From the NCBI GenBank assembly GCA_016235165.1, contig JACRLX010000021.1:310001-374000 (forward strand): DNA of 64,000 bases, written 5' to 3'. The notes below the pieces were generated by a model, which saw only the letters and a list, made by a program, of their open reading frames with translations, searched no databases and was not told where the DNA came from. Position 1 is the stretch's first letter. Each line of letters opens with the position of its first letter. A program made the position numbers and the translations under genes. This DNA is from Rhodocyclales bacterium. Lineage in GTDB: Bacteria; Pseudomonadota; Gammaproteobacteria; Burkholderiales; Rhodocyclaceae. Positions 1 through 64,000 of the stretch are shown piece after piece.

Positions 1-256
1 GTATGGCGTTGACCGGTCCGATCTTGATGTTGCCAACATGGCGGCCGCCCTCGGTCTCGAACAGTCCCATCAGGAATTCGCTGTCGCTCACACCCAGTTT
101 ATCGACATACGCAAGCAGGCTTTCGTAGGTATGGACGCCATGCCTGGCTTCCGTAAAGCGCACTACCTCGGGGTCGTTCATCCAGGCGACATAGCCGGCC
201 CCGACATCGGCCCGGGTCAGTCTGCGCAGATGCAGCCGTTCGGGGAAAACGTCCAG
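1..256 (-). CDS. GNAT family N-acetyltransferase, N-terminal part (gene runs off the left edge); PseH candidate
   Basis: The visible 85 residues read like the start of a RimJ/RimL-type acetyltransferase of polysaccharide loci: RLHLRRLTRADV, then YVAWMNDPEVVRFTE, and HVGNIKIGPVN at the edge. Such enzymes transfer an acyl group from acyl-CoA to an amine. In an operon with pseB and pseC this one could be the PseH-type step that acetylates the 4-amino sugar; that is inference. It follows the methyltransferase stop within 4 bases. No ATG, GTG or TTG lies in frame between the upstream in-frame stop and the core domain. The best start is a CTG at 256-254, 7 bases after a perfect AAGGAG (269-264). 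Confidence 0.7.
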   Translation of the reverse strand, partial: MDVFPERLHLRRLTRADVGAGYVAWMNDPEVVRFTEARHGVHTYESLLAYVDKLGVSDSEFLMGLFETEGGRHVGNIKIGPVNAI

Positions 257-260
257 CGGA

Positions 261-947
261 CTACTCCTTGACCGCGCTGACGATCCATTCGTTGATCCGG
301 CGTCCGAACAGCTTGTGCGCCGAAAACCCCGAATCGACCACTTTCAGGTGGGGGCTCACGAGATCCACGAATGCCTGCTCGGTCGGCAGGCAATAGCACC
401 GCACCGGCGGCTCGTTGCCTTTCATGCCCCGGAACAGGAATACGTTCGGCTCCACCTGTTCCTGGTTCGTCGAGAATTCCGAATCGTGGTCGTTGATATC
501 GAGAACCACCTTGCCGCCCGGCTTCAGCACGCGCCGGAATTCCGCTAGCAAGTGCTTCACCGCGGACTCGCCGCCCAGCAACGAAAGGATGCTGATGCCA
601 ACCACGAAATCGAAGCTTTCATCGGGATACGGAAGCGCACTTGCCTCGGGATCGATGCGCGACAGGTGCAGCCGTGACCTCAGCTCCGGGCGCGTCGCCA
701 GTTTCCGACCCACCAGGTCGATGGCACCCTGCGCCGCATCGACCGCCTCGACCTCATACCCGCATTCGAGCAGGTGGATCGTGTTTACTCCCGTGCCACA
801 GGCATATTCGAGCACCCGGCCGCGTCCGGGATGACCGAACAGCCAGTATTCGAGGCGAACCAGTTCGAGCGAGGGATAGCGCTTGTCCGATCCCGAGGCA
901 TACACGCCTTCCCACTTCTTGAGCACATCCGCTTGCACCAGTTTCAT
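261..947 (-). CDS. Class I SAM-dependent methyltransferase of the glycan operon
   Basis: A 228-residue Rossmann methyltransferase. Motif I is VLEYACGTGVNTIHLL; the acidic strand-2 end is VEAVDAA; the post-motif region has FDFVVGISILSLLGG and VLKPGGKVVLDIND. It probably O- or N-methylates a sugar or carrier-linked intermediate, but the acceptor cannot be read from sequence. I chose ATG 947 because GGAG sits 6 bases upstream; a TTG at 959 would add four residues but has no ribosome-binding site. It lies between the hydroxyacid dehydrogenase and the acetyltransferase, with gaps of 15 and 4 bases, so it belongs to the same operon. Confidence 0.8.
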   Translation of the reverse strand: MKLVQADVLKKWEGVYASGSDKRYPSLELVRLEYWLFGHPGRGRVLEYACGTGVNTIHLLECGYEVEAVDAAQGAIDLVGRKLATRPELRSRLHLSRIDPEASALPYPDESFDFVVGISILSLLGGESAVKHLLAEFRRVLKPGGKVVLDINDHDSEFSTNQEQVEPNVFLFRGMKGNEPPVRCYCLPTEQAFVDLVSPHLKVVDSGFSAHKLFGRRINEWIVSAVKE

Positions 948-962
948 CGAGTTCTCCAAGGC

Positions 963-1940
963 TCAGTAGCCCAGTTGCTTGTTGACGGGATTGAACAGGT
1001 TCTCGCCCCGCAGGTGGCGGGCGATGTTGTTGCGCACCAGTTCGAAGCTCCTGCGCCGATTGTGATCCGACGGTCCCGCCATGTGCGGCGTGATCAGGAC
1101 ATGGGGGTAGGACCAGAGGGGATGCGCGGCAGGCAGCGGCTCCGGATCGGTGACGTCGAGTCCGACTCCGCGGAACTTGCCGGCGGCGACCGCCTCGGTC
1201 AGCGCGGCCGTATCGACCACCGCACCGCGCGACACATTGACGAAAATGCTGTCGTTTTTCATCGCGGCAAAGTGGCTGCGATCGATCACCTGCAGGGTGC
1301 GCGCCGTGGTGGGCGCGGCGCAGACCACCACATCCGCGCGCGGCAGCTGGGCCAGGAAGTCCTCCGGTCCGTAGAACTCGTCGACCATCGAGAGCATTGG
1401 CGGCAGGTCGTTTGCTATGCCGATCACCGACATGCCGAATGCCTTGACGCGTTCGGCTACCAGCAGCCCGATGCCGCCGAGGCCGAACACCAGGCAGGTC
1501 TTCTTGCGCAGCTCTATCGCCCGCGGCATCTCCTGGCGCGGCTGCCCGCGCAGCAGGCGCGCCACGTTCCGCGACAGGGCAAGGATCAAGGCCACGGCGT
1601 GGTCGGCCACTTCGGGACCCTGAATGATGCGTCCGTTGGTGAACACGAACTCGCCATCGACGAACTCGGGGAAAATGAACTGTTCGACGCCCGCGCCGGT
1701 GCTGTGCACCCAGGCGAGCCGCGGTGCCCGCGCCAGAAGCTCTGCGGAAAAGATGTGCCGGGGACAGCCGACCAGCACGCTGGCGTCGGGCAAGGCAGCA
1801 AGGATCGCCTCGCGGTTGTCGTCCGCGGCGATGAAATCCGCCTCCGGAAAGGTGGCCGTCATTTCATCGATCCACTCCTGGGGAAAACCTGCCGACCTCA
1901 CCAGGAGGATCTTCGGTCTAGTCTGTGTGCCTGCGTGCAT
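963..1940 (-). CDS. D-isomer specific 2-hydroxyacid dehydrogenase
   Basis: A 325-residue NAD(P)-dependent dehydrogenase. The nucleotide-binding signature is FGLGGIGLLVAERV near residue 155. The catalytic set of the family is present: Arg in NVSRGAVVD, an acidic residue in DVTDPEPLP, and His in ITPHMAGPSD. Family members interconvert 2-keto acids and D-2-hydroxy acids. Inside a glycan operon it may supply a hydroxy-acyl decoration, or act on a sugar-acid precursor; this is inference only. The start ATG follows AGGAG by 5 bases, 9 bases after the AsnB-like gene stops. The length is normal for the family. Confidence 0.78.
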   Translation of the reverse strand: MHAGTQTRPKILLVRSAGFPQEWIDEMTATFPEADFIAADDNREAILAALPDASVLVGCPRHIFSAELLARAPRLAWVHSTGAGVEQFIFPEFVDGEFVFTNGRIIQGPEVADHAVALILALSRNVARLLRGQPRQEMPRAIELRKKTCLVFGLGGIGLLVAERVKAFGMSVIGIANDLPPMLSMVDEFYGPEDFLAQLPRADVVVCAAPTTARTLQVIDRSHFAAMKNDSIFVNVSRGAVVDTAALTEAVAAGKFRGVGLDVTDPEPLPAAHPLWSYPHVLITPHMAGPSDHNRRRSFELVRNNIARHLRGENLFNPVNKQLGY

Positions 1941-1949
1941 TCCTGCTCC

Positions 1950-3878
1950 TCAGTCAATGTGCGATTCGTACCATTCGGCGACGCTCCAGAGCTTCCAGAG
2001 AAGATTGCTGAACGAGCAGGTCTCCTCTTCTCTCTGGGCGTCGACCAGCGCCGCCATGAAGCGCGGGTCCAAGGCGCCGCTGCGCAGATAGGCGCCTTCC
2101 ATGAGCATCGCCCGCATCCGCGCGAAATTGCGGAAGAACAGGCTCTTGTAGGCCGGCTGGCCGAAATCCAGGCCCGCCCCCTTGAAGTGTTCGCGCCGCG
2201 CCGCGGGCAGGCCGAACGGCGACTTGGGTCTGTCGAGGGCCTCGCCGGGAAGGACGCCGGACATCACCTTGCGCAGCATGTACTTGGTGCTGCCGTCACC
2301 GATCCGCTGTCGCATCGGCATGCGATACATCAGCCGCACCAGGGCGTCGGAAAGGAAGGGAAAGCGCATCTCGACGCCCTCGCCCATCGACGGGCCTTCC
2401 GCGCGCCGCAGGAGGTTCTCCGGCACCTTCTGTGCATAGTCGATGTAGATCAACTGCTGGTCGAGTTCCGCTGCCGCCCCGCCCTCGGCTGTGGTCTCGG
2501 CGACAAGGCCGCGCACTAGGTCCTTCACCGACCGGGTCGTCTTCGCCGCCGCGCCGAACAGTTCACCCCGGGCATTGTCCCAGTCGATGTTGGCGCCGCC
2601 GCCAAGGAATATGTCGGAGAGCATGCAGGGCCGGTCGCCAAGGGCCGTCGCGTAATCGCCGCGCAGGTAGTAGCGTTCGCCAAGCCAGGCAAACTCCGGG
2701 ATCATCCGGGCCACCACGGCCATATAGTGATCGTAGCCGAAGAACATCTCGTCGGCACCTTCACCGGAAAGGGCGACATTGACCCCGGATGCCGCTGCCG
2801 TGCGCGCCAGCCGCTGGACGACACTGTCGATGACACTGGAGGTCGGCAGGTCGAACTTGCCGAGGTCGGCGACGACGTCATCGACCGAAACGATGATCTC
2901 GTGGTGCTCCGTCTGGTAATGCTTCGCCATGCGGCCGGCGAAAGCAACTTCGCCGATTGCCCTGCCCGATTCGGCATGGGCGAATCCCGCGGAAAACGTC
3001 TGGATGGCCAGACCGGGATGAATCTTTCTCAACAGCGCGAGCACGGTCAGGGAATCGATTCCGCCGGAAAGATAGATTCCGACTTCCTTGTCGCCCAGCA
3101 TGCACTCCTTGACCGAGGTTTCAAGGGCTTCCCGTATCGCCTCGACCCATTCCCGCTCGTCCAGCGAGCGGTCGACCGAGAAGAAGTCGTCTCCGGGCAC
3201 ATAAAAGCGGCGGCGTTGCGGCGGGGTGCCCACGTCGCCGCCGAGCGCAAACCCGGCCCTCAGGTGGCTGACGCCCTCAAAGAAAGTCCGCTCGTCGCCG
3301 GTCGAATCCTGGATCACGAAGTCGGCGAAGGCCTGGGTGTCCATGCGCCGCGACAGGCCAGGTTGTGCGAACAGGGACTGCGGCGTCGAGCCGAGCACCA
3401 GATGCCCGTGGTGCTCGGCGTGGAACAGGGGCGAAATTCCGTGTGAATCGCGCGCCGCGAGAAACCGCTTCGCCACCGTGTCGTAGCAGACGAAGGCAAA
3501 CTGGCCTTCGAGCCGCGGCAGCACCGCCTCGCCCCAGACCCGAACCGCATTCGCCAGCACCTCCGTGTCGTTGTTGCTGACGAAGGTACAGCCCGCCGCC
3601 TCGAGCTCGCGGCGTAGTCGCCGGTGATTGAAGATTTCGCCGTTCATGACCGCAACCACGCGGCGGTCGTGACTCCAGCAGGGCTGGTTGGCCAGCGGCC
3701 TGGCATCCTGGGTCGCGAGACGCCGGTTGACCAGGCCCACCGTGCCGTCCTCGGAAATCCAGATGCCGCAGGCATCGGGACCGCGGCCGGCGAGGGCCTC
3801 GGCCATCGCCTCCAGCACGGGTCGGTCAACCCGTGGGGACCCACCACCTGTTGCGATGATCGCGCCTATTCCACACAT
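1950..3878 (-). CDS. AsnB-like glutamine-hydrolysing amidotransferase
   Basis: A 642-residue asparagine synthase (glutamine-hydrolysing) family protein. It begins MCGIGAII, so the processed Cys1 nucleophile of the class II glutaminase domain fixes the start. RGPDACGIW and the NGEIFNHRRLR segment continue that domain. The ATP pyrophosphatase domain starts near residue 250 with the PP-loop GIYLSGGIDS, followed by GEGADEMFFGYDHY. Relatives in O-antigen clusters (for example WbpS of Pseudomonas aeruginosa O6) amidate uronic acids; that role fits the uronic-acid genes upstream in this operon. It starts 2 bases after the preceding stop, so translation is probably coupled. An ordinary asparagine synthetase role cannot be excluded. 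Confidence 0.85.
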   Translation of the reverse strand: MCGIGAIIATGGGSPRVDRPVLEAMAEALAGRGPDACGIWISEDGTVGLVNRRLATQDARPLANQPCWSHDRRVVAVMNGEIFNHRRLRRELEAAGCTFVSNNDTEVLANAVRVWGEAVLPRLEGQFAFVCYDTVAKRFLAARDSHGISPLFHAEHHGHLVLGSTPQSLFAQPGLSRRMDTQAFADFVIQDSTGDERTFFEGVSHLRAGFALGGDVGTPPQRRRFYVPGDDFFSVDRSLDEREWVEAIREALETSVKECMLGDKEVGIYLSGGIDSLTVLALLRKIHPGLAIQTFSAGFAHAESGRAIGEVAFAGRMAKHYQTEHHEIIVSVDDVVADLGKFDLPTSSVIDSVVQRLARTAAASGVNVALSGEGADEMFFGYDHYMAVVARMIPEFAWLGERYYLRGDYATALGDRPCMLSDIFLGGGANIDWDNARGELFGAAAKTTRSVKDLVRGLVAETTAEGGAAAELDQQLIYIDYAQKVPENLLRRAEGPSMGEGVEMRFPFLSDALVRLMYRMPMRQRIGDGSTKYMLRKVMSGVLPGEALDRPKSPFGLPAARREHFKGAGLDFGQPAYKSLFFRNFARMRAMLMEGAYLRSGALDPRFMAALVDAQREEETCSFSNLLWKLWSVAEWYESHID

Positions 3879-3880
3879 GC

Positions 3881-5713
3881 TCAGACACCCGCTTTCAATA
3901 TCGCCCGCACCGCGCCGATCGGTTCCTGGAGACAGGCTGCCCCGCGATCCGGCAGGACGGCGGCACGCAAGCCGGGCACCGACGGCAGGCCCAGGCGCAG
4001 CCCTTCGATCACGCTGGGAGTCCATTCGAAGTCGAGAAAGACGTAGGGCATTCCCGAGCCATCGACCCAGCCCAGCGTGCTCTGCGTGCTCGCGGTCACG
4101 CTGAGGTCCGCGGCAAACCTGACGAAGCGGAAATCGATGTCGCCGACGATCCGCAGGTTGGAATGCTCGGCGACCAGGTCGGAAAAGTCGTAAGTGTCCG
4201 CATAGCGCTGCGTGGGATACAGCTTGAGTATCACCACAGAACGCGGGAAGGCCCTGCACAGCGTCATCGTGATATCCCGGGTCTTCTGCATGAATTGCAG
4301 GTCGTTGTCTTGGCTGGGGCCGTAGATGAAGTTGTTGCGTTCGAGATCCGGCACGATCATGACGACGTGCTGATCGGGGGCGATGCCCAGCAGTTGCCTG
4401 CCAAGGCGACGCTGCAGACCGCGGACCAGTGGCCTGGCGGTAACCCTGGGCAGGCCGACCGCGTGCATTTCCTGTCCGGGCGCATGCAGTCGGACCGCCT
4501 CGATGGCGCGGGAGCAGTGATAAAAGGCGCGGTCCGCCGCCAACATGCCGGCCTGGCGCGCCTCGGACAGGCTCCATTCGGAAAGTCCCAACGTGACGCC
4601 GTGGTCGAATGCGCACACGGACGTCCGGCGCCACGAGCAGTATCCGTAGAAGGCGCCTTCCAGAGGGCTGGTCAACGCGTTCGACAGAATCTCGTCGCCA
4701 GGGCGAACCCCCGCCAGGCTCTTCTCAAACCCGAGCGCCAGCGCGTCGAGGTTGCGGTGAAGAATTTCCAGGAAGGCAAGGCAGCGCTCAACCGTCAGCT
4801 CGAACGCGGCCCCGAACTCGGGCAGGCACTTCACCGCATGCACATCGAGAGCCTCGCGCAAGCCTTGGTTCAAACGCAGGGCAACGGAGTCGCCATCGGG
4901 CAGCCCGTGGATCTCGGCACCACCGAGGTCGACCCGCGGCAGGGCAGGCAGGAAAGCCAGCCGGACGCCGCCCATGAGCAGCCCGGCCGTGGCTTCCTGG
5001 ATCAGCTCGCACTCCTTGTGCACCCACAGCGTCCGGCCGGCCAGGAAGGGACGCAGGCTGATGCCGCGCCGGGGCAATACGCCGCGCCGATGCAGATGCT
5101 TCCAGGCCTTGAAAAGCAGCGAGCCCCAGGTATTGTTGATCAGGCTGAGGACCTTCTCCACGCCCTCCAGCCGGCGGTGCCGGATGCGCGTTTCGAGCTG
5201 CGATGCCTCGCCAGGCGGCAGCTCGTGCTGCACGACCCGAATCCCGGCGGAAGCGAGCTTGCCCGCCAGCATGGCGAACACCGTATCGATGCGGCCAAAG
5301 TTCAGCGCAAACGACTCAAGCGCCGGTGCGCGCGGATTCCCGACACAGACCACAGGCTCGGAGCCAGCTGCGGCCACGATCCGCGAGAGCAGTTTCGCCT
5401 TGTAGAGCAGGACGAAGGCCAACCGGGTCAGCTGGAGCGCCAGCACGAATCGAAAATGCACGAATCGCGCCCAGGCGCAATTCGCCTGGTACCAAGCGCA
5501 AAAGCCGTCGCCGAAATCGCGTGCCGCGCGTGCCAGGGCATCGAACTCGGCCTGGGCGAGTCCTTCTTCCGGCGAGCGCACGCTCTCCCCCAGTCCGGGC
5601 AACTGCTGTAGGAGGAAAGGCGACGTCGTCCACCAAACTCGGGCTCCCGTCGGGTCTGCCGCCCGTACCGATTCGTAGGCGGCGAAGCTCTCGATCACGG
5701 TGTGGACGGCCAT
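3881..5713 (-). CDS. Unrecognised 610-residue glycan-operon protein, possibly a GT-B-like transferase
   Basis: I do not recognise a named family. The start MAVHTVIES follows the aldo/keto reductase stop by 4 bases. The N-terminal third is helical with no signal peptide. The middle has FDHGVTLGLSEWSL, reminiscent of the QHG-type acceptor segment of surface-carbohydrate transferases. The C-terminal half has VVMIVPDLERNNFIYGPS, then VVILKLYPTQRYADTYDFSD, and SVTASTQSTLGWVDGSGMP followed by YVFLDFEW. That alternation resembles the nucleotide-binding half of GT-B glycosyltransferases and capsule biosynthesis proteins. Its place inside the operon supports a role in assembling or transferring an unusual sugar. 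Function unproven. Confidence 0.55.
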   Translation of the reverse strand: MAVHTVIESFAAYESVRAADPTGARVWWTTSPFLLQQLPGLGESVRSPEEGLAQAEFDALARAARDFGDGFCAWYQANCAWARFVHFRFVLALQLTRLAFVLLYKAKLLSRIVAAAGSEPVVCVGNPRAPALESFALNFGRIDTVFAMLAGKLASAGIRVVQHELPPGEASQLETRIRHRRLEGVEKVLSLINNTWGSLLFKAWKHLHRRGVLPRRGISLRPFLAGRTLWVHKECELIQEATAGLLMGGVRLAFLPALPRVDLGGAEIHGLPDGDSVALRLNQGLREALDVHAVKCLPEFGAAFELTVERCLAFLEILHRNLDALALGFEKSLAGVRPGDEILSNALTSPLEGAFYGYCSWRRTSVCAFDHGVTLGLSEWSLSEARQAGMLAADRAFYHCSRAIEAVRLHAPGQEMHAVGLPRVTARPLVRGLQRRLGRQLLGIAPDQHVVMIVPDLERNNFIYGPSQDNDLQFMQKTRDITMTLCRAFPRSVVILKLYPTQRYADTYDFSDLVAEHSNLRIVGDIDFRFVRFAADLSVTASTQSTLGWVDGSGMPYVFLDFEWTPSVIEGLRLGLPSVPGLRAAVLPDRGAACLQEPIGAVRAILKAGV

Positions 5714-5717
5714 GTCT

Positions 5718-6638
5718 TCAGTGCAGTTGCCAGCATGACGGATTGACGAATTTTTCGTCGTCAAGCGCAAAGCGTGAAAAATCGATTGCCCCGAAACTGC
5801 CGCAGGCAAAGTCGTGGATATTCGTTGCGAGGTGTTCCGGCCCATCCACTCCAACCAGAACGACGTCCGCACCAATCGAGGAAGCAAACGCCAATGCCCC
5901 CTGCGCGGGACTCAAACCGGCATCTTGCAATGCCCCTCTCCATTCCTCCAGGTCCCGGCGAATCGGCGCGAAATAGCTTGGCAAGGCTGCGGGTGCGAGC
6001 AACAGCAGCCCCTGCAGGAAAACCGAGCGCACATGAACCTCGACGCCCCGGCGCTTCAAGCGCTCGATCTGCCCTCCGCTGAGCAGACGCTGGTCGAGGA
6101 CGTTGACCGGCACCTGCACCAGATCGATGTCGAAGCGCGAGAGCGCCGCGTCGATGTCTTCGCCGCGATAGGCCGACAGCCCGATCCGCTCTACCCGGCC
6201 CTCATCCTTGAGCCGGCTCATTTCGGCATAGGTCTCCTCCCCTTGCGCACCGAGCAGGTCTGCCGCATGGTGCGCCAGGAGTCCGTACAACGACGGCATG
6301 CGCAGGCGCTCCAGCGAGCGCATGAATCCCGAACGGACCACGTCCCGCGCATCGGCGCCGGGGTGTGCCTTCAGCGGCGGCGTCTTGGTAACCACGCACC
6401 ACCCGGCACGCGGTTCCAGGCAGTCGCCCAGCACCGTTTCCGATTCACCGTAGGCGGCGGCCGTGTCGAGGAGGCGGATACCGTTCCGCTCCGCCATGGC
6501 GATGATCGCCCTGACCTCATCCCGGCTGGTCCTGCCGCCTGCATTGGCAATGCCGTAGTCCATGCCGAACTGCACCGTACCCAGCCCCAGCCGTGTGGCG
6601 GACCTCGTTTCGCTGTCTTGAGCGACGACCAGCATCAC
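5718..6638 (-). CDS. Aldo/keto reductase of the glycan operon
   Basis: A 306-residue (beta/alpha)8 oxidoreductase. The active-site elements are visible in order: LGLGTVQFGMDYGIAN, Asp and Tyr in LLDTAAAYGESE (about residues 58-69), Lys in VVTKTP and His in LLAHHAADL. Related reductases occur in sialic, legionaminic and pseudaminic acid loci, where they are thought to modify the sugar or its side chain. GTG at 6638 overlaps the pseC stop by 4 bases, and the next codon is an ATG (6635); either may initiate. The tight overlap implies co-translation with PseC. Confidence 0.8.
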   Translation of the reverse strand: MMLVVAQDSETRSATRLGLGTVQFGMDYGIANAGGRTSRDEVRAIIAMAERNGIRLLDTAAAYGESETVLGDCLEPRAGWCVVTKTPPLKAHPGADARDVVRSGFMRSLERLRMPSLYGLLAHHAADLLGAQGEETYAEMSRLKDEGRVERIGLSAYRGEDIDAALSRFDIDLVQVPVNVLDQRLLSGGQIERLKRRGVEVHVRSVFLQGLLLLAPAALPSYFAPIRRDLEEWRGALQDAGLSPAQGALAFASSIGADVVLVGVDGPEHLATNIHDFACGSFGAIDFSRFALDDEKFVNPSCWQLH

Positions 6639-7804
6639 GATGCCAGGGCAGCCGCCAGCGCACCGATGACGCGGTCCTGGCCAGCGACATCGAGCGAAGG
6701 AAACAGGGGCAGGCTCAGGGCAGACCGATAGTGGCGTTCCGCTTCCGGGAACATCCCCTCCGCAAAACCCATTGCCTGGAAATACGGCTGGGTATGCACC
6801 GGAATGTAATGCAGGGCTACACCGATGCCCTCATGCCGCATTGCGCCGAAGACCCTGTCGCGCAATCCGCCGCCGTCGGACGACTCGATGCGAACCACGT
6901 AAAGGTGAACCGAGGAGCGATTTCCCGCATCGCGCCGCGGCACCCGCAATGGCAGTTTCCCGAAGGCGGCATCGTACCTGTCGGCCAGGGCATTGCGGCG
7001 CGATACAAACTCGTCGAGGCGACGCATCTGGCTCAGGCCCAGCGCGGCGTGGATATCCGTCATCCGGTAGTTGAAGCCGAGGGCGATCTGCTGGTAGTAC
7101 CAGGGGCCATCCGGCGCGTGCGTCATGCGTTGCGGATCGCGGGTGATGCCGTGGCTGCGCAGGAGTTCCATACGTTCCGCCAGATCGCGACGCCTGGTCA
7201 GCGCCATGCCTCCTTCGCCGCTGGTGACGATCTTCACCGGATGGAAGCTGAACACCGTGACGTCGCTATACCTGCAATTGCCAACGGTGTCGCCGCGATA
7301 GCGGGCCCCGATCGCATGCGACGCATCCTCGATCACGGCAAATCCGTACTCGGCGGCAAGCGCAGCGATGGCCTGCATGTCACACGGCTCGCCGGAGAAA
7401 TGAACCGGTATCACGACTTTCGGCAAGCCACCCGCTCTGCGTGCCTGTTCCAGTTTTTCACCCAGGCAGGCGACGCTCATGTTGCAGCTGTGCGGATCGA
7501 TGTCGACGAAGTCCACATCGGCGCCGCAGTACAAGGCGCAATTGGCACTGGCAACGAAGGTGTTCGGGGCAGTCCATACCCGATCGCCGGGACCGACGCC
7601 GAGCGCCAGGCAGGCCAGGTGCAGCGCGCTGGTTGCGCTATTGACGGCAACCGCGTGGTCAACCCCGCAGTAGTGGGCGACTGCCGCCTCGAAGGCAGGT
7701 ACCGTCGGTCCCTGGGTCAGGAAGTCCGAACGCAGGATTTCGACGACGGCAGCCACGTCATGCTCGTCGATATCGTGCCGCCCGTAGGGAATGGGATCAC
7801 GCAT
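6635..7804 (-). CDS. pseC: UDP-4-amino-4,6-dideoxy-N-acetyl-beta-L-altrosamine transaminase
   Basis: A 389-residue DegT/DnrJ/EryC1/StrS PLP aminotransferase. It begins MRDPIPYGRHDIDEHDV and has SDFLTQGPTVPAFE, both typical of PseC. The PLP lysine is in FSFHPVKIVTSGEGG near residue 183. It transfers an amino group from glutamate to C4 of the 4-keto sugar made by PseB, the second step toward pseudaminic acid. Its first 8 bases overlap the end of the sulfotransferase gene. Length matches PseC. A related 4-aminotransferase of another 6-deoxy-amino-sugar path is the main alternative. Confidence 0.9.
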   Translation of the reverse strand: MRDPIPYGRHDIDEHDVAAVVEILRSDFLTQGPTVPAFEAAVAHYCGVDHAVAVNSATSALHLACLALGVGPGDRVWTAPNTFVASANCALYCGADVDFVDIDPHSCNMSVACLGEKLEQARRAGGLPKVVIPVHFSGEPCDMQAIAALAAEYGFAVIEDASHAIGARYRGDTVGNCRYSDVTVFSFHPVKIVTSGEGGMALTRRRDLAERMELLRSHGITRDPQRMTHAPDGPWYYQQIALGFNYRMTDIHAALGLSQMRRLDEFVSRRNALADRYDAAFGKLPLRVPRRDAGNRSSVHLYVVRIESSDGGGLRDRVFGAMRHEGIGVALHYIPVHTQPYFQAMGFAEGMFPEAERHYRSALSLPLFPSLDVAGQDRVIGALAAALAS

Positions 7805-8546
7805 CGGGGGACTCGGGGACCTGGATTTTTCCGGACGACAGCGCTTCGGTCAGCCGGCCCAATTTTCCGAACAGCAACTGGTCGCGAGGATCCAGCTTCC
7901 ATCCCCGCAGGATGGTCCGCAGCGTGCCGTTGGGGATGAGCCTGTTCACCATCCTCGCGAGGGCAATGGTCAAGGTGCCATAACGGGAGACATTGTGGCT
8001 TCCGGATTTTTCGAGCGCGGGAACATCCGCGCCGATGAAGGCGCACAGGTCGCCGAGGAACCTGGCTCGATCCTCGCGCAACTGTTCCTGCGAAAGTACC
8101 AGGAGTTTCACGCCACGCGCACCCAGACGCTCCTCGAGTTCGACGCGGACATTTTTCCAGCGCGCGAGCCCGGTGTTGGTCCGGCACCAGTCTTCGATCG
8201 ACGACACCCCGCCTTCCTTGATCGTCTGAAAGTACAGCGAGCGCGTCCATGACCGGAATTCCCTGACGACCAGGATCACGTGGGTGATCGCGAACAGTTC
8301 GATCAGAAAGTCGAGCCGTTCGTAGTTGGGCCCTTCCGTCAGGGGATACGGCCAGCCCAGGCCACCTTCGGTCGAGATCAGCGGAATTTTCGCCAGGTCC
8401 GCATCGCCGCGCCGAAGGTAGTTGCCGAGTGCGAAGCCCTCCAGGTAATTGACGCCGGCAAGCGCGGGAAAGACCGTCTTCTGGAGAAAGGTCGAGCCCG
8501 ACTTGTGCAAGCCCACATGCATTACCCTGGCCGGCATGCTCGTCAT
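7797..8546 (-). CDS. Sulfotransferase family protein
   Basis: A PAPS-type sulfotransferase fold. MHVGLHKSGSTFLQ near the N-terminus is the 5'-phosphosulfate binding loop. ILVVREFRSWTRSLY near residue 92 matches the 3'-phosphate binding strand and helix with its conserved Arg and Ser. The C-terminus has GSHNVSRYG. It would move a sulfuryl group from PAPS onto a hydroxyl or amine, presumably of the glycan encoded around it. Starts are ambiguous: GTG 8558, ATG 8546 (used here, GGAG 11 bases upstream) and ATG 8537 are all in frame before the conserved loop. It sits between pseB and pseC, an unusual location. Confidence 0.75.
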   Translation of the reverse strand: MTSMPARVMHVGLHKSGSTFLQKTVFPALAGVNYLEGFALGNYLRRGDADLAKIPLISTEGGLGWPYPLTEGPNYERLDFLIELFAITHVILVVREFRSWTRSLYFQTIKEGGVSSIEDWCRTNTGLARWKNVRVELEERLGARGVKLLVLSQEQLREDRARFLGDLCAFIGADVPALEKSGSHNVSRYGTLTIALARMVNRLIPNGTLRTILRGWKLDPRDQLLFGKLGRLTEALSSGKIQVPESPDA

Positions 8547-8576
8547 CCCGAGTTTCACTCCCGAACCTGTCAGTCC

Positions 8577-9575
8577 TTAAACGTGTTGCGCGATCAGGTC
8601 GCGAATCTGTTCCACGCTGAGGAAGTCCGGATTGGTTCCGCTGTTGTATGCATACCCCTGGCGGACACGTTGGGCGCTGAATTCGCGGCAATACTCCTCG
8701 ATGCCGTAATTGCCGCCCTGCGGCAGGATGGCAAAATAGTCGCCGCGATCGACGGTGTTGTAGCTGTCGCTGTCGGTGATCATTTCTTCGTGGATCTTCT
8801 CGCCGGGGCGGATGCCGACCACCCGTTGCTCGCACTCCGGGCCGACGGCGGTCGCCACATCGACGACGCGATAACTGGGAATCTTGGGCACGAAGATCTC
8901 GCCACCCTTGGCATTCGCCAGCGCCCAGAGCACCATCCTCACGCCCTCGTCGAGGCTGATGTTGAAACGCGTCATTGCAATATCGGTGATCGGCAGCACG
9001 CCGGACTTGCGGCGTTCCAGGAAGAACGGGATCACCGAGCCGCGGCTACCCATGACATTGCCGTAGCGCACCACGCTGAAGCGCAGATCGCGCTTGCCGC
9101 GGATGTTGTTCGCGGAAACGAACAGCTTGTCCGAGCACAGCTTGGTTGCGCCATAGAGATTGATCGGCGCCGCCGCCTTGTCGGTCGAAAGCGCGACGAC
9201 GCGGCGAACGCCGGAGGCAAGCGCGGCCTCGATCACGTTCTGCGCCCCGAGAACATTGGTCTTGATGCACTCGAACGGGTTGTATTCCGCGGTCGGGACC
9301 TGCTTGAGGGCGGCGGCATGGATCACCACGTCGATCCCTTCCATCGCCCGCCGCAGGCGGTCGGCATCCCGTACATCGCCAATGAAATAGCGTATCCCCG
9401 GGAAGCGGTCCGTGTCGAACTCCTGCGACATCTCGTACTGCTTCAGCTCATCGCGACTGAAGATCACCAGGCGAGCTATGCGCGGCGCTCGCTCGAGGAC
9501 GGCGCGGACAAAAGCACGGCCGAAGGAACCCGTGCCCCCCGTGATAAGGATGTGTTTGTCGTTCAGGTCTTCCAT
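8577..9575 (-). CDS. pseB: UDP-N-acetylglucosamine 4,6-dehydratase (inverting)
   Basis: A 332-residue SDR-type dehydratase/epimerase. HILITGGTGSFGRAFV is the NAD(P) loop, SRDELKQYEMSQEF is characteristic of the PseB/FlaA1 group, and the catalytic region reads STDKAAAPINLYGATKLCSDK with Tyr and Lys. It removes water from UDP-GlcNAc and inverts C5 to give the 4-keto-6-deoxy-L-sugar used by PseC. The start MEDLNDKHIL gives the usual PseB length; an in-frame extension to 9647 lacks homology. It begins 13 bases after the WbpB-like gene stops. Confidence 0.92.
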   Translation of the reverse strand: MEDLNDKHILITGGTGSFGRAFVRAVLERAPRIARLVIFSRDELKQYEMSQEFDTDRFPGIRYFIGDVRDADRLRRAMEGIDVVIHAAALKQVPTAEYNPFECIKTNVLGAQNVIEAALASGVRRVVALSTDKAAAPINLYGATKLCSDKLFVSANNIRGKRDLRFSVVRYGNVMGSRGSVIPFFLERRKSGVLPITDIAMTRFNISLDEGVRMVLWALANAKGGEIFVPKIPSYRVVDVATAVGPECEQRVVGIRPGEKIHEEMITDSDSYNTVDRGDYFAILPQGGNYGIEEYCREFSAQRVRQGYAYNSGTNPDFLSVEQIRDLIAQHV

Positions 9576-9588
9576 GGCCGGCTCCGCT

Positions 9589-10647
9589 TCAATACTCGAG
9601 GGGCAGGGCCACTTTGCGGCCGTCCCTGGCAGAAAGGTAAAGTGCAATCAGGATTTCGAGCGACTTGAGCCCTTCCCGTCCGTCCGTATCCGGCTCCGCC
9701 TTGCCGCGCAAGGTGGCAATCACATTTTCGTAGTAGCGTGGATGACCGAAGCCGTACACCGAGGTTGTTTGGTAACTGGCATCTTTGGTCTGCTCGTCGT
9801 CGGGATGCGCGTCGGCGAATTGCCACTGTTCGATCTGGTTGACGGCAACTCCGCCGATGCGGACGGTACCTTTTTCTCCCAGGATGGTGATGGACCCTTC
9901 GAGGTTCTTCGGGAAGGTCAGCATGCTGACGTTGACCGTACCCAGGGCGCCGCTGCGCCAGCGCAGGCAGGCCACGCCCGAGTCTTCGACCTGAATATTG
10001 CGCGCCAAGGTCCCGGTGTAGGCCATCACGCTGTCCACCGGACCGATCAGCCAGTCGAGCAGATCGATGTAATGGCTGGCCTGGTTCATGAAGGCACCGC
10101 CATCGAATTCCCAGGTCCCGCGCCATTTGGCCGAATCGTAGTATTCCTGGGGGCGGGTCCAGAAGACGTTTATGGCGACGGAGTAGATGCGGCCGAACCT
10201 GCCTTGCTCCACTGCCCGCTTGACCAGCCTCAGCGTATCGTTGCACCGATTCTGCTTGACGACAAAGAGACGCACGCCGGCCTCATCGCAAGCACGCACC
10301 ATCTCGACGCCGTCGCGCCAGCGCGTTGCCATGGGCTTTTCGGTCATCACGTGACATCCGGCCTTTGCCGCCGCTATCGCCTGCCCGGAATGCAGGCCAC
10401 TAGGCGTGGCGATCACCACGATGTCCGCCCCGCATTCGCGTACCATCTCGACATGCGAACGGTAAGGTCTGGCGCCGGTTCGGGAAGCGGCCTTGTCGAG
10501 AGCCGCGGAGTCCACGTCACAGACTGCGACCACCTCGACATCGTTCGCATGCTGCTCCAGGGCAGCGAAATGATTTGCCGCAATCCGTCCGCAGCCGGTG
10601 AGCGCAAATCGGATCTTGCGATCCGTTATCGGTTGCATGTTCTTCAT
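9589..10647 (-). CDS. Gfo/Idh/MocA oxidoreductase, WbpB/WlbA-like UDP-GlcNAcA 3-dehydrogenase
   Basis: A 352-residue dehydrogenase. The Rossmann start is RFALTGCGRIAANHFAAL, and the family signature is VMTEKPMATRW with the catalytic EKP. FDGGAFMNQASHYIDLLDW supplies the helix with the conserved His. In the WbpA-B-E-D pathway this enzyme oxidises C3 of UDP-GlcNAc uronic acid before transamination. Its neighbours here are exactly a WbpE-like aminotransferase and a WbpD-like acetyltransferase, each joined by 4-base overlaps, which supports the assignment. The 6-dehydrogenase WbpA and the epimerase WbpI are not in this window. Confidence 0.85.
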   Translation of the reverse strand: MKNMQPITDRKIRFALTGCGRIAANHFAALEQHANDVEVVAVCDVDSAALDKAASRTGARPYRSHVEMVRECGADIVVIATPSGLHSGQAIAAAKAGCHVMTEKPMATRWRDGVEMVRACDEAGVRLFVVKQNRCNDTLRLVKRAVEQGRFGRIYSVAINVFWTRPQEYYDSAKWRGTWEFDGGAFMNQASHYIDLLDWLIGPVDSVMAYTGTLARNIQVEDSGVACLRWRSGALGTVNVSMLTFPKNLEGSITILGEKGTVRIGGVAVNQIEQWQFADAHPDDEQTKDASYQTTSVYGFGHPRYYENVIATLRGKAEPDTDGREGLKSLEILIALYLSARDGRKVALPLEY

Positions 10648-11768
10648 CGGCCTGCTCTCTGGTTTTCGTTGATCGACGCGGCCAGCGCTGCGACGATCCG
10701 GTCCTGATCTGCATCATCGAGGTCCGGTCCCATCGGCAGGCTAAGCACAAGGCTGGCCGCCATCTCGGCTGCCGGCAGCGGCACGCGGCAGCAATCAATG
10801 CCGGCAAATGCCGCCTGGCGATGAAGCGGAACCGGATAGTGCACTGCTGTGGGTATTCCTGCCGCGTTGAGTGCGGCCGCAACGGCATCACGTTGCCCAA
10901 CCTGAATCGTATATTGCGCATAGACACTGGTGTTCCAGGGCGGGATGGTCGGGGTCACCACGCCGGGGCAGGTTGTTGCGATCCGTTGCGAGTAGCGCCT
11001 GCCGATCTCTTCCCGCCGCGCCACCTCCCAATCGAAGCGATCGAGCTTGGCCAGCAGCACGGCCGCCTGCAAGGTATCGAGTCGGCCGTTGATGCCAATG
11101 CGGGGATGGTGATAGCGCCTGTCCTGGCCGTGAACACGGATCTCGCGCATCGCCTTGGCCAAGTCGTCGTCATTAGTGAATAACGCACCGCCATCGCCAT
11201 AGGCACCGAGCGGCTTGCTGGGGAAAAAGCTGGTCGAACCAATGGTCGAGAGCCCGCATGAGCGGCGGCCCTTGTAGCGCGCGCCAAAGGATTGTGCGGC
11301 GTCTTCGATCACGGGCAGTTTGTGGCGACCGGCAATCGCCGTGATTGCATCCATGTCGGCGCACTGCCCATACAGGCTGACCGGCATCACGGCGCGCGTC
11401 CGCGGGCTGATCGCAGCCTCAATCTTTTCGGGATCGAGGTTGCAGGTCTGGGGATCGATGTCGACGAAGACCGGGGTCGCTCCCAGCAGCGCGATCATCT
11501 CGCCCGTCGCGATGAACGTGAACGGAGTAGTAATCACTTCGTCGCCCCGACCAATGCCGAGTGCCATCATCGCGATCAACAGCGTATCGGTGCCACTGCT
11601 GGCCGAGATGCAGTGCCTGACACCAACATAGGCGGCAAGGCGCTCCTCGAGTTCGGCAACCTCGGGCCCCATCACATACTGGCCGTGTTCCAGGACGCGG
11701 TCGATGCGCGCGCGGATATCGGACTGCAAAGCCCGGTATTGCGCCTTCAGGTCAATGAACGGGATCAC
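10644..11768 (-). CDS. DegT family aminotransferase, WbpE/WlbC-like
   Basis: A 374-residue PLP aminotransferase that starts with [17 protein letters not shown] is the classic WbpE/WlbC N-terminus. The PLP lysine is in [19 protein letters not shown]. It should transfer an amino group to C3 of the 3-keto uronic acid made by the adjacent WbpB-like enzyme, giving a 3-amino sugar. The GTG overlaps the acetyltransferase stop (GTGA), and the 3' end overlaps the WbpB-like start (ATGA), so the three genes form a coupled unit. An upstream in-frame extension to 11828 lies inside the acetyltransferase gene and is rejected. Confidence 0.88.
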
Positions 11769-12349
11769 TGTTCGATCCGCTCGCAATAGCCATCCACCAG
11801 CCGGTAGCGCTCGCCGGTCGTCCGGCAAACCGCCTCGGCCGCACCTTCCAGTGGCAGATCCAGTCTTTCGCCATGGCGACTCATCCAGCCGATCTGTCGC
11901 GCGGGAACCCCAACCATCAGGGCGTAAGGCTTGACGTCGCGATTGACAACGGCACCGGCAGCGACAAAGGCAAATTCGCCTACCGTGATGCCGCAGACCA
12001 CAGTACAGTTGGCGCCAAGCGTGGCGCCGCGTCGCACCAGTGTACGGCGGTACTCACTCTTTCTCGCCACGGCGGCACGCGGGTTATATACGTTGGTGAA
12101 CACCATGCTGGGGCCACAGAAGACGTCGTTCTCCAGGGTCACGGCGTCGTATATGCTGACGTTGTTTTGCACCTTGACGTTGTCGCCCAGGCTGACGTCG
12201 TTGCCAACGAAGACATTCTGTCCAAGTGAGCAGCCGCGACCTATGCGTGCGCCACCGCAGACATGTACCCAATGCCAAACTCGCGATCCCTCGCCTATGC
12301 TGGCGCCGGGGTCGACGATCGCCGTCGGATGTATGCTGACCTCGCTCAC
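11765..12349 (-). CDS. Left-handed beta-helix N-acetyltransferase, WbpD/WlbB-like
   Basis: A 194-residue hexapeptide-repeat acetyltransferase. Repeats run from [19 protein letters not shown] through [14 protein letters not shown] and [18 protein letters not shown] to [19 protein letters not shown]. Members of the WbpD/WlbB family acetylate the 3-amino group of UDP-2-acetamido-3-amino uronic acid, completing UDP-GlcNAc(3NAc)A. It starts with GTG after a GAGG element. It is the first enzyme gene downstream of the ops-like element, and its stop overlaps the WbpE-like start by 4 bases. After about residue 150 the tail leaves the helix ([13 protein letters not shown]). Confidence 0.88.
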
Positions 12350-12375
12350 TCTTCCCTCGAAACATGCGTTTTGGG

Positions 12376-12387
12376 CACGCTACCGCC
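12376..12387 (-). promoter_or_regulatory. ops-type RfaH recruitment element
   Basis: On the transcribed minus strand the sequence reads CAGGGCGGTAGCGTGCCC. The 12 bases GGCGGTAGCGTG match the ops core known from enteric RfaH-controlled LPS and capsule operons (GGCGGTAGNNTG). It lies 67 bases past the stop of the rfaH-like gene and 26 bases before the GTG of the wbpD-like gene, on the non-template strand of the operon, as required for RfaH loading. The match is seen directly; use by the adjacent RfaH-like protein is inferred. Confidence 0.75.
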
Positions 12388-12393
12388 CTGCCG

Positions 12394-12415
12394 GTGCGCA
12401 TCCCATAATGCGCAC
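12394..12415. promoter_or_regulatory. Palindrome GTGCGCA-N8-TGCGCAC just upstream of the ops element
   Basis: Perfect 7-base arms separated by 8 bases, 6 bases upstream of the ops element in the direction of transcription. It could form an RNA hairpin next to ops or be a protein-binding site. Its outer ends (GTGCG...CGCAC, 22 bases in all) match those of the palindrome in front of the MarR-type gene (13314-13336, 23 bases), suggesting a shared regulator. Confidence 0.4.
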
Positions 12416-12453
12416 AGCATGAATCCCGCGGCGCCTCAGGCGCAGCGCTTACG

Positions 12454-12960
12454 CTAAGCCGCCAACTCCAGGGCCGACGGCACAAGCCTGACGCGGGTAT
12501 CGTTGCCGAGGAGCTGCATCAGCACCTCGACCCTTTTTGCCGAAACGGAGGACACCAGTCCTTCCAGTCCGGCCAATGGCCCTTCCACCACTGTGACCCG
12601 GCTACCAGGCACGATGGCGCTCAACTCCTCAATGCTGTACAGATTCTGCCGCGACTCCAATTCATGGATTGCGTCCAACTTTTCCGCATCGAGTACGGCC
12701 GGCTCCGTGCCGAAACGAACCACTCCCAGCACGCCAAGCGTTGAACGCACCGGCGCAATCGACTGCGCTTCGCGCCCGGGCCTGAAGAACAGATACTGTG
12801 GAAACATGGGCTCCAAGCGAAATACCTGCTGACGGCGGATGCGGCGCAGCACCTTCAGGCGCGGCAGGTAAGCCGCATAGCCCTGACGCAGGAGGTTGGC
12901 TTCGGCCACCGATTCCTGGCGCGGTTTGGTCCGCACGACATACCAGATACCAGCGCTCAC
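12454..12960 (-). CDS. rfaH: RfaH/NusG-like transcription antiterminator
   Basis: A 168-residue NusG paralogue. The NGN domain begins IWYVVRTKPRQESVAEANL and continues with YLPRLKV, then MFPQYLFFRP. The C-terminal KOW part reads IVPGSRVTVVEGPLAGLEG. RfaH proteins load on RNA polymerase paused at ops sites and suppress termination in long surface-polysaccharide operons. Here an ops match lies just downstream of the gene and the long operon follows. The start is a GTG overlapping the MarR-type gene stop (GTGA). A generic NusG role is unlikely given the locus and the absence of secE/rpl neighbours. Confidence 0.85.
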   Translation of the reverse strand: MSAGIWYVVRTKPRQESVAEANLLRQGYAAYLPRLKVLRRIRRQQVFRLEPMFPQYLFFRPGREAQSIAPVRSTLGVLGVVRFGTEPAVLDAEKLDAIHELESRQNLYSIEELSAIVPGSRVTVVEGPLAGLEGLVSSVSAKRVEVLMQLLGNDTRVRLVPSALELAA

Positions 12961-13301
12961 GTCCTCTCCACCCCTACCTTGGCGGCCAGTTCTTCGCGCA
13001 ACTCGGCGATCTCGCGGTGCAAGGCAAGGTACTCGGCTTCCTTGTGCTGCAGAAAATCCCGCGTGAGATTGAGCTTGGCTGCGATACCCGAGGGTGTCAG
13101 CTTGTAAACATAGGCCAGCTTGTTGTCATGGCGGCGGAAATTACCCATCTTGACCAGGCCCTTGTCGAGCAGAGCCTTCAGCAGATAATGGGTCTTGCCC
13201 AGGCTGACCCCCAGTTCGCCCGCCAGCTCACGCTGGCTGATCTCGGGGCGGTCCTCGATCAACCGCAAGATACTGAAATGTGCCTTTTCTCTAAGGTTCA
13301 T
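12957..13301 (-). CDS. MarR family EPS-associated transcriptional regulator
   Basis: A 114-residue winged-helix protein. ISQRELAGELGVSLGKTHYLLKAL is the helix-turn-helix region (the conserved part is about residues 21-44), and GNFRRHDNKLAYVYKLTPSG is the wing. A charged helical tail ending ELREELAAKVG probably dimerises. The pattern matches the small MarR-like regulators found at the head of exopolysaccharide loci in proteobacteria. It is the promoter-proximal gene, translationally coupled to the RfaH-like gene. A perfect palindrome lies between its start and a putative promoter, consistent with autoregulation. The effector is unknown. Confidence 0.82.
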   Translation of the reverse strand: MNLREKAHFSILRLIEDRPEISQRELAGELGVSLGKTHYLLKALLDKGLVKMGNFRRHDNKLAYVYKLTPSGIAAKLNLTRDFLQHKEAEYLALHREIAELREELAAKVGVERT

Positions 13302-13313
13302 CGTGCCTGGGGG

Positions 13314-13336
13314 GTGCGTTCAATCGCTGAACGCAC
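13314..13336. promoter_or_regulatory. Candidate operator: GTGCGTTCA-N5-TGAACGCAC
   Basis: Perfect 9-base inverted repeat with a 5-base spacer, 12 bases upstream of the marR-type ATG and directly downstream of the putative -10 box. That is the classical position of an autorepression site. No U-tract follows on either side, so a terminator is unlikely. Confidence 0.6.
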
Positions 13337-13338
13337 GA

Positions 13339-13365
13339 AGTCTAGCACATCCTTTTGAATTCCAA
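13339..13365 (-). promoter_or_regulatory. Putative promoter of the regulator/glycan operon
   Basis: On the minus strand a -35-like TTGGAA (13365-13360) and a -10-like TAGACT (13344-13339) are 15 bases apart; shifting the -35 by one base gives TTTGGA at 16. A TG one base before the -10 makes an extended -10. The region is AT-richer than its surroundings. The upstream fcl gene ends at 13384 with no clear terminator, so read-through from fcl is also possible. Confidence 0.45.
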
Positions 13366-13383
13366 AGGCTTTCTTTTAACCTG

Positions 13384-14319
13384 CTAATTGCGGTAGCGCC
13401 CGAGAAAGTCCTCGCAAGCCAAGGCTATACCCGCAGATAGGGAGGTCCGGGCATTCCAGCCCCGCTCATGCAGGCGGCTCACGTCAAGTACCTTACGGAG
13501 CGTTCCATCCGGTTTGCCAGCATCAAAAACGATGCGTCCATCGAAGCCGGCCGCGCGCATCACGGTCTCGGCCAATTCCCGGACGGTGAGGTCGGTGCCG
13601 GTACCGACGTTAAAGAGTCCGTCCGGGGTCCCGGCACTCATGAGAAAGACGCAGGCATCCGCGAGATCATCGACATAAAGAAACTCCCTCCGCGGAGTAC
13701 CGCTGCCCCACACCACCAACTCTTTGTCACCCCGCAGTTTTGCCTCGTGCGCCTTGCGAATCAGCGCCGGCAACACATGGCTGTTGGCCAGGTCGTAATT
13801 GTCGTTGGGACCATATAGATTGGTCGGCATCACTGAAAAATACTGCCGGCCGTACTGACGGTTGTAGCTTTCACAGAGTTTGATTCCGGCGATTTTGGCG
13901 ATAGCGTAAGGCTCGTTGGTTGGCTCCAGCGGACCGGTCAGCAAATACTCTTCCTTGATCGGTTGCGGGCAATCGCGCGGATAGATGCAGCTCGACCCGA
14001 GAAAACACAGGCGTCCGACTCCGGCGAGATGGGCGCCGTGGATCAGGTTGGCCTCGATCATCAGGTTCTGGTAGATGAAGTCGGCACGCAAAGTATTGTT
14101 GGCGTGAATGCCGCCGACCTTCGCCGCCGCAATGAAGATGAAATCCGGCTTTTCGCGGCATAGAAATTCGCGGGTTGCGGACTGGTCGAGCAGGTCGAGT
14201 TCGACGTGGGTCCGGGTCAGGATGTTTGTGTACCCTCCCGCCGTCAGCCGACGCACCAGCGCCGACCCCACCATGCCGCGGTGGCCGGCCACATAGATTT
14301 TCGCCGTCCGATCCATCAT
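13384..14319 (-). CDS. fcl: GDP-L-fucose synthase
   Basis: A 311-residue SDR epimerase/reductase. It has [18 protein letters not shown] (NADP loop), [14 protein letters not shown], and Tyr/Lys in [17 protein letters not shown]. It converts GDP-4-keto-6-deoxy-mannose to GDP-L-fucose by 3,5-epimerisation and 4-reduction. It starts within ATGATG overlapping the gmd stop, so ATG 14319 or 14316 may be used. It is the last gene of manC-gmd-fcl and supplies a sugar for LPS or EPS assembly. Confidence 0.93.
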
Positions 14320-15404
14320 TCGTGACGGTCCATGGCCTTGTAGCCATGCTTCTTGACCAGTTCATCCCGCTCGGCGGCCTTGAGGTCCTCGCGCACCATT
14401 TCCGCGACAAGTTCGTCGAAGCTCACCTGCGGGGTCCAGCCCAGCTTCTCCTTTGCCTTGGTGGCATCGCCCAGCAGGGTTTCGACTTCGGTCGGCCGGA
14501 AGTAACGCGGATCAACCTGGACGATGCACTTTCCCTGGGTGTCATAGCCCTTTTCCTCGACACCAGCGCCCTTCCAGGTGACGCTGATGCCGATTTCCTT
14601 GGCGGCGGCATTGACGAACTGGCGCACGCTGTATTGCACGCCGGTGGCGATCACGAAGTCGTCTGGGGTTTCCTGTTGCAGCATCAGCCATTGCATCTCG
14701 ACGTAGTCCCTGGCATGGCCCCAGTCGCGCTTGGAGTCGAGGTTGCCGAGGAACAGGCAGTCCTGCAAACCGAGCTTGATGCGGGCCAGGGCGCGGGTGA
14801 TCTTGCGGGTAACGAAGGTTTCGCCCCGGATCGGGCTTTCGTGGTTGAACAGGATGCCGTTGCAGGCATAAATTCCGTAGGCTTCGCGGTAATTGACGGT
14901 GATCCAGTAGGCGTAGAGCTTGGCCACGGCGTAGGGGCTGCGCGGATAGAAGGGGGTGGTTTCCTTCTGCGGGGTTTCCTGGACCAGGCCAAAGAGTTCG
15001 GAGGTGCTGGCCTGGTAGAAGCGGGTTTTCTTTTCCAGGCCAAGGATGCGGATGGCTTCGAGCACCCGGAGTGCTCCCAGGGCGTCGGAGTTGGCGGTGT
15101 ATTCCGGTTCTTCGAAGCTGACCGCAACGTGGCTCTGGGCGGCGAGGTTGTAGATTTCGTCGGGCTGCACCTGCTGGATGATGCGCACCAGGCTGGAGCT
15201 GTCGGTCATGTCGCCGTGGTGGAGGACGAACTTGCGGTTCGTTTCGTGCGGATCCTGGTAGAGGTGGTCGATGCGGTCGGTATTGAAGAGCGAGCTGCGG
15301 CGCTTGATGCCATGCACTTCGTAGCCCTTGTCGAGCAGGAATTCGGCAAGGTAGGCGCCGTCCTGGCCGGTGACGCCGGTGATCAATGCGACTTTGCTGG
15401 TCAT
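14316..15404 (-). CDS. gmd: GDP-mannose 4,6-dehydratase
   Basis: A 362-residue SDR dehydratase. [19 protein letters not shown] is the cofactor loop, [19 protein letters not shown] is diagnostic of GMD, and [19 protein letters not shown] carries the catalytic Tyr and Lys. It makes GDP-4-keto-6-deoxy-D-mannose from GDP-mannose. Both ends overlap neighbours by 4 bases (manC upstream, fcl downstream), indicating coupled translation of the GDP-fucose pathway. Confidence 0.95.
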
Positions 15405-16861
15405 ATGCTGCGTCCGTAAGTGTCTTCGAATCTGACGATGTCGTCCTCGCCAAGGTAGCTACCGGATTGCACCTCGATGATTTCGAGCGGGATCTGGCCG
15501 GGGTTTTCGAGGCGATGGGTGACGCCAAGGGGAATATAGGTCGACTGGTTCTCCGACAGGAGAATGATTTCATCGCCCCGGGTCACTTTGGCGGTGCCCT
15601 TGACCACCACCCAGTGTTCGGCACGGTGGTGGTGCATTTGCAGCGAGAGGCTTGCGCCTGGACGCACCACGATGCGCTTGACCTGGAAACGCTCGCCTTG
15701 GTCGATGCTGTCATACCAGCCCCAGGGGCGATGTACCTTGCGATGCAGGTCGGCTTCGCTGCGCCCGGCCTGCTTGAGCCTCCCGACAATGGTCTTGACT
15801 TCCTGGGTGCGCTGCTTGGGGGCCACCAGCACGGCGTCCGCGGTTTCGACGACGACCAGGTCTTCGCAACCAATGCAGGCCACCATGCGGCTTTCGGCCA
15901 TGACCAGGTTGCCGGTGGAGTCTTCGGTCCAGACATCGCCTTTGAGTGCGTTCCCCTTGCCATCACGGGCGATGGCCGCCCACAGGGCGTCCCAGGCACC
16001 GACGTCCGACCAGCCGGCGGCGAGCGGGACGACGCTGGCGGGAATGCCGAGTCCCATTGCGGCAGGCAGCTTTTCCATCACGGCGTAGTCGATCGAGTCG
16101 GCGGGACAGGCGGCAAACGCGTCGCGGTCGAGGCGGACAAAGTCGCTGTCGGCGCGGGCGCGATCGACAGCGCCACGACAGGCCGCCAGCATGGCGGGGG
16201 CGAAGTGGCCGATGGCCTTGAGCCAGGTCGAGGCGCGCAGCAGGAAGATGCCGCTGTTCCAGAAGTGGCGCCCGCCGGCGACATACTCAGCGGCTGTCGC
16301 GGCGTCGGGCTTTTCGCGGAAGGCGGCAATCGCACGGGGGGCCTCGTTCGCCGTATCCCCAGCGCCGACTTTTGCGGCAGCGGATTCGATATAGCCGTAG
16401 CCGGTCTCGGGACGATTCGGAACTATGCCGAAGGTGACGATCGCACCGGTGTCGGCCGCCGGCAGACCGCACAGGATCGCGGCCCGGAAAGCAGCGGGAT
16501 CACCGACATGGTGATCCGCGGGCGTGGTCAATAGCACCGGATCGCTGCCATCCCGGCTGGCATGGAGGGCGGCAACCGTCAGCGCTGGGGCGGTATTGCG
16601 ACCGACCGGTTCCAGCAGCAGGGCCCAGCCCGGGAGCCCAAGTTCGCGCAATTGTTCGGCCGTGACGAAGCGATATTCCTCATTGCTGACGACGATCGGT
16701 GCAAGCAGCGGCAGGCCGGCCAAGCGCTTGATGGTGTCTTGCAGCAGGCTGTCGCCGCCTATCAGCGGTTGCAGTTGCTTGGGATGTTTTTCGCGCGAAA
16801 TCGGCCACAGGCGCGTACCCGAGCCGCCGCTGAGAATGACGGGAAGAATCGTTTCGCTCAT
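15401..16861 (-). CDS. manC: Mannose-1-phosphate guanylyltransferase / mannose-6-phosphate isomerase
   Basis: A 486-residue bifunctional enzyme. The nucleotidyltransferase begins [19 protein letters not shown] followed by KHPKQ, the GDP-mannose pyrophosphorylase signature. A C-terminal cupin (about residues 375-480) has [18 protein letters not shown] and [14 protein letters not shown], with metal-binding histidines of type II phosphomannose isomerase. It provides GDP-mannose for gmd. The gene follows ligE by 36 bases and could be co-transcribed with it. Confidence 0.93.
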
Positions 16862-16897
16862 GAACCCAAGGCGGAAAGGCGTCGTTGCGGATAGTGA

Positions 16898-17749
16898 TCA
16901 GGGATTATCGCGCACTCGCAGGAAGCGCGGGAAACGCGGCATGCCGCCGGGGGTCAGCTCGCGATAGCGGTAGGTCACCTGGGTACCCAGGGGCGGCGGG
17001 TTGCGCCGCCATGCGTCCGTCAGGCCGCTGCCCAGCGAGAAATGGCGTCCATCCGGCAATTCCATGCGCAGCGCGCCCAGCCTGCCGGCATGCCTGCCTT
17101 TGCCGGGAAGGTGTCCGACCACGGTCGCCTCCGCATCCAGCCACGGCGTGTACTTCAGCAAGGCAGTGGAGCGGCCGGTTTCGTAGGCGGCATCTGCCCG
17201 ATGCAGCATCAAGCCCTCGCCCCCGGCGCGCAAGATCTCGTCGAGTTTGTTTTTCAGGGCCTCTGCGTCAGCCAGGCGAAACTGCGGGATGACCGCAAGC
17301 CAGGGACGATGTGCCACCGCGACGATGCCCTGCATCCGTTCGATCCGCACGCTGAAGGTGCCGGCGGCACCCGGCAGTTCGAACACCATGTAGCGCACGC
17401 GTCGCCATGCCGCGTCGTCCGGCACGTGGCGGCGCACGATCGCCGACAGCTCATCGAAGCGCCCGCGCCCCAGCCAGAGCTCGCCGTCGAGTGCCTCGGC
17501 GGGCAGTCCGTCAAGAAACCATGGCGGCGCCGGCACCGGATTGCCGCTGCGAAACCTGAGCACGCGTCCGTCCCAGAATGCGCGTACGCCGTCCAGCTTT
17601 TCACTGATCCAGTAATCCGGGACATCGATTCCGCCGCGATAGCGCTCGGCCAACAACAGGGACGGTGCAGTGGACTCCGCGGCGGAAACCGTCGGCGGAG
17701 CAGCAATCAGCAAAGCAAAGGCGCAGGCCAGCCCGCGCCAGTCAAGCAT
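16898..17749 (-). CDS. ligE: Periplasmic ATP-dependent DNA ligase, LigE type
   Basis: A 283-residue minimal ligase: adenylation domain plus OB fold, no zinc finger or BRCT. Residues 1-23 are a signal peptide ending VSA-AES, so it is probably exported. The adenylated Lys is K51 in SEKLDGVRAFWDG (motif I). Later motifs are MVFELPG (III-like), GGEGLMLH (IV) and ALLKYTPWLDAEATVVG (V). Exported LigE proteins of proteobacteria are linked to handling extracellular DNA in uptake or biofilms. Its first 8 bases overlap capI, an odd place for a DNA enzyme. Confidence 0.88.
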   Translation of the reverse strand: MLDWRGLACAFALLIAAPPTVSAAESTAPSLLLAERYRGGIDVPDYWISEKLDGVRAFWDGRVLRFRSGNPVPAPPWFLDGLPAEALDGELWLGRGRFDELSAIVRRHVPDDAAWRRVRYMVFELPGAAGTFSVRIERMQGIVAVAHRPWLAVIPQFRLADAEALKNKLDEILRAGGEGLMLHRADAAYETGRSTALLKYTPWLDAEATVVGHLPGKGRHAGRLGALRMELPDGRHFSLGSGLTDAWRRNPPPLGTQVTYRYRELTPGGMPRFPRFLRVRDNP

Positions 17750-18749
17750 GCATGTAGCTCCGATACCACTCGACGAACCGTCTCACACCTTCCGTCACCG
17801 GCGTCTTCGGCGCAAAGCCGGTAATGCGATTGAGTTCCGTGGTGTCAGCATGCGTCGCCGGTACGTCACCGTCCTGCAAAGGCAGGAAGTTCTTCGTCGC
17901 CGTCTTGCCCAACGCCTGTTCCAGCGCTTCGATATAGGCCATCAGCTCGACCGGCTGGTGGTTGCCGATATTGAACACGCGATACGGCGCCCAACTCGTC
18001 GCCGGATCCGGCGCCTGCTTGTCGAAGGCCGGGTTCGCCAACGGCGGCCGGTCGAGGACACGGATCACGCCCTCGGCGATGTCGTCGATATAGGTGAAGT
18101 CGCGGCGCATCCTGCCGTGGTTGAAGACGTCGATCGGCCTATCCTCGATGATCGCCTTGGCGAACAGGAACAGGGCCATGTCCGGCCGGCCCCAGGGTCC
18201 ATACACGGTAAAGAAACGCAGGCCGGTGGTCGGTACATTGAACAGATGGCTATAGGTATGCGCCATCAGCTCGTTGGACTTCTTGGTCGCAGCGTAGAGG
18301 CTCACCGGATGATCGACGTTGTCGTGTTCCGAGAAAGGCATGCGCTCGTTGCCGCCGTAGATGCTGGAACTGCTGGCATAAACGAAATGCTCGACCCCCG
18401 CGTGGCGGCAGCCTTCGAGGATATTGACGAAGCCGACCACATTGCTATCGACATAGGCATGGGGGTTGACCAGCGAATAGCGCACCCCGGCCTGGGCCGC
18501 GAGGTTGATCACGCCTTGTGGCCGCTCCCGCTCGAACAGCTCGGCCATGCCGGCACGATCGGAGATATCGAGCCGCGACAGCTTGAAACGCGGATTCGGG
18601 GTCAGGCGCGCAAGGCGGGCTTCCTTGAGCGCGACATCGTAGTAGTCGTTGAGGTTGTCGACGCCGATGACCTCATCGCCGCGGGCCAGCAGGCGCTCGC
18701 AGACGTGCATGCCGATAAAACCGGCAGCGCCGGTGAGCAGGATTTTCAT
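17742..18749 (-). CDS. NAD-dependent epimerase, CapI-like (UDP-glucuronate 4-epimerase)
   Basis: A 335-residue extended SDR. It has ILLTGAAGFIGMHVCERLL, then GVDNLNDYYDVALKEARL (a CapI hallmark), NLAAQAGVRYSLVNP, and Tyr/Lys in SLYAATKKSNELMAH. Family members interconvert UDP-glucuronate and UDP-galacturonate for capsule or LPS core. It shares one base with the upstream glycosyltransferase stop (TAATG) and overlaps ligE by 8 bases. Confidence 0.88.
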   Translation of the reverse strand: MKILLTGAAGFIGMHVCERLLARGDEVIGVDNLNDYYDVALKEARLARLTPNPRFKLSRLDISDRAGMAELFERERPQGVINLAAQAGVRYSLVNPHAYVDSNVVGFVNILEGCRHAGVEHFVYASSSSIYGGNERMPFSEHDNVDHPVSLYAATKKSNELMAHTYSHLFNVPTTGLRFFTVYGPWGRPDMALFLFAKAIIEDRPIDVFNHGRMRRDFTYIDDIAEGVIRVLDRPPLANPAFDKQAPDPATSWAPYRVFNIGNHQPVELMAYIEALEQALGKTATKNFLPLQDGDVPATHADTTELNRITGFAPKTPVTEGVRRFVEWYRSYMHA

Positions 18750-19510
18750 TAGCTGCTTCTCTGAAAAGCCAGCATTTTCGCATACTTGGCGAAGCTGGCC
18801 TGGCAGCCGATGAGGATGTGGATCAGGCCCGGCAAGCCGTCGAGCAGGCCAAGGCGCAGGAAATAGAACTTGATGAAGCGCAACAAAGGCGAGATCAGCA
18901 ATTGCGCCACACCAGCGCGCTTGCCACGCGCCAGGGCTTGCTCCGCGGCCAGGGTGCTGTAACGGTTCTGCTTGGCGAGGTAGCTATCCAGCGACTCGGC
19001 GGAATCGTGCAGCAAATCGCCCTGCAAGCTACCGGTTTCACCCTCCACAATCACCCGCTCATGTACCGGATCGTCCGACCAGCGCGCGTGGCGACGGTCG
19101 AAAAGGCGCAAGCTCCAGTCCGGATAACCTTCGCCATGGCGCAGGTAGCGCCCCATGAAACGGTTGCAGCGGGCGAAGCGGTAGGACTTATAAGTCGGCG
19201 CTGGCAGTACGGCGAGGATGGATGCGCGCAAGGACTCGCTGACGCGCTCGTCGGCATCGATGCACAACACCCAGTCGTTGCCCGCCTGGTCCACCGCAAA
19301 CTGCTTCTGCGGCCCGAAGCCACGCCATTCGCTTTCGATCACCCGCGCACCATGTTGCGCCGCCAGCTCGCGCGTACCGTCCCGGCTTCCCGCATCAACC
19401 ACCACGATTTCGTCGCAGAAATCCAGGCTGGCCAGGCACTCGGGCAAGGACCCGGCGGCATCGCGGGTGATCAGCACCGCCGAAAGCCTGGTCCGGGGTT
19501 CAGGCTGCAT
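18749..19510 (-). CDS. Family 2 glycosyltransferase, WaaE/KdtX-like
   Basis: A 253-residue GT-A enzyme. The N-terminal SAVLITRDAAGSLPECLASL and VVVDAGSRDGT are typical GT2 strands. The metal-binding DXD is in VLCIDADERVSES. WRGFGPQKQFAVDQA, then YPDWSLRLFDRRHARW and DPVHE match the WaaE/KdtX group, which adds a sugar to inner-core LPS heptose. It lies back to back with waaC and waaA, which supports an LPS-core role. Confidence 0.85.
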   Translation of the reverse strand: MQPEPRTRLSAVLITRDAAGSLPECLASLDFCDEIVVVDAGSRDGTRELAAQHGARVIESEWRGFGPQKQFAVDQAGNDWVLCIDADERVSESLRASILAVLPAPTYKSYRFARCNRFMGRYLRHGEGYPDWSLRLFDRRHARWSDDPVHERVIVEGETGSLQGDLLHDSAESLDSYLAKQNRYSTLAAEQALARGKRAGVAQLLISPLLRFIKFYFLRLGLLDGLPGLIHILIGCQASFAKYAKMLAFQRSS

Positions 19511-19517
19511 GGGTGGA

Positions 19518-19523
19518 TATAAT
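19518..19523 (+). promoter_or_regulatory. TATAAT -10 box in the waaC / glycosyltransferase divergent gap
   Basis: A perfect TATAAT lies in the 62-base gap between the divergent glycosyltransferase and waaC, 49 bases before the waaC ATG. No good -35 is visible 17 bases upstream, so the promoter may rely on an activator or be weak. The same AT-rich patch could serve the minus-strand gene. Confidence 0.45.
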
Positions 19524-19572
19524 TCGCATACTTCGCATTCTACGGCGCAAGGCGTCAGCTCCCGCCTTTCCG

Positions 19573-20547
19573 ATGCGCATTCTCCTGATCAAGACCTCCT
19601 CGCTCGGCGACGTGGTGCACAACCTGCCGGTAGTCACCGATTTGCGCCGCCACTTCCCCACTGCCCACATCGAATGGGTGGTCGAGGAAACTTTCGCCGA
19701 CATCCCGCGACTGCACCCCGGGGTCAGCGAGGTCATCCCGGTGGCAATGCGCCGCTGGCGCCGCGGGCTAACCAGCCCGGCCACGCGCAATGAATTCGGT
19801 GCCCTGCGCAAACGGCTGAGCAGCGTGCGCTACAACTTGGCGATCGACACCCAGGGCTTGCTCAAGAGCGCCTTGATCACGCGTCTGGCGCAGGCGCGCC
19901 GCTGCGGCTACGCCTGGCGCTCCGCGCGCGAACCCCTGGCCAGCCGTTTTTACGACGAACGCCATGCCGTGTCCCGCGAGCTTCACGCCGTCGAGCGCAA
20001 CCGGCGCCTGGTAGCGCTGTGCGCCGGCTACGCCGTCGACGGCCCGCCCGACTATGGAATTGTTTCCGCCAGCGCACCGATCACTCTGTCGGGGACAGGT
20101 AACGGACTGCCAGCCTTCGATTTCCCCTACGCCTTGCTGCTCACCGCCACATCGCGCGACGACAAGCTGTGGCCGGAAGCCTCCTGGGTCGTGCTTGGCC
20201 TGTACTTGCGAGCGCGCGGCATAGCGAGTCGCCTGCCGGCCGGCACCACAGCCGAATTCCAGCGCGCACAGCGCATTGCCGCGCAGATCCCTGGCGCCGC
20301 GGCGCTGGCGCCTTCCCGCCTCGGCGACCTGGCGCAACGAATCGCCGGCGCCACTCTCGTCGTCGGCGTCGACACCGGCCTGGTGCACCTCGGGGCCGCG
20401 ATGGGTCGTCCCACGCTGGCCCTGTTCGCCGCCTCCGATCCGACGCTGACTGGCATCCTGGCCCCCACGCCGGCAATCAACCTCGGCGCGCGCGGCCAGC
20501 CGCCATCGGTCGACGCCGCCACGGCGGCTGTCGCCGAACTGATTTGA
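19573..20547 (+). CDS. waaC: Lipopolysaccharide heptosyltransferase I
   Basis: A 324-residue GT9 enzyme. It opens MRILLIKTSSLGDVVHNLP, the heptosyltransferase N-terminus with the catalytic Asp, and has VGVDTGLVHLGAAMGRPT in the C-terminal nucleotide-sugar domain. It adds the first heptose to Kdo2-lipid A at the inner membrane. In-frame sequence upstream of this ATG has no homology. Its stop shares one base with the waaA start (TGATG). Confidence 0.93.
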   Translation: MRILLIKTSSLGDVVHNLPVVTDLRRHFPTAHIEWVVEETFADIPRLHPGVSEVIPVAMRRWRRGLTSPATRNEFGALRKRLSSVRYNLAIDTQGLLKSALITRLAQARRCGYAWRSAREPLASRFYDERHAVSRELHAVERNRRLVALCAGYAVDGPPDYGIVSASAPITLSGTGNGLPAFDFPYALLLTATSRDDKLWPEASWVVLGLYLRARGIASRLPAGTTAEFQRAQRIAAQIPGAAALAPSRLGDLAQRIAGATLVVGVDTGLVHLGAAMGRPTLALFAASDPTLTGILAPTPAINLGARGQPPSVDAATAAVAELI

Positions 20548-21833
20548 TGGCGCGGTGGCTTTATTCGGCGCTGGTTCTCGCGCTCCTGCCCTGGGCGCTT
20601 GCCCATCTCCTCTGGCGCGGCCGGCGCCAGCCGGCTTACCTGTCGCACTGGAACGAGCGCTTCGCGCGCTATAACGGCAGCGACGGGAATCGTTCGCCAA
20701 CCATCTGGCTGCATGCCGTATCGGTCGGCGAAACCCGGGCGGCGCAACCGCTGGTAAATGCCCTGCGCGAGGTCTACCCCGGCCATCGCATCCTGTTCAC
20801 CCACATGACACCCACCGGGCGCGAAACCTCGGAGGCGTTGTACGGCGACGGCGTGCGTCGGGTCTATCTGCCCTATGACACTCCCGGTGCGATGCGTCGC
20901 TTCCTGCGCCATTTTCGTCCCGACTTCGGCCTGATCATGGAAACCGAACTGTGGCCCAACCTGATCGCCGCCTGTCGCGCGGAATCGGTGCCCTTGCTGC
21001 TGGTGAACGCCCGCCTGTCCGGGCGTTCCGCGCGTCGTTATGCGCGCTTTCCCGCGCTGACCCGGCAGGCCCTGGGCGGGCTAAACGCCATCGCCGCGCA
21101 AGCACCCGCGGACGCCGAGCGCCTGAAGTCGCTCGGAGCGGGTGAAGTCACGATCACCGGCAACCTCAAGTTCGACATCGCCGTGCCGCCGTCCCAGATC
21201 GAGCTGGGCGGGGAGCTGCGTCGCCGCTGCGGGACTCGTCCCGTCTGGCTTGCCGCCAGCACGCGCGAGGGTGAGGAGAGCCTGATCCTCGATGCCTGGC
21301 GCAAAGTGGTGCCCGGAGCAGGCTCATCAACGGCGGGCGCCGCCGGCACGGCTTTGCTGGTGATCGTTCCGCGTCATCCCCAGCGCTTCGACGACGTCGC
21401 CCGCCTCGCCGGCGAACGCGGGTTCCGCATGCAACGGCGCAGCGAAGGCGGCGTGATCGCCGCGGAAACCGACGTGCTGGTGGGCGACAGCATGGGCGAA
21501 ATGTTCGCCTGGTACCTCTCGGCCGACCTTGCCTTCATCGGCGGCAGCCTGCTGGATTACGGCAGCCAGAACCTGATCGAGGCCGCCGCTTGCGGCACGC
21601 CGATCCTGATCGGTCCATCCACGCGCAACTTCGCCGATGCCGCGCGTGAAGCCCTGGCCTGCGGCGCGGCACAAGCGATACGTGATGCGGATGAATTGAT
21701 TGCCGCCGTCACCGCGCTGCTGCCAGACCCAAGCACGCGTGCGCGCATGGCTGCCGCCGGAAAGGCATTCGCCGAGCGCCATCGCGGCGCCACGGCAAGG
21801 ACCATGGAGCTGATCAGTCGAGCAGTGCGTTGA
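20547..21833 (+). CDS. waaA: 3-deoxy-D-manno-octulosonic acid (Kdo) transferase
   Basis: A 428-residue GT30 enzyme. An N-terminal membrane anchor (LYSALVLALLPWALAHLLW) precedes IWLHAVSVGETRAAQPLV, FTHMTPTGRETS, METELWPNL and NARLSGRSARRY, all classic WaaA segments. The C-terminal half has FIGGSLLDYGSQNLIEAAACG. It transfers Kdo to lipid IVA. The 3' end overlaps the convergent tolC gene by 20 bases, so no terminator separates the two transcripts. Confidence 0.94.
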   Translation: MARWLYSALVLALLPWALAHLLWRGRRQPAYLSHWNERFARYNGSDGNRSPTIWLHAVSVGETRAAQPLVNALREVYPGHRILFTHMTPTGRETSEALYGDGVRRVYLPYDTPGAMRRFLRHFRPDFGLIMETELWPNLIAACRAESVPLLLVNARLSGRSARRYARFPALTRQALGGLNAIAAQAPADAERLKSLGAGEVTITGNLKFDIAVPPSQIELGGELRRRCGTRPVWLAASTREGEESLILDAWRKVVPGAGSSTAGAAGTALLVIVPRHPQRFDDVARLAGERGFRMQRRSEGGVIAAETDVLVGDSMGEMFAWYLSADLAFIGGSLLDYGSQNLIEAAACGTPILIGPSTRNFADAAREALACGAAQAIRDADELIAAVTALLPDPSTRARMAAAGKAFAERHRGATARTMELISRAVR

Positions 21834-23136
21834 TCGCGGCGACGTCTTCTTCGCCCAGGGTGCCAGCGGCGGCCTTCAGCTTGAGCAGAGCACCCAGCGT
21901 ATCCAGCCTGGCCTTGGCCAGCTTCTGTCGCGTATCGAACAACTGGCTCTGCGCGTTCAGCACGTCGATGTTGATGCGCACACCGACCTCGTAACCCAGC
22001 TTGTTCGAATCCACCGCCGACTGCGAGGATGTGATCGCCGCCTCGTAAGCCTTGACCTGCGCCAGCCCGGAACTGACGCCGAGATAGGCCTGGCGCGCGT
22101 TCAGCGCCGCGCCGCGCCGCGCGTTGTCGAGATCGGCCGCCGCCTTTTCCTTCAAGGCGACCGCCTCGCGATCCTTGGACATCGTCGCCCCGCCGGAAAA
22201 CAAGGGAATCGACAATTGCACGCCAATGGTACTGCTGGTGCTGTCGGTGCCGCTGCCGGCGGTCGAACTGAAGCCGCTGCCGGCCTTGCCGTGGGTGGCA
22301 ACGAGGTCCAGCGTCGGGTAGTGGCCGGCGCGCTGTTTTTCGACTTCGCGCTGGGCGATCTCGCTCAGCGCCTGGTAAATCTGCACCGAGGCGCTGCCGG
22401 ACTCCGCCAGTTCCACCCACTTGTTGATGTCGGCCGGCTGCGGGGTCGCCAGCTGCACGCCGCCACGCAGGTTCTTCAGCCCTTCGGGTTCCTTGCCAAT
22501 GACACTGCGCAAGGCCTGGCGCTTGACCGCCAGATCGTTTTCCGCCGCGATTTCCTGGGCCGATGTGAGGTCGAAGCGCGCCTGGGCTTCATGGGTGTCG
22601 GTGATGGTTGCGGTACCGACTTCGAAATTGCGCTTTGCCGATTCAAGCTGCTCGGTGATCGCCACTTTCTGCGCCTTTGCCGTGGCCAGCACGTCCTGCG
22701 CCAGCAATACATCGAAATAGGCCTGGGCGACGCGCACGATCAAATCCTGGCGGGCGGCAACGAACTGAGCTTCGGCCTGTGCCACGGCGAGCTCGGACTG
22801 GGTATAGCCGACCCAGTTCTGCCAACGGAACAGGGGTTGCGTCAGCTGCACCGTCCAGCCATTGGTGTTGTACTGGGTGGTGGCGGTGGTGGCACCATTT
22901 ACCCGCCGCGTGGTATCAATGTCGTTCCACGTCGAGTTGGCCGACAGCCCGATCGTCGGCAGCAAGCCGGAGCGGCCCTGCGGCAGCTTTTCCTGCCCGG
23001 CCGCCAACGCGGCGCGCGCCGCGGCGAACTGCGCATCGTAGGCGACGGCGTCCCGATACACGCCCAACAGGTCGGCGCCATGGGCAAGGCCTGTGGCAAT
23101 ACAGCCGGCGAGGATCAGGGGCAAGGTCTTCTTCAT
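21814..23136 (-). CDS. tolC: TolC family outer-membrane efflux protein
   Basis: A 440-residue TolC-type channel with signal peptide MKKTLPLILAGCIATGLAHG. Two OEP repeats of long amphipathic helices follow: DAQFAAARAALAAGQEKLPQ and LIVRVAQAYFDVLLAQDVL in the first, GAALNARQAYLGVSSGLAQV and VGVRINIDVLNAQSQLFDTR in the second. It forms the outer-membrane duct for tripartite pumps or type I secretion. It follows the rhodanese gene by 19 bases, in an operon with pcm, and lies about 1 kb from the RND operon it may serve. Confidence 0.92.
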   Translation of the reverse strand: MKKTLPLILAGCIATGLAHGADLLGVYRDAVAYDAQFAAARAALAAGQEKLPQGRSGLLPTIGLSANSTWNDIDTTRRVNGATTATTQYNTNGWTVQLTQPLFRWQNWVGYTQSELAVAQAEAQFVAARQDLIVRVAQAYFDVLLAQDVLATAKAQKVAITEQLESAKRNFEVGTATITDTHEAQARFDLTSAQEIAAENDLAVKRQALRSVIGKEPEGLKNLRGGVQLATPQPADINKWVELAESGSASVQIYQALSEIAQREVEKQRAGHYPTLDLVATHGKAGSGFSSTAGSGTDSTSSTIGVQLSIPLFSGGATMSKDREAVALKEKAAADLDNARRGAALNARQAYLGVSSGLAQVKAYEAAITSSQSAVDSNKLGYEVGVRINIDVLNAQSQLFDTRQKLAKARLDTLGALLKLKAAAGTLGEEDVAAINALLD

Positions 23137-23155
23137 AAGTACTCCACGGCTCAAT

Positions 23156-23479
23156 TCAATACGTTGGCATTTTCGGATCGACATCCCGCGCCCAGGCGGC
23201 AACGCCACCTTGCAGGTTGATGATGCCGGTGTAGCCCATTTGCTCCAGGAACATGCCGGCCTGGAAGCTGCGGGCGCCATGGTGGCAGACCATGACGATG
23301 TCGGCGTCCTTCTTCAATTCGCGGTAACGCGCCGGTATGCCGCGCATCGGCATCGAGAGCGAACCGGCAATGCGACAGACCTCGAATTCCCAGGGTTCGC
23401 GCACGTCGAGCAGCACCGGCCTGGCGCGTTGGGAATCGGCCAGCCATGCCTGCAATTGCGTCGCCGACAACTGGCGCAT
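23156..23479 (-). CDS. Single-domain rhodanese-like protein
   Basis: A 107-residue rhodanese domain. It has VLLDVREPWEFEVCRIAGS and the active-site loop VMVCHHGARS with the sulfur-carrying Cys, then GYTGIINLQGGVAAW. It likely carries persulfide or acts as a sulfurtransferase in the cytoplasm. It shares one base with the pcm stop (TGATG). The pcm-rhodanese-tolC order recurs in betaproteobacteria, so the linkage is old rather than recent. Confidence 0.9.
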   Translation of the reverse strand: MRQLSATQLQAWLADSQRARPVLLDVREPWEFEVCRIAGSLSMPMRGIPARYRELKKDADIVMVCHHGARSFQAGMFLEQMGYTGIINLQGGVAAWARDVDPKMPTY

Positions 23480-24129
23480 CAGAACACGAATTTCCGCGCC
23501 GGCTCGGCCTCGCGCAAGGCGGCGACTTCGATTTCGAACACCGCGACACGACGGAAATCGTCGCCGACGCGGGTGTAAAGCACCGCTTCCTTGGCTGGCG
23601 ATTCGCCTTCGATGGCGAACAGGCGACCGCCCGGCTTGAGCTGTTCGAGCAGCGCGCGCGGCACCTTGTGCACCGAGCCGGACACCATCACGGCATCGTA
23701 GGGGGCGTGCGCGGCGAGTCCGGCGAGGCCGTTACCAACCTCGACCACGACATTGCTGACGCCGGCGCGCAGCAGATTGGCGCGCGCGATTTCCGCCTGC
23801 TGCGCATCGATTTCCACCGACCAGACGTGGTCGGCATGCGCGCCGAGCAGGGCCGCCATGTAACCCGAGCCGGTGCCGACTTCCAGCACGTTTTCATGCT
23901 TTTTCATTGCCAGCGCCTGCAGGGCATGGGCTTCGACCTTGGGGGCGAACATCGCCGTGCCGTTATCCAGCGCGATCTCGGTGTCAGCGAAAGCCAGGCG
24001 ACGATGTACCGCCGGAACGAACTCCTCGCGCTTGACGACGTGGAGAACATCCAGCACGTCGGGGTCGAGCACCTTCCACGGACGCAGTTGCTGCTCGATC
24101 ATGTTGTAGCGGGCCTGCTCGAAGTTCAT
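23479..24129 (-). CDS. pcm: Protein-L-isoaspartate O-methyltransferase family protein
   Basis: A 216-residue SAM methyltransferase. Motif I is VLEVGTGSGYMAALLGA, with VWSVEIDAQQAEIA after it, and the family's N-terminal segment reads MIEQQLRPWKVLDPDVLDVL. It would methylate isoaspartyl residues to start protein repair. An extended -10 promoter and AGGAGA ribosome-binding site lie just upstream. Confidence 0.9.
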   Translation of the reverse strand: MNFEQARYNMIEQQLRPWKVLDPDVLDVLHVVKREEFVPAVHRRLAFADTEIALDNGTAMFAPKVEAHALQALAMKKHENVLEVGTGSGYMAALLGAHADHVWSVEIDAQQAEIARANLLRAGVSNVVVEVGNGLAGLAAHAPYDAVMVSGSVHKVPRALLEQLKPGGRLFAIEGESPAKEAVLYTRVGDDFRRVAVFEIEVAALREAEPARKFVF

Positions 24130-24147
24130 GATTTCTCCTGAGAATCT

Positions 24148-24156
24148 ATATTAGCA
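24148..24156 (-). promoter_or_regulatory. Extended -10 promoter for pcm-rhodanese-tolC, inside an ATTAG-N6-CTAAT repeat
   Basis: The minus strand reads TGCTAATAT (extended -10) about 19 bases before the pcm ATG, in a strikingly AT-rich patch of an otherwise GC-rich region. An inverted repeat ATTAG-N6-CTAAT (24150-24165) overlaps it and may bind a regulator. No -35 is apparent, as expected for an extended -10 promoter. Confidence 0.42.
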
Positions 24157-24193
24157 TAATCTAATGCACGGCCGGGCCGGCGAGGCGTGGATT

Positions 24194-27100
24194 CTACGCC
24201 TCCGCCGCCATCGATTCGGGCTCGCGCACCCGGAACCAGGCGGCGTAGAGCGCCGGCAGGAACAGGCAGGTCAGCACCGTGGCGACGATCAGGCCGCCCA
24301 TGATGGCCACCGCCATCGGCCCCCAGAACACCTGGCGCGTTAACGGGATCATGGCGAAGATCGCCGCGCCGGCGGTCAGCACGATGGGCCGGAAGCGGCG
24401 CACGGTGGAACCGACGATGGCCTCCCATTCGCTCTTGCCGGCCTGCTCGTCCTGTTCGATCTGGTCCACCAGGATCACCGAATTGCGCAGGATCATGCCC
24501 ATCAGTGCAATCACGCCCAGATTGGCGACGAAACCGTAGGGCACCCTGAAGATCAGCAGCGCCAGCGTCACCCCGATCAAGCCCAGCGGCGCCGTGAGCA
24601 GCACCATGAAGGTCCGCGAAAGGCTTTGCAACTGCATCATCAGCAGGGTAATCACGCCGACGATCATCAGCGGCACCACGGCCTTGATCGAATTCTCGCC
24701 CTTGGCCGACTCTTCGGTGGAACCGCCGAGCTCGATGCGGAAGCCGGGCGGCAGCTTGGCGCGCAGTTCCAGCAGTTGCGCATCGATCTGCGCCGAGATC
24801 GCGGCCGGCTGCATGGCGCCGACAGCGTCGGCGCGCACGGTAATCGTCGGCAGGCGGTCGCGGCGCCAGATCAGGCCTTCCTCCAGCACCGGCACCAGCT
24901 TTGCCACCTGCGCCAACGGTATGTGGCGCCCGCTGGCGGACACGATGTCGAGGTCGGGCAGACGCGCCAGGCTGCGCGGATCGGTGCCCCCCTCTCCGCG
25001 ACCGGCATCGGCGCGCCAGACCACGTCGATCAGCTGGTCGGCTTCGCGATACTGCGTCACGGTGGCGCCGACCAGCCAGCCCTGCAGCATCAGGGCCACA
25101 TCCTGGCTAGCCACACCCAGCGCCCGCGCCCGTTCCTGGTCGATTTCGACGCGCACCGACTTGACCTTGTCGTTCCAGTCGAAATTGACGTTGCGCAGGC
25201 TGGGGTGCGCCCGCATCACGGCGGCAATGCCTTCCGCGTTGTCGCGCAGGGCGGCAAGGTCTTCGCCAAGCACGCGGAACTGTACCGGGTAACCGACCGG
25301 CGGGCCGTTCTCCAGGCGCACCACGCGCAGCCGCAGGTGCGACCAGGCGCCGTCGGCGGACTCGAAGGCCTGCTCCAGGCGTTGCTTGACGATCTCGCGC
25401 TCCTTGAGGCCCTTGGTCACGATCACCATCTGTCCGAAGTTGTCGGCGAACAGCTGCTGGTCGAGCGAGAGGAAGAAGCGCGGCGCGCCGTTGCCGACGT
25501 AGGACGACCACGAAGCGATGTTGTCGTCCTTTTCCAGCAAGGCCTCGACCCGCTTGACTTCGCGCGCCGTGGCTTTCAGCGAAGCGCCCTGCGGCAGCCA
25601 AATGTCGATCATGATCTCGGGGCGGCTGGCGGCGGGAAAGAACTGTTTCTGCACGCCCTTGTTGAAGGCCACCAGCGACAGGCCGAAGACGCCGATGGTG
25701 GCGACTATCACCAGCCAGCGATGGCGCAGGCACCACACCACCAAGGCGCGAAAACGCCGGTAGAAGGGGGAATCGTAGATGTCGCCGCCGTGCTTCTCGC
25801 CAATCGCGCGCAGCTTCGCCGGATCCAGCAGCCGGTAGCCCAGCCAGGGCGTGAACACCACGGCGACGATCCAGGAGGCCAGCAGGGCGATGGTCACCAC
25901 CTGGAAAATCGAAATCGTGTATTCACCCGCGCCAGACTTGGCAAAGCCCACCGGCGTGAAGCCGGCGGCGGTGATCAGGGTGCCGGTCAGCATCGGAAAG
26001 GCGGTCGAGGTATAGGCAAAGGTGGCGGCCTTGAAGCGGTCCCAGCCCTGCTCCATTTTCACCACCATCATTTCCGCGGCGATGATCGCATCATCGACCA
26101 GCAGGCCCAGGGCGATCACCAGCGCCCCCAGCGAAATCCTTTGCAGGTCGATGCCGAACACGCTCATGGCGACGAAGCTCATCGCCAGCACCAGCGGGAT
26201 CGACAGCGCCACTACGGTGCCGGTACGCCAGCCGAGGCTGAGGAAGGACACTGCGAGCACGATCAGCATCGCCTCGCCCAAGGTGCTGACGAAGAGGTTG
26301 AGCGAAGTCTTGACGATCTGCGGCTGGTCGAACACGGTATGCACGTCCATGCCCAGCGGCAGATCCTGCTTCAGGCGATCCATGGTCGCGGACAGGTTGT
26401 CGCCCAGCGCGATCACATTGCCACCCTTGGCCATGACGATGCCGAGCCCGATCGCATCGCGGCCGGCGACGCGCATGCGCGGCTGTGGCGGATCGGCCAG
26501 GCCGCGCGTCACGCGGGCGATGTCGCCGAGGCGGAAACTGCGCCCGCTGACAGCCAGGCTGGCTTCGCGCAGGGCGTCGACGCTGTCGAACGGGCCGCTG
26601 ACGCGCAGGCGCACGCGATCGGTCTCGGTTTCGACCTGGCCGGCGGGCACCACGGCATTCTGCCGTTGCAGGGCATCGAACACCTGGGTCGGCACCAGAC
26701 CCATCGACGCCAGCCGCGCCGGGCTGGCGTCGATGTAAATCTTCTCGTCCTGCACACCGATCAGCTCGATCTTCTTCACATCCGCAACGCGGCGCAGCTC
26801 GCGCGCCAAGCGGTCGGCCTCGCGGCGCAGATCGCCCATGCCGTAGCCGGCCTTGTCGTCACGCGCGACCAGGGCGAAAACCTTGATCTGCACGTCGCCG
26901 AACTCGTCGTTGGGGAAAGGCCCTTGCACGCCGGCCGGCAGGGTATGGCGGATGTCGTCGAGTTTCTTGCGTACCTGGCGCCAGGCCTCGGGAACCTCGG
27001 TTTTCGGCGTGTAGTCCTTGAGGATGACGATGGTCAGCGATTCGCCCGGCTTCGACGCCGTGCGCAGCACATCGACCCAGGGGGTTTCGGCCAGCTTCTT

Positions 27101-27313
27101 CTCGATGCGCTCGGTCAGCTGCTGTTCCACCTGCGCCGCCGAGGCGCCCGGCCACAGCGTACGCACCACCATGACCTTGAAAGTGAAGTCCGGGTCTTCG
27201 GCACGGCCGAGCTTGAGAAAGGAAATCACCCCGCCGACCATGAACACGATCATCAGGTAGAGCACCATCGACTGGTGCCGCAGGGCCCATTCGGAAAGAT
27301 TGAGCTGCCTCAT
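24194..27313 (-). CDS. RND efflux permease (first pair, promoter-distal)
   Basis: A 1039-residue HAE-type RND inner-membrane pump. It begins MRQLNLSEWALRHQSMVLYL (TM1) and has the TM4 proton-relay Asp pair in LGLLVDDAIIAAEMM. Two periplasmic loops of about 300 residues are present, and TM segments repeat after about residue 520 (WLVIVATIGVFGLSLVAF). Substrate cannot be read from sequence. It overlaps the adaptor gene by 4 bases (ATGA) and is the last gene of the tetR operon. Confidence 0.92.
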   Translation of the reverse strand: MRQLNLSEWALRHQSMVLYLMIVFMVGGVISFLKLGRAEDPDFTFKVMVVRTLWPGASAAQVEQQLTERIEKKLAETPWVDVLRTASKPGESLTIVILKDYTPKTEVPEAWRQVRKKLDDIRHTLPAGVQGPFPNDEFGDVQIKVFALVARDDKAGYGMGDLRREADRLARELRRVADVKKIELIGVQDEKIYIDASPARLASMGLVPTQVFDALQRQNAVVPAGQVETETDRVRLRVSGPFDSVDALREASLAVSGRSFRLGDIARVTRGLADPPQPRMRVAGRDAIGLGIVMAKGGNVIALGDNLSATMDRLKQDLPLGMDVHTVFDQPQIVKTSLNLFVSTLGEAMLIVLAVSFLSLGWRTGTVVALSIPLVLAMSFVAMSVFGIDLQRISLGALVIALGLLVDDAIIAAEMMVVKMEQGWDRFKAATFAYTSTAFPMLTGTLITAAGFTPVGFAKSGAGEYTISIFQVVTIALLASWIVAVVFTPWLGYRLLDPAKLRAIGEKHGGDIYDSPFYRRFRALVVWCLRHRWLVIVATIGVFGLSLVAFNKGVQKQFFPAASRPEIMIDIWLPQGASLKATAREVKRVEALLEKDDNIASWSSYVGNGAPRFFLSLDQQLFADNFGQMVIVTKGLKEREIVKQRLEQAFESADGAWSHLRLRVVRLENGPPVGYPVQFRVLGEDLAALRDNAEGIAAVMRAHPSLRNVNFDWNDKVKSVRVEIDQERARALGVASQDVALMLQGWLVGATVTQYREADQLIDVVWRADAGRGEGGTDPRSLARLPDLDIVSASGRHIPLAQVAKLVPVLEEGLIWRRDRLPTITVRADAVGAMQPAAISAQIDAQLLELRAKLPPGFRIELGGSTEESAKGENSIKAVVPLMIVGVITLLMMQLQSLSRTFMVLLTAPLGLIGVTLALLIFRVPYGFVANLGVIALMGMILRNSVILVDQIEQDEQAGKSEWEAIVGSTVRRFRPIVLTAGAAIFAMIPLTRQVFWGPMAVAIMGGLIVATVLTCLFLPALYAAWFRVREPESMAAEA

Positions 27314-28350
27314 TTGGCGTTTGCCTGGGTGACGCGAACCTTTTCGCCGGTGGTCAGCAGATTCACCCCGGCCGCGACGATGGTCTCGCCGCCGGCCAGC
27401 CCCTCGCTGACCACGGCACCGGCATCGCTGTAAGCCGTGACGGTAATCTTCTGCAAACTCACCGTGCCGTCAGCGCCGACTGTCCACACGGCGGCCTGGT
27501 TGCCCTGCTGGAAGATCGCGGTCAGCGGGATCACCTGCCGGGTCGTGCCGGCGGCATCGGCCTTGGGGAAGCGCACCGTCGCGGTCATGCCCAGCGGCAG
27601 GCGCGGGTCGGCATCCTTGAGCGCGATGCGCGCGGCGAAGGTGCGCGTCACCGGGTCGGCGGCCGGCGCGATTTCGCGCAGGCGCCCGGCAAGTGCCTTG
27701 TCGGCGCCGGACCACAGCCTGACCTCGGCCGGCTGGCCAAGCGTGAAGCCGCCGACTTCGCTTTCCGGAAGCGAAATCGCAAGCTCGCGCTCGCCGTCGG
27801 CGGCAAGGCGAAACACCGCCTGGCCGGCGCCGACCACCTGGCCCGGCTCGGCCAGCACCTGACTGATCACGCCGGCGCGATCGGCGACCAGCGCCGTGTA
27901 GGCTGACTGGTTCCTGGCCAGGGCGGCCTGCGCCTCGGCCGCCTTGAAGGCGGTCTCGCGCGCGTCGAGTGCGGCGGCGCTGATGAAGTTCTTCGCCTTG
28001 AGGTCGCGGGTACGCGCCAGGTCGGCGGCGGCGAGCGCCTTCTGCGCCTCGGCCTGCGTGACTTGCAGGGCCGCATCGGCCGCATCGAGCCGCGCCAGCA
28101 CCTGGCCAGGCTTGACCGCCTGCCCGACGTCGACGCGACGCTCGACGATCTTGCCGCCGATGCGAAAGCCCAGCGTGGTCTCGACGCGCGCGCGCACTTC
28201 GCCGCTGTAGCTGCGTTCAAGCGTCGAGTTCGCCGTGGCATCAACGCCGACTTTCAGTACGCGCACCAGCTTGGGCGGCGGGGCCGGCGGCTCGGGCGTG
28301 CCGCAGGCGGCGATCAGGGGAAGCAGGAGGGTGAGAGTGGCCTTGCGCAT
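27310..28350 (-). CDS. RND efflux periplasmic adaptor lipoprotein (first pair)
   Basis: A 346-residue membrane fusion protein. It opens MRKATLTLLLPLIAACGTPE with a lipobox (LIAAC), so it is probably lipid-anchored in the inner membrane. FRIGGKIVERRVDVGQAVKPG is the lipoyl half-motif; a helical hairpin (about residues 90-140) and VVGAGQAVFRLAADGERELA follow. It links the permease to an outer-membrane channel. It lies 10 bases downstream of the second permease and overlaps its own permease by 4 bases. Confidence 0.9.
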   Translation of the reverse strand: MRKATLTLLLPLIAACGTPEPPAPPPKLVRVLKVGVDATANSTLERSYSGEVRARVETTLGFRIGGKIVERRVDVGQAVKPGQVLARLDAADAALQVTQAEAQKALAAADLARTRDLKAKNFISAAALDARETAFKAAEAQAALARNQSAYTALVADRAGVISQVLAEPGQVVGAGQAVFRLAADGERELAISLPESEVGGFTLGQPAEVRLWSGADKALAGRLREIAPAADPVTRTFAARIALKDADPRLPLGMTATVRFPKADAAGTTRQVIPLTAIFQQGNQAAVWTVGADGTVSLQKITVTAYSDAGAVVSEGLAGGETIVAAGVNLLTTGEKVRVTQANAK

Positions 28351-28360
28351 TGCGGCTCCT

Positions 28361-31300
28361 TCAGGCGTGCGGCTTGGGCAGCAGGCCCTGCACGCGGTGG
28401 ACGAGGTCGTCGACATAGGTGAATACCACGGGAATGACCAGCAGGCTGAGAAAGGTCGAGGTGATCAGGCCGCCGATGACGACGATGGCCATCGGCGCGC
28501 GAAAGCTCGGGTCGGTGCCCAGCCCGATGGCGATCGGCATCATGCCGGCGCCCATCGCCACCGTGGTCATCACGATCGGCCGGGCGCGCTTGCGGCAGGC
28601 ATCGAGCAGGGCATGCCAGCGATCGAGGCCGTGCTCGCGCCGCGCCAGCACCACGTAGTCGATCAGCAGGATGGAGTTCTTGGTGGCGATGCCCATCAGC
28701 ATGATCAGGCCGATCATCGAGGGCATCGACAGCGCGGTCTGGGTCACGAACAGGGCGAGGAAGGCGCCCGGCACCGAGAGTACCAGCGCGGCGAGGATGG
28801 TCACCGGCTGCACGAAGTCCTTGAACAGCAGCACCAGCACGACGTAAATGCAGAGCACGCCGGTGAGCATGGCCAGGGAAAAGCTTTCGAACAGTTCGGC
28901 CATCGCCTCGGCGTCGCCCACCGTGGTTTGCAGGATGCCCGGCGGCAGCTTCTTCAGCGACGGCAGGGCCAGCGCCTGTTTCTCGACTTCGCCCAGCGGC
29001 TGGCCGTTGAGCTCGATTTCGAAATTGACGTTGCGCAGCCGGTCGTAGCGGTCGATCTCGGCCGGCCCGCCGGTAATCGCCAGTTCGGCCACCGTGGCGA
29101 TCATCACCTGGCCGTGCCTGCCCGGTACGGTGAGCCGCGACAGCAGGCCGAGGTCCTGGCGCGCCGCCGCCGGCAGCTTGACCACGATGGGCACCTGGCG
29201 CTGGGCGAGGTTCAGTTTGGGCATGCTCTGGTCGTAATCGCCGGAGGTGGCGATGCGCAGCACGTCGGCAATCGCCGCCGAACTGACGCCCAGGTCGGCC
29301 ATGCGGCTGAAATCGGGTTTGACCACCAGCTCCGGCCGCGTCAGGCTGGCCGTGCTGGTGACGGCGCCGATGCCGGGAATGCTGCGCAGCTCGCGCTCGA
29401 CCTTGGGCGCGTGCTCGGCCAGCAGGGGGCCGTTTTCGCTCGCCAGCACCAGGATGTACTTTTCGTTGGAGCCGCCGAGGCCGACCTTGTACTGAACACC
29501 GGGCAGGGCCAGCAGGGCGTTGCGCAACTCCTGCTCGACTGCCTGCTTGGTGACGCCGCCGCGGTCCTGGCGCGGCGTCAGGTTGATGGTCAGCGTCGCC
29601 TTGCGCACCTCGGCCGCGCCGCGCGGCATGAAGGGGTCGCTGCCCGCGGCGCCGCCGCCGATCGCCGTGTACACCATCTTCACGTGCGGGTTGCGGGCCA
29701 CGATGCCACGCGCCTGTTCCGCCGCCGCGTGGGTGTCGCGGAAACTGCTGCCGGGCGGCAGCGAAAGATAGACCTGGGTCTGCGACAAGTCGTCGGGCGG
29801 CAGGAAGCCGGTCGGCAACAAGGGCACCAGCGCAAACGAGCCGACGAAGAAGACAGCCGCGGCAAGCAGGGTCAGCACCCGATGCTTGAGGCACCAGCTC
29901 ACCCAGCCGACGTAAATCCCCATCCAGCGCGGCTCGTGGTGCTCGCGACGCGGCGGGCGCAGCAGGTAGGCGGCCATCATCGGCGTCAGCATGCGCGCCA
30001 CCACCAGCGAAAAGAACACCGCAATCGCCGCCGTCCAGCCGAACTGGACGAAGAACTTGCCCGCCACACCGCCCATGAAGGCGGTCGGCAGGAACACCGC
30101 GATCAGGGTGAAGGTGGTGGCGATCACGGCGAGGCCAATCTCGTCGGCGGCCTCCATCGCCGCCCGGTAGGGCGACTTGCCGTCGCGCAGGTGGCGCATG
30201 ATGTTCTCGATCTCGACGATCGCGTCGTCGACCAGGATGCCAACCACCAGCGACATCGAGAGCAGGGTCACGATATTCAGCGTGAAGCCCATCAGGTACA
30301 TCACGGCGAAGGTCGGAATCGCCGACAGCGGCAGGGCCGTGGCCGAAACGAAGGTCGCCCGCCCGTCGCGCAGGAAGAGCCAGACCACCAGCACCGCCAG
30401 TACCGCGCCCTCAACCAGCAAGGCCATCGAGCCTTCGTAATTCTCGATCACCGGATCGACGAAGTTGAAGGCTTCGGTGACCACGATGTCGGGGTGCTCG
30501 CGCTTGAGCTTTTCCAAAGCGGCGCGCGTGCCGGCTGCGACATCGACTTCGCTGGCGCCCTTGCTGCGCGTGATTTCGAAGCCGACCACCGGCTTGCCGT
30601 TGAGCAGGGCCGCCGCACGCTGCTCGGCCACCGTGTCGCTCACCGTCGCCAGTTCGGCCAGCCGAACGCGGCGCCCGTCGACCAGCGTGATCTCGATCTG
30701 CCCCACCTCGGCGGCAGTCTGCACCGTGGCGATGGTGCGCACCGACTGCTCGGCGCCGCCGATATCGGCGCGGCCGCCGGAGGCCTCCTGCTGCACCTGG
30801 CGCAACTGGCGCGAGACTTCGCCCGCCGTGGCGCGCAGGGCCAGCAGGCGATCCGGATCGAGCTCGACGCGCACCTCGCGCGTGACGCCGCCGACGCGCG
30901 CCACGGCGCCGACGCCACGCACGCTGAGCATGGCCTTGGCGATGCTGTTGTCGACCAACCAGGACAGGGCCTCCTCGTCCATCCGGGTCGAGGCCACGGT
31001 GTAAGTCAGGATCGGCGCCCCGGCGACGTTCATCTTGGTAATCACCGGGTCCTTCAGGTCGCCCGGCAGGTCGGCGCGAATGCGCGACACGGCGTCGCGC
31101 ACCTCGTCGAGCGCCTCCTGGCTGGGCTTCTCGATGCGGAACTCGACGGTGACCAGCGCGGTGCCGTCCTGCACCTTGGTGTAAATATGCTTGATGCCCT
31201 GCAGGGTGGCCACGGCGTTCTCTATCTTGCGCGCCACCTCGGTTTCCAGTTGCGCCGGCGCCGCGCCGGGCAAGGTGGCGGTCACCGTCACCGTCGGCAG

Positions 31301-31423
31301 GTCGATGTCCATGAACTGCTGGATGCGCATGTACTTGAAGGCCAGCAGGCCCGCCAGCGTGAGCAGCAGGAACAGCAGCACCGCCGGGATGGGGTTGCGG
31401 ATCGACCAGGCGGAGACGTTCAT
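28361..31423 (-). CDS. RND efflux permease (second pair)
   Basis: A 1020-residue HAE-type RND pump. It starts MNVSAWSIRNPIPAVLLFLL, with TM4 signature VVGILVDDAIVEIENIM, and the repeat half begins near HRVLTLLAAAVFFVGSFALV. It differs clearly from the other permease in this operon, so it is not a tandem duplication. It is preceded by a 79-base gap holding a G/C palindrome, the only sizeable gap in the operon. Confidence 0.92.
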   Translation of the reverse strand: MNVSAWSIRNPIPAVLLFLLLTLAGLLAFKYMRIQQFMDIDLPTVTVTATLPGAAPAQLETEVARKIENAVATLQGIKHIYTKVQDGTALVTVEFRIEKPSQEALDEVRDAVSRIRADLPGDLKDPVITKMNVAGAPILTYTVASTRMDEEALSWLVDNSIAKAMLSVRGVGAVARVGGVTREVRVELDPDRLLALRATAGEVSRQLRQVQQEASGGRADIGGAEQSVRTIATVQTAAEVGQIEITLVDGRRVRLAELATVSDTVAEQRAAALLNGKPVVGFEITRSKGASEVDVAAGTRAALEKLKREHPDIVVTEAFNFVDPVIENYEGSMALLVEGAVLAVLVVWLFLRDGRATFVSATALPLSAIPTFAVMYLMGFTLNIVTLLSMSLVVGILVDDAIVEIENIMRHLRDGKSPYRAAMEAADEIGLAVIATTFTLIAVFLPTAFMGGVAGKFFVQFGWTAAIAVFFSLVVARMLTPMMAAYLLRPPRREHHEPRWMGIYVGWVSWCLKHRVLTLLAAAVFFVGSFALVPLLPTGFLPPDDLSQTQVYLSLPPGSSFRDTHAAAEQARGIVARNPHVKMVYTAIGGGAAGSDPFMPRGAAEVRKATLTINLTPRQDRGGVTKQAVEQELRNALLALPGVQYKVGLGGSNEKYILVLASENGPLLAEHAPKVERELRSIPGIGAVTSTASLTRPELVVKPDFSRMADLGVSSAAIADVLRIATSGDYDQSMPKLNLAQRQVPIVVKLPAAARQDLGLLSRLTVPGRHGQVMIATVAELAITGGPAEIDRYDRLRNVNFEIELNGQPLGEVEKQALALPSLKKLPPGILQTTVGDAEAMAELFESFSLAMLTGVLCIYVVLVLLFKDFVQPVTILAALVLSVPGAFLALFVTQTALSMPSMIGLIMLMGIATKNSILLIDYVVLARREHGLDRWHALLDACRKRARPIVMTTVAMGAGMMPIAIGLGTDPSFRAPMAIVVIGGLITSTFLSLLVIPVVFTYVDDLVHRVQGLLPKPHA

Positions 31424-31454
31424 TTCGCCACCGGGCCGCCCCAAGGCGGAAAGC

Positions 31455-31471
31455 GCCCCCCCTGGGGGGGC
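31455..31471. repeat. Perfect G/C hairpin: G, C7, T, G7, C
   Basis: Seven C then T then seven G, flanked by G and C, make a 17-base palindrome with a one-base centre. It lies in the 79-base gap between the adaptor and permease genes, with further G-runs (GGGGGG at 31494-31499). It looks like a short intergenic GC-rich repeat. It lacks a U-tract, so it is not a classical terminator, though it may attenuate or stabilise the mRNA. Confidence 0.5.
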
Positions 31472-31502
31472 AGCGAGCTGGATTTGCGAGCGTGGGGGGC
31501 AA

Positions 31503-32585
31503 TCATTTGCCTGGCTTTGCCTCGCTGTCTACCACGCGCACCGTGTCGCCGTCGGCGAGGAAGCCGACGCCGCCCGCTACAACACGGGCAGTCGGATCCA
31601 GTCCGGAGATCTCGACCCGATCATCGACGCGGCGACCGGGCGTGACCTTGAGCTGCTGCACCTTGCCGCCCTCGACGCGGAATACATAGGCAAAGCCCTC
31701 ACGCAGCAGCACTGCCGCTTGCGGCACAGTCACGGCGGGCCTGACGCCAAGGCGGAACTCGCCGCGCGCGAACATGCCGGCGCTGATCCGTTGCGCCGCG
31801 TCGGCCGGCAGATCGACATACACCAGCGCGGTATGCGTGCGCGCATCGACCGTAGGCGCGACGACGCGAACCTTGCCTTCGATGTGCTCGCCGGCCGGCG
31901 TCGTCACCAGCGCCGGCGTGCCCGGATGCAGCCGCGACAAGTCAGCGGCGCCGACCTCGGCACGCCATTCGAGGCGGCCGCCGCGTATCAGGCGGAACAG
32001 TTCTTGGCCTGGCTGCACGGTGGCGCCGACGGTGGCACTGCGCGCCGAAACGATGCCGGCATCCGGCGCCAGAATTTCGGCCTTGGCCTTGCGCAGGCCG
32101 GCGCTGTTCTGCCGCGCCTTCGCCGCCTCGACCCGTGCCTGGGCGGTTTCGGCCCCTGCCTGGGCCTGCGTCAGCTGCTGGGCACTGTAGAAACCCTTGT
32201 CGCGCAACTGGCGGGCGCGCTCCAGGCTGGCGCGCGCCTCGGCCAGCGCCGCTGCGGCTTCGGCGACGCCGGCGCGGGTCTCCGCCAGCTCGCTATCGAC
32301 GGTCTCCGGCGCGATGCGCGCCAGCACCTGGCCGCGCGCCACCACGTCGCCGACACTGGCGCGCACCTCGACGATGCGCTGATTGGCGAGCTCGGGACCG
32401 ATGATGGCCTCCTGCCAGGCCGCGACATTGCCACCGGCGGTGAAGGTCTGCGGCCAATCCAGGGTTTGCGGCTGCACGATGGCCACGCTCAGGGCTGGCT
32501 TGGCGGCCGGCGGCACCTTGGCCTCGGGAACAGTTTCGCCGCAGGCGGCGAGTACGGCAACGGCCGCCAGCAGCATCCGTTTCAT
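31503..32585 (-). CDS. RND efflux periplasmic adaptor lipoprotein (second pair)
   Basis: A 360-residue membrane fusion protein starting MKRMLLAAVAVLAACGE with a lipobox (VLAAC). The lipoyl half has VVEVRASVGDVVARGQVL-type spacing (the sequence reads RIVEVRASVGDVVARGQV). An Ala/Glu/Arg-rich coiled-coil hairpin spans about residues 95-160, and DAGIVSARSATVGATVQPG returns to the lipoyl domain. It precedes its permease and overlaps the tetR stop by 4 bases, so repressor and pump are co-expressed. Confidence 0.9.
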   Translation of the reverse strand: MKRMLLAAVAVLAACGETVPEAKVPPAAKPALSVAIVQPQTLDWPQTFTAGGNVAAWQEAIIGPELANQRIVEVRASVGDVVARGQVLARIAPETVDSELAETRAGVAEAAAALAEARASLERARQLRDKGFYSAQQLTQAQAGAETAQARVEAAKARQNSAGLRKAKAEILAPDAGIVSARSATVGATVQPGQELFRLIRGGRLEWRAEVGAADLSRLHPGTPALVTTPAGEHIEGKVRVVAPTVDARTHTALVYVDLPADAAQRISAGMFARGEFRLGVRPAVTVPQAAVLLREGFAYVFRVEGGKVQQLKVTPGRRVDDRVEISGLDPTARVVAGGVGFLADGDTVRVVDSEAKPGK

Positions 32586-33217
32586 GTCGCCTCCCCGGTC
32601 GCCAGGCCGCGCAAGGCGATATCGAGATGCGTATCGAGATAGCTCTCCGGATCGTGGCCGCCGCAGCCGCAGGCACCCAGCGAATAGCGCCAGATCAGCA
32701 GCATCAGCACCGGAGCGAAGATGACGTCGATCGCAGTCTCGACATCGACGGCACGAAACTCCCCGCGCTCGATGCCGCGCCGCAGGACGCGGCGCATCAA
32801 CTCCCGGCCGCGGGTGATCACGGCTTCGTTGTAGTAGGCCGCCAGCTCGGGGAAATTGCGGGCCTCGCTGATCATCAGCTTGGGCACGCCACCCAGGGCG
32901 CTGCTGCCGATGCGCTGCCACCACTCGCGAATCAGCGTGCGCAACAATTCCGCGCTGCCGCCTTCGAAGGTGTCGACCAGCCCGGCACCGGCTTCGAGGA
33001 TGGGCACGATGCCTTCCTGGATCACGGCCTTGAACAAGGCATCCTTGCCGTCGAAATAGAGGTAGAGCGTGCCCTTGGAGACGCCGGCGCGGGCCGCCAC
33101 GTCATCCAGCCGGGTGGCGGCAAAGCCTTTCTCGACAAAGAGTTCCAGCGCCGCAGCGGTAAGCTCGGCGGGGCGCGCTTGCTTGCGACGCTGACGGGGG
33201 TGGGCGAGGGCTTCCAT
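32582..33217 (-). CDS. TetR/AcrR family repressor of the RND operon
   Basis: A 211-residue regulator. The N-terminal helix-turn-helix is AAALELFVEKGFAATRLDDV, then AARAGVSKGTLYLYFDGKDA. The C-terminal half is the ligand-binding helical bundle, ending with a Cys-containing stretch GACGCGGHDPES. ATG 33217 is preferred over a TTG at 33220. As the first gene of the operon with a palindrome at its promoter, it most likely represses its own operon and releases DNA when a pump substrate binds. Confidence 0.9.
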   Translation of the reverse strand: MEALAHPRQRRKQARPAELTAAALELFVEKGFAATRLDDVAARAGVSKGTLYLYFDGKDALFKAVIQEGIVPILEAGAGLVDTFEGGSAELLRTLIREWWQRIGSSALGGVPKLMISEARNFPELAAYYNEAVITRGRELMRRVLRRGIERGEFRAVDVETAIDVIFAPVLMLLIWRYSLGACGCGGHDPESYLDTHLDIALRGLATGEAT

Positions 33218-33233
33218 CAAATCAACTCAAGTT

Positions 33234-33247
33234 ACTGACCGGTCAGT
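33234..33247. promoter_or_regulatory. TetR-type operator ACTGACCGGTCAGT
   Basis: A perfect 14-base palindrome between the tetR start and its promoter, overlapping the expected transcription start. ACTGACC/GGTCAGT is a common operator form for TetR-family repressors of efflux operons. Bound repressor here would block initiation. Confidence 0.75.
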
Positions 33248-33248
33248 C

Positions 33249-33277
33249 AGTATCTCAGGCTTGAACTTCGTGGTCAA
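33249..33277 (-). promoter_or_regulatory. Promoter of the tetR-RND operon (TTGACC, 17-base spacer, GATACT)
   Basis: On the minus strand TTGACC (33277-33272) and GATACT (33254-33249) are exactly 17 bases apart, a good sigma-70 promoter. The start site would fall inside the operator palindrome. Confidence 0.72.
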
Positions 33278-33340
33278 CCCCGGAACAGGGGGCTCCGCAC
33301 TGCCCGGTGCGGTAAGCTGTGCTACGGACAAGGCAAAGCC

Positions 33341-34381
33341 ATGCGCATCGAAGAAGACCTCAAGCTGGATTTTCAGGACGTGCTGATCCGTCCCAAGCGC
33401 TCGACGCTGACCTCGCGTTCGGAGGTCGACATCTCGCGCGAATTCGTCTTTCGCCACTCGGGCCGGCGCTACCACGGCGTGCCCATCATCGCCGCCAACA
33501 TGGACACGGTCGGCAGCTTCGAGATGGCGCGGGCGCTGGCCCGCCACCGTCTGGCCACGGCCCTGCACAAGCACTATGACGAAGCCGCGCTGGCGGCCTT
33601 CTTCGGCGAACTTGCCGACGATGTCACGGTGTTCTATTCGATGGGCATCACGCGCGAGGACTACGACAAGTTCCACCGCGTCAAGGAGGCGGCGGGCAAT
33701 GCCATTTCCTGCGTCTGCGTCGATGTCGCCAATGGCTATACCAAGTCCTTCGTCGATTTCCTGCACACGCTGCGCGCCGCCTACCCGGCGATCACCATCA
33801 TGGCCGGCAACGTGGTCACCGGCGAAATGGCGGAAGAACTGATCCTCGACGGCGCCGACATCGTCAAGGTCGGCATCGGCCCCGGCTCGGTGTGCACCAC
33901 GCGCAAGATGACGGGCGTGGGCTACCCGCAGCTTTCCGCCATCATCGAGTGCGCCGACGCCGCCCACGGCCTGGGCGGGCTGATCTGCGCCGACGGCGGC
34001 TGCACCTCGGCCGGGGACCTGGCCAAGGCCTTCGGCGGCGGCGCCGATTTCGTCATGCTCGGCGGCATGCTCGCCGGTCACGATGAATGCATGGGCGAAA
34101 TCGTCGCAGAAAACGGCGAGCGCAAGATGCGCTTCTACGGCATGAGCTCGCGCGCGGCGATGGACAGGCATGCCGGCGGCGTCGCCCCCTACCGTGCCAG
34201 CGAAGGCAAGGAAGTGCTGCTCGACTGTCGCGGCCCGGTCGACGCCACGGTGCAGGAAATCCTCGGCGGCGTGCGCTCGGCCTGCACCTATGTCGGCGCC
34301 CACAAGCTGCGCGAGTTGTCCAAGCGCACCACCTTCGTCCGAGTCGCGCGGCAACTCAACAACGTCTTCGGCCAGTCGTGA
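33341..34381 (+). CDS. guaC: GMP reductase
   Basis: A 346-residue IMPDH/GMPR-family TIM barrel, the usual length of proteobacterial GuaC. It begins [21 protein letters not shown], and the catalytic Cys loop is [20 protein letters not shown]. No CBS domains are present, which separates it from IMP dehydrogenase. [19 protein letters not shown] binds the phosphate. It reduces GMP to IMP with NADPH in purine salvage. The stop overlaps the following esterase start (GTGA). Confidence 0.93.
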
Positions 34382-35013
34382 AGGCTGCCGCGCTGCCGCG
34401 CCTCGCCATCGTCACGCTGCTGCTGGCGCTCGCCGCCTGCGGCGGCAAACCCAAGGAAGCCGTGCTACCCGCCGGCGCCAAGGTGCTGGCCCTGGGCGAC
34501 AGCCTGACCGCACCGCACGGCGTGCAGCCGCAGGAAGCCTGGCCGACGCTGCTGGCGCAAAAGACCGGCTGGCAGGTGATCAACGGCGGCATCAGCGGCA
34601 ATACCAGCGGCGACGCCATGGCCCGCCTGCCGGCGCTGCTGGAGGAACACCAGCCGCAACTGGTACTGGTTACCCTGGGTGGCAACGACATGCTGCGCAA
34701 GCTGCCGGCAGAGCAGACCGTCGCCAACCTCAGCCGCATGCTGGACATGGCGCGCAGTAAAGGCGCGAAAGTCGTGCTGCTGGCCACGCCCAAGCCCAGC
34801 CTTGCCGGCGCGGTATTCAACAACCTGTCGGCGGCCGACTTCTACGAGGATGTCGCCAAGGAGAGAAAGGTGCCGCTGATCAAGGACGCCCTGCCCGAGG
34901 TGCTCTCGGACACGGCCATGAAAAGCGACCAGCTGCATCCCAACAGCGCCGGACATGCCAAGCTCGGCGAACTGATCCACGCGGATTTGATCAAGATCGG
35001 CTTCGCGCGCTGA
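34378..35013 (+). CDS. GDSL/SGNH-family esterase lipoprotein (TesA-like)
   Basis: A 211-residue SGNH hydrolase. The GTG start overlaps guaC. A lipoprotein signal ends in LALAAC (Cys21), so it is probably lipid-anchored. Block I is [13 protein letters not shown] with nucleophile Ser42; block III is [10 protein letters not shown]; the catalytic Asp and His are in SDQLHPN near the C-terminus. Relatives are arylesterases, thioesterases or lysophospholipases of the periplasm. The substrate is not deducible. Confidence 0.88.
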
Positions 35014-35043
35014 GAGCCCGCTCCGGCGCAGGACCGCACCGCC

Positions 35044-35718
35044 ATGAATACGCTCTATCGCTCCCATATCGAAATCTGTCGCCTGCTCGAGGCGCTGGCG
35101 GCCAGGCGCAGTTCCCTGTTCGTGGAATTCGACTCCAGGACGGTCGGGTCGCGCATCCTGCGTGTCAATCCCGACGAGGGCCATTTCGACTGCGCCTACG
35201 GCACCAACAAGCGGCAGAACGGCAGGATGCTCAAGGCGACTTCCCTGAAGCTCACTTCGCACCTCCAGGATGCGGACCTGGTGTTCGAGGTTTCGAATCC
35301 CGCCGAAGTCGAATTCGACGGTCAACCCGCGGTTCGCTTCGCCCTGCCGGACGTGCTCGTTCGCTACCACGGGCGCAAGGCACCGCGCTTTTCCGTCGCC
35401 GGCGACGCGTCCCTGCGCTGCATCGCCGATACCGCCGGCATCCTGCCCTTCGAGGCGCACATCATCGACATCAGTCACGACGGTCTCGGCGGAATTGTCT
35501 TCGATCGCGATATCAGGCTCGAAGCGGGCGCGGTGCTCAGATGCTGTCGCATCATCACCCATGACGGCAAGGCGGTAGTCGCCGACCTGGAAGTGCGCCA
35601 CCTGACCGCGATCACGCTTGCGGACGGCAGCCCGGCGTTGCGGGCGGGCTTTCGCTTCATCCAGGCACCCGCCGAAATACCGGAGCTGATCAACTTCTAC
35701 AACCAGGAATTTGACTAG
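35044..35718 (+). CDS. YcgR-like PilZ-domain protein (c-di-GMP effector)
   Basis: A 224-residue protein with a YcgR-type N-terminal domain (about residues 1-105) and a C-terminal PilZ domain. The c-di-GMP motif is present as RKAPR (about residues 111-115) and DISHDGLGG (about 140-148), the RxxxR and D/NxSxxG elements. Such proteins slow the flagellar motor or adjust surface behaviour when c-di-GMP is bound. It stands alone, with no flagellar genes in view. Its stop codon lies inside the large palindrome that follows. Confidence 0.85.
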   Translation: MNTLYRSHIEICRLLEALAARRSSLFVEFDSRTVGSRILRVNPDEGHFDCAYGTNKRQNGRMLKATSLKLTSHLQDADLVFEVSNPAEVEFDGQPAVRFALPDVLVRYHGRKAPRFSVAGDASLRCIADTAGILPFEAHIIDISHDGLGGIVFDRDIRLEAGAVLRCCRIITHDGKAVVADLEVRHLTAITLADGSPALRAGFRFIQAPAEIPELINFYNQEFD

Positions 35719-35770
35719 GGTCTGTTCTCATTTAGTCGGCGCGATGCGCCTAAATGAGAACAGACCCTAG
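35715..35770. repeat. 56-base near-complete palindrome (REP/MITE-like or terminator hairpin)
   Basis: Perfect 20-base arms start CTAGGGTCTGTTCTCA at 35715 and end TGAGAACAGACCCTAG at 35770. The 16-base centre itself contains GGCGC-GAT-GCGCC, so almost the whole element folds. The left arm includes the TAG stop of the PilZ gene. There is no T-tract after it, so a standard intrinsic terminator is doubtful; such long symmetric elements are often mobile palindromic repeats. It would nonetheless form a very strong RNA hairpin. Confidence 0.65.
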
Positions 35771-35827
35771 CCCAGCCCTGCCCGTCATCACAATCAGATA
35801 GGGGACACGTTTCCGCATGGCAAACCG

Positions 35828-35856
35828 TTACGCCTGCCAATGTGATGCGATATCAT
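35828..35856 (+). promoter_or_regulatory. Putative vapBC promoter (TTACGC, 17-base spacer, TATCAT)
   Basis: TTACGC (35828-35833) and TATCAT (35851-35856) are 17 bases apart, 29 bases before vapB. The -10 lies within the inverted repeat 35841-35868, so antitoxin binding would exclude RNA polymerase. Confidence 0.5.
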
Positions 35857-35868
35857 CAGCGCATCACA
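35841..35868. promoter_or_regulatory. Candidate VapB/VapBC operator: TGTGATGCG-N10-CGCATCACA
   Basis: Perfect 9-base inverted repeats with a 10-base centre, 16 bases upstream of the vapB ATG and over the -10 box. Toxin-antitoxin operons are usually autoregulated through such palindromes. Confidence 0.65.
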
Positions 35869-35884
35869 TCATCACTCCATTCCA

Positions 35885-36133
35885 ATGCGCACCACCCTCG
35901 ATATCGAAGACGATGTGCTGCTCGCCGCCAAGGAGCTTGCCCGACGCAGCGGTGGCAGCGTCGGGCAGGTTATCTCTCGCCTGGCAAGGCAGGCGCTGAC
36001 GCAGGCGCCGGCCTCCGCCACAGCCGGGGTCAAGGAGCCTGAGGCCACCTACGGCTTTCGTCCCTTTCCGGCGCGCGGCAAGGTAGTGAGCAACGAGCAG
36101 GTCGACAGGCTGCGCGACGATGAAGGCATTTGA
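35885..36133 (+). CDS. vapB: VapB-type antitoxin
   Basis: An 82-residue antitoxin. The N-terminal ribbon-helix-helix-like part is MRTTLDIEDDVLLAAKELA, followed by GGSVGQVISRLARQAL. The C-terminal half (YGFRPFPARGKVVSNEQVDR) is probably the disordered arm that plugs the toxin active site. It overlaps vapC by one base (TGATG), the usual coupling that keeps antitoxin in excess. Confidence 0.85.
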   Translation: MRTTLDIEDDVLLAAKELARRSGGSVGQVISRLARQALTQAPASATAGVKEPEATYGFRPFPARGKVVSNEQVDRLRDDEGI

Positions 36134-36561
36134 TGCGGGCGCTGCTCGACGTCAATGTGCTGATCGCGCTGCTCGACGGCGCGCACCTTCACCATGCCCG
36201 CGCGACGGACTGGCTGCGTGAGCACATCCGTGCCGGCTGGGCCTCCTGCCCGCTGACGCAGAATGGTTGCATCCGCATCATGTCGCTGCCGGGCTACCCG
36301 AATCCGGCGCCGGCCGCCGCAGTCGCGGAACGTCTGGCGGCCGCCACGGCGACCCGCCATCACGAGTTCTGGCCGGATGCCGTCAGCCTGGTCGATGCCG
36401 GCAGAATCGACTGGGGCTCGGTACTCGGCAGTCGCCAGGTCACCGACGTGTATCTGCTGGCGCTGGCAGTGGAGATGAATGGCTGCCTTGCCACCCTGGA
36501 TCGTTCCGTGCCGCTGCAGGCGGTGCGCGGCGCCAAGCCGAGGAACCTGGTCGTAATCTGA
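36133..36561 (+). CDS. vapC: VapC-type PIN-domain toxin ribonuclease
   Basis: A 142-residue PIN domain. Acidic residues for Mg2+ binding are visible in MRALLDVNVLIALLD (D6), then VTDVYLLALAVE and LATLDRSVP. TQNGCIRIMS matches the TA-system PIN subgroup that lists as VapC. It would cleave specific RNA, often tRNA, when freed from VapB. ATG 36133 is used; a TTG one codon earlier is possible. Confidence 0.85.
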   Translation: MRALLDVNVLIALLDGAHLHHARATDWLREHIRAGWASCPLTQNGCIRIMSLPGYPNPAPAAAVAERLAAATATRHHEFWPDAVSLVDAGRIDWGSVLGSRQVTDVYLLALAVEMNGCLATLDRSVPLQAVRGAKPRNLVVI

Positions 36562-36622
36562 CCGCGCCGCCGCTGGCAACCCTGCCGCCCTGCGGGTTGC
36601 ATTTGCCCCCCCTTTCCAGTAG

Positions 36623-38527
<1,905 letters not shown>

Positions 38528-38568
38528 TCAATGAAAGTCGGCGCTGACGACACGGCGATTTCCAGCCA

Positions 38569-38808
38569 ATGAACTGTCGTCCCGGCTGTGGCGCCTGCTG
38601 CATTGCGCCCTCGATCAGCACGCTGGCCAAGCCGGCCGGCATTGCCTGCGTCCATCTGGCGGCGGACTTGCGCTGCGCGCTGTTCGGCAGCGACCGCCGG
38701 CCCTCATGTTGCAGCGGCCTGCGGCCCTCGGCCGATATGTGCGGCGCGAGCCGCGACGAGGCCCTGGCCTGGCTGGCGCGGCTGGAGGCCGATACCGCCG
38801 CGTGCTAG
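38569..38808 (+). CDS. Small YkgJ-type cysteine-cluster protein
   Basis: A 79-residue protein with eight cysteines: CRPGCGACC at residues 3-11, Cys26, Cys35, then CC and a later Cys in CCSGLRPSADMC. The spacing matches YkgJ/UPF0153-type cluster proteins, which are thought to bind zinc or an Fe-S cluster; function unknown. No clear ribosome-binding site precedes the ATG, which overlaps the TGA of a 13-residue ORF (38531-38572). Confidence 0.8.
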   Translation: MNCRPGCGACCIAPSISTLAKPAGIACVHLAADLRCALFGSDRRPSCCSGLRPSADMCGASRDEALAWLARLEADTAAC

Positions 38809-38847
38809 ACTCCGCGGCCTTTCCGGCCCCCTGCGCATCCCCCTGAC

Positions 38848-39672
38848 ATGGATTTCCACCCGCTGCTCCAGGCCCTGATCCTGGGCCTGGTCGAAGGCTT
38901 TACCGAATTCCTGCCCGTCTCCTCGACCGGCCACCTGATCCTCGCCGGCGACCTGCTGAAGTTCAACGACGAGCGCGGCAAGCTGTTCCTGATCGTGATC
39001 CAGGCCGCGGCCATGCTCGCCATCTGCTGGGAATACCGCGCGCGCTTCGGCCGCGTCCTCGCCGGCCTGGGCAGCGACCCGGTGGCGCGGCGCTTCGTGC
39101 TCAACATCGCCATCGCCTTCCTGCCGCTGGCGGTGCTCGGCCTGATCTTCGGCAAGATCATCAAGGCCACGCTGTTCAACCCGGTGGCGGTGGCCAGCGC
39201 CTTCATCGTCGGCGCCTTCATCATCCTCTGGGCCGAAAAGCGCGAGCACGTGGTGCGCGTCGATGACGTCGACCAATTGACGCCGATCGACGCCCTCAAG
39301 CTCGGCCTGGCCCAGGCCTGCGCGCTGATCCCCGGCACCTCGCGTTCGGGGGCGACCATCATCGGCGGCCTGCTGTTCGGCCTCTCGCGCAAGGCGGCCA
39401 CCGAGTTCTCCTTCTTCCTCGCCGTGCCGACGCTGATGGCCGCCAGTGCCTACCAGGCCTGGAAGGAACGCCAGCTGCTGGTGGCCGACGACCTGGGGCT
39501 GTGGGCGGTCGGCTGCGTCGCCTCCTTCGTCTCCGCCTTCCTCTGCGTGCGCTGGCTGCTGCGCTTCGTGTCGACCCACGACTTCACTATCTTCGCCTGG
39601 TACCGCATCGCCTTCGGCATCGTCGTGCTGGCGACCTGGCAATTGGGCGTCGTCGACTGGAGCGCGCCGTGA
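38848..39672 (+). CDS. uppP: Undecaprenyl-diphosphate phosphatase
   Basis: A 274-residue BacA-type membrane enzyme with about eight TM segments. The two signature loops are present: [17 protein letters not shown] near residue 17 and [13 protein letters not shown] near residue 165. It recycles the lipid carrier used for peptidoglycan, O-antigen and the glycans encoded nearby. Its stop overlaps the next gene start (GTGA). Confidence 0.95.
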
Positions 39673-40232
39673 TCCTCTACCTTCACGGATTCACCAGCGG
39701 ACCGCAGTCCAACAAATCCCAGGCCCTGGGCGGGCGCATGCGCGAGCGGGGCCTGGGCGACCGCTTCCTCGCGCCGCAACTGCCCGCCGCGCCACGCGAG
39801 GCCATCGCCCTGGCCGAGGACCTGATTTCCCGCCATGGGGTGACGACGGTGATCGGATCGTCGCTTGGCGGCTACTACTCGACCTGGTTGGCGGAGAAAT
39901 TCGACCTCACAGGCGTACTGGTGAACCCCGCCGTAGTCGCCCACCTGTCGCTACAGAGTTACATTGGCCCGCAGCGCTGGCTGTATACCGGCGAGAGCTT
40001 CGACTTCACCCTGGACCATGTCGAGCAGTTGCGCGCGATCGAAGTCCCGGTCCTCGCGAAACCGCAGCGCTTCTGGCTGCTGGTCGAGGAAGGCGACGAA
40101 ACCCTCGACTACCGCGACGCCGTGCGCCGCTACGCCGGAGCAACGCAGACCGTGCTGCCCGGCGGCGACCACAGCTTCACGCGCTGGAACGACTACCTCG
40201 ACGACATCATTGCGTTTGCCGGGCTAAAGTGA
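39669..40232 (+). CDS. YqiA/YcfP-family alpha/beta hydrolase
   Basis: A 187-residue serine esterase. It starts with GTG as [20 protein letters not shown]. The nucleophile elbow is [15 protein letters not shown], and the His comes late in [11 protein letters not shown]. YqiA-like enzymes hydrolyse short acyl or CoA-linked esters; the substrate is unknown. Both ends overlap neighbours by 4 bases, placing it in a coupled set uppP-esterase-rarD. Confidence 0.87.
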
Positions 40233-41143
40233 GTCACCCAGCTGTCACACCGGAAAACACCCGCATCGGCATCCTCGCCGGCATCAGCGCCTATGTGATC
40301 TGGGGCCTGGTGCCGATCTTCTTCAAGCAGATCGTCGAGATCCCCGCCGTCGAAATCATCGCCCACCGCGTGGTCTGGGCCATGCTGCTGATGACGGCGC
40401 TGATCGGTTTCGGCCGTGGCTTCGGCGACGCCCTGCGCATCGCCCGGCAACCCGCCCAGTTGGCCCGCATCGCGCTGGCCTCGGCCTTGGTGATCAGCAA
40501 CTGGCTGACCTTCGTCTGGGGCGTGAACAACGGCCACATCGTCGAAACCAGCCTCGGCTATTTCATCCTGCCGCTGCTCAATGTCGCGCTCGGCGTGCTG
40601 GTGCTGAAGGAGCGCATGCGCAAGCTGCAATGGGTCGCCGTGCTTTGCGCCGCCGTCGGCGTCGCCATCGAGGCCACCCGCGCCAGCGGCCTGCCGTGGA
40701 TCGCCCTGGTGCTGGCCGGCACCTTTGGCATTTACGGCCTGTTGCGCAAACAACTGCCGCTCGATGCCGCCAGCGGCCTGTTCCTCGAAACCGTCTGCAT
40801 GACCCCGCTGGCTCTGGCCTGGCTGGCCTGGAGCGGACAAGGCCATTTCGGCGGCAGCGGCAGTCTGTCGGCGAGCGACCTGTACCTGGTCGCCACCGGG
40901 CCGGTGACGGCGATTCCGCTGCTGCTGTTCGCCATCGCCGCGCGGCGCCTGCCGCTGTCGATGATGGCCTTCCTGCAATACCTGGCGCCCACCCTCGCCT
41001 TCCTGATCGGAGTGCTGCTCTACCGCGAGCCGCTCGATGCCCAGCGCATGCTGAGTCTGGCCGCGATCTGGACCGGGCTCGCGGTGTATAGCGTCGATTT
41101 GTTGAAAGCCGCGGCGGCCCGCACCGCGGCAGCCCTGCCGTGA
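40229..41143 (+). CDS. rarD: EamA-family transporter RarD
   Basis: A 304-residue drug/metabolite transporter with ten predicted TM helices. It has YVIWGLVPIFFKQ and HRVVWAMLLM near the N-terminus, SNWLTFVWGVNNGHIVETSL in the middle and LSMMAFLQYLAPTLAFLIGV near the end, all hallmarks of RarD. The substrate is not established for the family. The GTG start at 40229 overlaps the esterase stop, and the 3' end overlaps the next methyltransferase. Confidence 0.9.
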   Translation: MSHPAVTPENTRIGILAGISAYVIWGLVPIFFKQIVEIPAVEIIAHRVVWAMLLMTALIGFGRGFGDALRIARQPAQLARIALASALVISNWLTFVWGVNNGHIVETSLGYFILPLLNVALGVLVLKERMRKLQWVAVLCAAVGVAIEATRASGLPWIALVLAGTFGIYGLLRKQLPLDAASGLFLETVCMTPLALAWLAWSGQGHFGGSGSLSASDLYLVATGPVTAIPLLLFAIAARRLPLSMMAFLQYLAPTLAFLIGVLLYREPLDAQRMLSLAAIWTGLAVYSVDLLKAAAARTAAALP

Positions 41144-41946
41144 ATTTCGATGTCGCCCAGTTCAAGCGCATCGAGCGCGCCGGCTACGACAGGCTCGGTG
41201 AGCGCTATCTGGCCGCTGCCACCACGCGCCATGAGATCGCCACGGCCCTGCTCGATGCCGCCGCACTGGCGCCCGGCCAGCGCGTGCTCGACCTCGCCAG
41301 CGGGCCCGGCCTGCTGGCGCGTGCCGCCGCCGTGCGGGTAGGCGACGCCGGGCTGGTGCTTGCCAGCGACATCAGCCAGGGGCAGCTCCGGTGCTGCCCT
41401 GACCTGCCGCGCGTGGCCGCCGACGGTGAAGCCCTGCCCCTGGCCGATGGCGAGTTCGATCGCGTGCTATGCGGCCTGGGCCTGATGTTCTTTCCCGACG
41501 AGGCGGCCGCGCTGCGCGAAATGCGGCGCATGCTGCGTCCCGGTGGACGCGTCGCCTTCTCGGTCTGGGGGCGCGCGGCCGAGGTCCCCTTGATCGAATG
41601 CGCGCTAGCCTGCATCCGCCGGCTGCTGCCACCGCCCAAGGTGGCGCGGCCCTCGATCTTCCGCTGCGGCGAGCCGGGGTGGCTGCAACGCCGTGTCGCC
41701 AGCGCCGACTTTCACGACATCGAGATCCGGCCACTGGATTTCAGCGTCACCTTCGCCGATGCCGCCAGCTACTGGCAGGGCTTCCTCGACATCGCCGGCG
41801 GCGCCAACGAGAGCCTTTCCCGCCTGCCCGCCGAAAAACTCCAGGCGCTGGCCGCCGGCGTGGCCGAAGAACTGGCGCCCCATGCCGGCCCCGAGGGCTA
41901 CCGACTCACCAGCACGGTGCTGATCGCCAGCGCCCTGCGCAGTTAA
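41140..41946 (+). CDS. Class I SAM-dependent methyltransferase (UbiE-like)
   Basis: A 268-residue methyltransferase. VLDLASGPGLLARAAA is motif I, LVLASDIS follows, and FDRVLCGLGLMFFPDE and RMLRPGGRVAFSVWG are the later motifs. The substrate is unknown; the Methyltransf_11 type covers many small-molecule acceptors. The GTG start overlaps rarD by 4 bases, so it belongs to the same coupled run. Confidence 0.85.
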   Translation: MNFDVAQFKRIERAGYDRLGERYLAAATTRHEIATALLDAAALAPGQRVLDLASGPGLLARAAAVRVGDAGLVLASDISQGQLRCCPDLPRVAADGEALPLADGEFDRVLCGLGLMFFPDEAAALREMRRMLRPGGRVAFSVWGRAAEVPLIECALACIRRLLPPPKVARPSIFRCGEPGWLQRRVASADFHDIEIRPLDFSVTFADAASYWQGFLDIAGGANESLSRLPAEKLQALAAGVAEELAPHAGPEGYRLTSTVLIASALRS

Positions 41947-41956
41947 GATTGCCCCG

Positions 41957-43906
41957 ATGAATATCCTGTTCGAAGAAGACGGCGTGTTTCGCGCCGGTTC
42001 GGTGCTGGCCGACAACACGACCTCGCTGCAGGTGGAGCTGGCCTCGGGCAAGCGCGCCAAGGTCAAGGCGGCCAACGTGCTGCAGCGCTTCGCCGCGCCC
42101 GCCCCCGGCGAGCTGCTGGAGCGCGCCGAAGCCGAGGCCGAGACCATCGACGTCGACTTCCTCTGGGAGGTCTGCGGCGAAGCGGAGTTCGCCTTCGACG
42201 AACTGGCGGCCGAGTACCACGGCGCCAAACCCGATGCGGTACAGGCGGCGGCCGTGCTGCTGCGCCTGCATTCGGCGCCGATGTACTTCCATCGCAAGGG
42301 CCGCGGCCGTTTCCGCAAGGCGCCGCCCGAGATCCTGCAGGCCGCGCTGGCCGGCCTGGAAAAGAAGCGCCAGCAGGCGCTGGCCATCGTGCGCATGGTC
42401 GGCGAACTCAAGGACGGCAGGTTGCCGCCCGAATTCGCGCCCATCCTGCCGCAACTGATCTACAAGCCGGACCGCAACCGCGGCGAAACCAAGGCGCTCG
42501 AAGCCGCCTGCAATGAAACCGGCAAGTCGGCCGCGCGCCTGTTGTTCGACGCCGGCGCCCTGCCCTCGACCCATGAATACCACCTCGGCCGCTTCCTCTT
42601 CGAATACTTCCCGGAGGGCAAGGGCGGCACCGGTTTCCCCGCTTTCGCCGCACCCGTGGAGCCGCCCGATCTGCCGCTGGCCGAGGTGGCCGCGTTCAGC
42701 GTCGACGATGCACATACGACCGAGATCGACGATGCCTTCTCGGTCACCGCCAAGCCCGAGGGCGGCTGGCGCATCGGCATCCACATCGCCGCGCCCGGCC
42801 TCGGCTTCACGCCGGAGTCGGACCTCGGCCGCATTGCCCGCGAACGACTGTCGACGGTGTATATGCCGGGGCGCAAGATCACCATGCTGCCCGAGGCCGT
42901 GGTCGAGCATTTCACGCTCGCCGCCGGCCACGATGTGCCGGCGATCTCGCTCTATCTCGACGTCGCCGCCGATTACCGCCTGCTCGGCCACGAAACCCGC
43001 ATCGAGCGCGTGCCGGTGGCGGCCAACCTGCGCCATCACGACATCGAACCCGTATTCAATGCCACCACGCTCGCCACCGGCCTGGGCGACTTCGCCTGGC
43101 GCGACGAGCTCAATCTGCTCTGGGAATTCGCCCAGGTGCTGGAAGCGGGGCGCGGCAAGCCCTCGGACAACGGCAAGCGCAAGGACTACAACTTCATCGT
43201 CGACTGGACCGCCGACAGCGGCATCGCCACCGAGCCGGGCAAGGGCCTCGTCACGATCGAGGAACGCCCGCGCGGCAGCCCGCTCGACACCCTGGTCGCC
43301 GAACTGATGATCACCGCCAACGCCACCTGGGGCGCAATGTTGCGCGACGCCGGCATCCCGGCGCTGTACCGCGTGCAGAGCGCCGGCAAGGTGCGCATGA
43401 GCACGGTCGCCGCCGCCCACGAAGGCCTGGGCGTCGATTGCTATGCGTGGTCCAGTTCGCCCTTGCGGCGCTATTGCGACCTGCTCAACCAGTGGCAACT
43501 GCTGGCCCTGCTGCGCGAGGAAAAGCCGTTCTTTCCGCCCAAGTCGGCCGACCTGCTGGCGGCCATGCGCGATTTCGAACTGAGCTATGCCGCCTATGCC
43601 GAATTCCAGCGCGGCATGGAGCGCTACTGGTGCCTGCGCTGGCTCTTGCAGCAGGGTGCCGGGACCGTGGTCGGCCGCGTGCTGCGCGAGTCGCTGCTGC
43701 GGCTGGAGTCGATTCCCCTGGTCGCCCGCGTCCCTTCGCTGCCGGAAACCCCGCGCGGCACGGCGGTGCGCCTGAGCATCGAAGGCATCGACCTGCTGGA
43801 GGCCGAAATCCGCCTGCGCTACCTTGAGCCGGCGCCCGAATTGGCGGCCAATACGGGCTCTGATGAGCCCTTCGCCGAGGACGGGGAGCAAATGGCGGCA
43901 GAGTAA
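41957..43906 (+). CDS. RNase II/RNB-domain exoribonuclease
   Basis: A 649-residue RNB protein. The catalytic acidic set is in VDDAHTTEIDDAFSV (residues 249-263, with D250, D258 and D259). IARERLSTVYMPGRKITMLP continues the RNB core. It lacks the long basic tail of RNase R and is nearer in size to RNase II, though its N-terminal 170 residues are unlike canonical cold-shock domains. It would degrade RNA 3' to 5'. Start ATG 41957 follows the methyltransferase stop by 10 bases. Confidence 0.88.
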   Translation: MNILFEEDGVFRAGSVLADNTTSLQVELASGKRAKVKAANVLQRFAAPAPGELLERAEAEAETIDVDFLWEVCGEAEFAFDELAAEYHGAKPDAVQAAAVLLRLHSAPMYFHRKGRGRFRKAPPEILQAALAGLEKKRQQALAIVRMVGELKDGRLPPEFAPILPQLIYKPDRNRGETKALEAACNETGKSAARLLFDAGALPSTHEYHLGRFLFEYFPEGKGGTGFPAFAAPVEPPDLPLAEVAAFSVDDAHTTEIDDAFSVTAKPEGGWRIGIHIAAPGLGFTPESDLGRIARERLSTVYMPGRKITMLPEAVVEHFTLAAGHDVPAISLYLDVAADYRLLGHETRIERVPVAANLRHHDIEPVFNATTLATGLGDFAWRDELNLLWEFAQVLEAGRGKPSDNGKRKDYNFIVDWTADSGIATEPGKGLVTIEERPRGSPLDTLVAELMITANATWGAMLRDAGIPALYRVQSAGKVRMSTVAAAHEGLGVDCYAWSSSPLRRYCDLLNQWQLLALLREEKPFFPPKSADLLAAMRDFELSYAAYAEFQRGMERYWCLRWLLQQGAGTVVGRVLRESLLRLESIPLVARVPSLPETPRGTAVRLSIEGIDLLEAEIRLRYLEPAPELAANTGSDEPFAEDGEQMAAE

Positions 43907-43919
43907 AATTGTTCGGCCC

Positions 43920-44849
43920 ATGCCACGCCTGCCCAGCCTGCCACGCCTTGCCCTGCCCGCATTGCCGGCCATGCCCTTGCCGGCTTTCCTGGCGGCCATG
44001 GATCCACCGCGACGCAACCTGACGCTGGCCTTCGGCATCTCCCTGCTCTTGCATGCGGTGCTGCTGGTAGTGCGCTTCACGCCGCCCGACTTCATCGACA
44101 AGGCGCGCGAGCGGGCGCTCGAAGTCATCCTGGTCAACAGCAAGAGCAAGGCGCGGCCGGACAAGGCGCAGGCCAAGGCGCAGACCAATCTCGATGGCGG
44201 CGGCAATGTCGACGCGGACCGCCGCGCCAGGACGCCGCTGCCGCCCTCCCCCAATACGCGCGAAGGCAACGAGCTGAACGAGGCGCAACGCCGGGTCGCC
44301 GAACTCGAAGCCCAGGCGCAGCAGCAGATGACCCGCCTCAAGGGCGATCGCTCGGTCAGCCTCGAACGCGGCAAGCCGGAGCCGACGCCCTCCGCCGAGC
44401 CAGTCCGCTCGGGCATCGACCTCGCCAGCAGCGCCATGGCCATCGCCCGCCTCGAAGGCCAGATCGCGCGCCAGATGGACGAGTACAACCAGCGGCCACG
44501 CAAGAAATTCATCGGCGCCCGCGTCGAGGAATACCGTTTCGCCCAGTATGTCGAGGACTGGCGGCAGAAGATCGAGCGCATCGGCAACCTCAACTATCCC
44601 GACGCGGCCAAGGGCAGGCTGTACGGCAGCCTGGTGCTGACCGTGGTGATCAAGTCCAATGGCGACCTCGACCGGGTCGAGATCGCCCGTTCGTCGGGCC
44701 AGAATTTGCTGGACGAGGCGGCACGGCGCATCGTGCGCATGGCGGCGCCCTACGCCGCCTTTCCCGAGGCCATCCGGCGTGACACTGACATACTCGAAAT
44801 CACCCGCACCTGGACCTTCACCAATGCCGACCGCCTGCGAGCCGACTGA
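43920..44849 (+). CDS. TonB C-terminal domain protein (energy transducer TonB-like)
   Basis: A TonB-like protein of up to 309 residues. TLAFGISLLLHAVLLVVRF is the inner-membrane anchor. A charged periplasmic spacer follows with a coiled-coil stretch (NEAQRRVAELEAQAQQQ). The TonB C-terminal domain starts near EEYRFAQYVEDWRQKIERIG and includes YGSLVLTVVIKSNGDLDRVEI. ATG 43920 adds a Leu-Pro repeat before the anchor; ATG 43998 (MDPPRRN) is an alternative. No exbB/exbD are adjacent. Confidence 0.82.
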   Translation: MPRLPSLPRLALPALPAMPLPAFLAAMDPPRRNLTLAFGISLLLHAVLLVVRFTPPDFIDKARERALEVILVNSKSKARPDKAQAKAQTNLDGGGNVDADRRARTPLPPSPNTREGNELNEAQRRVAELEAQAQQQMTRLKGDRSVSLERGKPEPTPSAEPVRSGIDLASSAMAIARLEGQIARQMDEYNQRPRKKFIGARVEEYRFAQYVEDWRQKIERIGNLNYPDAAKGRLYGSLVLTVVIKSNGDLDRVEIARSSGQNLLDEAARRIVRMAAPYAAFPEAIRRDTDILEITRTWTFTNADRLRAD

Positions 44850-45689
44850 ATGAGCGACCACTACGCCGTGTTCGGCAATCCCATCGGGCACAGCAAGTCG
44901 CCGCGCATCCATGCCCTGTTCGCCGCGCAGACCCGGCAGGACATGAGCTACGAGGCTATCCTTGCCGACAAGGATGGCTTCGCCGCGGCGGTCGCGGCAT
45001 TCCGCGCGCGCCACCACGCCGGCGCGCGCGGCGCCAATGTCACCGTGCCCTTCAAGGAGGAAGCCTGCCGCCTCGCCACCACCCGCACGCCGCGCGCCGA
45101 GGCCGCCGGCGCCGTGAACACACTGAGCTTCGACGGCGGCGAAATCCTTGGCGACAACACCGACGGCGCCGGTCTGGTGCGTGACCTCAAGCACAACCTC
45201 GGCTGCGATCCGGCCGGCCGTCGCATCCTGCTGCTGGGCGCCGGCGGCGCCGCGCGCGGCGTGATCCTGCCGTTGTTGCTGGAAGGCCCGGCGGACTTGC
45301 TGATCGCCAACCGCACCGAGGAAACCGCGGCGCGCCTGGCCCTCGAATTTGCCCGCCTGCCGGCTTGCGCGGTCGGGATCAAGCCGGACGGCTGCGGCTT
45401 TGCCGGGCTTGCCGGACGCAGCTTCGACCTGGTGATCAATGCCACCTCGGCCGGCCTGGCGGGCGCCGTGTTGCCGCTGCCGACTTCCGTGTTCGCACCA
45501 CGTTGTGTTGCCTACGAAATGCTCTACGGCCGCGAAACCGCCTTCATGACGCAGGCGCGCGAGGCCGGTGCGCGCGTCGCCGACGGCCTGGGCATGCTGG
45601 TCGAGCAAGCGGCGGAAGCCTTTTTCGTCTGGCGCGGGGTGCGGCCGCACACGGCCCCGGTGCTGGCGGCACTCCGGAACCCTTCGTGA
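44850..45689 (+). CDS. aroE: Shikimate dehydrogenase (NADP+)
   Basis: A 279-residue enzyme. FGNPIGHSKSPRIHALF binds shikimate, NVTVPFKEEA carries the catalytic Lys, and LLLGAGGAARGVILPLL is the nucleotide loop with ANRTEE downstream. It reduces 3-dehydroshikimate in aromatic amino-acid synthesis. The ATG begins directly after the TonB-like stop. Confidence 0.95.
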   Translation: MSDHYAVFGNPIGHSKSPRIHALFAAQTRQDMSYEAILADKDGFAAAVAAFRARHHAGARGANVTVPFKEEACRLATTRTPRAEAAGAVNTLSFDGGEILGDNTDGAGLVRDLKHNLGCDPAGRRILLLGAGGAARGVILPLLLEGPADLLIANRTEETAARLALEFARLPACAVGIKPDGCGFAGLAGRSFDLVINATSAGLAGAVLPLPTSVFAPRCVAYEMLYGRETAFMTQAREAGARVADGLGMLVEQAAEAFFVWRGVRPHTAPVLAALRNPS

Positions 45690-45717
45690 TATTTGAGCGC
45701 AGCGAACCAATCAGTCG

Positions 45718-45749
45718 CCCCCGCCCGGGCGGGGGGTGGGGGGTGGGGG
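45718..45749 (+). repeat. GC palindrome followed by G-quadruplex motif
   Basis: CCCCCGCCC/GGGCGGGGG (45718-45735) is a perfect palindrome. It merges into the G-runs GGG-C-GGGGGG-T-GGGGGG-T-GGGGG (45727-45749), four runs with one-base loops, on the coding strand just upstream of mtgA. Such an arrangement is expected to form a very stable G-quadruplex in the mRNA leader or the DNA. Confidence 0.7.
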
Positions 45750-45786
45750 CATCCAATTTTCCATGGCATTGCCGGATGGCAAAGCC

Positions 45787-46482
45787 ATGAGTCCGGCACC
45801 GCGCTGGCTCAAGCTCGGGCTGGCGGCGTTTTTCGGCATCCTGCTGCTTTGGCAGGGTTGGTATCTGGGCTGGGTGCTGTGGTGGAAATGGGCCAACCCC
45901 ATCAACACCAGCTTCCAGAACCAGCGCCTGGCCGAGGCGCGGCAGAAGAATCCGAAAGCCGAGCTCAAGCGCCAGTGGCTGCCCTACGCGAAGATTTCCA
46001 CCCACCTCAAACGCGCGGTGATTGCCGCCGAGGACGACAAGTTCGTGGACCACGAGGGCTTCGACTGGGAAGGCATCCAGAAAGCGATGGAAAAGAACCA
46101 GAAGCAGGGCAAGGTGGTGGCCGGCGGTTCCACCATCTCGCAGCAACTGGCAAAGAACCTGCTGCTGTCGCCGACCAAGTCCTTCCTGCGCAAGGGCGAG
46201 GAGGCGATCATCACGGTCTGGATCGAACTGCTGTGGGACAAGCAGCGCATCCTCGAGGTGTATCTCAACGTGGTCGAATGGGGCGAGGGTGTGTTTGGTG
46301 CCGAAGCGGCGGCGCGCCGCTACTTCGGCATTTCGGCCACCCAGCTCGGCGCCGAACAGGCCGCGCGCCTGGCGGTGATGCTGCCGGCGCCGCGCCGTTA
46401 CGAGCGCAATCCCTATTCCGCCTACATGAACGGGCGCACCGAACTGATCCTCGGTCGCATGGGCAACGCCTACGTGCCATGA
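45787..46482 (+). CDS. mtgA: Monofunctional biosynthetic peptidoglycan transglycosylase
   Basis: A 231-residue GT51 enzyme. One N-terminal TM (LGLAAFFGILLLWQGWYLGW) anchors it in the inner membrane. The catalytic Glu is in AVIAAEDDKFVDHEGFDW, and GGSTISQQLAKNLLLS and WIELLWDKQRILEVYLN are conserved GT51 motifs. It polymerises lipid II glycan strands. ATG 45787 gives the usual length; ATG 45763 would add eight residues. Neither has a strong ribosome-binding site, and the leader holds the G-run. Confidence 0.92.
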   Translation: MSPAPRWLKLGLAAFFGILLLWQGWYLGWVLWWKWANPINTSFQNQRLAEARQKNPKAELKRQWLPYAKISTHLKRAVIAAEDDKFVDHEGFDWEGIQKAMEKNQKQGKVVAGGSTISQQLAKNLLLSPTKSFLRKGEEAIITVWIELLWDKQRILEVYLNVVEWGEGVFGAEAAARRYFGISATQLGAEQAARLAVMLPAPRRYERNPYSAYMNGRTELILGRMGNAYVP

Positions 46483-46499
46483 CAGTCTAGAATTCGCCC

Positions 46500-47870
46500 A
46501 TGTCGGAAATCCTCACCCCACCCGCCGAAGACGACGCCGAAGCGCGCAGCCGCGCCGAGGAGCAGGAGACCCTGCGCGAGGTCGAGGATCTGGTTCGTCG
46601 CCAGGAATGGGCCGCGCTGCGCGCGCGCCTGGAACCGTTGGCACCGGAATCCGTGGCGCGCATCCTCGATGCCCTGCCGCCGGACGAGAGCGTCCAGGTC
46701 TGGGATCTGCTGGACAAGGAGCAGGGCGAGGATGTGCTCGACGAGATGTCGGAGGCACTCCAGGAATCGCTCGACGAGGAGCCCGACGAGCCGACCACCG
46801 CCGCCGCCGGCGACCTGCAGGGCACGCAGCAGGCCAGCGAAGCCACCCGTCGCCCGGTGATGATCAATGCCTTCGAACTGAGGAACGGGCGCCTGCGCCA
46901 GGTCCAGGTCGACAGCAAGGAAGACCTCGCCGCCACCGCCCCGATCTGGGTGGACCTGCTGGCACCGTCGAAGGAGGAACGGCAGTGGATCGAGGACGTC
47001 TTCGGCCTCGAACTGCCTGACGCCGACGACCTGACCGACATCGAGGAATCCGCCCGCTTTTACATCGAGGACAGCGGCGACGTGCATATGCACTCGGACT
47101 TCCTGCTGGACAAGGAAGACGAGTCGCGCAACGTGCCGGTGGCCTTCGTCCTGCACAACAACATCCTGTTCTCGATGCGCGACGAGGAACTGCCGGTGTT
47201 CCGCCTGCAGCGCCTGCGCGCGCGCATCCAGCCGGGCTATGTCACCGACGGCAAGGATGTGCTGCTCGACCTTTACGACGCCGACGTCGAGTACTCGGCG
47301 GATGCGCTGGAGGACATCTACGCCGAGCTGGAAAAGGTCAGCCGCACCGTGCTGACGCCGCAGGTCACCGACGATGAAGCCGCCGAAATCCTCTCCGACA
47401 TCGCCAAGGAGGAGGACCTCAACGGCCGCATCCGCCGCAACGTGCTGGACACGCGACGCGCGCTGTCCTTCCTGATGCGCAGCCGGCTGATGTCGACCGC
47501 CCAGCACGACGACGCGCGCCAGATCCTGCGCGACATCGATTCGCTGGACGGCCACACCTCCTTCCTCTTCGGCAAGATCAACTTCCTGATGGACGCCACG
47601 GTCGGCTTCATCAACATCAACCAGAACAAGCGCGTGTCCAAGCTGACCACCATCAGCGTGGTGTTCGTGCCGCTCAACATCATCGCCGGCATCGGCGGCA
47701 TGAGCGAGTTCTCGATGATGACCCAGGGCATTCCCTGGCCCGTGTCCTACGGCGCTTTCATCGCCGCGATGGGCCTCGTCGGCTGGGGCACCTACGTCAC
47801 GCTGCGCTGGCTGGAAACGCGCCGCGCTCGGCGCCTGCTGGCGGCCAACCGGGCGCGGCGCGAAGCCTGA
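46500..47870 (+). CDS. CorA-family divalent cation transporter with MgtE_N-like N-terminal domain
   Basis: A 456-residue protein. Residues about 22-85 (EWAALRARLEPLAPESVARI, then LDALPPDESVQVWDLLD) resemble the helical MgtE_N repeats that sense Mg2+ in MgtE channels. The rest is CorA-like: an alpha/beta cytoplasmic domain, a long stalk helix, and two C-terminal TM helices. Where CorA has the pore signature GMN, this protein reads GGMSEFSMM (G400, M401, S402). It probably moves Mg2+ or another divalent metal, but selectivity may differ. Follows mtgA by 17 bases. Confidence 0.85.
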   Translation: MSEILTPPAEDDAEARSRAEEQETLREVEDLVRRQEWAALRARLEPLAPESVARILDALPPDESVQVWDLLDKEQGEDVLDEMSEALQESLDEEPDEPTTAAAGDLQGTQQASEATRRPVMINAFELRNGRLRQVQVDSKEDLAATAPIWVDLLAPSKEERQWIEDVFGLELPDADDLTDIEESARFYIEDSGDVHMHSDFLLDKEDESRNVPVAFVLHNNILFSMRDEELPVFRLQRLRARIQPGYVTDGKDVLLDLYDADVEYSADALEDIYAELEKVSRTVLTPQVTDDEAAEILSDIAKEEDLNGRIRRNVLDTRRALSFLMRSRLMSTAQHDDARQILRDIDSLDGHTSFLFGKINFLMDATVGFININQNKRVSKLTTISVVFVPLNIIAGIGGMSEFSMMTQGIPWPVSYGAFIAAMGLVGWGTYVTLRWLETRRARRLLAANRARREA

Positions 47871-48209
47871 TTATTTCGTCACGAGTTTGAGGCCGAGGAT
47901 GCCGGCCACGATCAGGGCTATGCACACCAGCCGCGCCACCTCGCGCGACTCGTTGAACAGAAGCATGCCGAGGATCGCCGTGCCGACAGCGCCGACTCCC
48001 GTCCATACCGCATAGGCCGTGCCCACCGGCAGGGTCTTCAGCGACCAGGCCAGCAGGATCACCGACGCCGCCATCGCCGCCAGGGTCCAGGCACTCGGAA
48101 TCAGGCGCGTGAAACCCCCGGTGTATTTGAGGCCGATGGCCCAGGCGATTTCGCACAGGCCGGCGACCAGCAGCACGGCCCAAGCGGCGGGTACGCCCAG
48201 CGTCGGCAT
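47871..48209 (-). CDS. SMR-family exporter, Gdx/SugE-like
   Basis: A 112-residue four-TM small multidrug resistance protein. The conserved Glu is in [20 protein letters not shown], and [21 protein letters not shown] matches the Gdx (SugE) subgroup, which exports guanidinium. No guanidine riboswitch is evident, since the gene lies 23 bases behind hemL. It abuts the convergent corA-like gene with no bases between stops. Confidence 0.88.
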
Positions 48210-48232
48210 CGCCGTGTCGCCAGCGCCGACTC

Positions 48233-49510
48233 TCAGCCGCGGGCGAAGATCGCCTCGGCCGCGGCCACGGTCGCCGCGATGTCGGCCTCGCTGTGGGCGG
48301 CCGAAACAAAGCCGGCCTCGAAGGCCGAGGGTGCCAGATACACGCCGGCATCGAGCATGGCGTGGAAGAAGCGGTTGAAGGCTTCCTTGTCCGAGGCCAT
48401 CACTTCGGCATACGAGGTCGGAGGCGTCGCCGCGAAGTACACGCCGAACATGCCGCCCACGGACTGCGCGCTGAACTTGACGCCGTGCTTCGTCGCCGCG
48501 CCGGCGAGCCCGTCGACCAGCGATTTGGTGCGGGCCGCGAGGGCTTCATAAAACCCGGGCGCGGCGATCTTCTTCAGCGTCACCAGGCCCGCCGCCACCG
48601 ACAGCGGATTGCCCGACAGCGTCCCGGCCTGATACACCGGGCCCAGGGGCGCGATCTTTTCCATGATCTCGCGGCGACCGCCGAAGGCACCCAGCGGCAT
48701 GCCGCCGCCGACCACCTTGCCGAAAGTCGACAGGTCAGGCGTGATGCCGTACAGGCCCTGGGCCGAGCCGGGGCCGACACGAAAACCGGTCATCACCTCG
48801 TCGAAGATCAGCAGGGCGCCGTGCCGGGTGCACAGCTCGCGCATGGCGGCGAGAAATTCCGGCTTGGGTGCGATCAAATTCATGTTGCCGGCCACCGGCT
48901 CGACGATCACGCAGGCGATGGTCTGGCCGTGTTTGGCAAAGGCGTCCGCCAGGCCCTGGGCGTCGTTGTAGTCGAGCACCAGGGTGTGCTGCGCCAGGTC
49001 GGCGGGCACGCCGGCCGAGGACGGATTGCCGAAGGTCAGTAATCCGGAGCCGGCCTTGACCAGCAGGCTGTCGCCGTGGCCGTGATAGCAGCCTTCGAAC
49101 TTGACGATCACATCGCGGCCGGTGAAGCCGCGGGCGAGGCGGATCGCGCTCATGGTGGCTTCGGTACCGGAGGACACCAGGCGCACCATGTCCATGCTCG
49201 GCACGCGCTGCACCAGCAATTCGGCGAGTTCGATCTCGGCCTCGGTCGGCGCGCCGAAGGAAAGACCCTTTGCCGCCGCCTGCTGCACGGCCGCGACGGT
49301 GTCCGGATCGGCGTGGCCGAGGATCAGCGGCCCCCAGGAGCCGACATAGTCGAGGTAGGCCTTGCCATCGGCATCCCAGATGCGGGAACCCTCGCCGCGG
49401 GTAAAGAAACGCGGCGCGCCGCCCACCGAACGGAAGGCGCGGACGGGTGAATTGACGCCACCGGGAATGGTCCCTTGGGCGCGGGAGAAGAGGGCTTCGT
49501 TGCGTGACAT
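48233..49510 (-). CDS. hemL: Glutamate-1-semialdehyde 2,1-aminomutase
   Basis: A 425-residue class III PLP enzyme. The PLP lysine is in [20 protein letters not shown], and [19 protein letters not shown] is the cofactor-binding Asp segment. It converts glutamate-1-semialdehyde to 5-aminolevulinate for tetrapyrroles. It starts [18 protein letters not shown] and lies 60 bases downstream of thiE. Confidence 0.95.
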
Positions 49511-49570
49511 TTTCAGGGACCAGGGATCAGAAAGCAGTATGCGACAGGCTGTTTGCCCGACGCGGGCGGC

Positions 49571-50200
49571 TCAGGGCATTGCGGCGAAAAGATTCTGGTA
49601 GGCCTCGGCGCGCGCCTTGATGTCCATGGCATCGAACAGGTCGCTGACCACGGCCAGCGCGTCGGCGCCGGCCTCTATCAGCTGCGGCGCGTTTTCCAGC
49701 GTGACGCCGCCGATGGCGACCACCGGCAAGCCGAAACGGCGCGCCTGGCCGAGGATTTCCAGCGGCGCGCGAACGGTGTCGGGCTTGCTGCGCGATGGGA
49801 ACATGCTGCCGAAGGCGATGTAGTCGGCGCCGGCCCTGGCGGCCTCCTCGCCGAGCGCCAAGTCGTTGTAGCAGGAAACGCCGAGCAGGCGCTTCGGGCC
49901 CAGCGCCTCGCGCGCCGCCAACAGCGATCCGCCCGGCGCGTCGCCACGACCGAGATGGGCGCCGTCGGCGCCGATCTCCACGGCCAGCCAGACGTCATCG
50001 TTGATGATCAGGCGGGCGCCGGCACCATGGCAAATGCGCAGCATTTCAGCCGCCTGGGCACGGCGCAAGGCACGCGGCGCAGCCTTGTTGCGGTACTGGA
50101 CGTAGGGCGTGCCGCCGTCGAGCGCGGCCTTCACCAGCGCCGACAGGCGCGGCAACAGCATGTCGTCGACCGTGACCGCGCACAGGCCGCTGACCTTCAC
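49571..50200 (-). CDS. thiE: Thiamine-phosphate synthase
   Basis: A 209-residue TIM barrel. It has VQYRNKAAPRALRRAQA (pyrophosphate-binding Arg/Lys), LIINDDVWLAVEIGADGAHLG and DYIAFGSMFPSRSKP, followed by PVVAIGGVTLENAPQLIEAG. It joins HMP-PP and the thiazole phosphate to form thiamine phosphate. It follows thiD by 33 bases. Confidence 0.93.
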   Translation of the reverse strand: MKVSGLCAVTVDDMLLPRLSALVKAALDGGTPYVQYRNKAAPRALRRAQAAEMLRICHGAGARLIINDDVWLAVEIGADGAHLGRGDAPGGSLLAAREALGPKRLLGVSCYNDLALGEEAARAGADYIAFGSMFPSRSKPDTVRAPLEILGQARRFGLPVVAIGGVTLENAPQLIEAGADALAVVSDLFDAMDIKARAEAYQNLFAAMP

Positions 50201-50233
50201 GCCCGTCCCCCAGTCGCCAGCTTCGCGCGCCGT

Positions 50234-51085
50234 TCAGCCGTCCGCGGCATCGTCCTCGTCCTCCCTTGACCAGAATAGCCGATCCGGAATGAATTGTCCC
50301 ATGCCCGGCCGGTATCCGGCGGACAAGGTACGCCAAGTGTACTCCTGGGCACCTTGCACCGCGTCGCCGATTTCCGCGCCGCAGGCGAGATAGGCCGCCA
50401 CCGCCGAGGCCAGGGTGCAGCCGGAGCCGTGATAGCTGCCGGGCAGGCGTTCCCAGCGATCGCTGCGGATCACGCCATGGCTGCCGTAGAGGGTGTTAAC
50501 CACCTGCGCCGTTCCTTCGTGGGTGCCGGTCACCAGCACCTGCTCGCATCCGGCATCGAGCAAACCACGCGCGCAATCCGCCAATCCCGCTTCGCGCCGG
50601 TGGCCTTCGCCGACCCCGAGTTGCTGCGCCAGGCGCCGCGCTTCCAGGCTGTTGGGGGTGATCAGCGTAGTCTGCGGCAGCAGCAGGCCGATCATGGCCT
50701 CGATCATTTCTTCGTCGGCAAACTGGTCGCCACGCCCGGAAGCCAGCACCGGATCCAGCACCAGCGGTATCGCTGGGTAATCCGCCACCACCTCGGCGAT
50801 CGCCGCGATCACCTCGACGCTGCCCAGCAACCCGATCTTGAACGCCGCCACCGGCATGTCTTCCAACAGTGCCCGCGCCTGGTCCGCCACCCAACCCGAA
50901 TCGATGGGCAGCACACCCTCGACTCCGGTGGTGTCCTGCACCGTGATGGCGGTCAACACCGACAGCGGATGGCAGCCCAGGCTGGCCACGGTCAGGATAT
51001 CGGCCTGGATGCCGGCGCCGCCGGTCGGGTCGGAAGCGGCAAAACTGAGCACGGCAGGCGGTGCGGTGGCGGGGGCGGCAATCAT
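50234..51085 (-). CDS. thiD: Hydroxymethylpyrimidine/phosphomethylpyrimidine kinase
   Basis: A 283-residue ribokinase-fold enzyme. SDPTGGAGIQADI is the ThiD N-terminal signature, LVLDPVLASGRGDQF and the anion hole GSYHGSGCTLASAVAAYLA with the catalytic Asp region replaced by the usual GTGC-type loop (here GSGC). It phosphorylates HMP and HMP-P for ThiE. It is first of the minus-strand thiD-thiE-hemL-gdx run; a TAAAAT -10 lies upstream. Confidence 0.93.
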   Translation of the reverse strand: MIAAPATAPPAVLSFAASDPTGGAGIQADILTVASLGCHPLSVLTAITVQDTTGVEGVLPIDSGWVADQARALLEDMPVAAFKIGLLGSVEVIAAIAEVVADYPAIPLVLDPVLASGRGDQFADEEMIEAMIGLLLPQTTLITPNSLEARRLAQQLGVGEGHRREAGLADCARGLLDAGCEQVLVTGTHEGTAQVVNTLYGSHGVIRSDRWERLPGSYHGSGCTLASAVAAYLACGAEIGDAVQGAQEYTWRTLSAGYRPGMGQFIPDRLFWSREDEDDAADG

Positions 51086-51400
51086 CGGGCGCGGAAGCGT
51101 TCCGGCAGGAAAGGAAAGGGAACGGCCGAATTTTAGCCGATGGCCTTTGCCCGCCCGGAAGTCGCCCGGCCTTCACAAAATTCCCACAGGCGGCCCTATT
51201 GCCTGCGGAATATGCGCCAAGGGTGCTTTGCAAGCGCAAGAATCTAAGTATGATTACAACTTGCAGTGCTTAGCTGAAGAACATTGACAACATGCGGGCG
51301 GGGGATGAATGGCAAACGCCATGGCGGCAACTTGTGACGGCACCAGCTTGCGCCGGCTTGTACTCCCGGGATTCGAACCGTTGATTCGGCTTGGAGTAAT
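51086..51400. other. 315-base divergent intergenic region between thiD and pilG
   Basis: No gene is visible. On the minus strand TAAAAT (51135-51130) is a likely -10 for thiD. On the plus strand TTGACA (51284-51289) is a perfect -35 but only weak -10 matches follow (for example ATGAAT at 51305). The region 51235-51290 is AT-richer than its surroundings. No TPP-riboswitch motifs were found before thiD. TTGGAG (51391-51396) is the ribosome-binding site of pilG. Confidence 0.5.
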
Positions 51401-51793
51401 GTGAGCGGGACACCTAAGCTCTCCGGCATCAAGGTAATGGTGATCGACGATTCGAACACCATCCGCAAGACCGCCGAGATATTTCTGCTGCAGGCCGGTG
51501 CCCAGGTGGTTCTGGCGGAAGACGGATTCGACGCGCTGGCGAAGATCAACGATCACCAGCCGCACGTGGTCTTCTGCGACATCCTGATGCCGCGTCTGGA
51601 CGGCTACCAAACCTGCGCACTGATCAAAAAGAATCCGAAATTCTCCGCCACGCCGGTAATCATGCTCTCGTCGAAGGACGGCCTGTTCGACCGCGCGCGC
51701 GGCCGCATGGTCGGGTCCGACGAGTACCTGACCAAGCCCTTCACCAAGGACAGCCTGCTCAAGACCGTTGCCGACCACGCTGGTGGCGGCTGA
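51401..51793 (+). CDS. pilG: Twitching-motility response regulator PilG
   Basis: A 130-residue stand-alone receiver. Acidic pocket D16-D17 in VMVIDDSNTIRKTAE, phosphoacceptor D60 in VFCDILMPRLDGYQ, and Lys in YLTKPFTK. PilG is phosphorylated by ChpA and promotes pilus extension. The GTG start has TTGGAG 4 bases upstream; the overlapping ATG is followed immediately by a stop. First gene of the pilGHIJ-chpA operon. Confidence 0.93.
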   Translation: MSGTPKLSGIKVMVIDDSNTIRKTAEIFLLQAGAQVVLAEDGFDALAKINDHQPHVVFCDILMPRLDGYQTCALIKKNPKFSATPVIMLSSKDGLFDRARGRMVGSDEYLTKPFTKDSLLKTVADHAGGG

Positions 51794-51820
51794 CCATTTT
51801 CCAGTTGCGAGGAATACATC

Positions 51821-52186
51821 ATGCCCATCAAGACCATACTGATCGTCGACGACTCTCCCACCGAGCGCCACATCCTCTCCGAGATGCTGACCGGCGCGGG
51901 CTATCAGGTAAGCACTGCCGAAAGCGGCGACGAGGGCATTGCCCGCGCCAAGCAGATCAAGCCGGATCTGGTGCTGATGGACGTCGTGATGCCCGGCACC
52001 AACGGTTTCCAGGCTACCCGCGCGCTGTCGAAGGACGAGGAAACCAAGAATATTCCGGTCATCATGTGCACCACCAAGAACCAGGAAACCGACAAGCTCT
52101 GGGGTATGCGCCAGGGCGCCCAGGACTATGTCACCAAGCCGGTCGATGGGCCGGCGCTACTGGCCAAGATCGCTGCGCTCGGATAA
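51821..52186 (+). CDS. pilH: Twitching-motility response regulator PilH
   Basis: A 121-residue receiver with D10-D11 in TILIVDDSPTERHILSEML, phosphoacceptor D54 in LVLMDVVMPGTNGFQ, and the Lys in YVTKPVDG. PilH opposes PilG in control of pilus retraction. The stop shares a base with the pilI start (TAATG). Confidence 0.93.
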   Translation: MPIKTILIVDDSPTERHILSEMLTGAGYQVSTAESGDEGIARAKQIKPDLVLMDVVMPGTNGFQATRALSKDEETKNIPVIMCTTKNQETDKLWGMRQGAQDYVTKPVDGPALLAKIAALG

Positions 52187-52728
52187 TGGCAAAACGCATC
52201 AGCCTGCGCGAGTTCCAGCAGAACCTCTCCGATCGCCTGGTGTCGGCCCGGCGCGGCGAGGGCGGCAATGCCCTGCTCGGCATCGAGTCGGGTGCCGACG
52301 AGCTGACGGGTGGAAGCCGCTGGCTGATCGATCTGGCCGACTCCGGCGAGGTCACGCCGCTGCCGGAACTCACCCCGGCGCCGCTGACCAAGCCCTGGTT
52401 CACCGGCATCGCCAACATTCGCGGCGTGCTCTACAGCGTGGTCGATTTCGCCGCCTGGCGCGGTGGCGCGCCTACGCCGATCAACGCCCAGTCGCGCCTG
52501 CTGCTGATCGGCGCCCGCCAGGGCATCAACAGCGCGCTGCTGGTGCGCCGCGCCCTCGGTTTGCGGCCGCAGCTGGAAATGCGCGCCACCGGTGAAGTGC
52601 GCACCGGCATCGGTGAAACCGCGCCCTGGCTGGGGGGGCGTTTCAAGGATGCGCAGGATGTGGTCTGGACCCAGTTGCGCATTCCTGCCCTGCTGGCCGA
52701 TCCACGCTACCTAGATATTGCGCTTTGA
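52186..52728 (+). CDS. pilI: CheW-like adaptor PilI
   Basis: A 180-residue CheW-domain protein: LTKPWFTGIANIRGVLYSVV is the CheW core and SRLLLIGARQGINSALLV follows. It couples the PilJ receptor to the ChpA kinase. In-frame sequence before ATG 52186 lies within pilH and is not counted. Confidence 0.9.
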   Translation: MAKRISLREFQQNLSDRLVSARRGEGGNALLGIESGADELTGGSRWLIDLADSGEVTPLPELTPAPLTKPWFTGIANIRGVLYSVVDFAAWRGGAPTPINAQSRLLLIGARQGINSALLVRRALGLRPQLEMRATGEVRTGIGETAPWLGGRFKDAQDVVWTQLRIPALLADPRYLDIAL

Positions 52729-52749
52729 GCGCACCGGAGAGGAAAGACC

Positions 52750-54786
52750 ATGGCCTTCAATCTGCCCTTCAAACTGCCAAGCTTTGATCGAAGAAAGCCC
52801 AGGGATCCCCGCGCCGGCGGCGGCGCGGCGCCGATGATCGAAAGGCGTGGCCAAGGCAAGATGCCCCTGATCGGGCATCTGGCCATCGATACACAGTTCC
52901 GCATCCTGGGCAGTGTCTTCCTCATCAGCCTGCTGATCTCGATCGCCGCCATCTTCATGCAGGTACAGGCCACGGCACGCGGCACTACCTTCCTTTCGGT
53001 GGCCAGCCATATTGCGCCGCTGACGCACCAGATTCCGAAGGCGGCGCTGGCGGCCATGGAAGGCCAGAAGGACGGTTTTTCCGAACTGCGCGAAGCGCGC
53101 GATTCCTTTGGCAAGTTGCTGGAGAGCCTGCTGGAAGGCGGCGAGATCAAGGGCGTCAAGGTTGCCGCCACCAGCCCCGAGGCGCGCCCGGCGCTCGACG
53201 CGCTGCGCGAGGCCTGGGTCAAGCAGAACGATGCCATCAATCTGGTACTCGCCAGCGAAAACCGCCTCACTGCGATCAACCGGCTGGCGGTCGAAGCCGC
53301 GATTCGCGGCCATGCCATGACCGAAGCGGCGGAGGCGGCCGGCGGGCGCCTGCCCATGCTGACCGAGCGCATCCTGCGCGGCGCCCATCAACTGGCCTGG
53401 GCTCCCGGCTTCGACGAAGCCGTGGCGACGCAATTGGCCAAGGACCTCCCCACCGCACAGGAACTCGCGGCCGCCGAATCGCCGCTGGGCCTCGGCTTCA
53501 AGGCGATGATGGCGGCGGTGCCGGCCCTCAGCGGCGAGCTCAAGCCTCTGGTCCAGGCGCGCAAGACCGGATCGGGTCTGCAGAACGGATTTCGCACCAT
53601 GGCCGGTCACGCCGATGCCCTGGTCAATGCCTACGAAAAGGAAATCGCCGAACAGGATTTTTCGTCCTTCTCGGCAGCGATCTTCGGTTCCTTCGCGTTG
53701 CTGATGCTGGTACTGATGGTCAAGGCCTTCAACGACGAAGGCGTGCGCCGTTCCGGCGAAGCCGAACAGCAGCGGCGCATTGCCGAGGCGGAGAAAGATG
53801 CCACCCAGGGCGCCATTCTGCGGCTGATGAACGAAATGGGCGACCTGGCAGACGGCGACCTCACGGTGCGCGCCACGGTATCCGAGGACATCACGGGCGC
53901 CATTGCCGACTCGGTGAACTACACGATTGAGGAACTCGCCGTACTGGTGCGCGGCATCAACGACGCCGCCGAGCGCGTGACCAGCGCCTCGAACGCTGCG
54001 CAATCCACGTCCAACGAACTGCTGGCCGCGACCAAGGTGCAGTCCGAAGAGATCATGAGCGCCAACGCCACGGTTCTGGACATGGCCAAGTCGATGGAAG
54101 CGGTGTCATCCTCGGCTCTCGAATCCGCCCGCGTCGCGAATGCCTCACTGGAAGCCGCGCGCAAGGGCTCCTCGGCCGTGTCGAACTCGATTTCGGGCAT
54201 GAACGACATCCGCACCCAGATCCAGGAGACATCGAAACGGATCAAGCGCCTTGGCGAATCCTCGCAGGAGATCGGCGAAATCGTGGAACTGATCTCGGAC
54301 ATTACCGAGCAGACCAACGTGCTGGCCTTGAACGCGGCGATCCAGGCGGCATCCGCCGGCGAAGCCGGCCGCGGCTTCTCGGTAGTTGCCGAGGAAGTGC
54401 AGCGACTGGCCGAACGCTCCGCCGAGGCGACAAAACAGATCGCAGCCATCGTCAAGACAATTCAGACCGACACCCACGACGCCGTGGCGGCCATGGAATA
54501 TTCGACGCAGGGCGTGGTGGAAGGAGCCAAGCTGTCCGATGCCGCCGGCCAGGCGCTGTCGGAGATCTCCAGCGTGTCGCAGGATCTGGCGCGCCTGATT
54601 CAGAAGATCTCCTCCGATACGCAAACGCAGGCCGACATCGCGACCAAGGTGGCCTCGTCCATGCAGCACATTTTGCAGATCACCGGCCAGACCACCACCA
54701 GCACGCAGCAGACCGCCGTGTCGATTGGCGAATTGACGGAACTTGCCGCGGAGCTGAAGGGTTCGGTCTCCGGCTTCAAGGTTTGA
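52750..54786 (+). CDS. pilJ: Methyl-accepting chemoreceptor PilJ
   Basis: A 678-residue receptor. TM1 is about residues 45-68 ([18 protein letters not shown]), a helical periplasmic PilJ domain follows, TM2 is about 307-325 ([11 protein letters not shown]), then a HAMP-like segment ([18 protein letters not shown]). The signalling tip is [20 protein letters not shown] then [18 protein letters not shown]. It senses pilus or surface signals for the Chp kinase. Confidence 0.93.
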
Positions 54787-54826
54787 TACACCGCAGCCCG
54801 GGTCCAACCAACAACAACCAGCCCTC

Positions 54827-56068
54827 ATGAGCGTGGAACTGGATATCGGCCCGCTGTCCTGGGTCAAGGGAGAAATCGACCTTGCCCTCGAACGCGCGGG
54901 CGAGAGCCTCGCGGCCTGCGCCGCCGACCCGGCGGGCAACGGCCTGGCCAAGGCGCGCGCCAGCATGCACCAGGCGCACGGTGCGCTGGCCATCGTCGGC
55001 CTCGAAGGCATCACCGAGTTCGCCGATGCCATCGAACAGTTGCTCGCCGCGCTGGGCGACGGTTCGGCCAAGGATGCCACTGCGGCGATAGCCGCCGCGC
55101 AAACGGGATTCCAGGCCCTGCGCGCCTATCTCGACGACCTCATGGCCGGCCATCCGGACCAGCCGCTGAAACTGATCGGCGCGTATTCGGCCATGGCTGT
55201 GGCGCGCGGACTGGCGGCACCCGGCCCCGCCGCCCTGTTCTTCCCCGATCTGACGCAACGCCCGCCGAAACGCGAAAAAGATCCGCCCGCCCTTGCCGCC
55301 GAGGCCCTCGCCGCAAGGATCAAGGCGGCGCGCCTGGGCTTCGAACGCGGTCTCCTGAAGTGGCTCAAGGGAGAATCCAGGGGCGCTGCCGAAATGAAGG
55401 TCTCGACCGCGATGATCGAGATGACACGCGGCACGCCGGCGGCGCGTGCCTATTGGTGGGTATCGATCGGCGTGCTGGATGCGATGGCAGCCGGCGGCCT
55501 GCCGGATGCCGGCGAAGCCAAGCGCTTTGCCATGCGCCTCGGTGCCCTGGTCAAAAAGCTCGGTGAAGGGCAAACCGAGGTTCCGGAGCCGGCACTGCGC
55601 GAGGCGCTCTACTTGGCCGCCTGCGCCACCGCGGGGGGCGATGCCCTGGCCGTGGTCCGCGCCGCGTATCGGCTGGAGGGCATGGTCCCCACCGCCACTC
55701 CATCCGAGACCGAGCGACTGCTGCCTGTCATCCGCCGCCTGCGCGAGCTGCTGACTGGTGCCAAGGACGACTGGAACCGGCTCTGTGCCGGCACCGCCGC
55801 CGCGCTGCCGCCATTTCACGAACGCACCGCAAAGATCGCCGAAGAAGGTGCCGCCACCGGCCAGGCCGATTACCGGCGGCTGACTGCGGCCATCCTCGAC
55901 AGCGCCGACCGCCTGCGTCGCGATCCCTCGCGCCATAACGAAACGATGGCGCTCGAAATGGCCACCGCCTTGCTGCTGGCCGAATCGGCGCTGGAGAACT
56001 TCCAGTCCCTCGATGCCGATTTTGCGCATTCGACGGATGCCGTGATCGAACGCTTGGCGGCGGTCTAA
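54827..56068 (+). CDS. N-terminal fragment of ChpA/PilL hybrid kinase (FimL-like region)
   Basis: A 413-residue product that matches the N-terminal part of ChpA/PilL: LDIGPLSWVKGEIDLALERA and then a degenerate Hpt-like helix MHQAHGALAIVGLEGITEF. Later helices resemble FimL. It has no catalytic domain. It ends at TAA 56066-56068, and the next gene starts 18 bases later in the same reading frame, exactly where a full ChpA would continue. So chpA is split by one stop codon, through mutation, sequencing error or a genuine two-subunit arrangement. Confidence 0.8.
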   Translation: MSVELDIGPLSWVKGEIDLALERAGESLAACAADPAGNGLAKARASMHQAHGALAIVGLEGITEFADAIEQLLAALGDGSAKDATAAIAAAQTGFQALRAYLDDLMAGHPDQPLKLIGAYSAMAVARGLAAPGPAALFFPDLTQRPPKREKDPPALAAEALAARIKAARLGFERGLLKWLKGESRGAAEMKVSTAMIEMTRGTPAARAYWWVSIGVLDAMAAGGLPDAGEAKRFAMRLGALVKKLGEGQTEVPEPALREALYLAACATAGGDALAVVRAAYRLEGMVPTATPSETERLLPVIRRLRELLTGAKDDWNRLCAGTAAALPPFHERTAKIAEEGAATGQADYRRLTAAILDSADRLRRDPSRHNETMALEMATALLLAESALENFQSLDADFAHSTDAVIERLAAV

Positions 56069-56086
56069 CGCGGCGAGGAACTGGGC

Positions 56087-59000
56087 ATGCTGGAGCTGCC
56101 GCACCTCGACGCGATGTCGCGGCGCGCGCAGGAGCGACTGCTGCTGGAATCGGTGGCGCGCGAAATCAAGAGCAATCTCGGCAGCATAGAGACGGCGCTC
56201 GACGCCTTCTTCCGCGACAGCGGCAAGCAGTCGGGTCTGGCAGCGCTGCAAAAGCCGATCCGGCAGATCCAGGGCGCCCTGCTGGTGCTCGGCCAGGATC
56301 GGGCCAATGCCGTGCTGGCCGAATGTGCCGGCGCCATCGAGCGCTTCGCCCAGCCCGGATTCGCGGCACGTGCCGGCGAATTCGAGGAAGTGGCCAAGAA
56401 ACTCTCGGCATTGGGATTCTTCGTCACCCAGTTGCAGGGCGGCGGCGCCGACATCGATGCCATCCTGGCGCCGCCGCCACGCCCGGCTCCGGTGCGCAAG
56501 GAACCCGAGCCCGTCGCTTTGGCCGCGGTGGAAGCGTTGGCTCCGGCACCCGCCCCCGAACCGCCTGCCGCGCAACCCGTCGCGCCGAAGATTCCGCAGG
56601 CCCTCGCGTCGACTCCGGAGCCCGAACCGATGGCGGTGCCAGAGGTGGCAGCGGCCGAGCCGGTCGGCGTGGAGGACGAGCTGCCCGACTTCGAAGTCGA
56701 AGGCTTCGCAGCGCCGGCCGAGCCTGAGCCACCCGCAGCCCCACCTGCTGCTGTCGCGGCCCCGGCGCCATCGGCGGAGGCCGAACGGCTCATCGAGGCC
56801 AGCGAGGAAGATCTCGATGCCGAGTTGCTGGGCATTTTCCTCGAGGAAGCCAACGAGGTTCTCGGCACCATCAAAGCGAACCTGCCGATGCTGCACGCCG
56901 CGCCGACCGACAACGAAGTGCTGGTCACGGTCCGCCGCAGCTTCCACACCCTGAAGGGCAGCGGCCGCATGGTGGGCCTCGCCGAGTTGGGCGAAGCCGC
57001 CTGGGGCGTCGAACAGGTGCTCAACGCCTGGCTGCACGATACCAGGCCCGCCAGCCCAGCCCTGCTGGAACTGCTCGACCAAGCCGCCACGGTGTTTGCC
57101 GACTGGGTGGTACAGCTCGAAGGCGGCGGCAGCCGGCATCACGACTACGCCGAACTCGCCCATCGCTGCGCGGTGCTGAGCGGAACCGCCGAGGAAGCAC
57201 CGGTCGCCGTGGTACCAGCGCCGACTCTTGTGCCGGAAGTCGCGCCACCCCAGGCGGCGGAAGCGCCACCGCCGGCGTTGCCGGAGGCGGAAGCTCCCGC
57301 CACCCAAGAGTCCGAAACAAGCCTGCCCGATCTGGCCGAGCCCATCACCACCGCGACCGAAGCCGCCGAGTCCCTGGCCGACACTCAGGCACCGGAGCTG
57401 CCAGCGATCTCCGAGCCGGTGCAAGATACCCAGCCTGTACCCGAGCTTGGGCTCGAAGCTGCGCCCGAGCCCGAGCCTGCGGTCGAGCCGGAATCGGCCG
57501 AAGTCGTCAGCTTCCCGGCACCGCCGCCGGTGCACATCGGCGAGGTCGAAGTATCGCCGGTGCTGTACAAGCTCTATCTCGACGAGACACGCGAACACGT
57601 CACCACCTTGCAGGCCAACCTGGGTCAGGAAGCCGTGCCGGGCAACGAGGTGATCCGCGCCGCCCATACCGCGGCCAGCATTTCCGCCGCCACCGGCATC
57701 CTGCCGATTTCGGGGCTGGCCCGCGCGCTGGAGGATGCACTGGGCCGCCTCGCCCTGCTCGGTGCCACGCCGACCGAAGCCCAGCGCTACGTGTTCGCGC
57801 GTTGCGCCGGCGCCCTCGAAGGCATGCTCGGCGCCGTTGCCCAGCGCCGCATGCCGGGCGAGGAACAGGATCTCACCGAGGAACTCAAGGCAATGAGCCC
57901 GGCCATCGAGCCGGTTGCCGAAGTTCCCGCGCCCATCGTCGAAAGCCTGGGCGATGCCGCCACGCCGCTTGTAACGGAGAGCGCTCCCGCCACCGAAACA
58001 CCGGCCGCAGCGGCGGCCCAGCCGGTGCTGCCGGAAGTCTCCATCACCGCCGCCGACCGCCGCGCGGCACGGATGGAAGACGAGATCGACGTCCAGATCC
58101 TGCCGTTGTTCCTTGACGAGAGCGTCGATCTGATGCGCGACATTGGCGAAAGCCTGCGCCAATGGCGAACCGACCCGAACAATGCCGAGGTGGCAAAGTC
58201 CTTGCAGCGCTATCTGCACACCCTCAAGGGCAGCGCGCGGATGGCGGGCGCCATGGGTTGCGGCGAATTGCTGCACTCGATGGAAGACCGCATCGATCAG
58301 GCCGTGCGCATGAAGTCGGTGCAAACCGCCACGCTCGACGGCCTCGAAACCTCCTACGACCGCGCGGCGATGCTGATCGAGCGCCTGCGCAACCCCGGCG
58401 CCGCCAGCGCGGAGCCGGAACCCTCCAGGCCCGAGGTGACGGTGGCCTCGGTATCCGTCGAAACCGCCACCGAGGCGCAGGCAGCGGCGGTCGAAGCGCC
58501 CACACCCCATCCGGCCGCCTCCGCCCGGCAGGGCGCGGGCGCCGCACCGTTTGTACCCACCGCCCAGGTACAGCTGCGGGTACGCGCCGACCTGGTCGAC
58601 CAGCTGGTCAACGAGGCCGGCGAAGTCGCCATCGCCCGCGGCCGCATCGAGGGCGAACTGCTGGCGCTGAAGGCGTCGATGCTGGACCTGACGGAAAACA
58701 TCATCCGCCTGCGCAAGCAGCTGCGCGAGGTGGAAATCCAGGCCGAGTCACAGATGCAATCGCAGCAGGCGCTGGCCAGCGAGCGCTCGATGGAGTTCGA
58801 TCCGCTCGAATTCGACCGCTTCACGCGCTTCCAGGAAGTCACGCGCATGATGGCGGAAAGCGTGAACGACGTCGCCACGGTGCAGCAGAACCTGATGCGC
58901 AACCTCGACCACGCCAATGCGGCGGTCGCGGCCCAGGCGCGGCTCTCGCGCGAATTGCAGCAGCGCCTGATGGGCGTGCGCATGGTGCCCTTCGAGAGCA

Positions 59001-60433
59001 TCGCCGATCGTCTGCACCGGGTGGTACGCCAGGCCGCCAAGGACACCGGCAAGCGCGCCAACCTCGACATCCGCCACGGCCAGACCGAACTTGACCGTTC
59101 GGTGCTGGACAAGATGGGCGGGCCGCTGGAACACATGCTGCGCAACAGCATCGCCCACGGCCTGGAAAGTACCGAGAGGCGCAACGCGGCGGGCAAGGAT
59201 CCGATCGGCCAGATCACGCTCTCGCTGGCCCAGGAGGGCAATGAAATCGTGGTCTCGATCAGCGACGACGGCGCCGGCCTCAACCTGGAGAAGATTCGCC
59301 ATCGCGCCATCGATCGCGGCCTGCTGGCACCCGATGCGCTGCCCGACGAGCACACGCTGACGCAGATGATCCTGCAGTCCGGCTTTTCCACCGCCGACGA
59401 AGTCACCACCCTGGCCGGCCGCGGCGTCGGCATGGACGTGGTGCGCAACGAAACCGCCAGTCTCGGCGGCCGCATCGAGATCTCGTCGGTCAGCGGCAAG
59501 GGTGCCACCTTCCGCGTCTATCTGCCGCTGACCCTGGCCGTGACCCAGGTGGTGCTGGTCACCATCGGCAGCCGCCACTATGCGGTGCCGTCGTCGATGA
59601 TCGAGCAGGCCACCGAACACCGCCCCGCCGCCGCCGAAGAAATCCGCAAGACAGGCAGCACCGAATGGCTGGGCAATCCCTATCCCTACCACTACCTCGG
59701 CAAGCTGCTGGGCGACCCGAACGCCATGCCGCCGCAGGAGCGCCGTCACTGGATACTGCTGATCCGCGGCGGAACCGAGCGAGTCGCGCTGGAAGTCGAC
59801 AGCCTCTCAGGCAACCAGGAAGTCGTGGTCAAGGCTGTCGGACCGCAGTTGGCGCGCATTCCCGGCCTGGCCGGCGCCACGGTGCTGGCCAACGGCGAGA
59901 TCGCGCTGATCCTCAACCCGGTGGCATTGGCCGCGCGCGTGGCGGAGCGAGGCAGCGCCCCGCCGGTGGTGGCGATCGCCGCGCCCGCCGCCGAGGCGCA
60001 GGCCATGCCGGCCGCCCTGACCACCACCACGGTACGCAGCGGGCCGGTATCCACGGCAGCCGCGGCAGCCGTGATGGTGGTCGACGACTCGCTGACGGTG
60101 CGCAAGATCAGCGGTCGCCTGCTGGCGCGCCACGGCTATCACGTGCTGACGGCCAAGGATGGCGTCGATGCGCTCGAGCAACTGGCCGATGTCATGCCCG
60201 ATGTCATGCTGCTGGACATCGAGATGCCGCGCATGGACGGCTTCGACCTGGCGCGCAACATCCGCGGCGACAAGCGCCTGAAGCACATCCCGCTGATCAT
60301 GATCACCTCGCGCACCGCCGACAAGCACCGCCAGATGGCAATGGAAATCGGCGTCAACCACTATCTCGGCAAACCCTACGACGAAGACGACCTGCTGAAC
60401 TGCATCCGCCAGTGCATCCCCGGCAGACAGTGA
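56087..60433 (+). CDS. chpA: ChpA/PilL hybrid histidine kinase, main part
   Basis: A 1448-residue kinase. A second FimL-like segment comes first, then Hpt domains: H287 in SFHTLKGSGRMVG, a degenerate one at H527 (AAHTAASISAA), and H711 in LHTLKGSARMAGA. Ala/Pro/Glu-rich linkers separate them. The CheA core follows: N-box MLRNSIAHGLE, G1 SDDGAGLNLEKI near 1059, G2 GRGVGMDVVRNE, then a CheW domain. The C-terminal receiver has D1333 and phosphoacceptor D1377 (LLDIEMPRMDG). It phosphorylates PilG and PilH. GAGGA 8 bases before the ATG allows separate initiation after the upstream stop. Confidence 0.92.
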   Translation: MLELPHLDAMSRRAQERLLLESVAREIKSNLGSIETALDAFFRDSGKQSGLAALQKPIRQIQGALLVLGQDRANAVLAECAGAIERFAQPGFAARAGEFEEVAKKLSALGFFVTQLQGGGADIDAILAPPPRPAPVRKEPEPVALAAVEALAPAPAPEPPAAQPVAPKIPQALASTPEPEPMAVPEVAAAEPVGVEDELPDFEVEGFAAPAEPEPPAAPPAAVAAPAPSAEAERLIEASEEDLDAELLGIFLEEANEVLGTIKANLPMLHAAPTDNEVLVTVRRSFHTLKGSGRMVGLAELGEAAWGVEQVLNAWLHDTRPASPALLELLDQAATVFADWVVQLEGGGSRHHDYAELAHRCAVLSGTAEEAPVAVVPAPTLVPEVAPPQAAEAPPPALPEAEAPATQESETSLPDLAEPITTATEAAESLADTQAPELPAISEPVQDTQPVPELGLEAAPEPEPAVEPESAEVVSFPAPPPVHIGEVEVSPVLYKLYLDETREHVTTLQANLGQEAVPGNEVIRAAHTAASISAATGILPISGLARALEDALGRLALLGATPTEAQRYVFARCAGALEGMLGAVAQRRMPGEEQDLTEELKAMSPAIEPVAEVPAPIVESLGDAATPLVTESAPATETPAAAAAQPVLPEVSITAADRRAARMEDEIDVQILPLFLDESVDLMRDIGESLRQWRTDPNNAEVAKSLQRYLHTLKGSARMAGAMGCGELLHSMEDRIDQAVRMKSVQTATLDGLETSYDRAAMLIERLRNPGAASAEPEPSRPEVTVASVSVETATEAQAAAVEAPTPHPAASARQGAGAAPFVPTAQVQLRVRADLVDQLVNEAGEVAIARGRIEGELLALKASMLDLTENIIRLRKQLREVEIQAESQMQSQQALASERSMEFDPLEFDRFTRFQEVTRMMAESVNDVATVQQNLMRNLDHANAAVAAQARLSRELQQRLMGVRMVPFESIADRLHRVVRQAAKDTGKRANLDIRHGQTELDRSVLDKMGGPLEHMLRNSIAHGLESTERRNAAGKDPIGQITLSLAQEGNEIVVSISDDGAGLNLEKIRHRAIDRGLLAPDALPDEHTLTQMILQSGFSTADEVTTLAGRGVGMDVVRNETASLGGRIEISSVSGKGATFRVYLPLTLAVTQVVLVTIGSRHYAVPSSMIEQATEHRPAAAEEIRKTGSTEWLGNPYPYHYLGKLLGDPNAMPPQERRHWILLIRGGTERVALEVDSLSGNQEVVVKAVGPQLARIPGLAGATVLANGEIALILNPVALAARVAERGSAPPVVAIAAPAAEAQAMPAALTTTTVRSGPVSTAAAAAVMVVDDSLTVRKISGRLLARHGYHVLTAKDGVDALEQLADVMPDVMLLDIEMPRMDGFDLARNIRGDKRLKHIPLIMITSRTADKHRQMAMEIGVNHYLGKPYDEDDLLNCIRQCIPGRQ

Positions 60434-60458
60434 CCAGGCTCGCCACGGAACCAGGTAA

Positions 60459-60938
60459 ATGAGCACTCCGAATCGCCCCTTCAGGATCCTCGGCATCCAG
60501 CAGATCGCCATTGGCGGCCCCTCCAAGGAGCGCCTGAAGAAACTCTGGGTCGAGATGTTCGGCCTCGCGGTGACGGGCAATTACATCAGCGAACGCGAAA
60601 ACGTTGACGAAGACATCACCGCCTTGGGCAGCGGCCCGTTCAAGGTCGAGGTCGACCTGATGCAACCGCTCGATCCGGCGAAAAAGCCGGCGGTCAACGA
60701 GCCGCCGCTCAACCACGTCGGCCTGTGGGTGGACAAGCTGCCGGAGGCGGTCGAGTGGCTGACGGCGCAAGGCGTGCGCTTCGCCCCGGGCGGTATCCGC
60801 AAGGGCGCCGCCGGCTACGACATCAGCTTTCTCCACCCCAAGGCCAACGAAGCTTTCCCGATCGGCGGCGAAGGCGTGCTGATCGAGCTGGTGCAGGCCC
60901 CGCCGGACGTAATCGACGCCTTCGCCCGGATGGCCTGA
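60459..60938 (+). CDS. VOC/glyoxalase-family protein
   Basis: A 159-residue two-module vicinal oxygen chelate protein. Possible metal ligands are Gln in [10 protein letters not shown], Glu in KVEVDLM, His in NHVGLWVD and Glu in VLIELVQAP, the order seen in glyoxalase I with Gln as first ligand. Related proteins include methylmalonyl-CoA epimerases and lactoylglutathione lyases; the substrate is undecided. It follows chpA by 25 bases and is convergent with the diguanylate cyclase. Confidence 0.78.
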
Positions 60939-60957
60939 CAGCCTCCGGCGGGCCCGC

Positions 60958-62790
60958 CTAGCCGGTAAACATCCGGTAGGTGTTGCGCCCCGCCTCCTTG
61001 GCCGCATACATCGCGCGATCGGCGCGCCGTAACAACTCCGCCGCGGTTAAATCGCCGCCGCCGAACAGGGCCACGCCGACACTGACGCTGCACTCGATGG
61101 GCATGCCCAGCACCCGCATCGGTTCGCCGATGCCGGCCACCAGCTTTTCCGCCATGCGTTCCGCATCGGCGGCGCCACCGACGCTGGATAGCACCACGAC
61201 GAATTCATCGCCGCCGATACGCGCCACGGTATCCACTTCGCGCACGGCGGCGCGCAAGCGCCCGGCGAGTGCGCGCAGCACTTCGTCGCCGATGGGATGA
61301 CCGCGGCTGTCGTTGATCGCCTTGAAATGATCGAGATCGATCAGCAGCAGGGCCACCTGGCCGTGGCTGCGGCGGGCATGTTGCATCGACTGCTCGAGGC
61401 GGGCGTCGAGCAACAGGCGGTTGGCGAGGCCGGTAAGCACGTCGGTATGGGCCAGCGCCTGCAACTGGCGCTGATTCTCGCGCAGCTTGGCGTTGAGCGA
61501 TTCCAGTTCCCCGGTACGCACGGCGACGCGGCGCTCGAGCTCGGCTTCCGAGCGTTGCAACGTGGCGACCAGTTCCTGCCGGGTGGTGATCGCCTCGCCA
61601 CGCGCAATGTCCTTCTCCCGCTGCAAATCGTTGATGCGCTCCGCCAGCGCAAATGACAGCAGGACCATCTCCACCGCCGATCCGATCTGTATGGCATAAA
61701 AACTGAGGAAGGTGGTGGGCAGCAGGTCGAGGTTGCGCAGGCCGACTACCACCACCCCCAGCAGCAGTGCGGTCCAGGCCAGGATGAAAACCCTTGCCCC
61801 CGCCTGCCCGGCGCGCCAGCAGCGAATCCCGGCCAGCACCGCGATCAGCGCAAAACTGACCCCGGTCAGCGAAGTCATGATGGCGGCCAGCCGATAGGGC
61901 GCCAGCAGCGGCGCCACCGCGCACAGGGCGAACAGGCCGGCGAGGCCGAGAATGGCGCCGTCGAGGCGCGGCAGGTTGCGCCGGGTTTCGAGGAAGCCGC
62001 GGGTGAACAGGGCGCCAAAGAAGCCCGTCGCGGCAAACCCGGTGGAGAAAGCCAGGTTGCCCCACACCGGCCAGTCGGGCCAGAGGAACTGGTTGCCCAG
62101 CCCGTTGAGCGACAGCTGGCCGATCGCCATGCTGATGGCAAACAGCACATAACTCAGGTAATTGTAGTCACGCAGCGTAAACCACAGCAGCAGGTTGTAG
62201 ACGGCCAGCGCCAGCAACATGCCGAAATACACCGCCAGCATGGCGTAACTGGCAAGCGACTCCTGCCAGAAGGCCTCGTGCCGCCACAGGCGCACGGGTA
62301 TGGTCAGCGTGCCCTCGGACACCACGCGCAACCAGATCGCGCCGACTCCGCTTTCATCGAGCCGCACCGGGAAGACGAAATTCCTGTGCAGCAGCGGGCG
62401 CGCGGCGAAGGGCAGGCGGTCGCCGGCCACCCGGTGTTCGCCGCCGGGGCCGAAGTACTCGATGTTGTCGAGGGTTGGAAAGGCGACGTCAAGCAGCCAG
62501 TCGCGCACGGCCTCGGGGTCGGCGGCAAGATCGATGTGCAGCCACCATGCCGAGGAGGAGTAGCCGAAGTTGATCGCCGCGTCATCGCGCACGCCCGACG
62601 GCCGGAATTCGGCGGCACGGCGCTGGACATCGGCCAGGGTCAGGGTGCCGGCGGCGTCTTCCAGCACCGAGATCCGCGGTGCGAGCTGTACCGACTGTGT
62701 CTGCTGGGTCAGCCGAACGGTGGCGGCACTGATCCCGACCTGGCCCGAGAGGCAGAACAGCAGGAAGATCAGCACGACAATGCGTGGCAC
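60958..62790 (-). CDS. Membrane diguanylate cyclase: 7TMR-DISM sensor plus GGDEF
   Basis: A 610-residue protein. After a signal segment (VVLIFLLFCLSGQVGISAA), an extracellular 7TMR-DISM2-type domain (about residues 35-165) precedes seven TM helices (about 175-385). A coiled coil (LVATLQRSEAELERRVAV) links to the GGDEF domain with RIGGDEFVVVL near residue 528. It makes c-di-GMP in response to a periplasmic ligand. I chose GTG 62790 (GGAG 6 bases upstream); a TTG at 62817 lacks a ribosome-binding site. No EAL domain. Confidence 0.9.
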   Translation of the reverse strand: MPRIVVLIFLLFCLSGQVGISAATVRLTQQTQSVQLAPRISVLEDAAGTLTLADVQRRAAEFRPSGVRDDAAINFGYSSSAWWLHIDLAADPEAVRDWLLDVAFPTLDNIEYFGPGGEHRVAGDRLPFAARPLLHRNFVFPVRLDESGVGAIWLRVVSEGTLTIPVRLWRHEAFWQESLASYAMLAVYFGMLLALAVYNLLLWFTLRDYNYLSYVLFAISMAIGQLSLNGLGNQFLWPDWPVWGNLAFSTGFAATGFFGALFTRGFLETRRNLPRLDGAILGLAGLFALCAVAPLLAPYRLAAIMTSLTGVSFALIAVLAGIRCWRAGQAGARVFILAWTALLLGVVVVGLRNLDLLPTTFLSFYAIQIGSAVEMVLLSFALAERINDLQREKDIARGEAITTRQELVATLQRSEAELERRVAVRTGELESLNAKLRENQRQLQALAHTDVLTGLANRLLLDARLEQSMQHARRSHGQVALLLIDLDHFKAINDSRGHPIGDEVLRALAGRLRAAVREVDTVARIGGDEFVVVLSSVGGAADAERMAEKLVAGIGEPMRVLGMPIECSVSVGVALFGGGDLTAAELLRRADRAMYAAKEAGRNTYRMFTG

Positions 62791-62871
62791 GGCACGCTCC
62801 GAAGGAAGCTTGGGCAAATTCTAGCCGATTGGCCACTTACCCTTGCCACGCTGCCCAAGCCCAATGTTCCC

Positions 62872-62877
62872 TACAAT
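62872..62877 (+). promoter_or_regulatory. TACAAT -10 box for the porin gene
   Basis: TACAAT lies 37 bases before the porin ATG in the 124-base gap from the divergent cyclase. No convincing -35 stands at 17 bases; TTGCCA (62843-62848) is 23 bases away. Confidence 0.4.
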
Positions 62878-62914
62878 ACCGCGCTCGCCCTTGCTCCGTC
62901 CCGGAAGGAACTCC

Positions 62915-64000
62915 ATGCTTGCACGCCTGTTCGCCGGCCTCGCTTGCCTTGTCGCCGCAACCTCCGTCAGCGCCGACGATGCCGTTCCGAATTTTGCCGC
63001 GGACACGCTGACCGGCGACTGGGGCGGAACACGCAACGCAGCCGCCAAGAACGGCGTGCTGTTCGAGGGCCTGGCGCGCATCGATGCATTGCGCAATCGG
63101 GGCGGCATCGGCAATGGCGGTCGCCACGTCACCCATCTCGACTTCAAGCTGAAAGTGGATCTGGAAAAGGCCGTCGGCTGGAGCGGCGCCAGCGCCATGG
63201 TCAATGTGCTGAGCAACGGCGGTTGGGGGCCGAATGCGCGTTTCGTCGGCTCGCAAATGGGCGTCAGCAATGTCGAAGTGGGCGCACCAACCACCACGCG
63301 CCTGTTCCAGGCCTGGCTACAGCAAAGCCTGTTCGACGATCGCCTGGCGGTACTGGCGGGCCTGTATCCGATCGACAGCGAGTTTTTCACCATGGACTCG
63401 GCGGGGGTGTTCATGGGGCCGCAGTACGGTACGCCGGCCGACCTGGCCTTGACGCGCGGCCCCTCGATCTTCAACAACTCGGCCTTCGGCCTGCGCGCAA
63501 AATGGAACATCGCCAAGACGGTGTATGCGATGGGGGCGGTGCTCGACGGCATCCCCAACGATCCGGCACGGCCGAAGCGCACGGCGATACGCTTCGCCAA
63601 GGGTGACGGCAGTTTTTCCATCGGCGAAATCGGCTGGCTGCCGCAGGCCGACAACGACAAGTTCAAGGGCCACGCCAAGGCGGCGCTCGGCCTCTGGGGC
63701 TACAGCAGCAAGGTGAATGACCAGCGCGACACCGATGCCGGCGGCAACCCGGTGCTGCGTTACCAGCGTGGCGGCTATGTCCTCGGCGAACGCACGCTGC
63801 TGCGCCTGGGCGGCGGCGATGAACGCTACATCTCCGGCTTCGCACGCTACACCTGGGGCGATGGCGACTCGACGGCGGTGAAGAACAGCCTCAACCTCGG
63901 CCTGCACCTGAAAGGACCGCTGGACGCGCGTCCCGACGACGTGCTTGGCTTCGCCTGGACCCGCGCCGGCATGTCGCGAAAGTGGCGCGACGTGCAAACC
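62915..64000 (+). CDS. OprB-like carbohydrate porin, 5' part (runs off the right edge)
   Basis: 362 codons are visible with no stop. A signal peptide MLARLFAGLACLVAATSVSA is followed by the OprB hallmark DTLTGDWGGTRNAAAKNGV. Later segments have beta-barrel character: LLRLGGGDERYISGFARYTW and LAVLAGLYPIDSEFFTMDS. OprB porins let sugars and other small polar solutes through the outer membrane. GGAAGGA lies 7 bases upstream of the ATG. Confidence 0.9.
   Translation, partial: MLARLFAGLACLVAATSVSADDAVPNFAADTLTGDWGGTRNAAAKNGVLFEGLARIDALRNRGGIGNGGRHVTHLDFKLKVDLEKAVGWSGASAMVNVLSNGGWGPNARFVGSQMGVSNVEVGAPTTTRLFQAWLQQSLFDDRLAVLAGLYPIDSEFFTMDSAGVFMGPQYGTPADLALTRGPSIFNNSAFGLRAKWNIAKTVYAMGAVLDGIPNDPARPKRTAIRFAKGDGSFSIGEIGWLPQADNDKFKGHAKAALGLWGYSSKVNDQRDTDAGGNPVLRYQRGGYVLGERTLLRLGGGDERYISGFARYTWGDGDSTAVKNSLNLGLHLKGPLDARPDDVLGFAWTRAGMSRKWRDVQT

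Follow-up and report, generated by a model that had tools for sequence, protein, structure and literature searches.

In a Rhodocyclales bacterium, a gene encoding an RfaH-like NusG paralog lies between a gene for a MarR_EPS regulator and an exact ops element at the head of a run of glycan genes, and this cassette recurs widely in related bacteria. We consider it likely that MarR gates initiation, and that the RfaH-like protein loads at a pause formed by an RNA stem-loop together with ops and carries polymerase through the gene run. The original prediction for this locus, a self-contained control cassette, is thus supported. The window, that is, the whole stretch of DNA analysed, comprises 64,000 nucleotides (assembly GCA_016235165.1, contig JACRLX010000021.1, positions 310,001 to 374,000), and coordinates refer to it unless a contig position is given. 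The relevant features, in the order of transcription, are:

13339..13344, minus strand: tentative -10 box TAGACT just before the predicted operator, placed by eye
13314..13336 (core 13318-13332), minus strand: 23-base perfect palindrome GTGCGTTCA-GCGAT-TGAACGCAC, predicted MarR operator
12957..13301, minus strand: MarR_EPS transcriptional regulator, 114 amino acids (TIGR04176, 145.5 bits, cut-off 88)
12454..12960, minus strand: RfaH-like NusG paralog, 168 amino acids, NGN and KOW domains (Pfam NusG, 64.8 bits)
12389..12419, minus strand: RNA stem-loop TGCTGTGCGCATTATGGGATGCGCACCGGCA, with the 3' arm ending one base before ops
12376..12387, minus strand: ops element GGCGGTAGCGTG, signal for RfaH recruitment and pausing (exact match, conserved beside rfaH relatives)
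11765..12349, minus strand: hexapeptide-repeat acyl/acetyltransferase, first gene after ops (Pfam Hexapep)
10644..11828, minus strand: DegT/DnrJ sugar aminotransferase (Pfam)
9589..10647, minus strand: Gfo/Idh/MocA sugar dehydrogenase (Pfam)
8577..9647, minus strand: PseB-type UDP-GlcNAc 4,6-dehydratase (TIGR03589, 514.5 bits)
7797..8558, minus strand: open reading frame with a weak Sulfotransfer_3 match below cut-off
6635..7804, minus strand: PseC-type aminotransferase (TIGR03588, 544.6 bits)
5718..6638, minus strand: aldo/keto reductase
1950..4634, minus strand: asparagine-synthase-like amidotransferase, beyond a 1083-base gap
963..1940, minus strand: 2-hydroxyacid dehydrogenase
261..959, minus strand: methyltransferase; minus-strand ORFs extend left past the window edge

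The exact ops core that had been predicted on the minus strand is present at 12376-12387. It is identical to the ops of the Escherichia coli K-12 rfb and waaQ leaders and is the sole exact copy in the 4.47-Mb genome, where the reversed pattern occurs four times. Near matches with up to two mismatches are not enriched in the window (10 found, 12.1 expected). The predicted distance of 26 bases to the first enzyme gene, whose GTG lies at 12349, holds, whereas the distance from the end of the rfaH-like gene (12454), previously given as 67 bases, was counted as 66. Based on the genome's 12-mer rate, the chance of finding the exact 12-mer on the right strand of this 104-base gap is of the order of 1e-5 to 1e-4. 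As is characteristic of RfaH, the ops element stands in the leader of the target genes, and the observation of an antiterminator next to an exact ops at the head of a glycan gene run is confirmed.

The window protein has the NGN plus KOW architecture of RfaH, with the KOW domain scoring 22.2 bits, just under the Pfam cut-off of 22.3. Among five NusG-type NCBIfam models, the best was TIGR01955 (RfaH), with 102.6 bits and under its cut-off of 144.5, and the LoaP model NF033641 reached 57.2 bits against a cut-off of 125, which does not place the protein in LoaP. Two NusG-domain genes are present in the genome, NusG and the RfaH-like gene. At the E. coli base-contact positions K10, H20, R23 and R73, the window protein carries K, N, R and L. 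In an alignment of 88 proteins, in which the genome's own NusG, a simple ORF pick, served as comparison and tree root, Q24, G74 and R138 (E. coli numbering) were found in all 88, E48 in 86, T72 in 84 and K10 in 77. The position of H20 held N in 73 proteins and H in 10, that of N70 held R in 83, and that of R73 held R in 25.

AlphaFold can miss one of two folds. The model of the window protein (56 sequences; mean pLDDT 93, pTM 0.72) shows the KOW domain as a beta barrel, and for a distant cis-encoded relative, modelled to look for an alpha KOW, the KOW was also predicted as a beta barrel (pLDDT 82, pTM 0.58). Foldseek matches of the window model include activated RfaH (8phk) and NusG. The autoinhibition-related residues E48 and R138 are kept in nearly all or all aligned proteins while the KOW domain is predicted to be beta. 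Given this predicted fold, ops may not be needed for activation of the protein.

The marR and rfaH-like genes overlap by 4 bases. Upstream of marR, at 13318-13332, lies the only occurrence of GTTCA-N5-TGAAC in this genome. Across 51 nonredundant marR loci, a set from which loci short of sequence or more than 80% identical had been left out, this motif was exact upstream of marR in 38 and had one mismatch in 2 more, and base-shuffled upstream stretches of the loci contained no exact copy. A -10-like box could be seen by eye before the predicted operator at many of these loci; in the window, a sigma70 consensus scan gave no promoter-like site on this strand at the proposed promoter. The position of the predicted operator near the tentative promoter fits repression by MarR_EPS. 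The proposal that MarR gates initiation thereby gains a predicted operator, while repression itself we infer.

The absence of the 12-mer from orthologous loci had been named as the result that would speak against the prediction, and the 12-mer was found there. A profile scan of named genomes yielded 491 RfaH relatives, the best 80 of which were taken as loci (806 kb). These 80 came mostly from named Rhodocyclales, Burkholderiales and other betaproteobacteria, with some gammaproteobacteria, and the closest named relatives among them were Sulfuritalea and other Rhodocyclales. The ops core pattern, in which either positions 1 and 10 or position 5 may hold any base, occurred 58 times on the rfaH strand of the 80 loci and once on the opposite strand, compared with two occurrences of the reversed pattern on both strands together. 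Within 2 kb downstream of rfaH, NGCGGTAGCNTG was present in 53 of the 80 loci and absent in 27, and the exact 12-mer was found within 400 nt in 20 of them. In a first set of loci, exact ops elements 60-192 nt past the rfaH stop were found in 12 distinct loci, including the window, although several of these had been retrieved with the ops pattern in the first place. In one further locus (L032) ops lies farther on, past marR, and in another (L006), where the gene is cut, marR likewise precedes ops.

A class-wide sample, drawn against favourable picking, comprised 274 genomes, 63 of which (the window's included) contained an RfaH relative at E<=1e-24. At the 62 other loci, the ops core was found 26 times in sense and never in antisense orientation, with 5 matches of the reversed control. 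It lay up to 3.5 kb downstream of rfaH in 23 of the 62 loci and upstream in 3; in 39 there was none within 3.5 kb, in some through lack of sequence, and among the 55 loci whose downstream sequence reached 1 kb or more it lay downstream in 22. The named and class-wide loci are not independent, since two pairs (L209/L124 and L213/L116) are probably repeats. The flanks of the core GCGGTAGC, which is found repeatedly on the coding strand of these loci, are varied. Two loci (L089 and L096) carry CATTGCGGTAGCTATTGT after rfaH, in which the core is kept and the pause-inducing TG at positions 11-12 is missing. The ops-bearing RfaH relatives in records named as gammaproteobacteria were not part of the original prediction, and neither were the ops variant and the stem-loop joined to ops described below.

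The window hairpin has a predicted energy of -17.7 kcal/mol, and none of 50 shuffled sequences was as stable; a 46-nt fold that includes ops was weaker (z -1.86) and was matched in stability by 14 of 200 shuffles. When ops sites are aligned, an inverted repeat ends right before ops, with letters that differ from site to site. Anchored folding with shuffles took the place of an earlier fixed stem-score threshold. Each site was scored by its most favourable single hairpin among those with a 3' arm terminating 0-2 nt ahead of ops, and this score was compared with dinucleotide shuffles. The stem-loop ranked second or better of 50 at 27 of 45 nonredundant sites, against 2.6 expected, whereas ops copies away from rfaH, used as a control, reached this rank in 3 of 25 cases (L042, L053 and L054), and the first of these, next to a partial RfaH match, is probably a real ops site. 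After 26 of 97 ops sites had been removed as redundant at 70% identity or more, 34 of the remaining 71 had a stem-loop at p<=0.05, against 3.6 expected, the other 37 lying above 0.05. The mean stem energy over the 71 sites was -9.7 against -4.4 kcal/mol, and moving the anchor 8-10 nt away left 3 significant sites. At positions -4 to -2 before ops, G, C and A were the commonest bases (48, 57 and 61 of 71, respectively). The two E. coli ops sites were not significant in the anchored stem test (p 0.71 and 0.15). A search with the JUMPstart model RF01707 gave no match at E<=5 in window positions 11000-14500, nor in a set of nine loci (the window's and eight relatives'), whereas both E. coli leaders match. 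An intrinsic terminator was also considered and was rejected, as the scan of the window stretch returned 0 sites.

According to passages of PMC5995543 and PMC11001881, polymerase pauses with U11 of ops as the pause position. A stem that ends 0-2 nt before G1 therefore leaves 11-13 nt to U11. For hairpin pauses, the relevant part of a review (PMC7797061) gives a hybrid of 8-9 nt plus an optimum of four nt, or 12-13 nt. For the E. coli ops complex, passages of PMC11001881 report 10 resolved RNA nucleotides and an 11-bp hybrid once RfaH binds, and there the cryo-EM complex is described as distinct from hairpin-stabilised pauses. Considering a hybrid of 10-11 bp, about 0-3 nt would be left before the stem, under the four-nt optimum, and, given this tight spacing, a two-part signal of stem and ops is put forward here as a putative one.

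The co-occurrence of ops with RfaH was followed across genomes. Besides the window's, 31 genomes of the family encode a MarR_EPS protein over cut-off, and 13 of them have an RfaH relative, split from NusG by a wide E-value gap. In all 13, the ops core is found at the locus of MarR or of RfaH, exactly in 12 and as TGCGGTAGCCTG in one. In contrast, the core was found in none of the 17 MarR loci inspected among the 18 RfaH-less genomes (the locus of G027 was left out), although three of the 17 genomes (G066, G085 and G172) gave no NusG-family match, so that in these the absence of RfaH is less certain. In one RfaH-less genome (G181), a core match lies close to a locus at NusG level (L165). Across the 274 genomes, the extended pattern GCAN-ops occurred at 28 places in 25 genomes, compared with 4 for the reversed pattern, and it was present in 22 of 63 RfaH-positive and 3 of 211 RfaH-negative genomes (Fisher p 5e-13, uncorrected for kinship). 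The three sites in RfaH-negative genomes lie inside stop-free frames of 1464-2941 nt, and one of them (L269) shows a stem near ops in a simple fold without shuffles.

In RfaH-positive genomes, seven ops sites (L272, L278, L280, L289, L290, L291 and L292) are located on other contigs or 560 kb from rfaH. They lie in stop-free frames of 159-594 nt, and in 6 of the 7 a fold, again without shuffles, places the end of a stem 0-1 nt ahead of ops. These remote sites suggest that some RfaHs may also act at a distance. At the control site mentioned above (L042, on contig 28 of G234), ops is present twice at a distance of about 1 kb, each time with an almost identical stem-loop, near the partial RfaH match; duplication of a loading site whose rfaH has decayed or been cut is a possible explanation. 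Another genome (G239, L297-L302) contains six exact copies of the 12-mer without a common flank discernible by eye, and its match to the RfaH profile is at NusG level only.

Several cassette layouts were distinguished. A MarR_EPS-like gene is present in 36 of the 80 named loci. In addition to the marR-rfaH-ops order of the window, we found rfaH followed by a larger MarR homologue and ops, and rfaH followed by TGCGGTAGCCTG without MarR; a further order, operator-stem-ops-marR, was seen by eye in a few loci. The larger MarR-like protein, encoded between rfaH and ops in nine loci (L098, L103, L112, L118, L122, L124, L125, L127 and L134), looks like a second MarR type. Its gene ends 48-85 nt before ops and has GTTCA upstream, mostly without the full palindrome in the stretch shown. 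Of the ops sites with C at position 10 that lie up to 2 kb downstream of rfaH, all 19 belong to one clade of 38 proteins (support 0.96 in a quick tree). Confinement to this clade was considered and rejected: three RfaHs on the tree lie outside it (L072, with its site upstream of rfaH; L115, with its site 2.5 kb upstream; and L157, whose site is in L004), and L263 is not on the tree. One clade member (L141) has a G10 site 5 kb away. Given these exceptions, the variant is concentrated in one RfaH clade rather than confined to it.

Downstream of ops, at least 12 overlapping or closely spaced genes had been predicted. This holds for the first seven, which are tightly packed over 6.6 kb (12349 to 5718; gaps of -64 to 18 bases) and are followed by a 1083-base gap (4635-5717) without a recognisable gene, where four ORFs tried between the aldo/keto reductase and the amidotransferase gave no Pfam match. 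Minus-strand ORFs form a chain that reaches contig position 290964, at a distance of about 31 kb from ops; it contains five additional gaps (0.45-1.04 kb) that could still hold plus-strand genes. The tightly packed 6.6 kb perhaps extends as one operon over the whole of this distance. A GAGGGAAG stretch at the first gene after ops resembles a ribosome site, while RfaH targets are said in a passage of PMC7819879 to lack ribosome sites. Directly upstream of marR, at 13384-16861 on the same strand, are genes for a GDP-fucose synthase-like protein, a GDP-mannose 4,6-dehydratase and a mannose-1-phosphate guanylyltransferase/isomerase, separated from marR by a gap of 82 bases, so that the cassette forms part of a larger glycan cluster running in one direction. 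This cluster also includes a short gene resembling an ATP-dependent DNA ligase (DNA_ligase_OB_2; 16898-17749, minus strand).

We propose that MarR_EPS, bound to the palindrome near its own promoter, would repress initiation, and that its release would allow a leader transcript to yield MarR and the RfaH-like protein. Polymerase would then reach a two-part stop signal, made of ops and the nascent RNA stem-loop 11-13 nt behind U11, where the non-template strand of ops may fold into a small DNA hairpin read by RfaH. Once loaded, RfaH would oust NusG and take polymerase, probably along with a ribosome, across the sugar genes. The single exact operator and single exact ops in the genome suggest that the pair serves one operon. 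The analysis demonstrates the anatomy, the single copies, the conservation on the coding strand, the co-occurrence with RfaH and the stems of varying sequence at a constant position; we infer protein binding, pausing, antitermination, dependence of expression on RfaH and a signal that releases MarR. A broader reading, in which non-enteric ops is a two-part signal of an RNA hairpin in the exit channel and a DNA hairpin in the non-template strand, a non-autoinhibited cis RfaH still needs ops, and the reading of ops predates both fold-switching and the H20 and R73 contacts, is offered tentatively, as possible rather than probable. If true, it would imply an order opposite to the current view that ops contacts came late.

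An alternative to which we assign a minor, still appreciable probability is that the RfaH-like protein is monomorphic and always active and loads in cis without ops, so that ops and stem would be a mere pause, for example for ribosome loading, or remnants. The beta-barrel KOW predicted for both the window protein and its distant cis-encoded relative would suit such a protein, as would the lack of conservation at R73 and H20, and parts of the preprint PMC13015549 describe cis-encoded monomorphic RfaHs as active without ops. However, this leaves aside that the core recurs on the coding strand amid varied flanks, that it is missing from the inspected MarR loci of RfaH-less genomes, and that ops sites remote from rfaH occur in RfaH-positive genomes. 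The conserved ops at window-type loci argues against ops independence of cis beta-KOW RfaHs.

Instead of forming an RNA pause hairpin, the inverted repeat before ops might be bound as DNA by a dimeric protein or might act as a terminator, a reading we hold to be unlikely. Although inverted repeats suit DNA-binding dimers too, and the spacing to the ops hybrid is tight, the letters of the arms change between sites while pairing is kept, and the position is tied to ops, as the displaced anchor indicates; a terminator is further opposed by the lack of any terminator-like site in the window stretch. A purely coincidental occurrence of the 12-mer, in a genome rich in GC, has a very small probability. 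Of 61 relatives, 39 have exact copies, 56 in total, compared with 136 copies of the reversed pattern, and the genome with six copies has just a NusG-level match to the RfaH profile. Such raw counts are therefore uninformative, and position, strand and flank alone carry the signal: position and strand are conserved, and ops co-occurs with RfaH.

Among known systems, the cassette most likely acts like RfaH-ops/JUMPstart control, with the addition of an antiterminator encoded locally, a repressor gene next to it and, in many cases, a marked RNA stem. Since the cut-offs of TIGR01955 and RF01707 were not reached by score, we call it a variant of this control. With E. coli RfaH-ops it has in common the 12-mer, an NGN plus KOW NusG paralog and glycan target genes, and the residues K10, R23, Q24, T72, G74, E48 and R138 are the same. 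It differs in three residues (H20 to N, N70 to R and R73 to L), in a KOW predicted to be beta, in an rfaH that adjoins its target and a MarR gene, in the strong stem-loop before ops, and in the single exact ops of this genome, compared with 16 given for E. coli in a passage of PMC7819879. The pertinent part of Weinberg 2010 (PMC2864571) notes that JUMPstart elements, which it lists for gammaproteobacteria, include a conserved stem-loop. The window locus likewise has a stem-loop directly before ops upstream of polysaccharide genes, whereas window-type stems are unrelated in sequence, are placed after the rfaH gene and lack an RF01707 match.

A search of the open-licence literature, which most subscription papers lie outside, found no paper on RfaH-ops in betaproteobacteria and none on a MarR_EPS operator. 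Passages of Wang 2020 (PMC7593976) report RfaH relatives among glycan genes, argue that the DNA contacts are late and name E. coli RfaH as the only representative with a detailed recruitment mode. The cluster CL4 of that study adjoins an HTH regulator and is possibly the same gene pair, and its passages on CL4 give no ops, stem-loop or operator. LoaP and the dfn leader share with the cassette a NusG paralog and a leader RNA hairpin; in the relevant passages of PMC12691694, the hairpin bound by LoaP is a UNCG hairpin that hardly differs between its two leaders, whereas here the stems vary and a DNA ops is present.

The 2026 preprint PMC13015549, in the passages on the topic, links cis-encoded beta-KOW RfaHs to ops independence and trans-acting alpha-KOW RfaHs to ops. 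The monomorphic cis RfaHs of Idiomarina and Pseudidiomarina described there resemble the window type in the adjoining long operon, a predicted beta KOW and the absence of some ops contact residues. Those RfaHs are treated in these passages as ops-independent, whereas ops is present and conserved in the window type. Cis loci that combine ops, a varied stem, altered contacts and a predicted beta KOW may provide a test for the time of origin of ops reading, of autoinhibition and of the pausing parts. The cassette also provides operator, regulator, antiterminator and stem-ops as compact parts for long operons.
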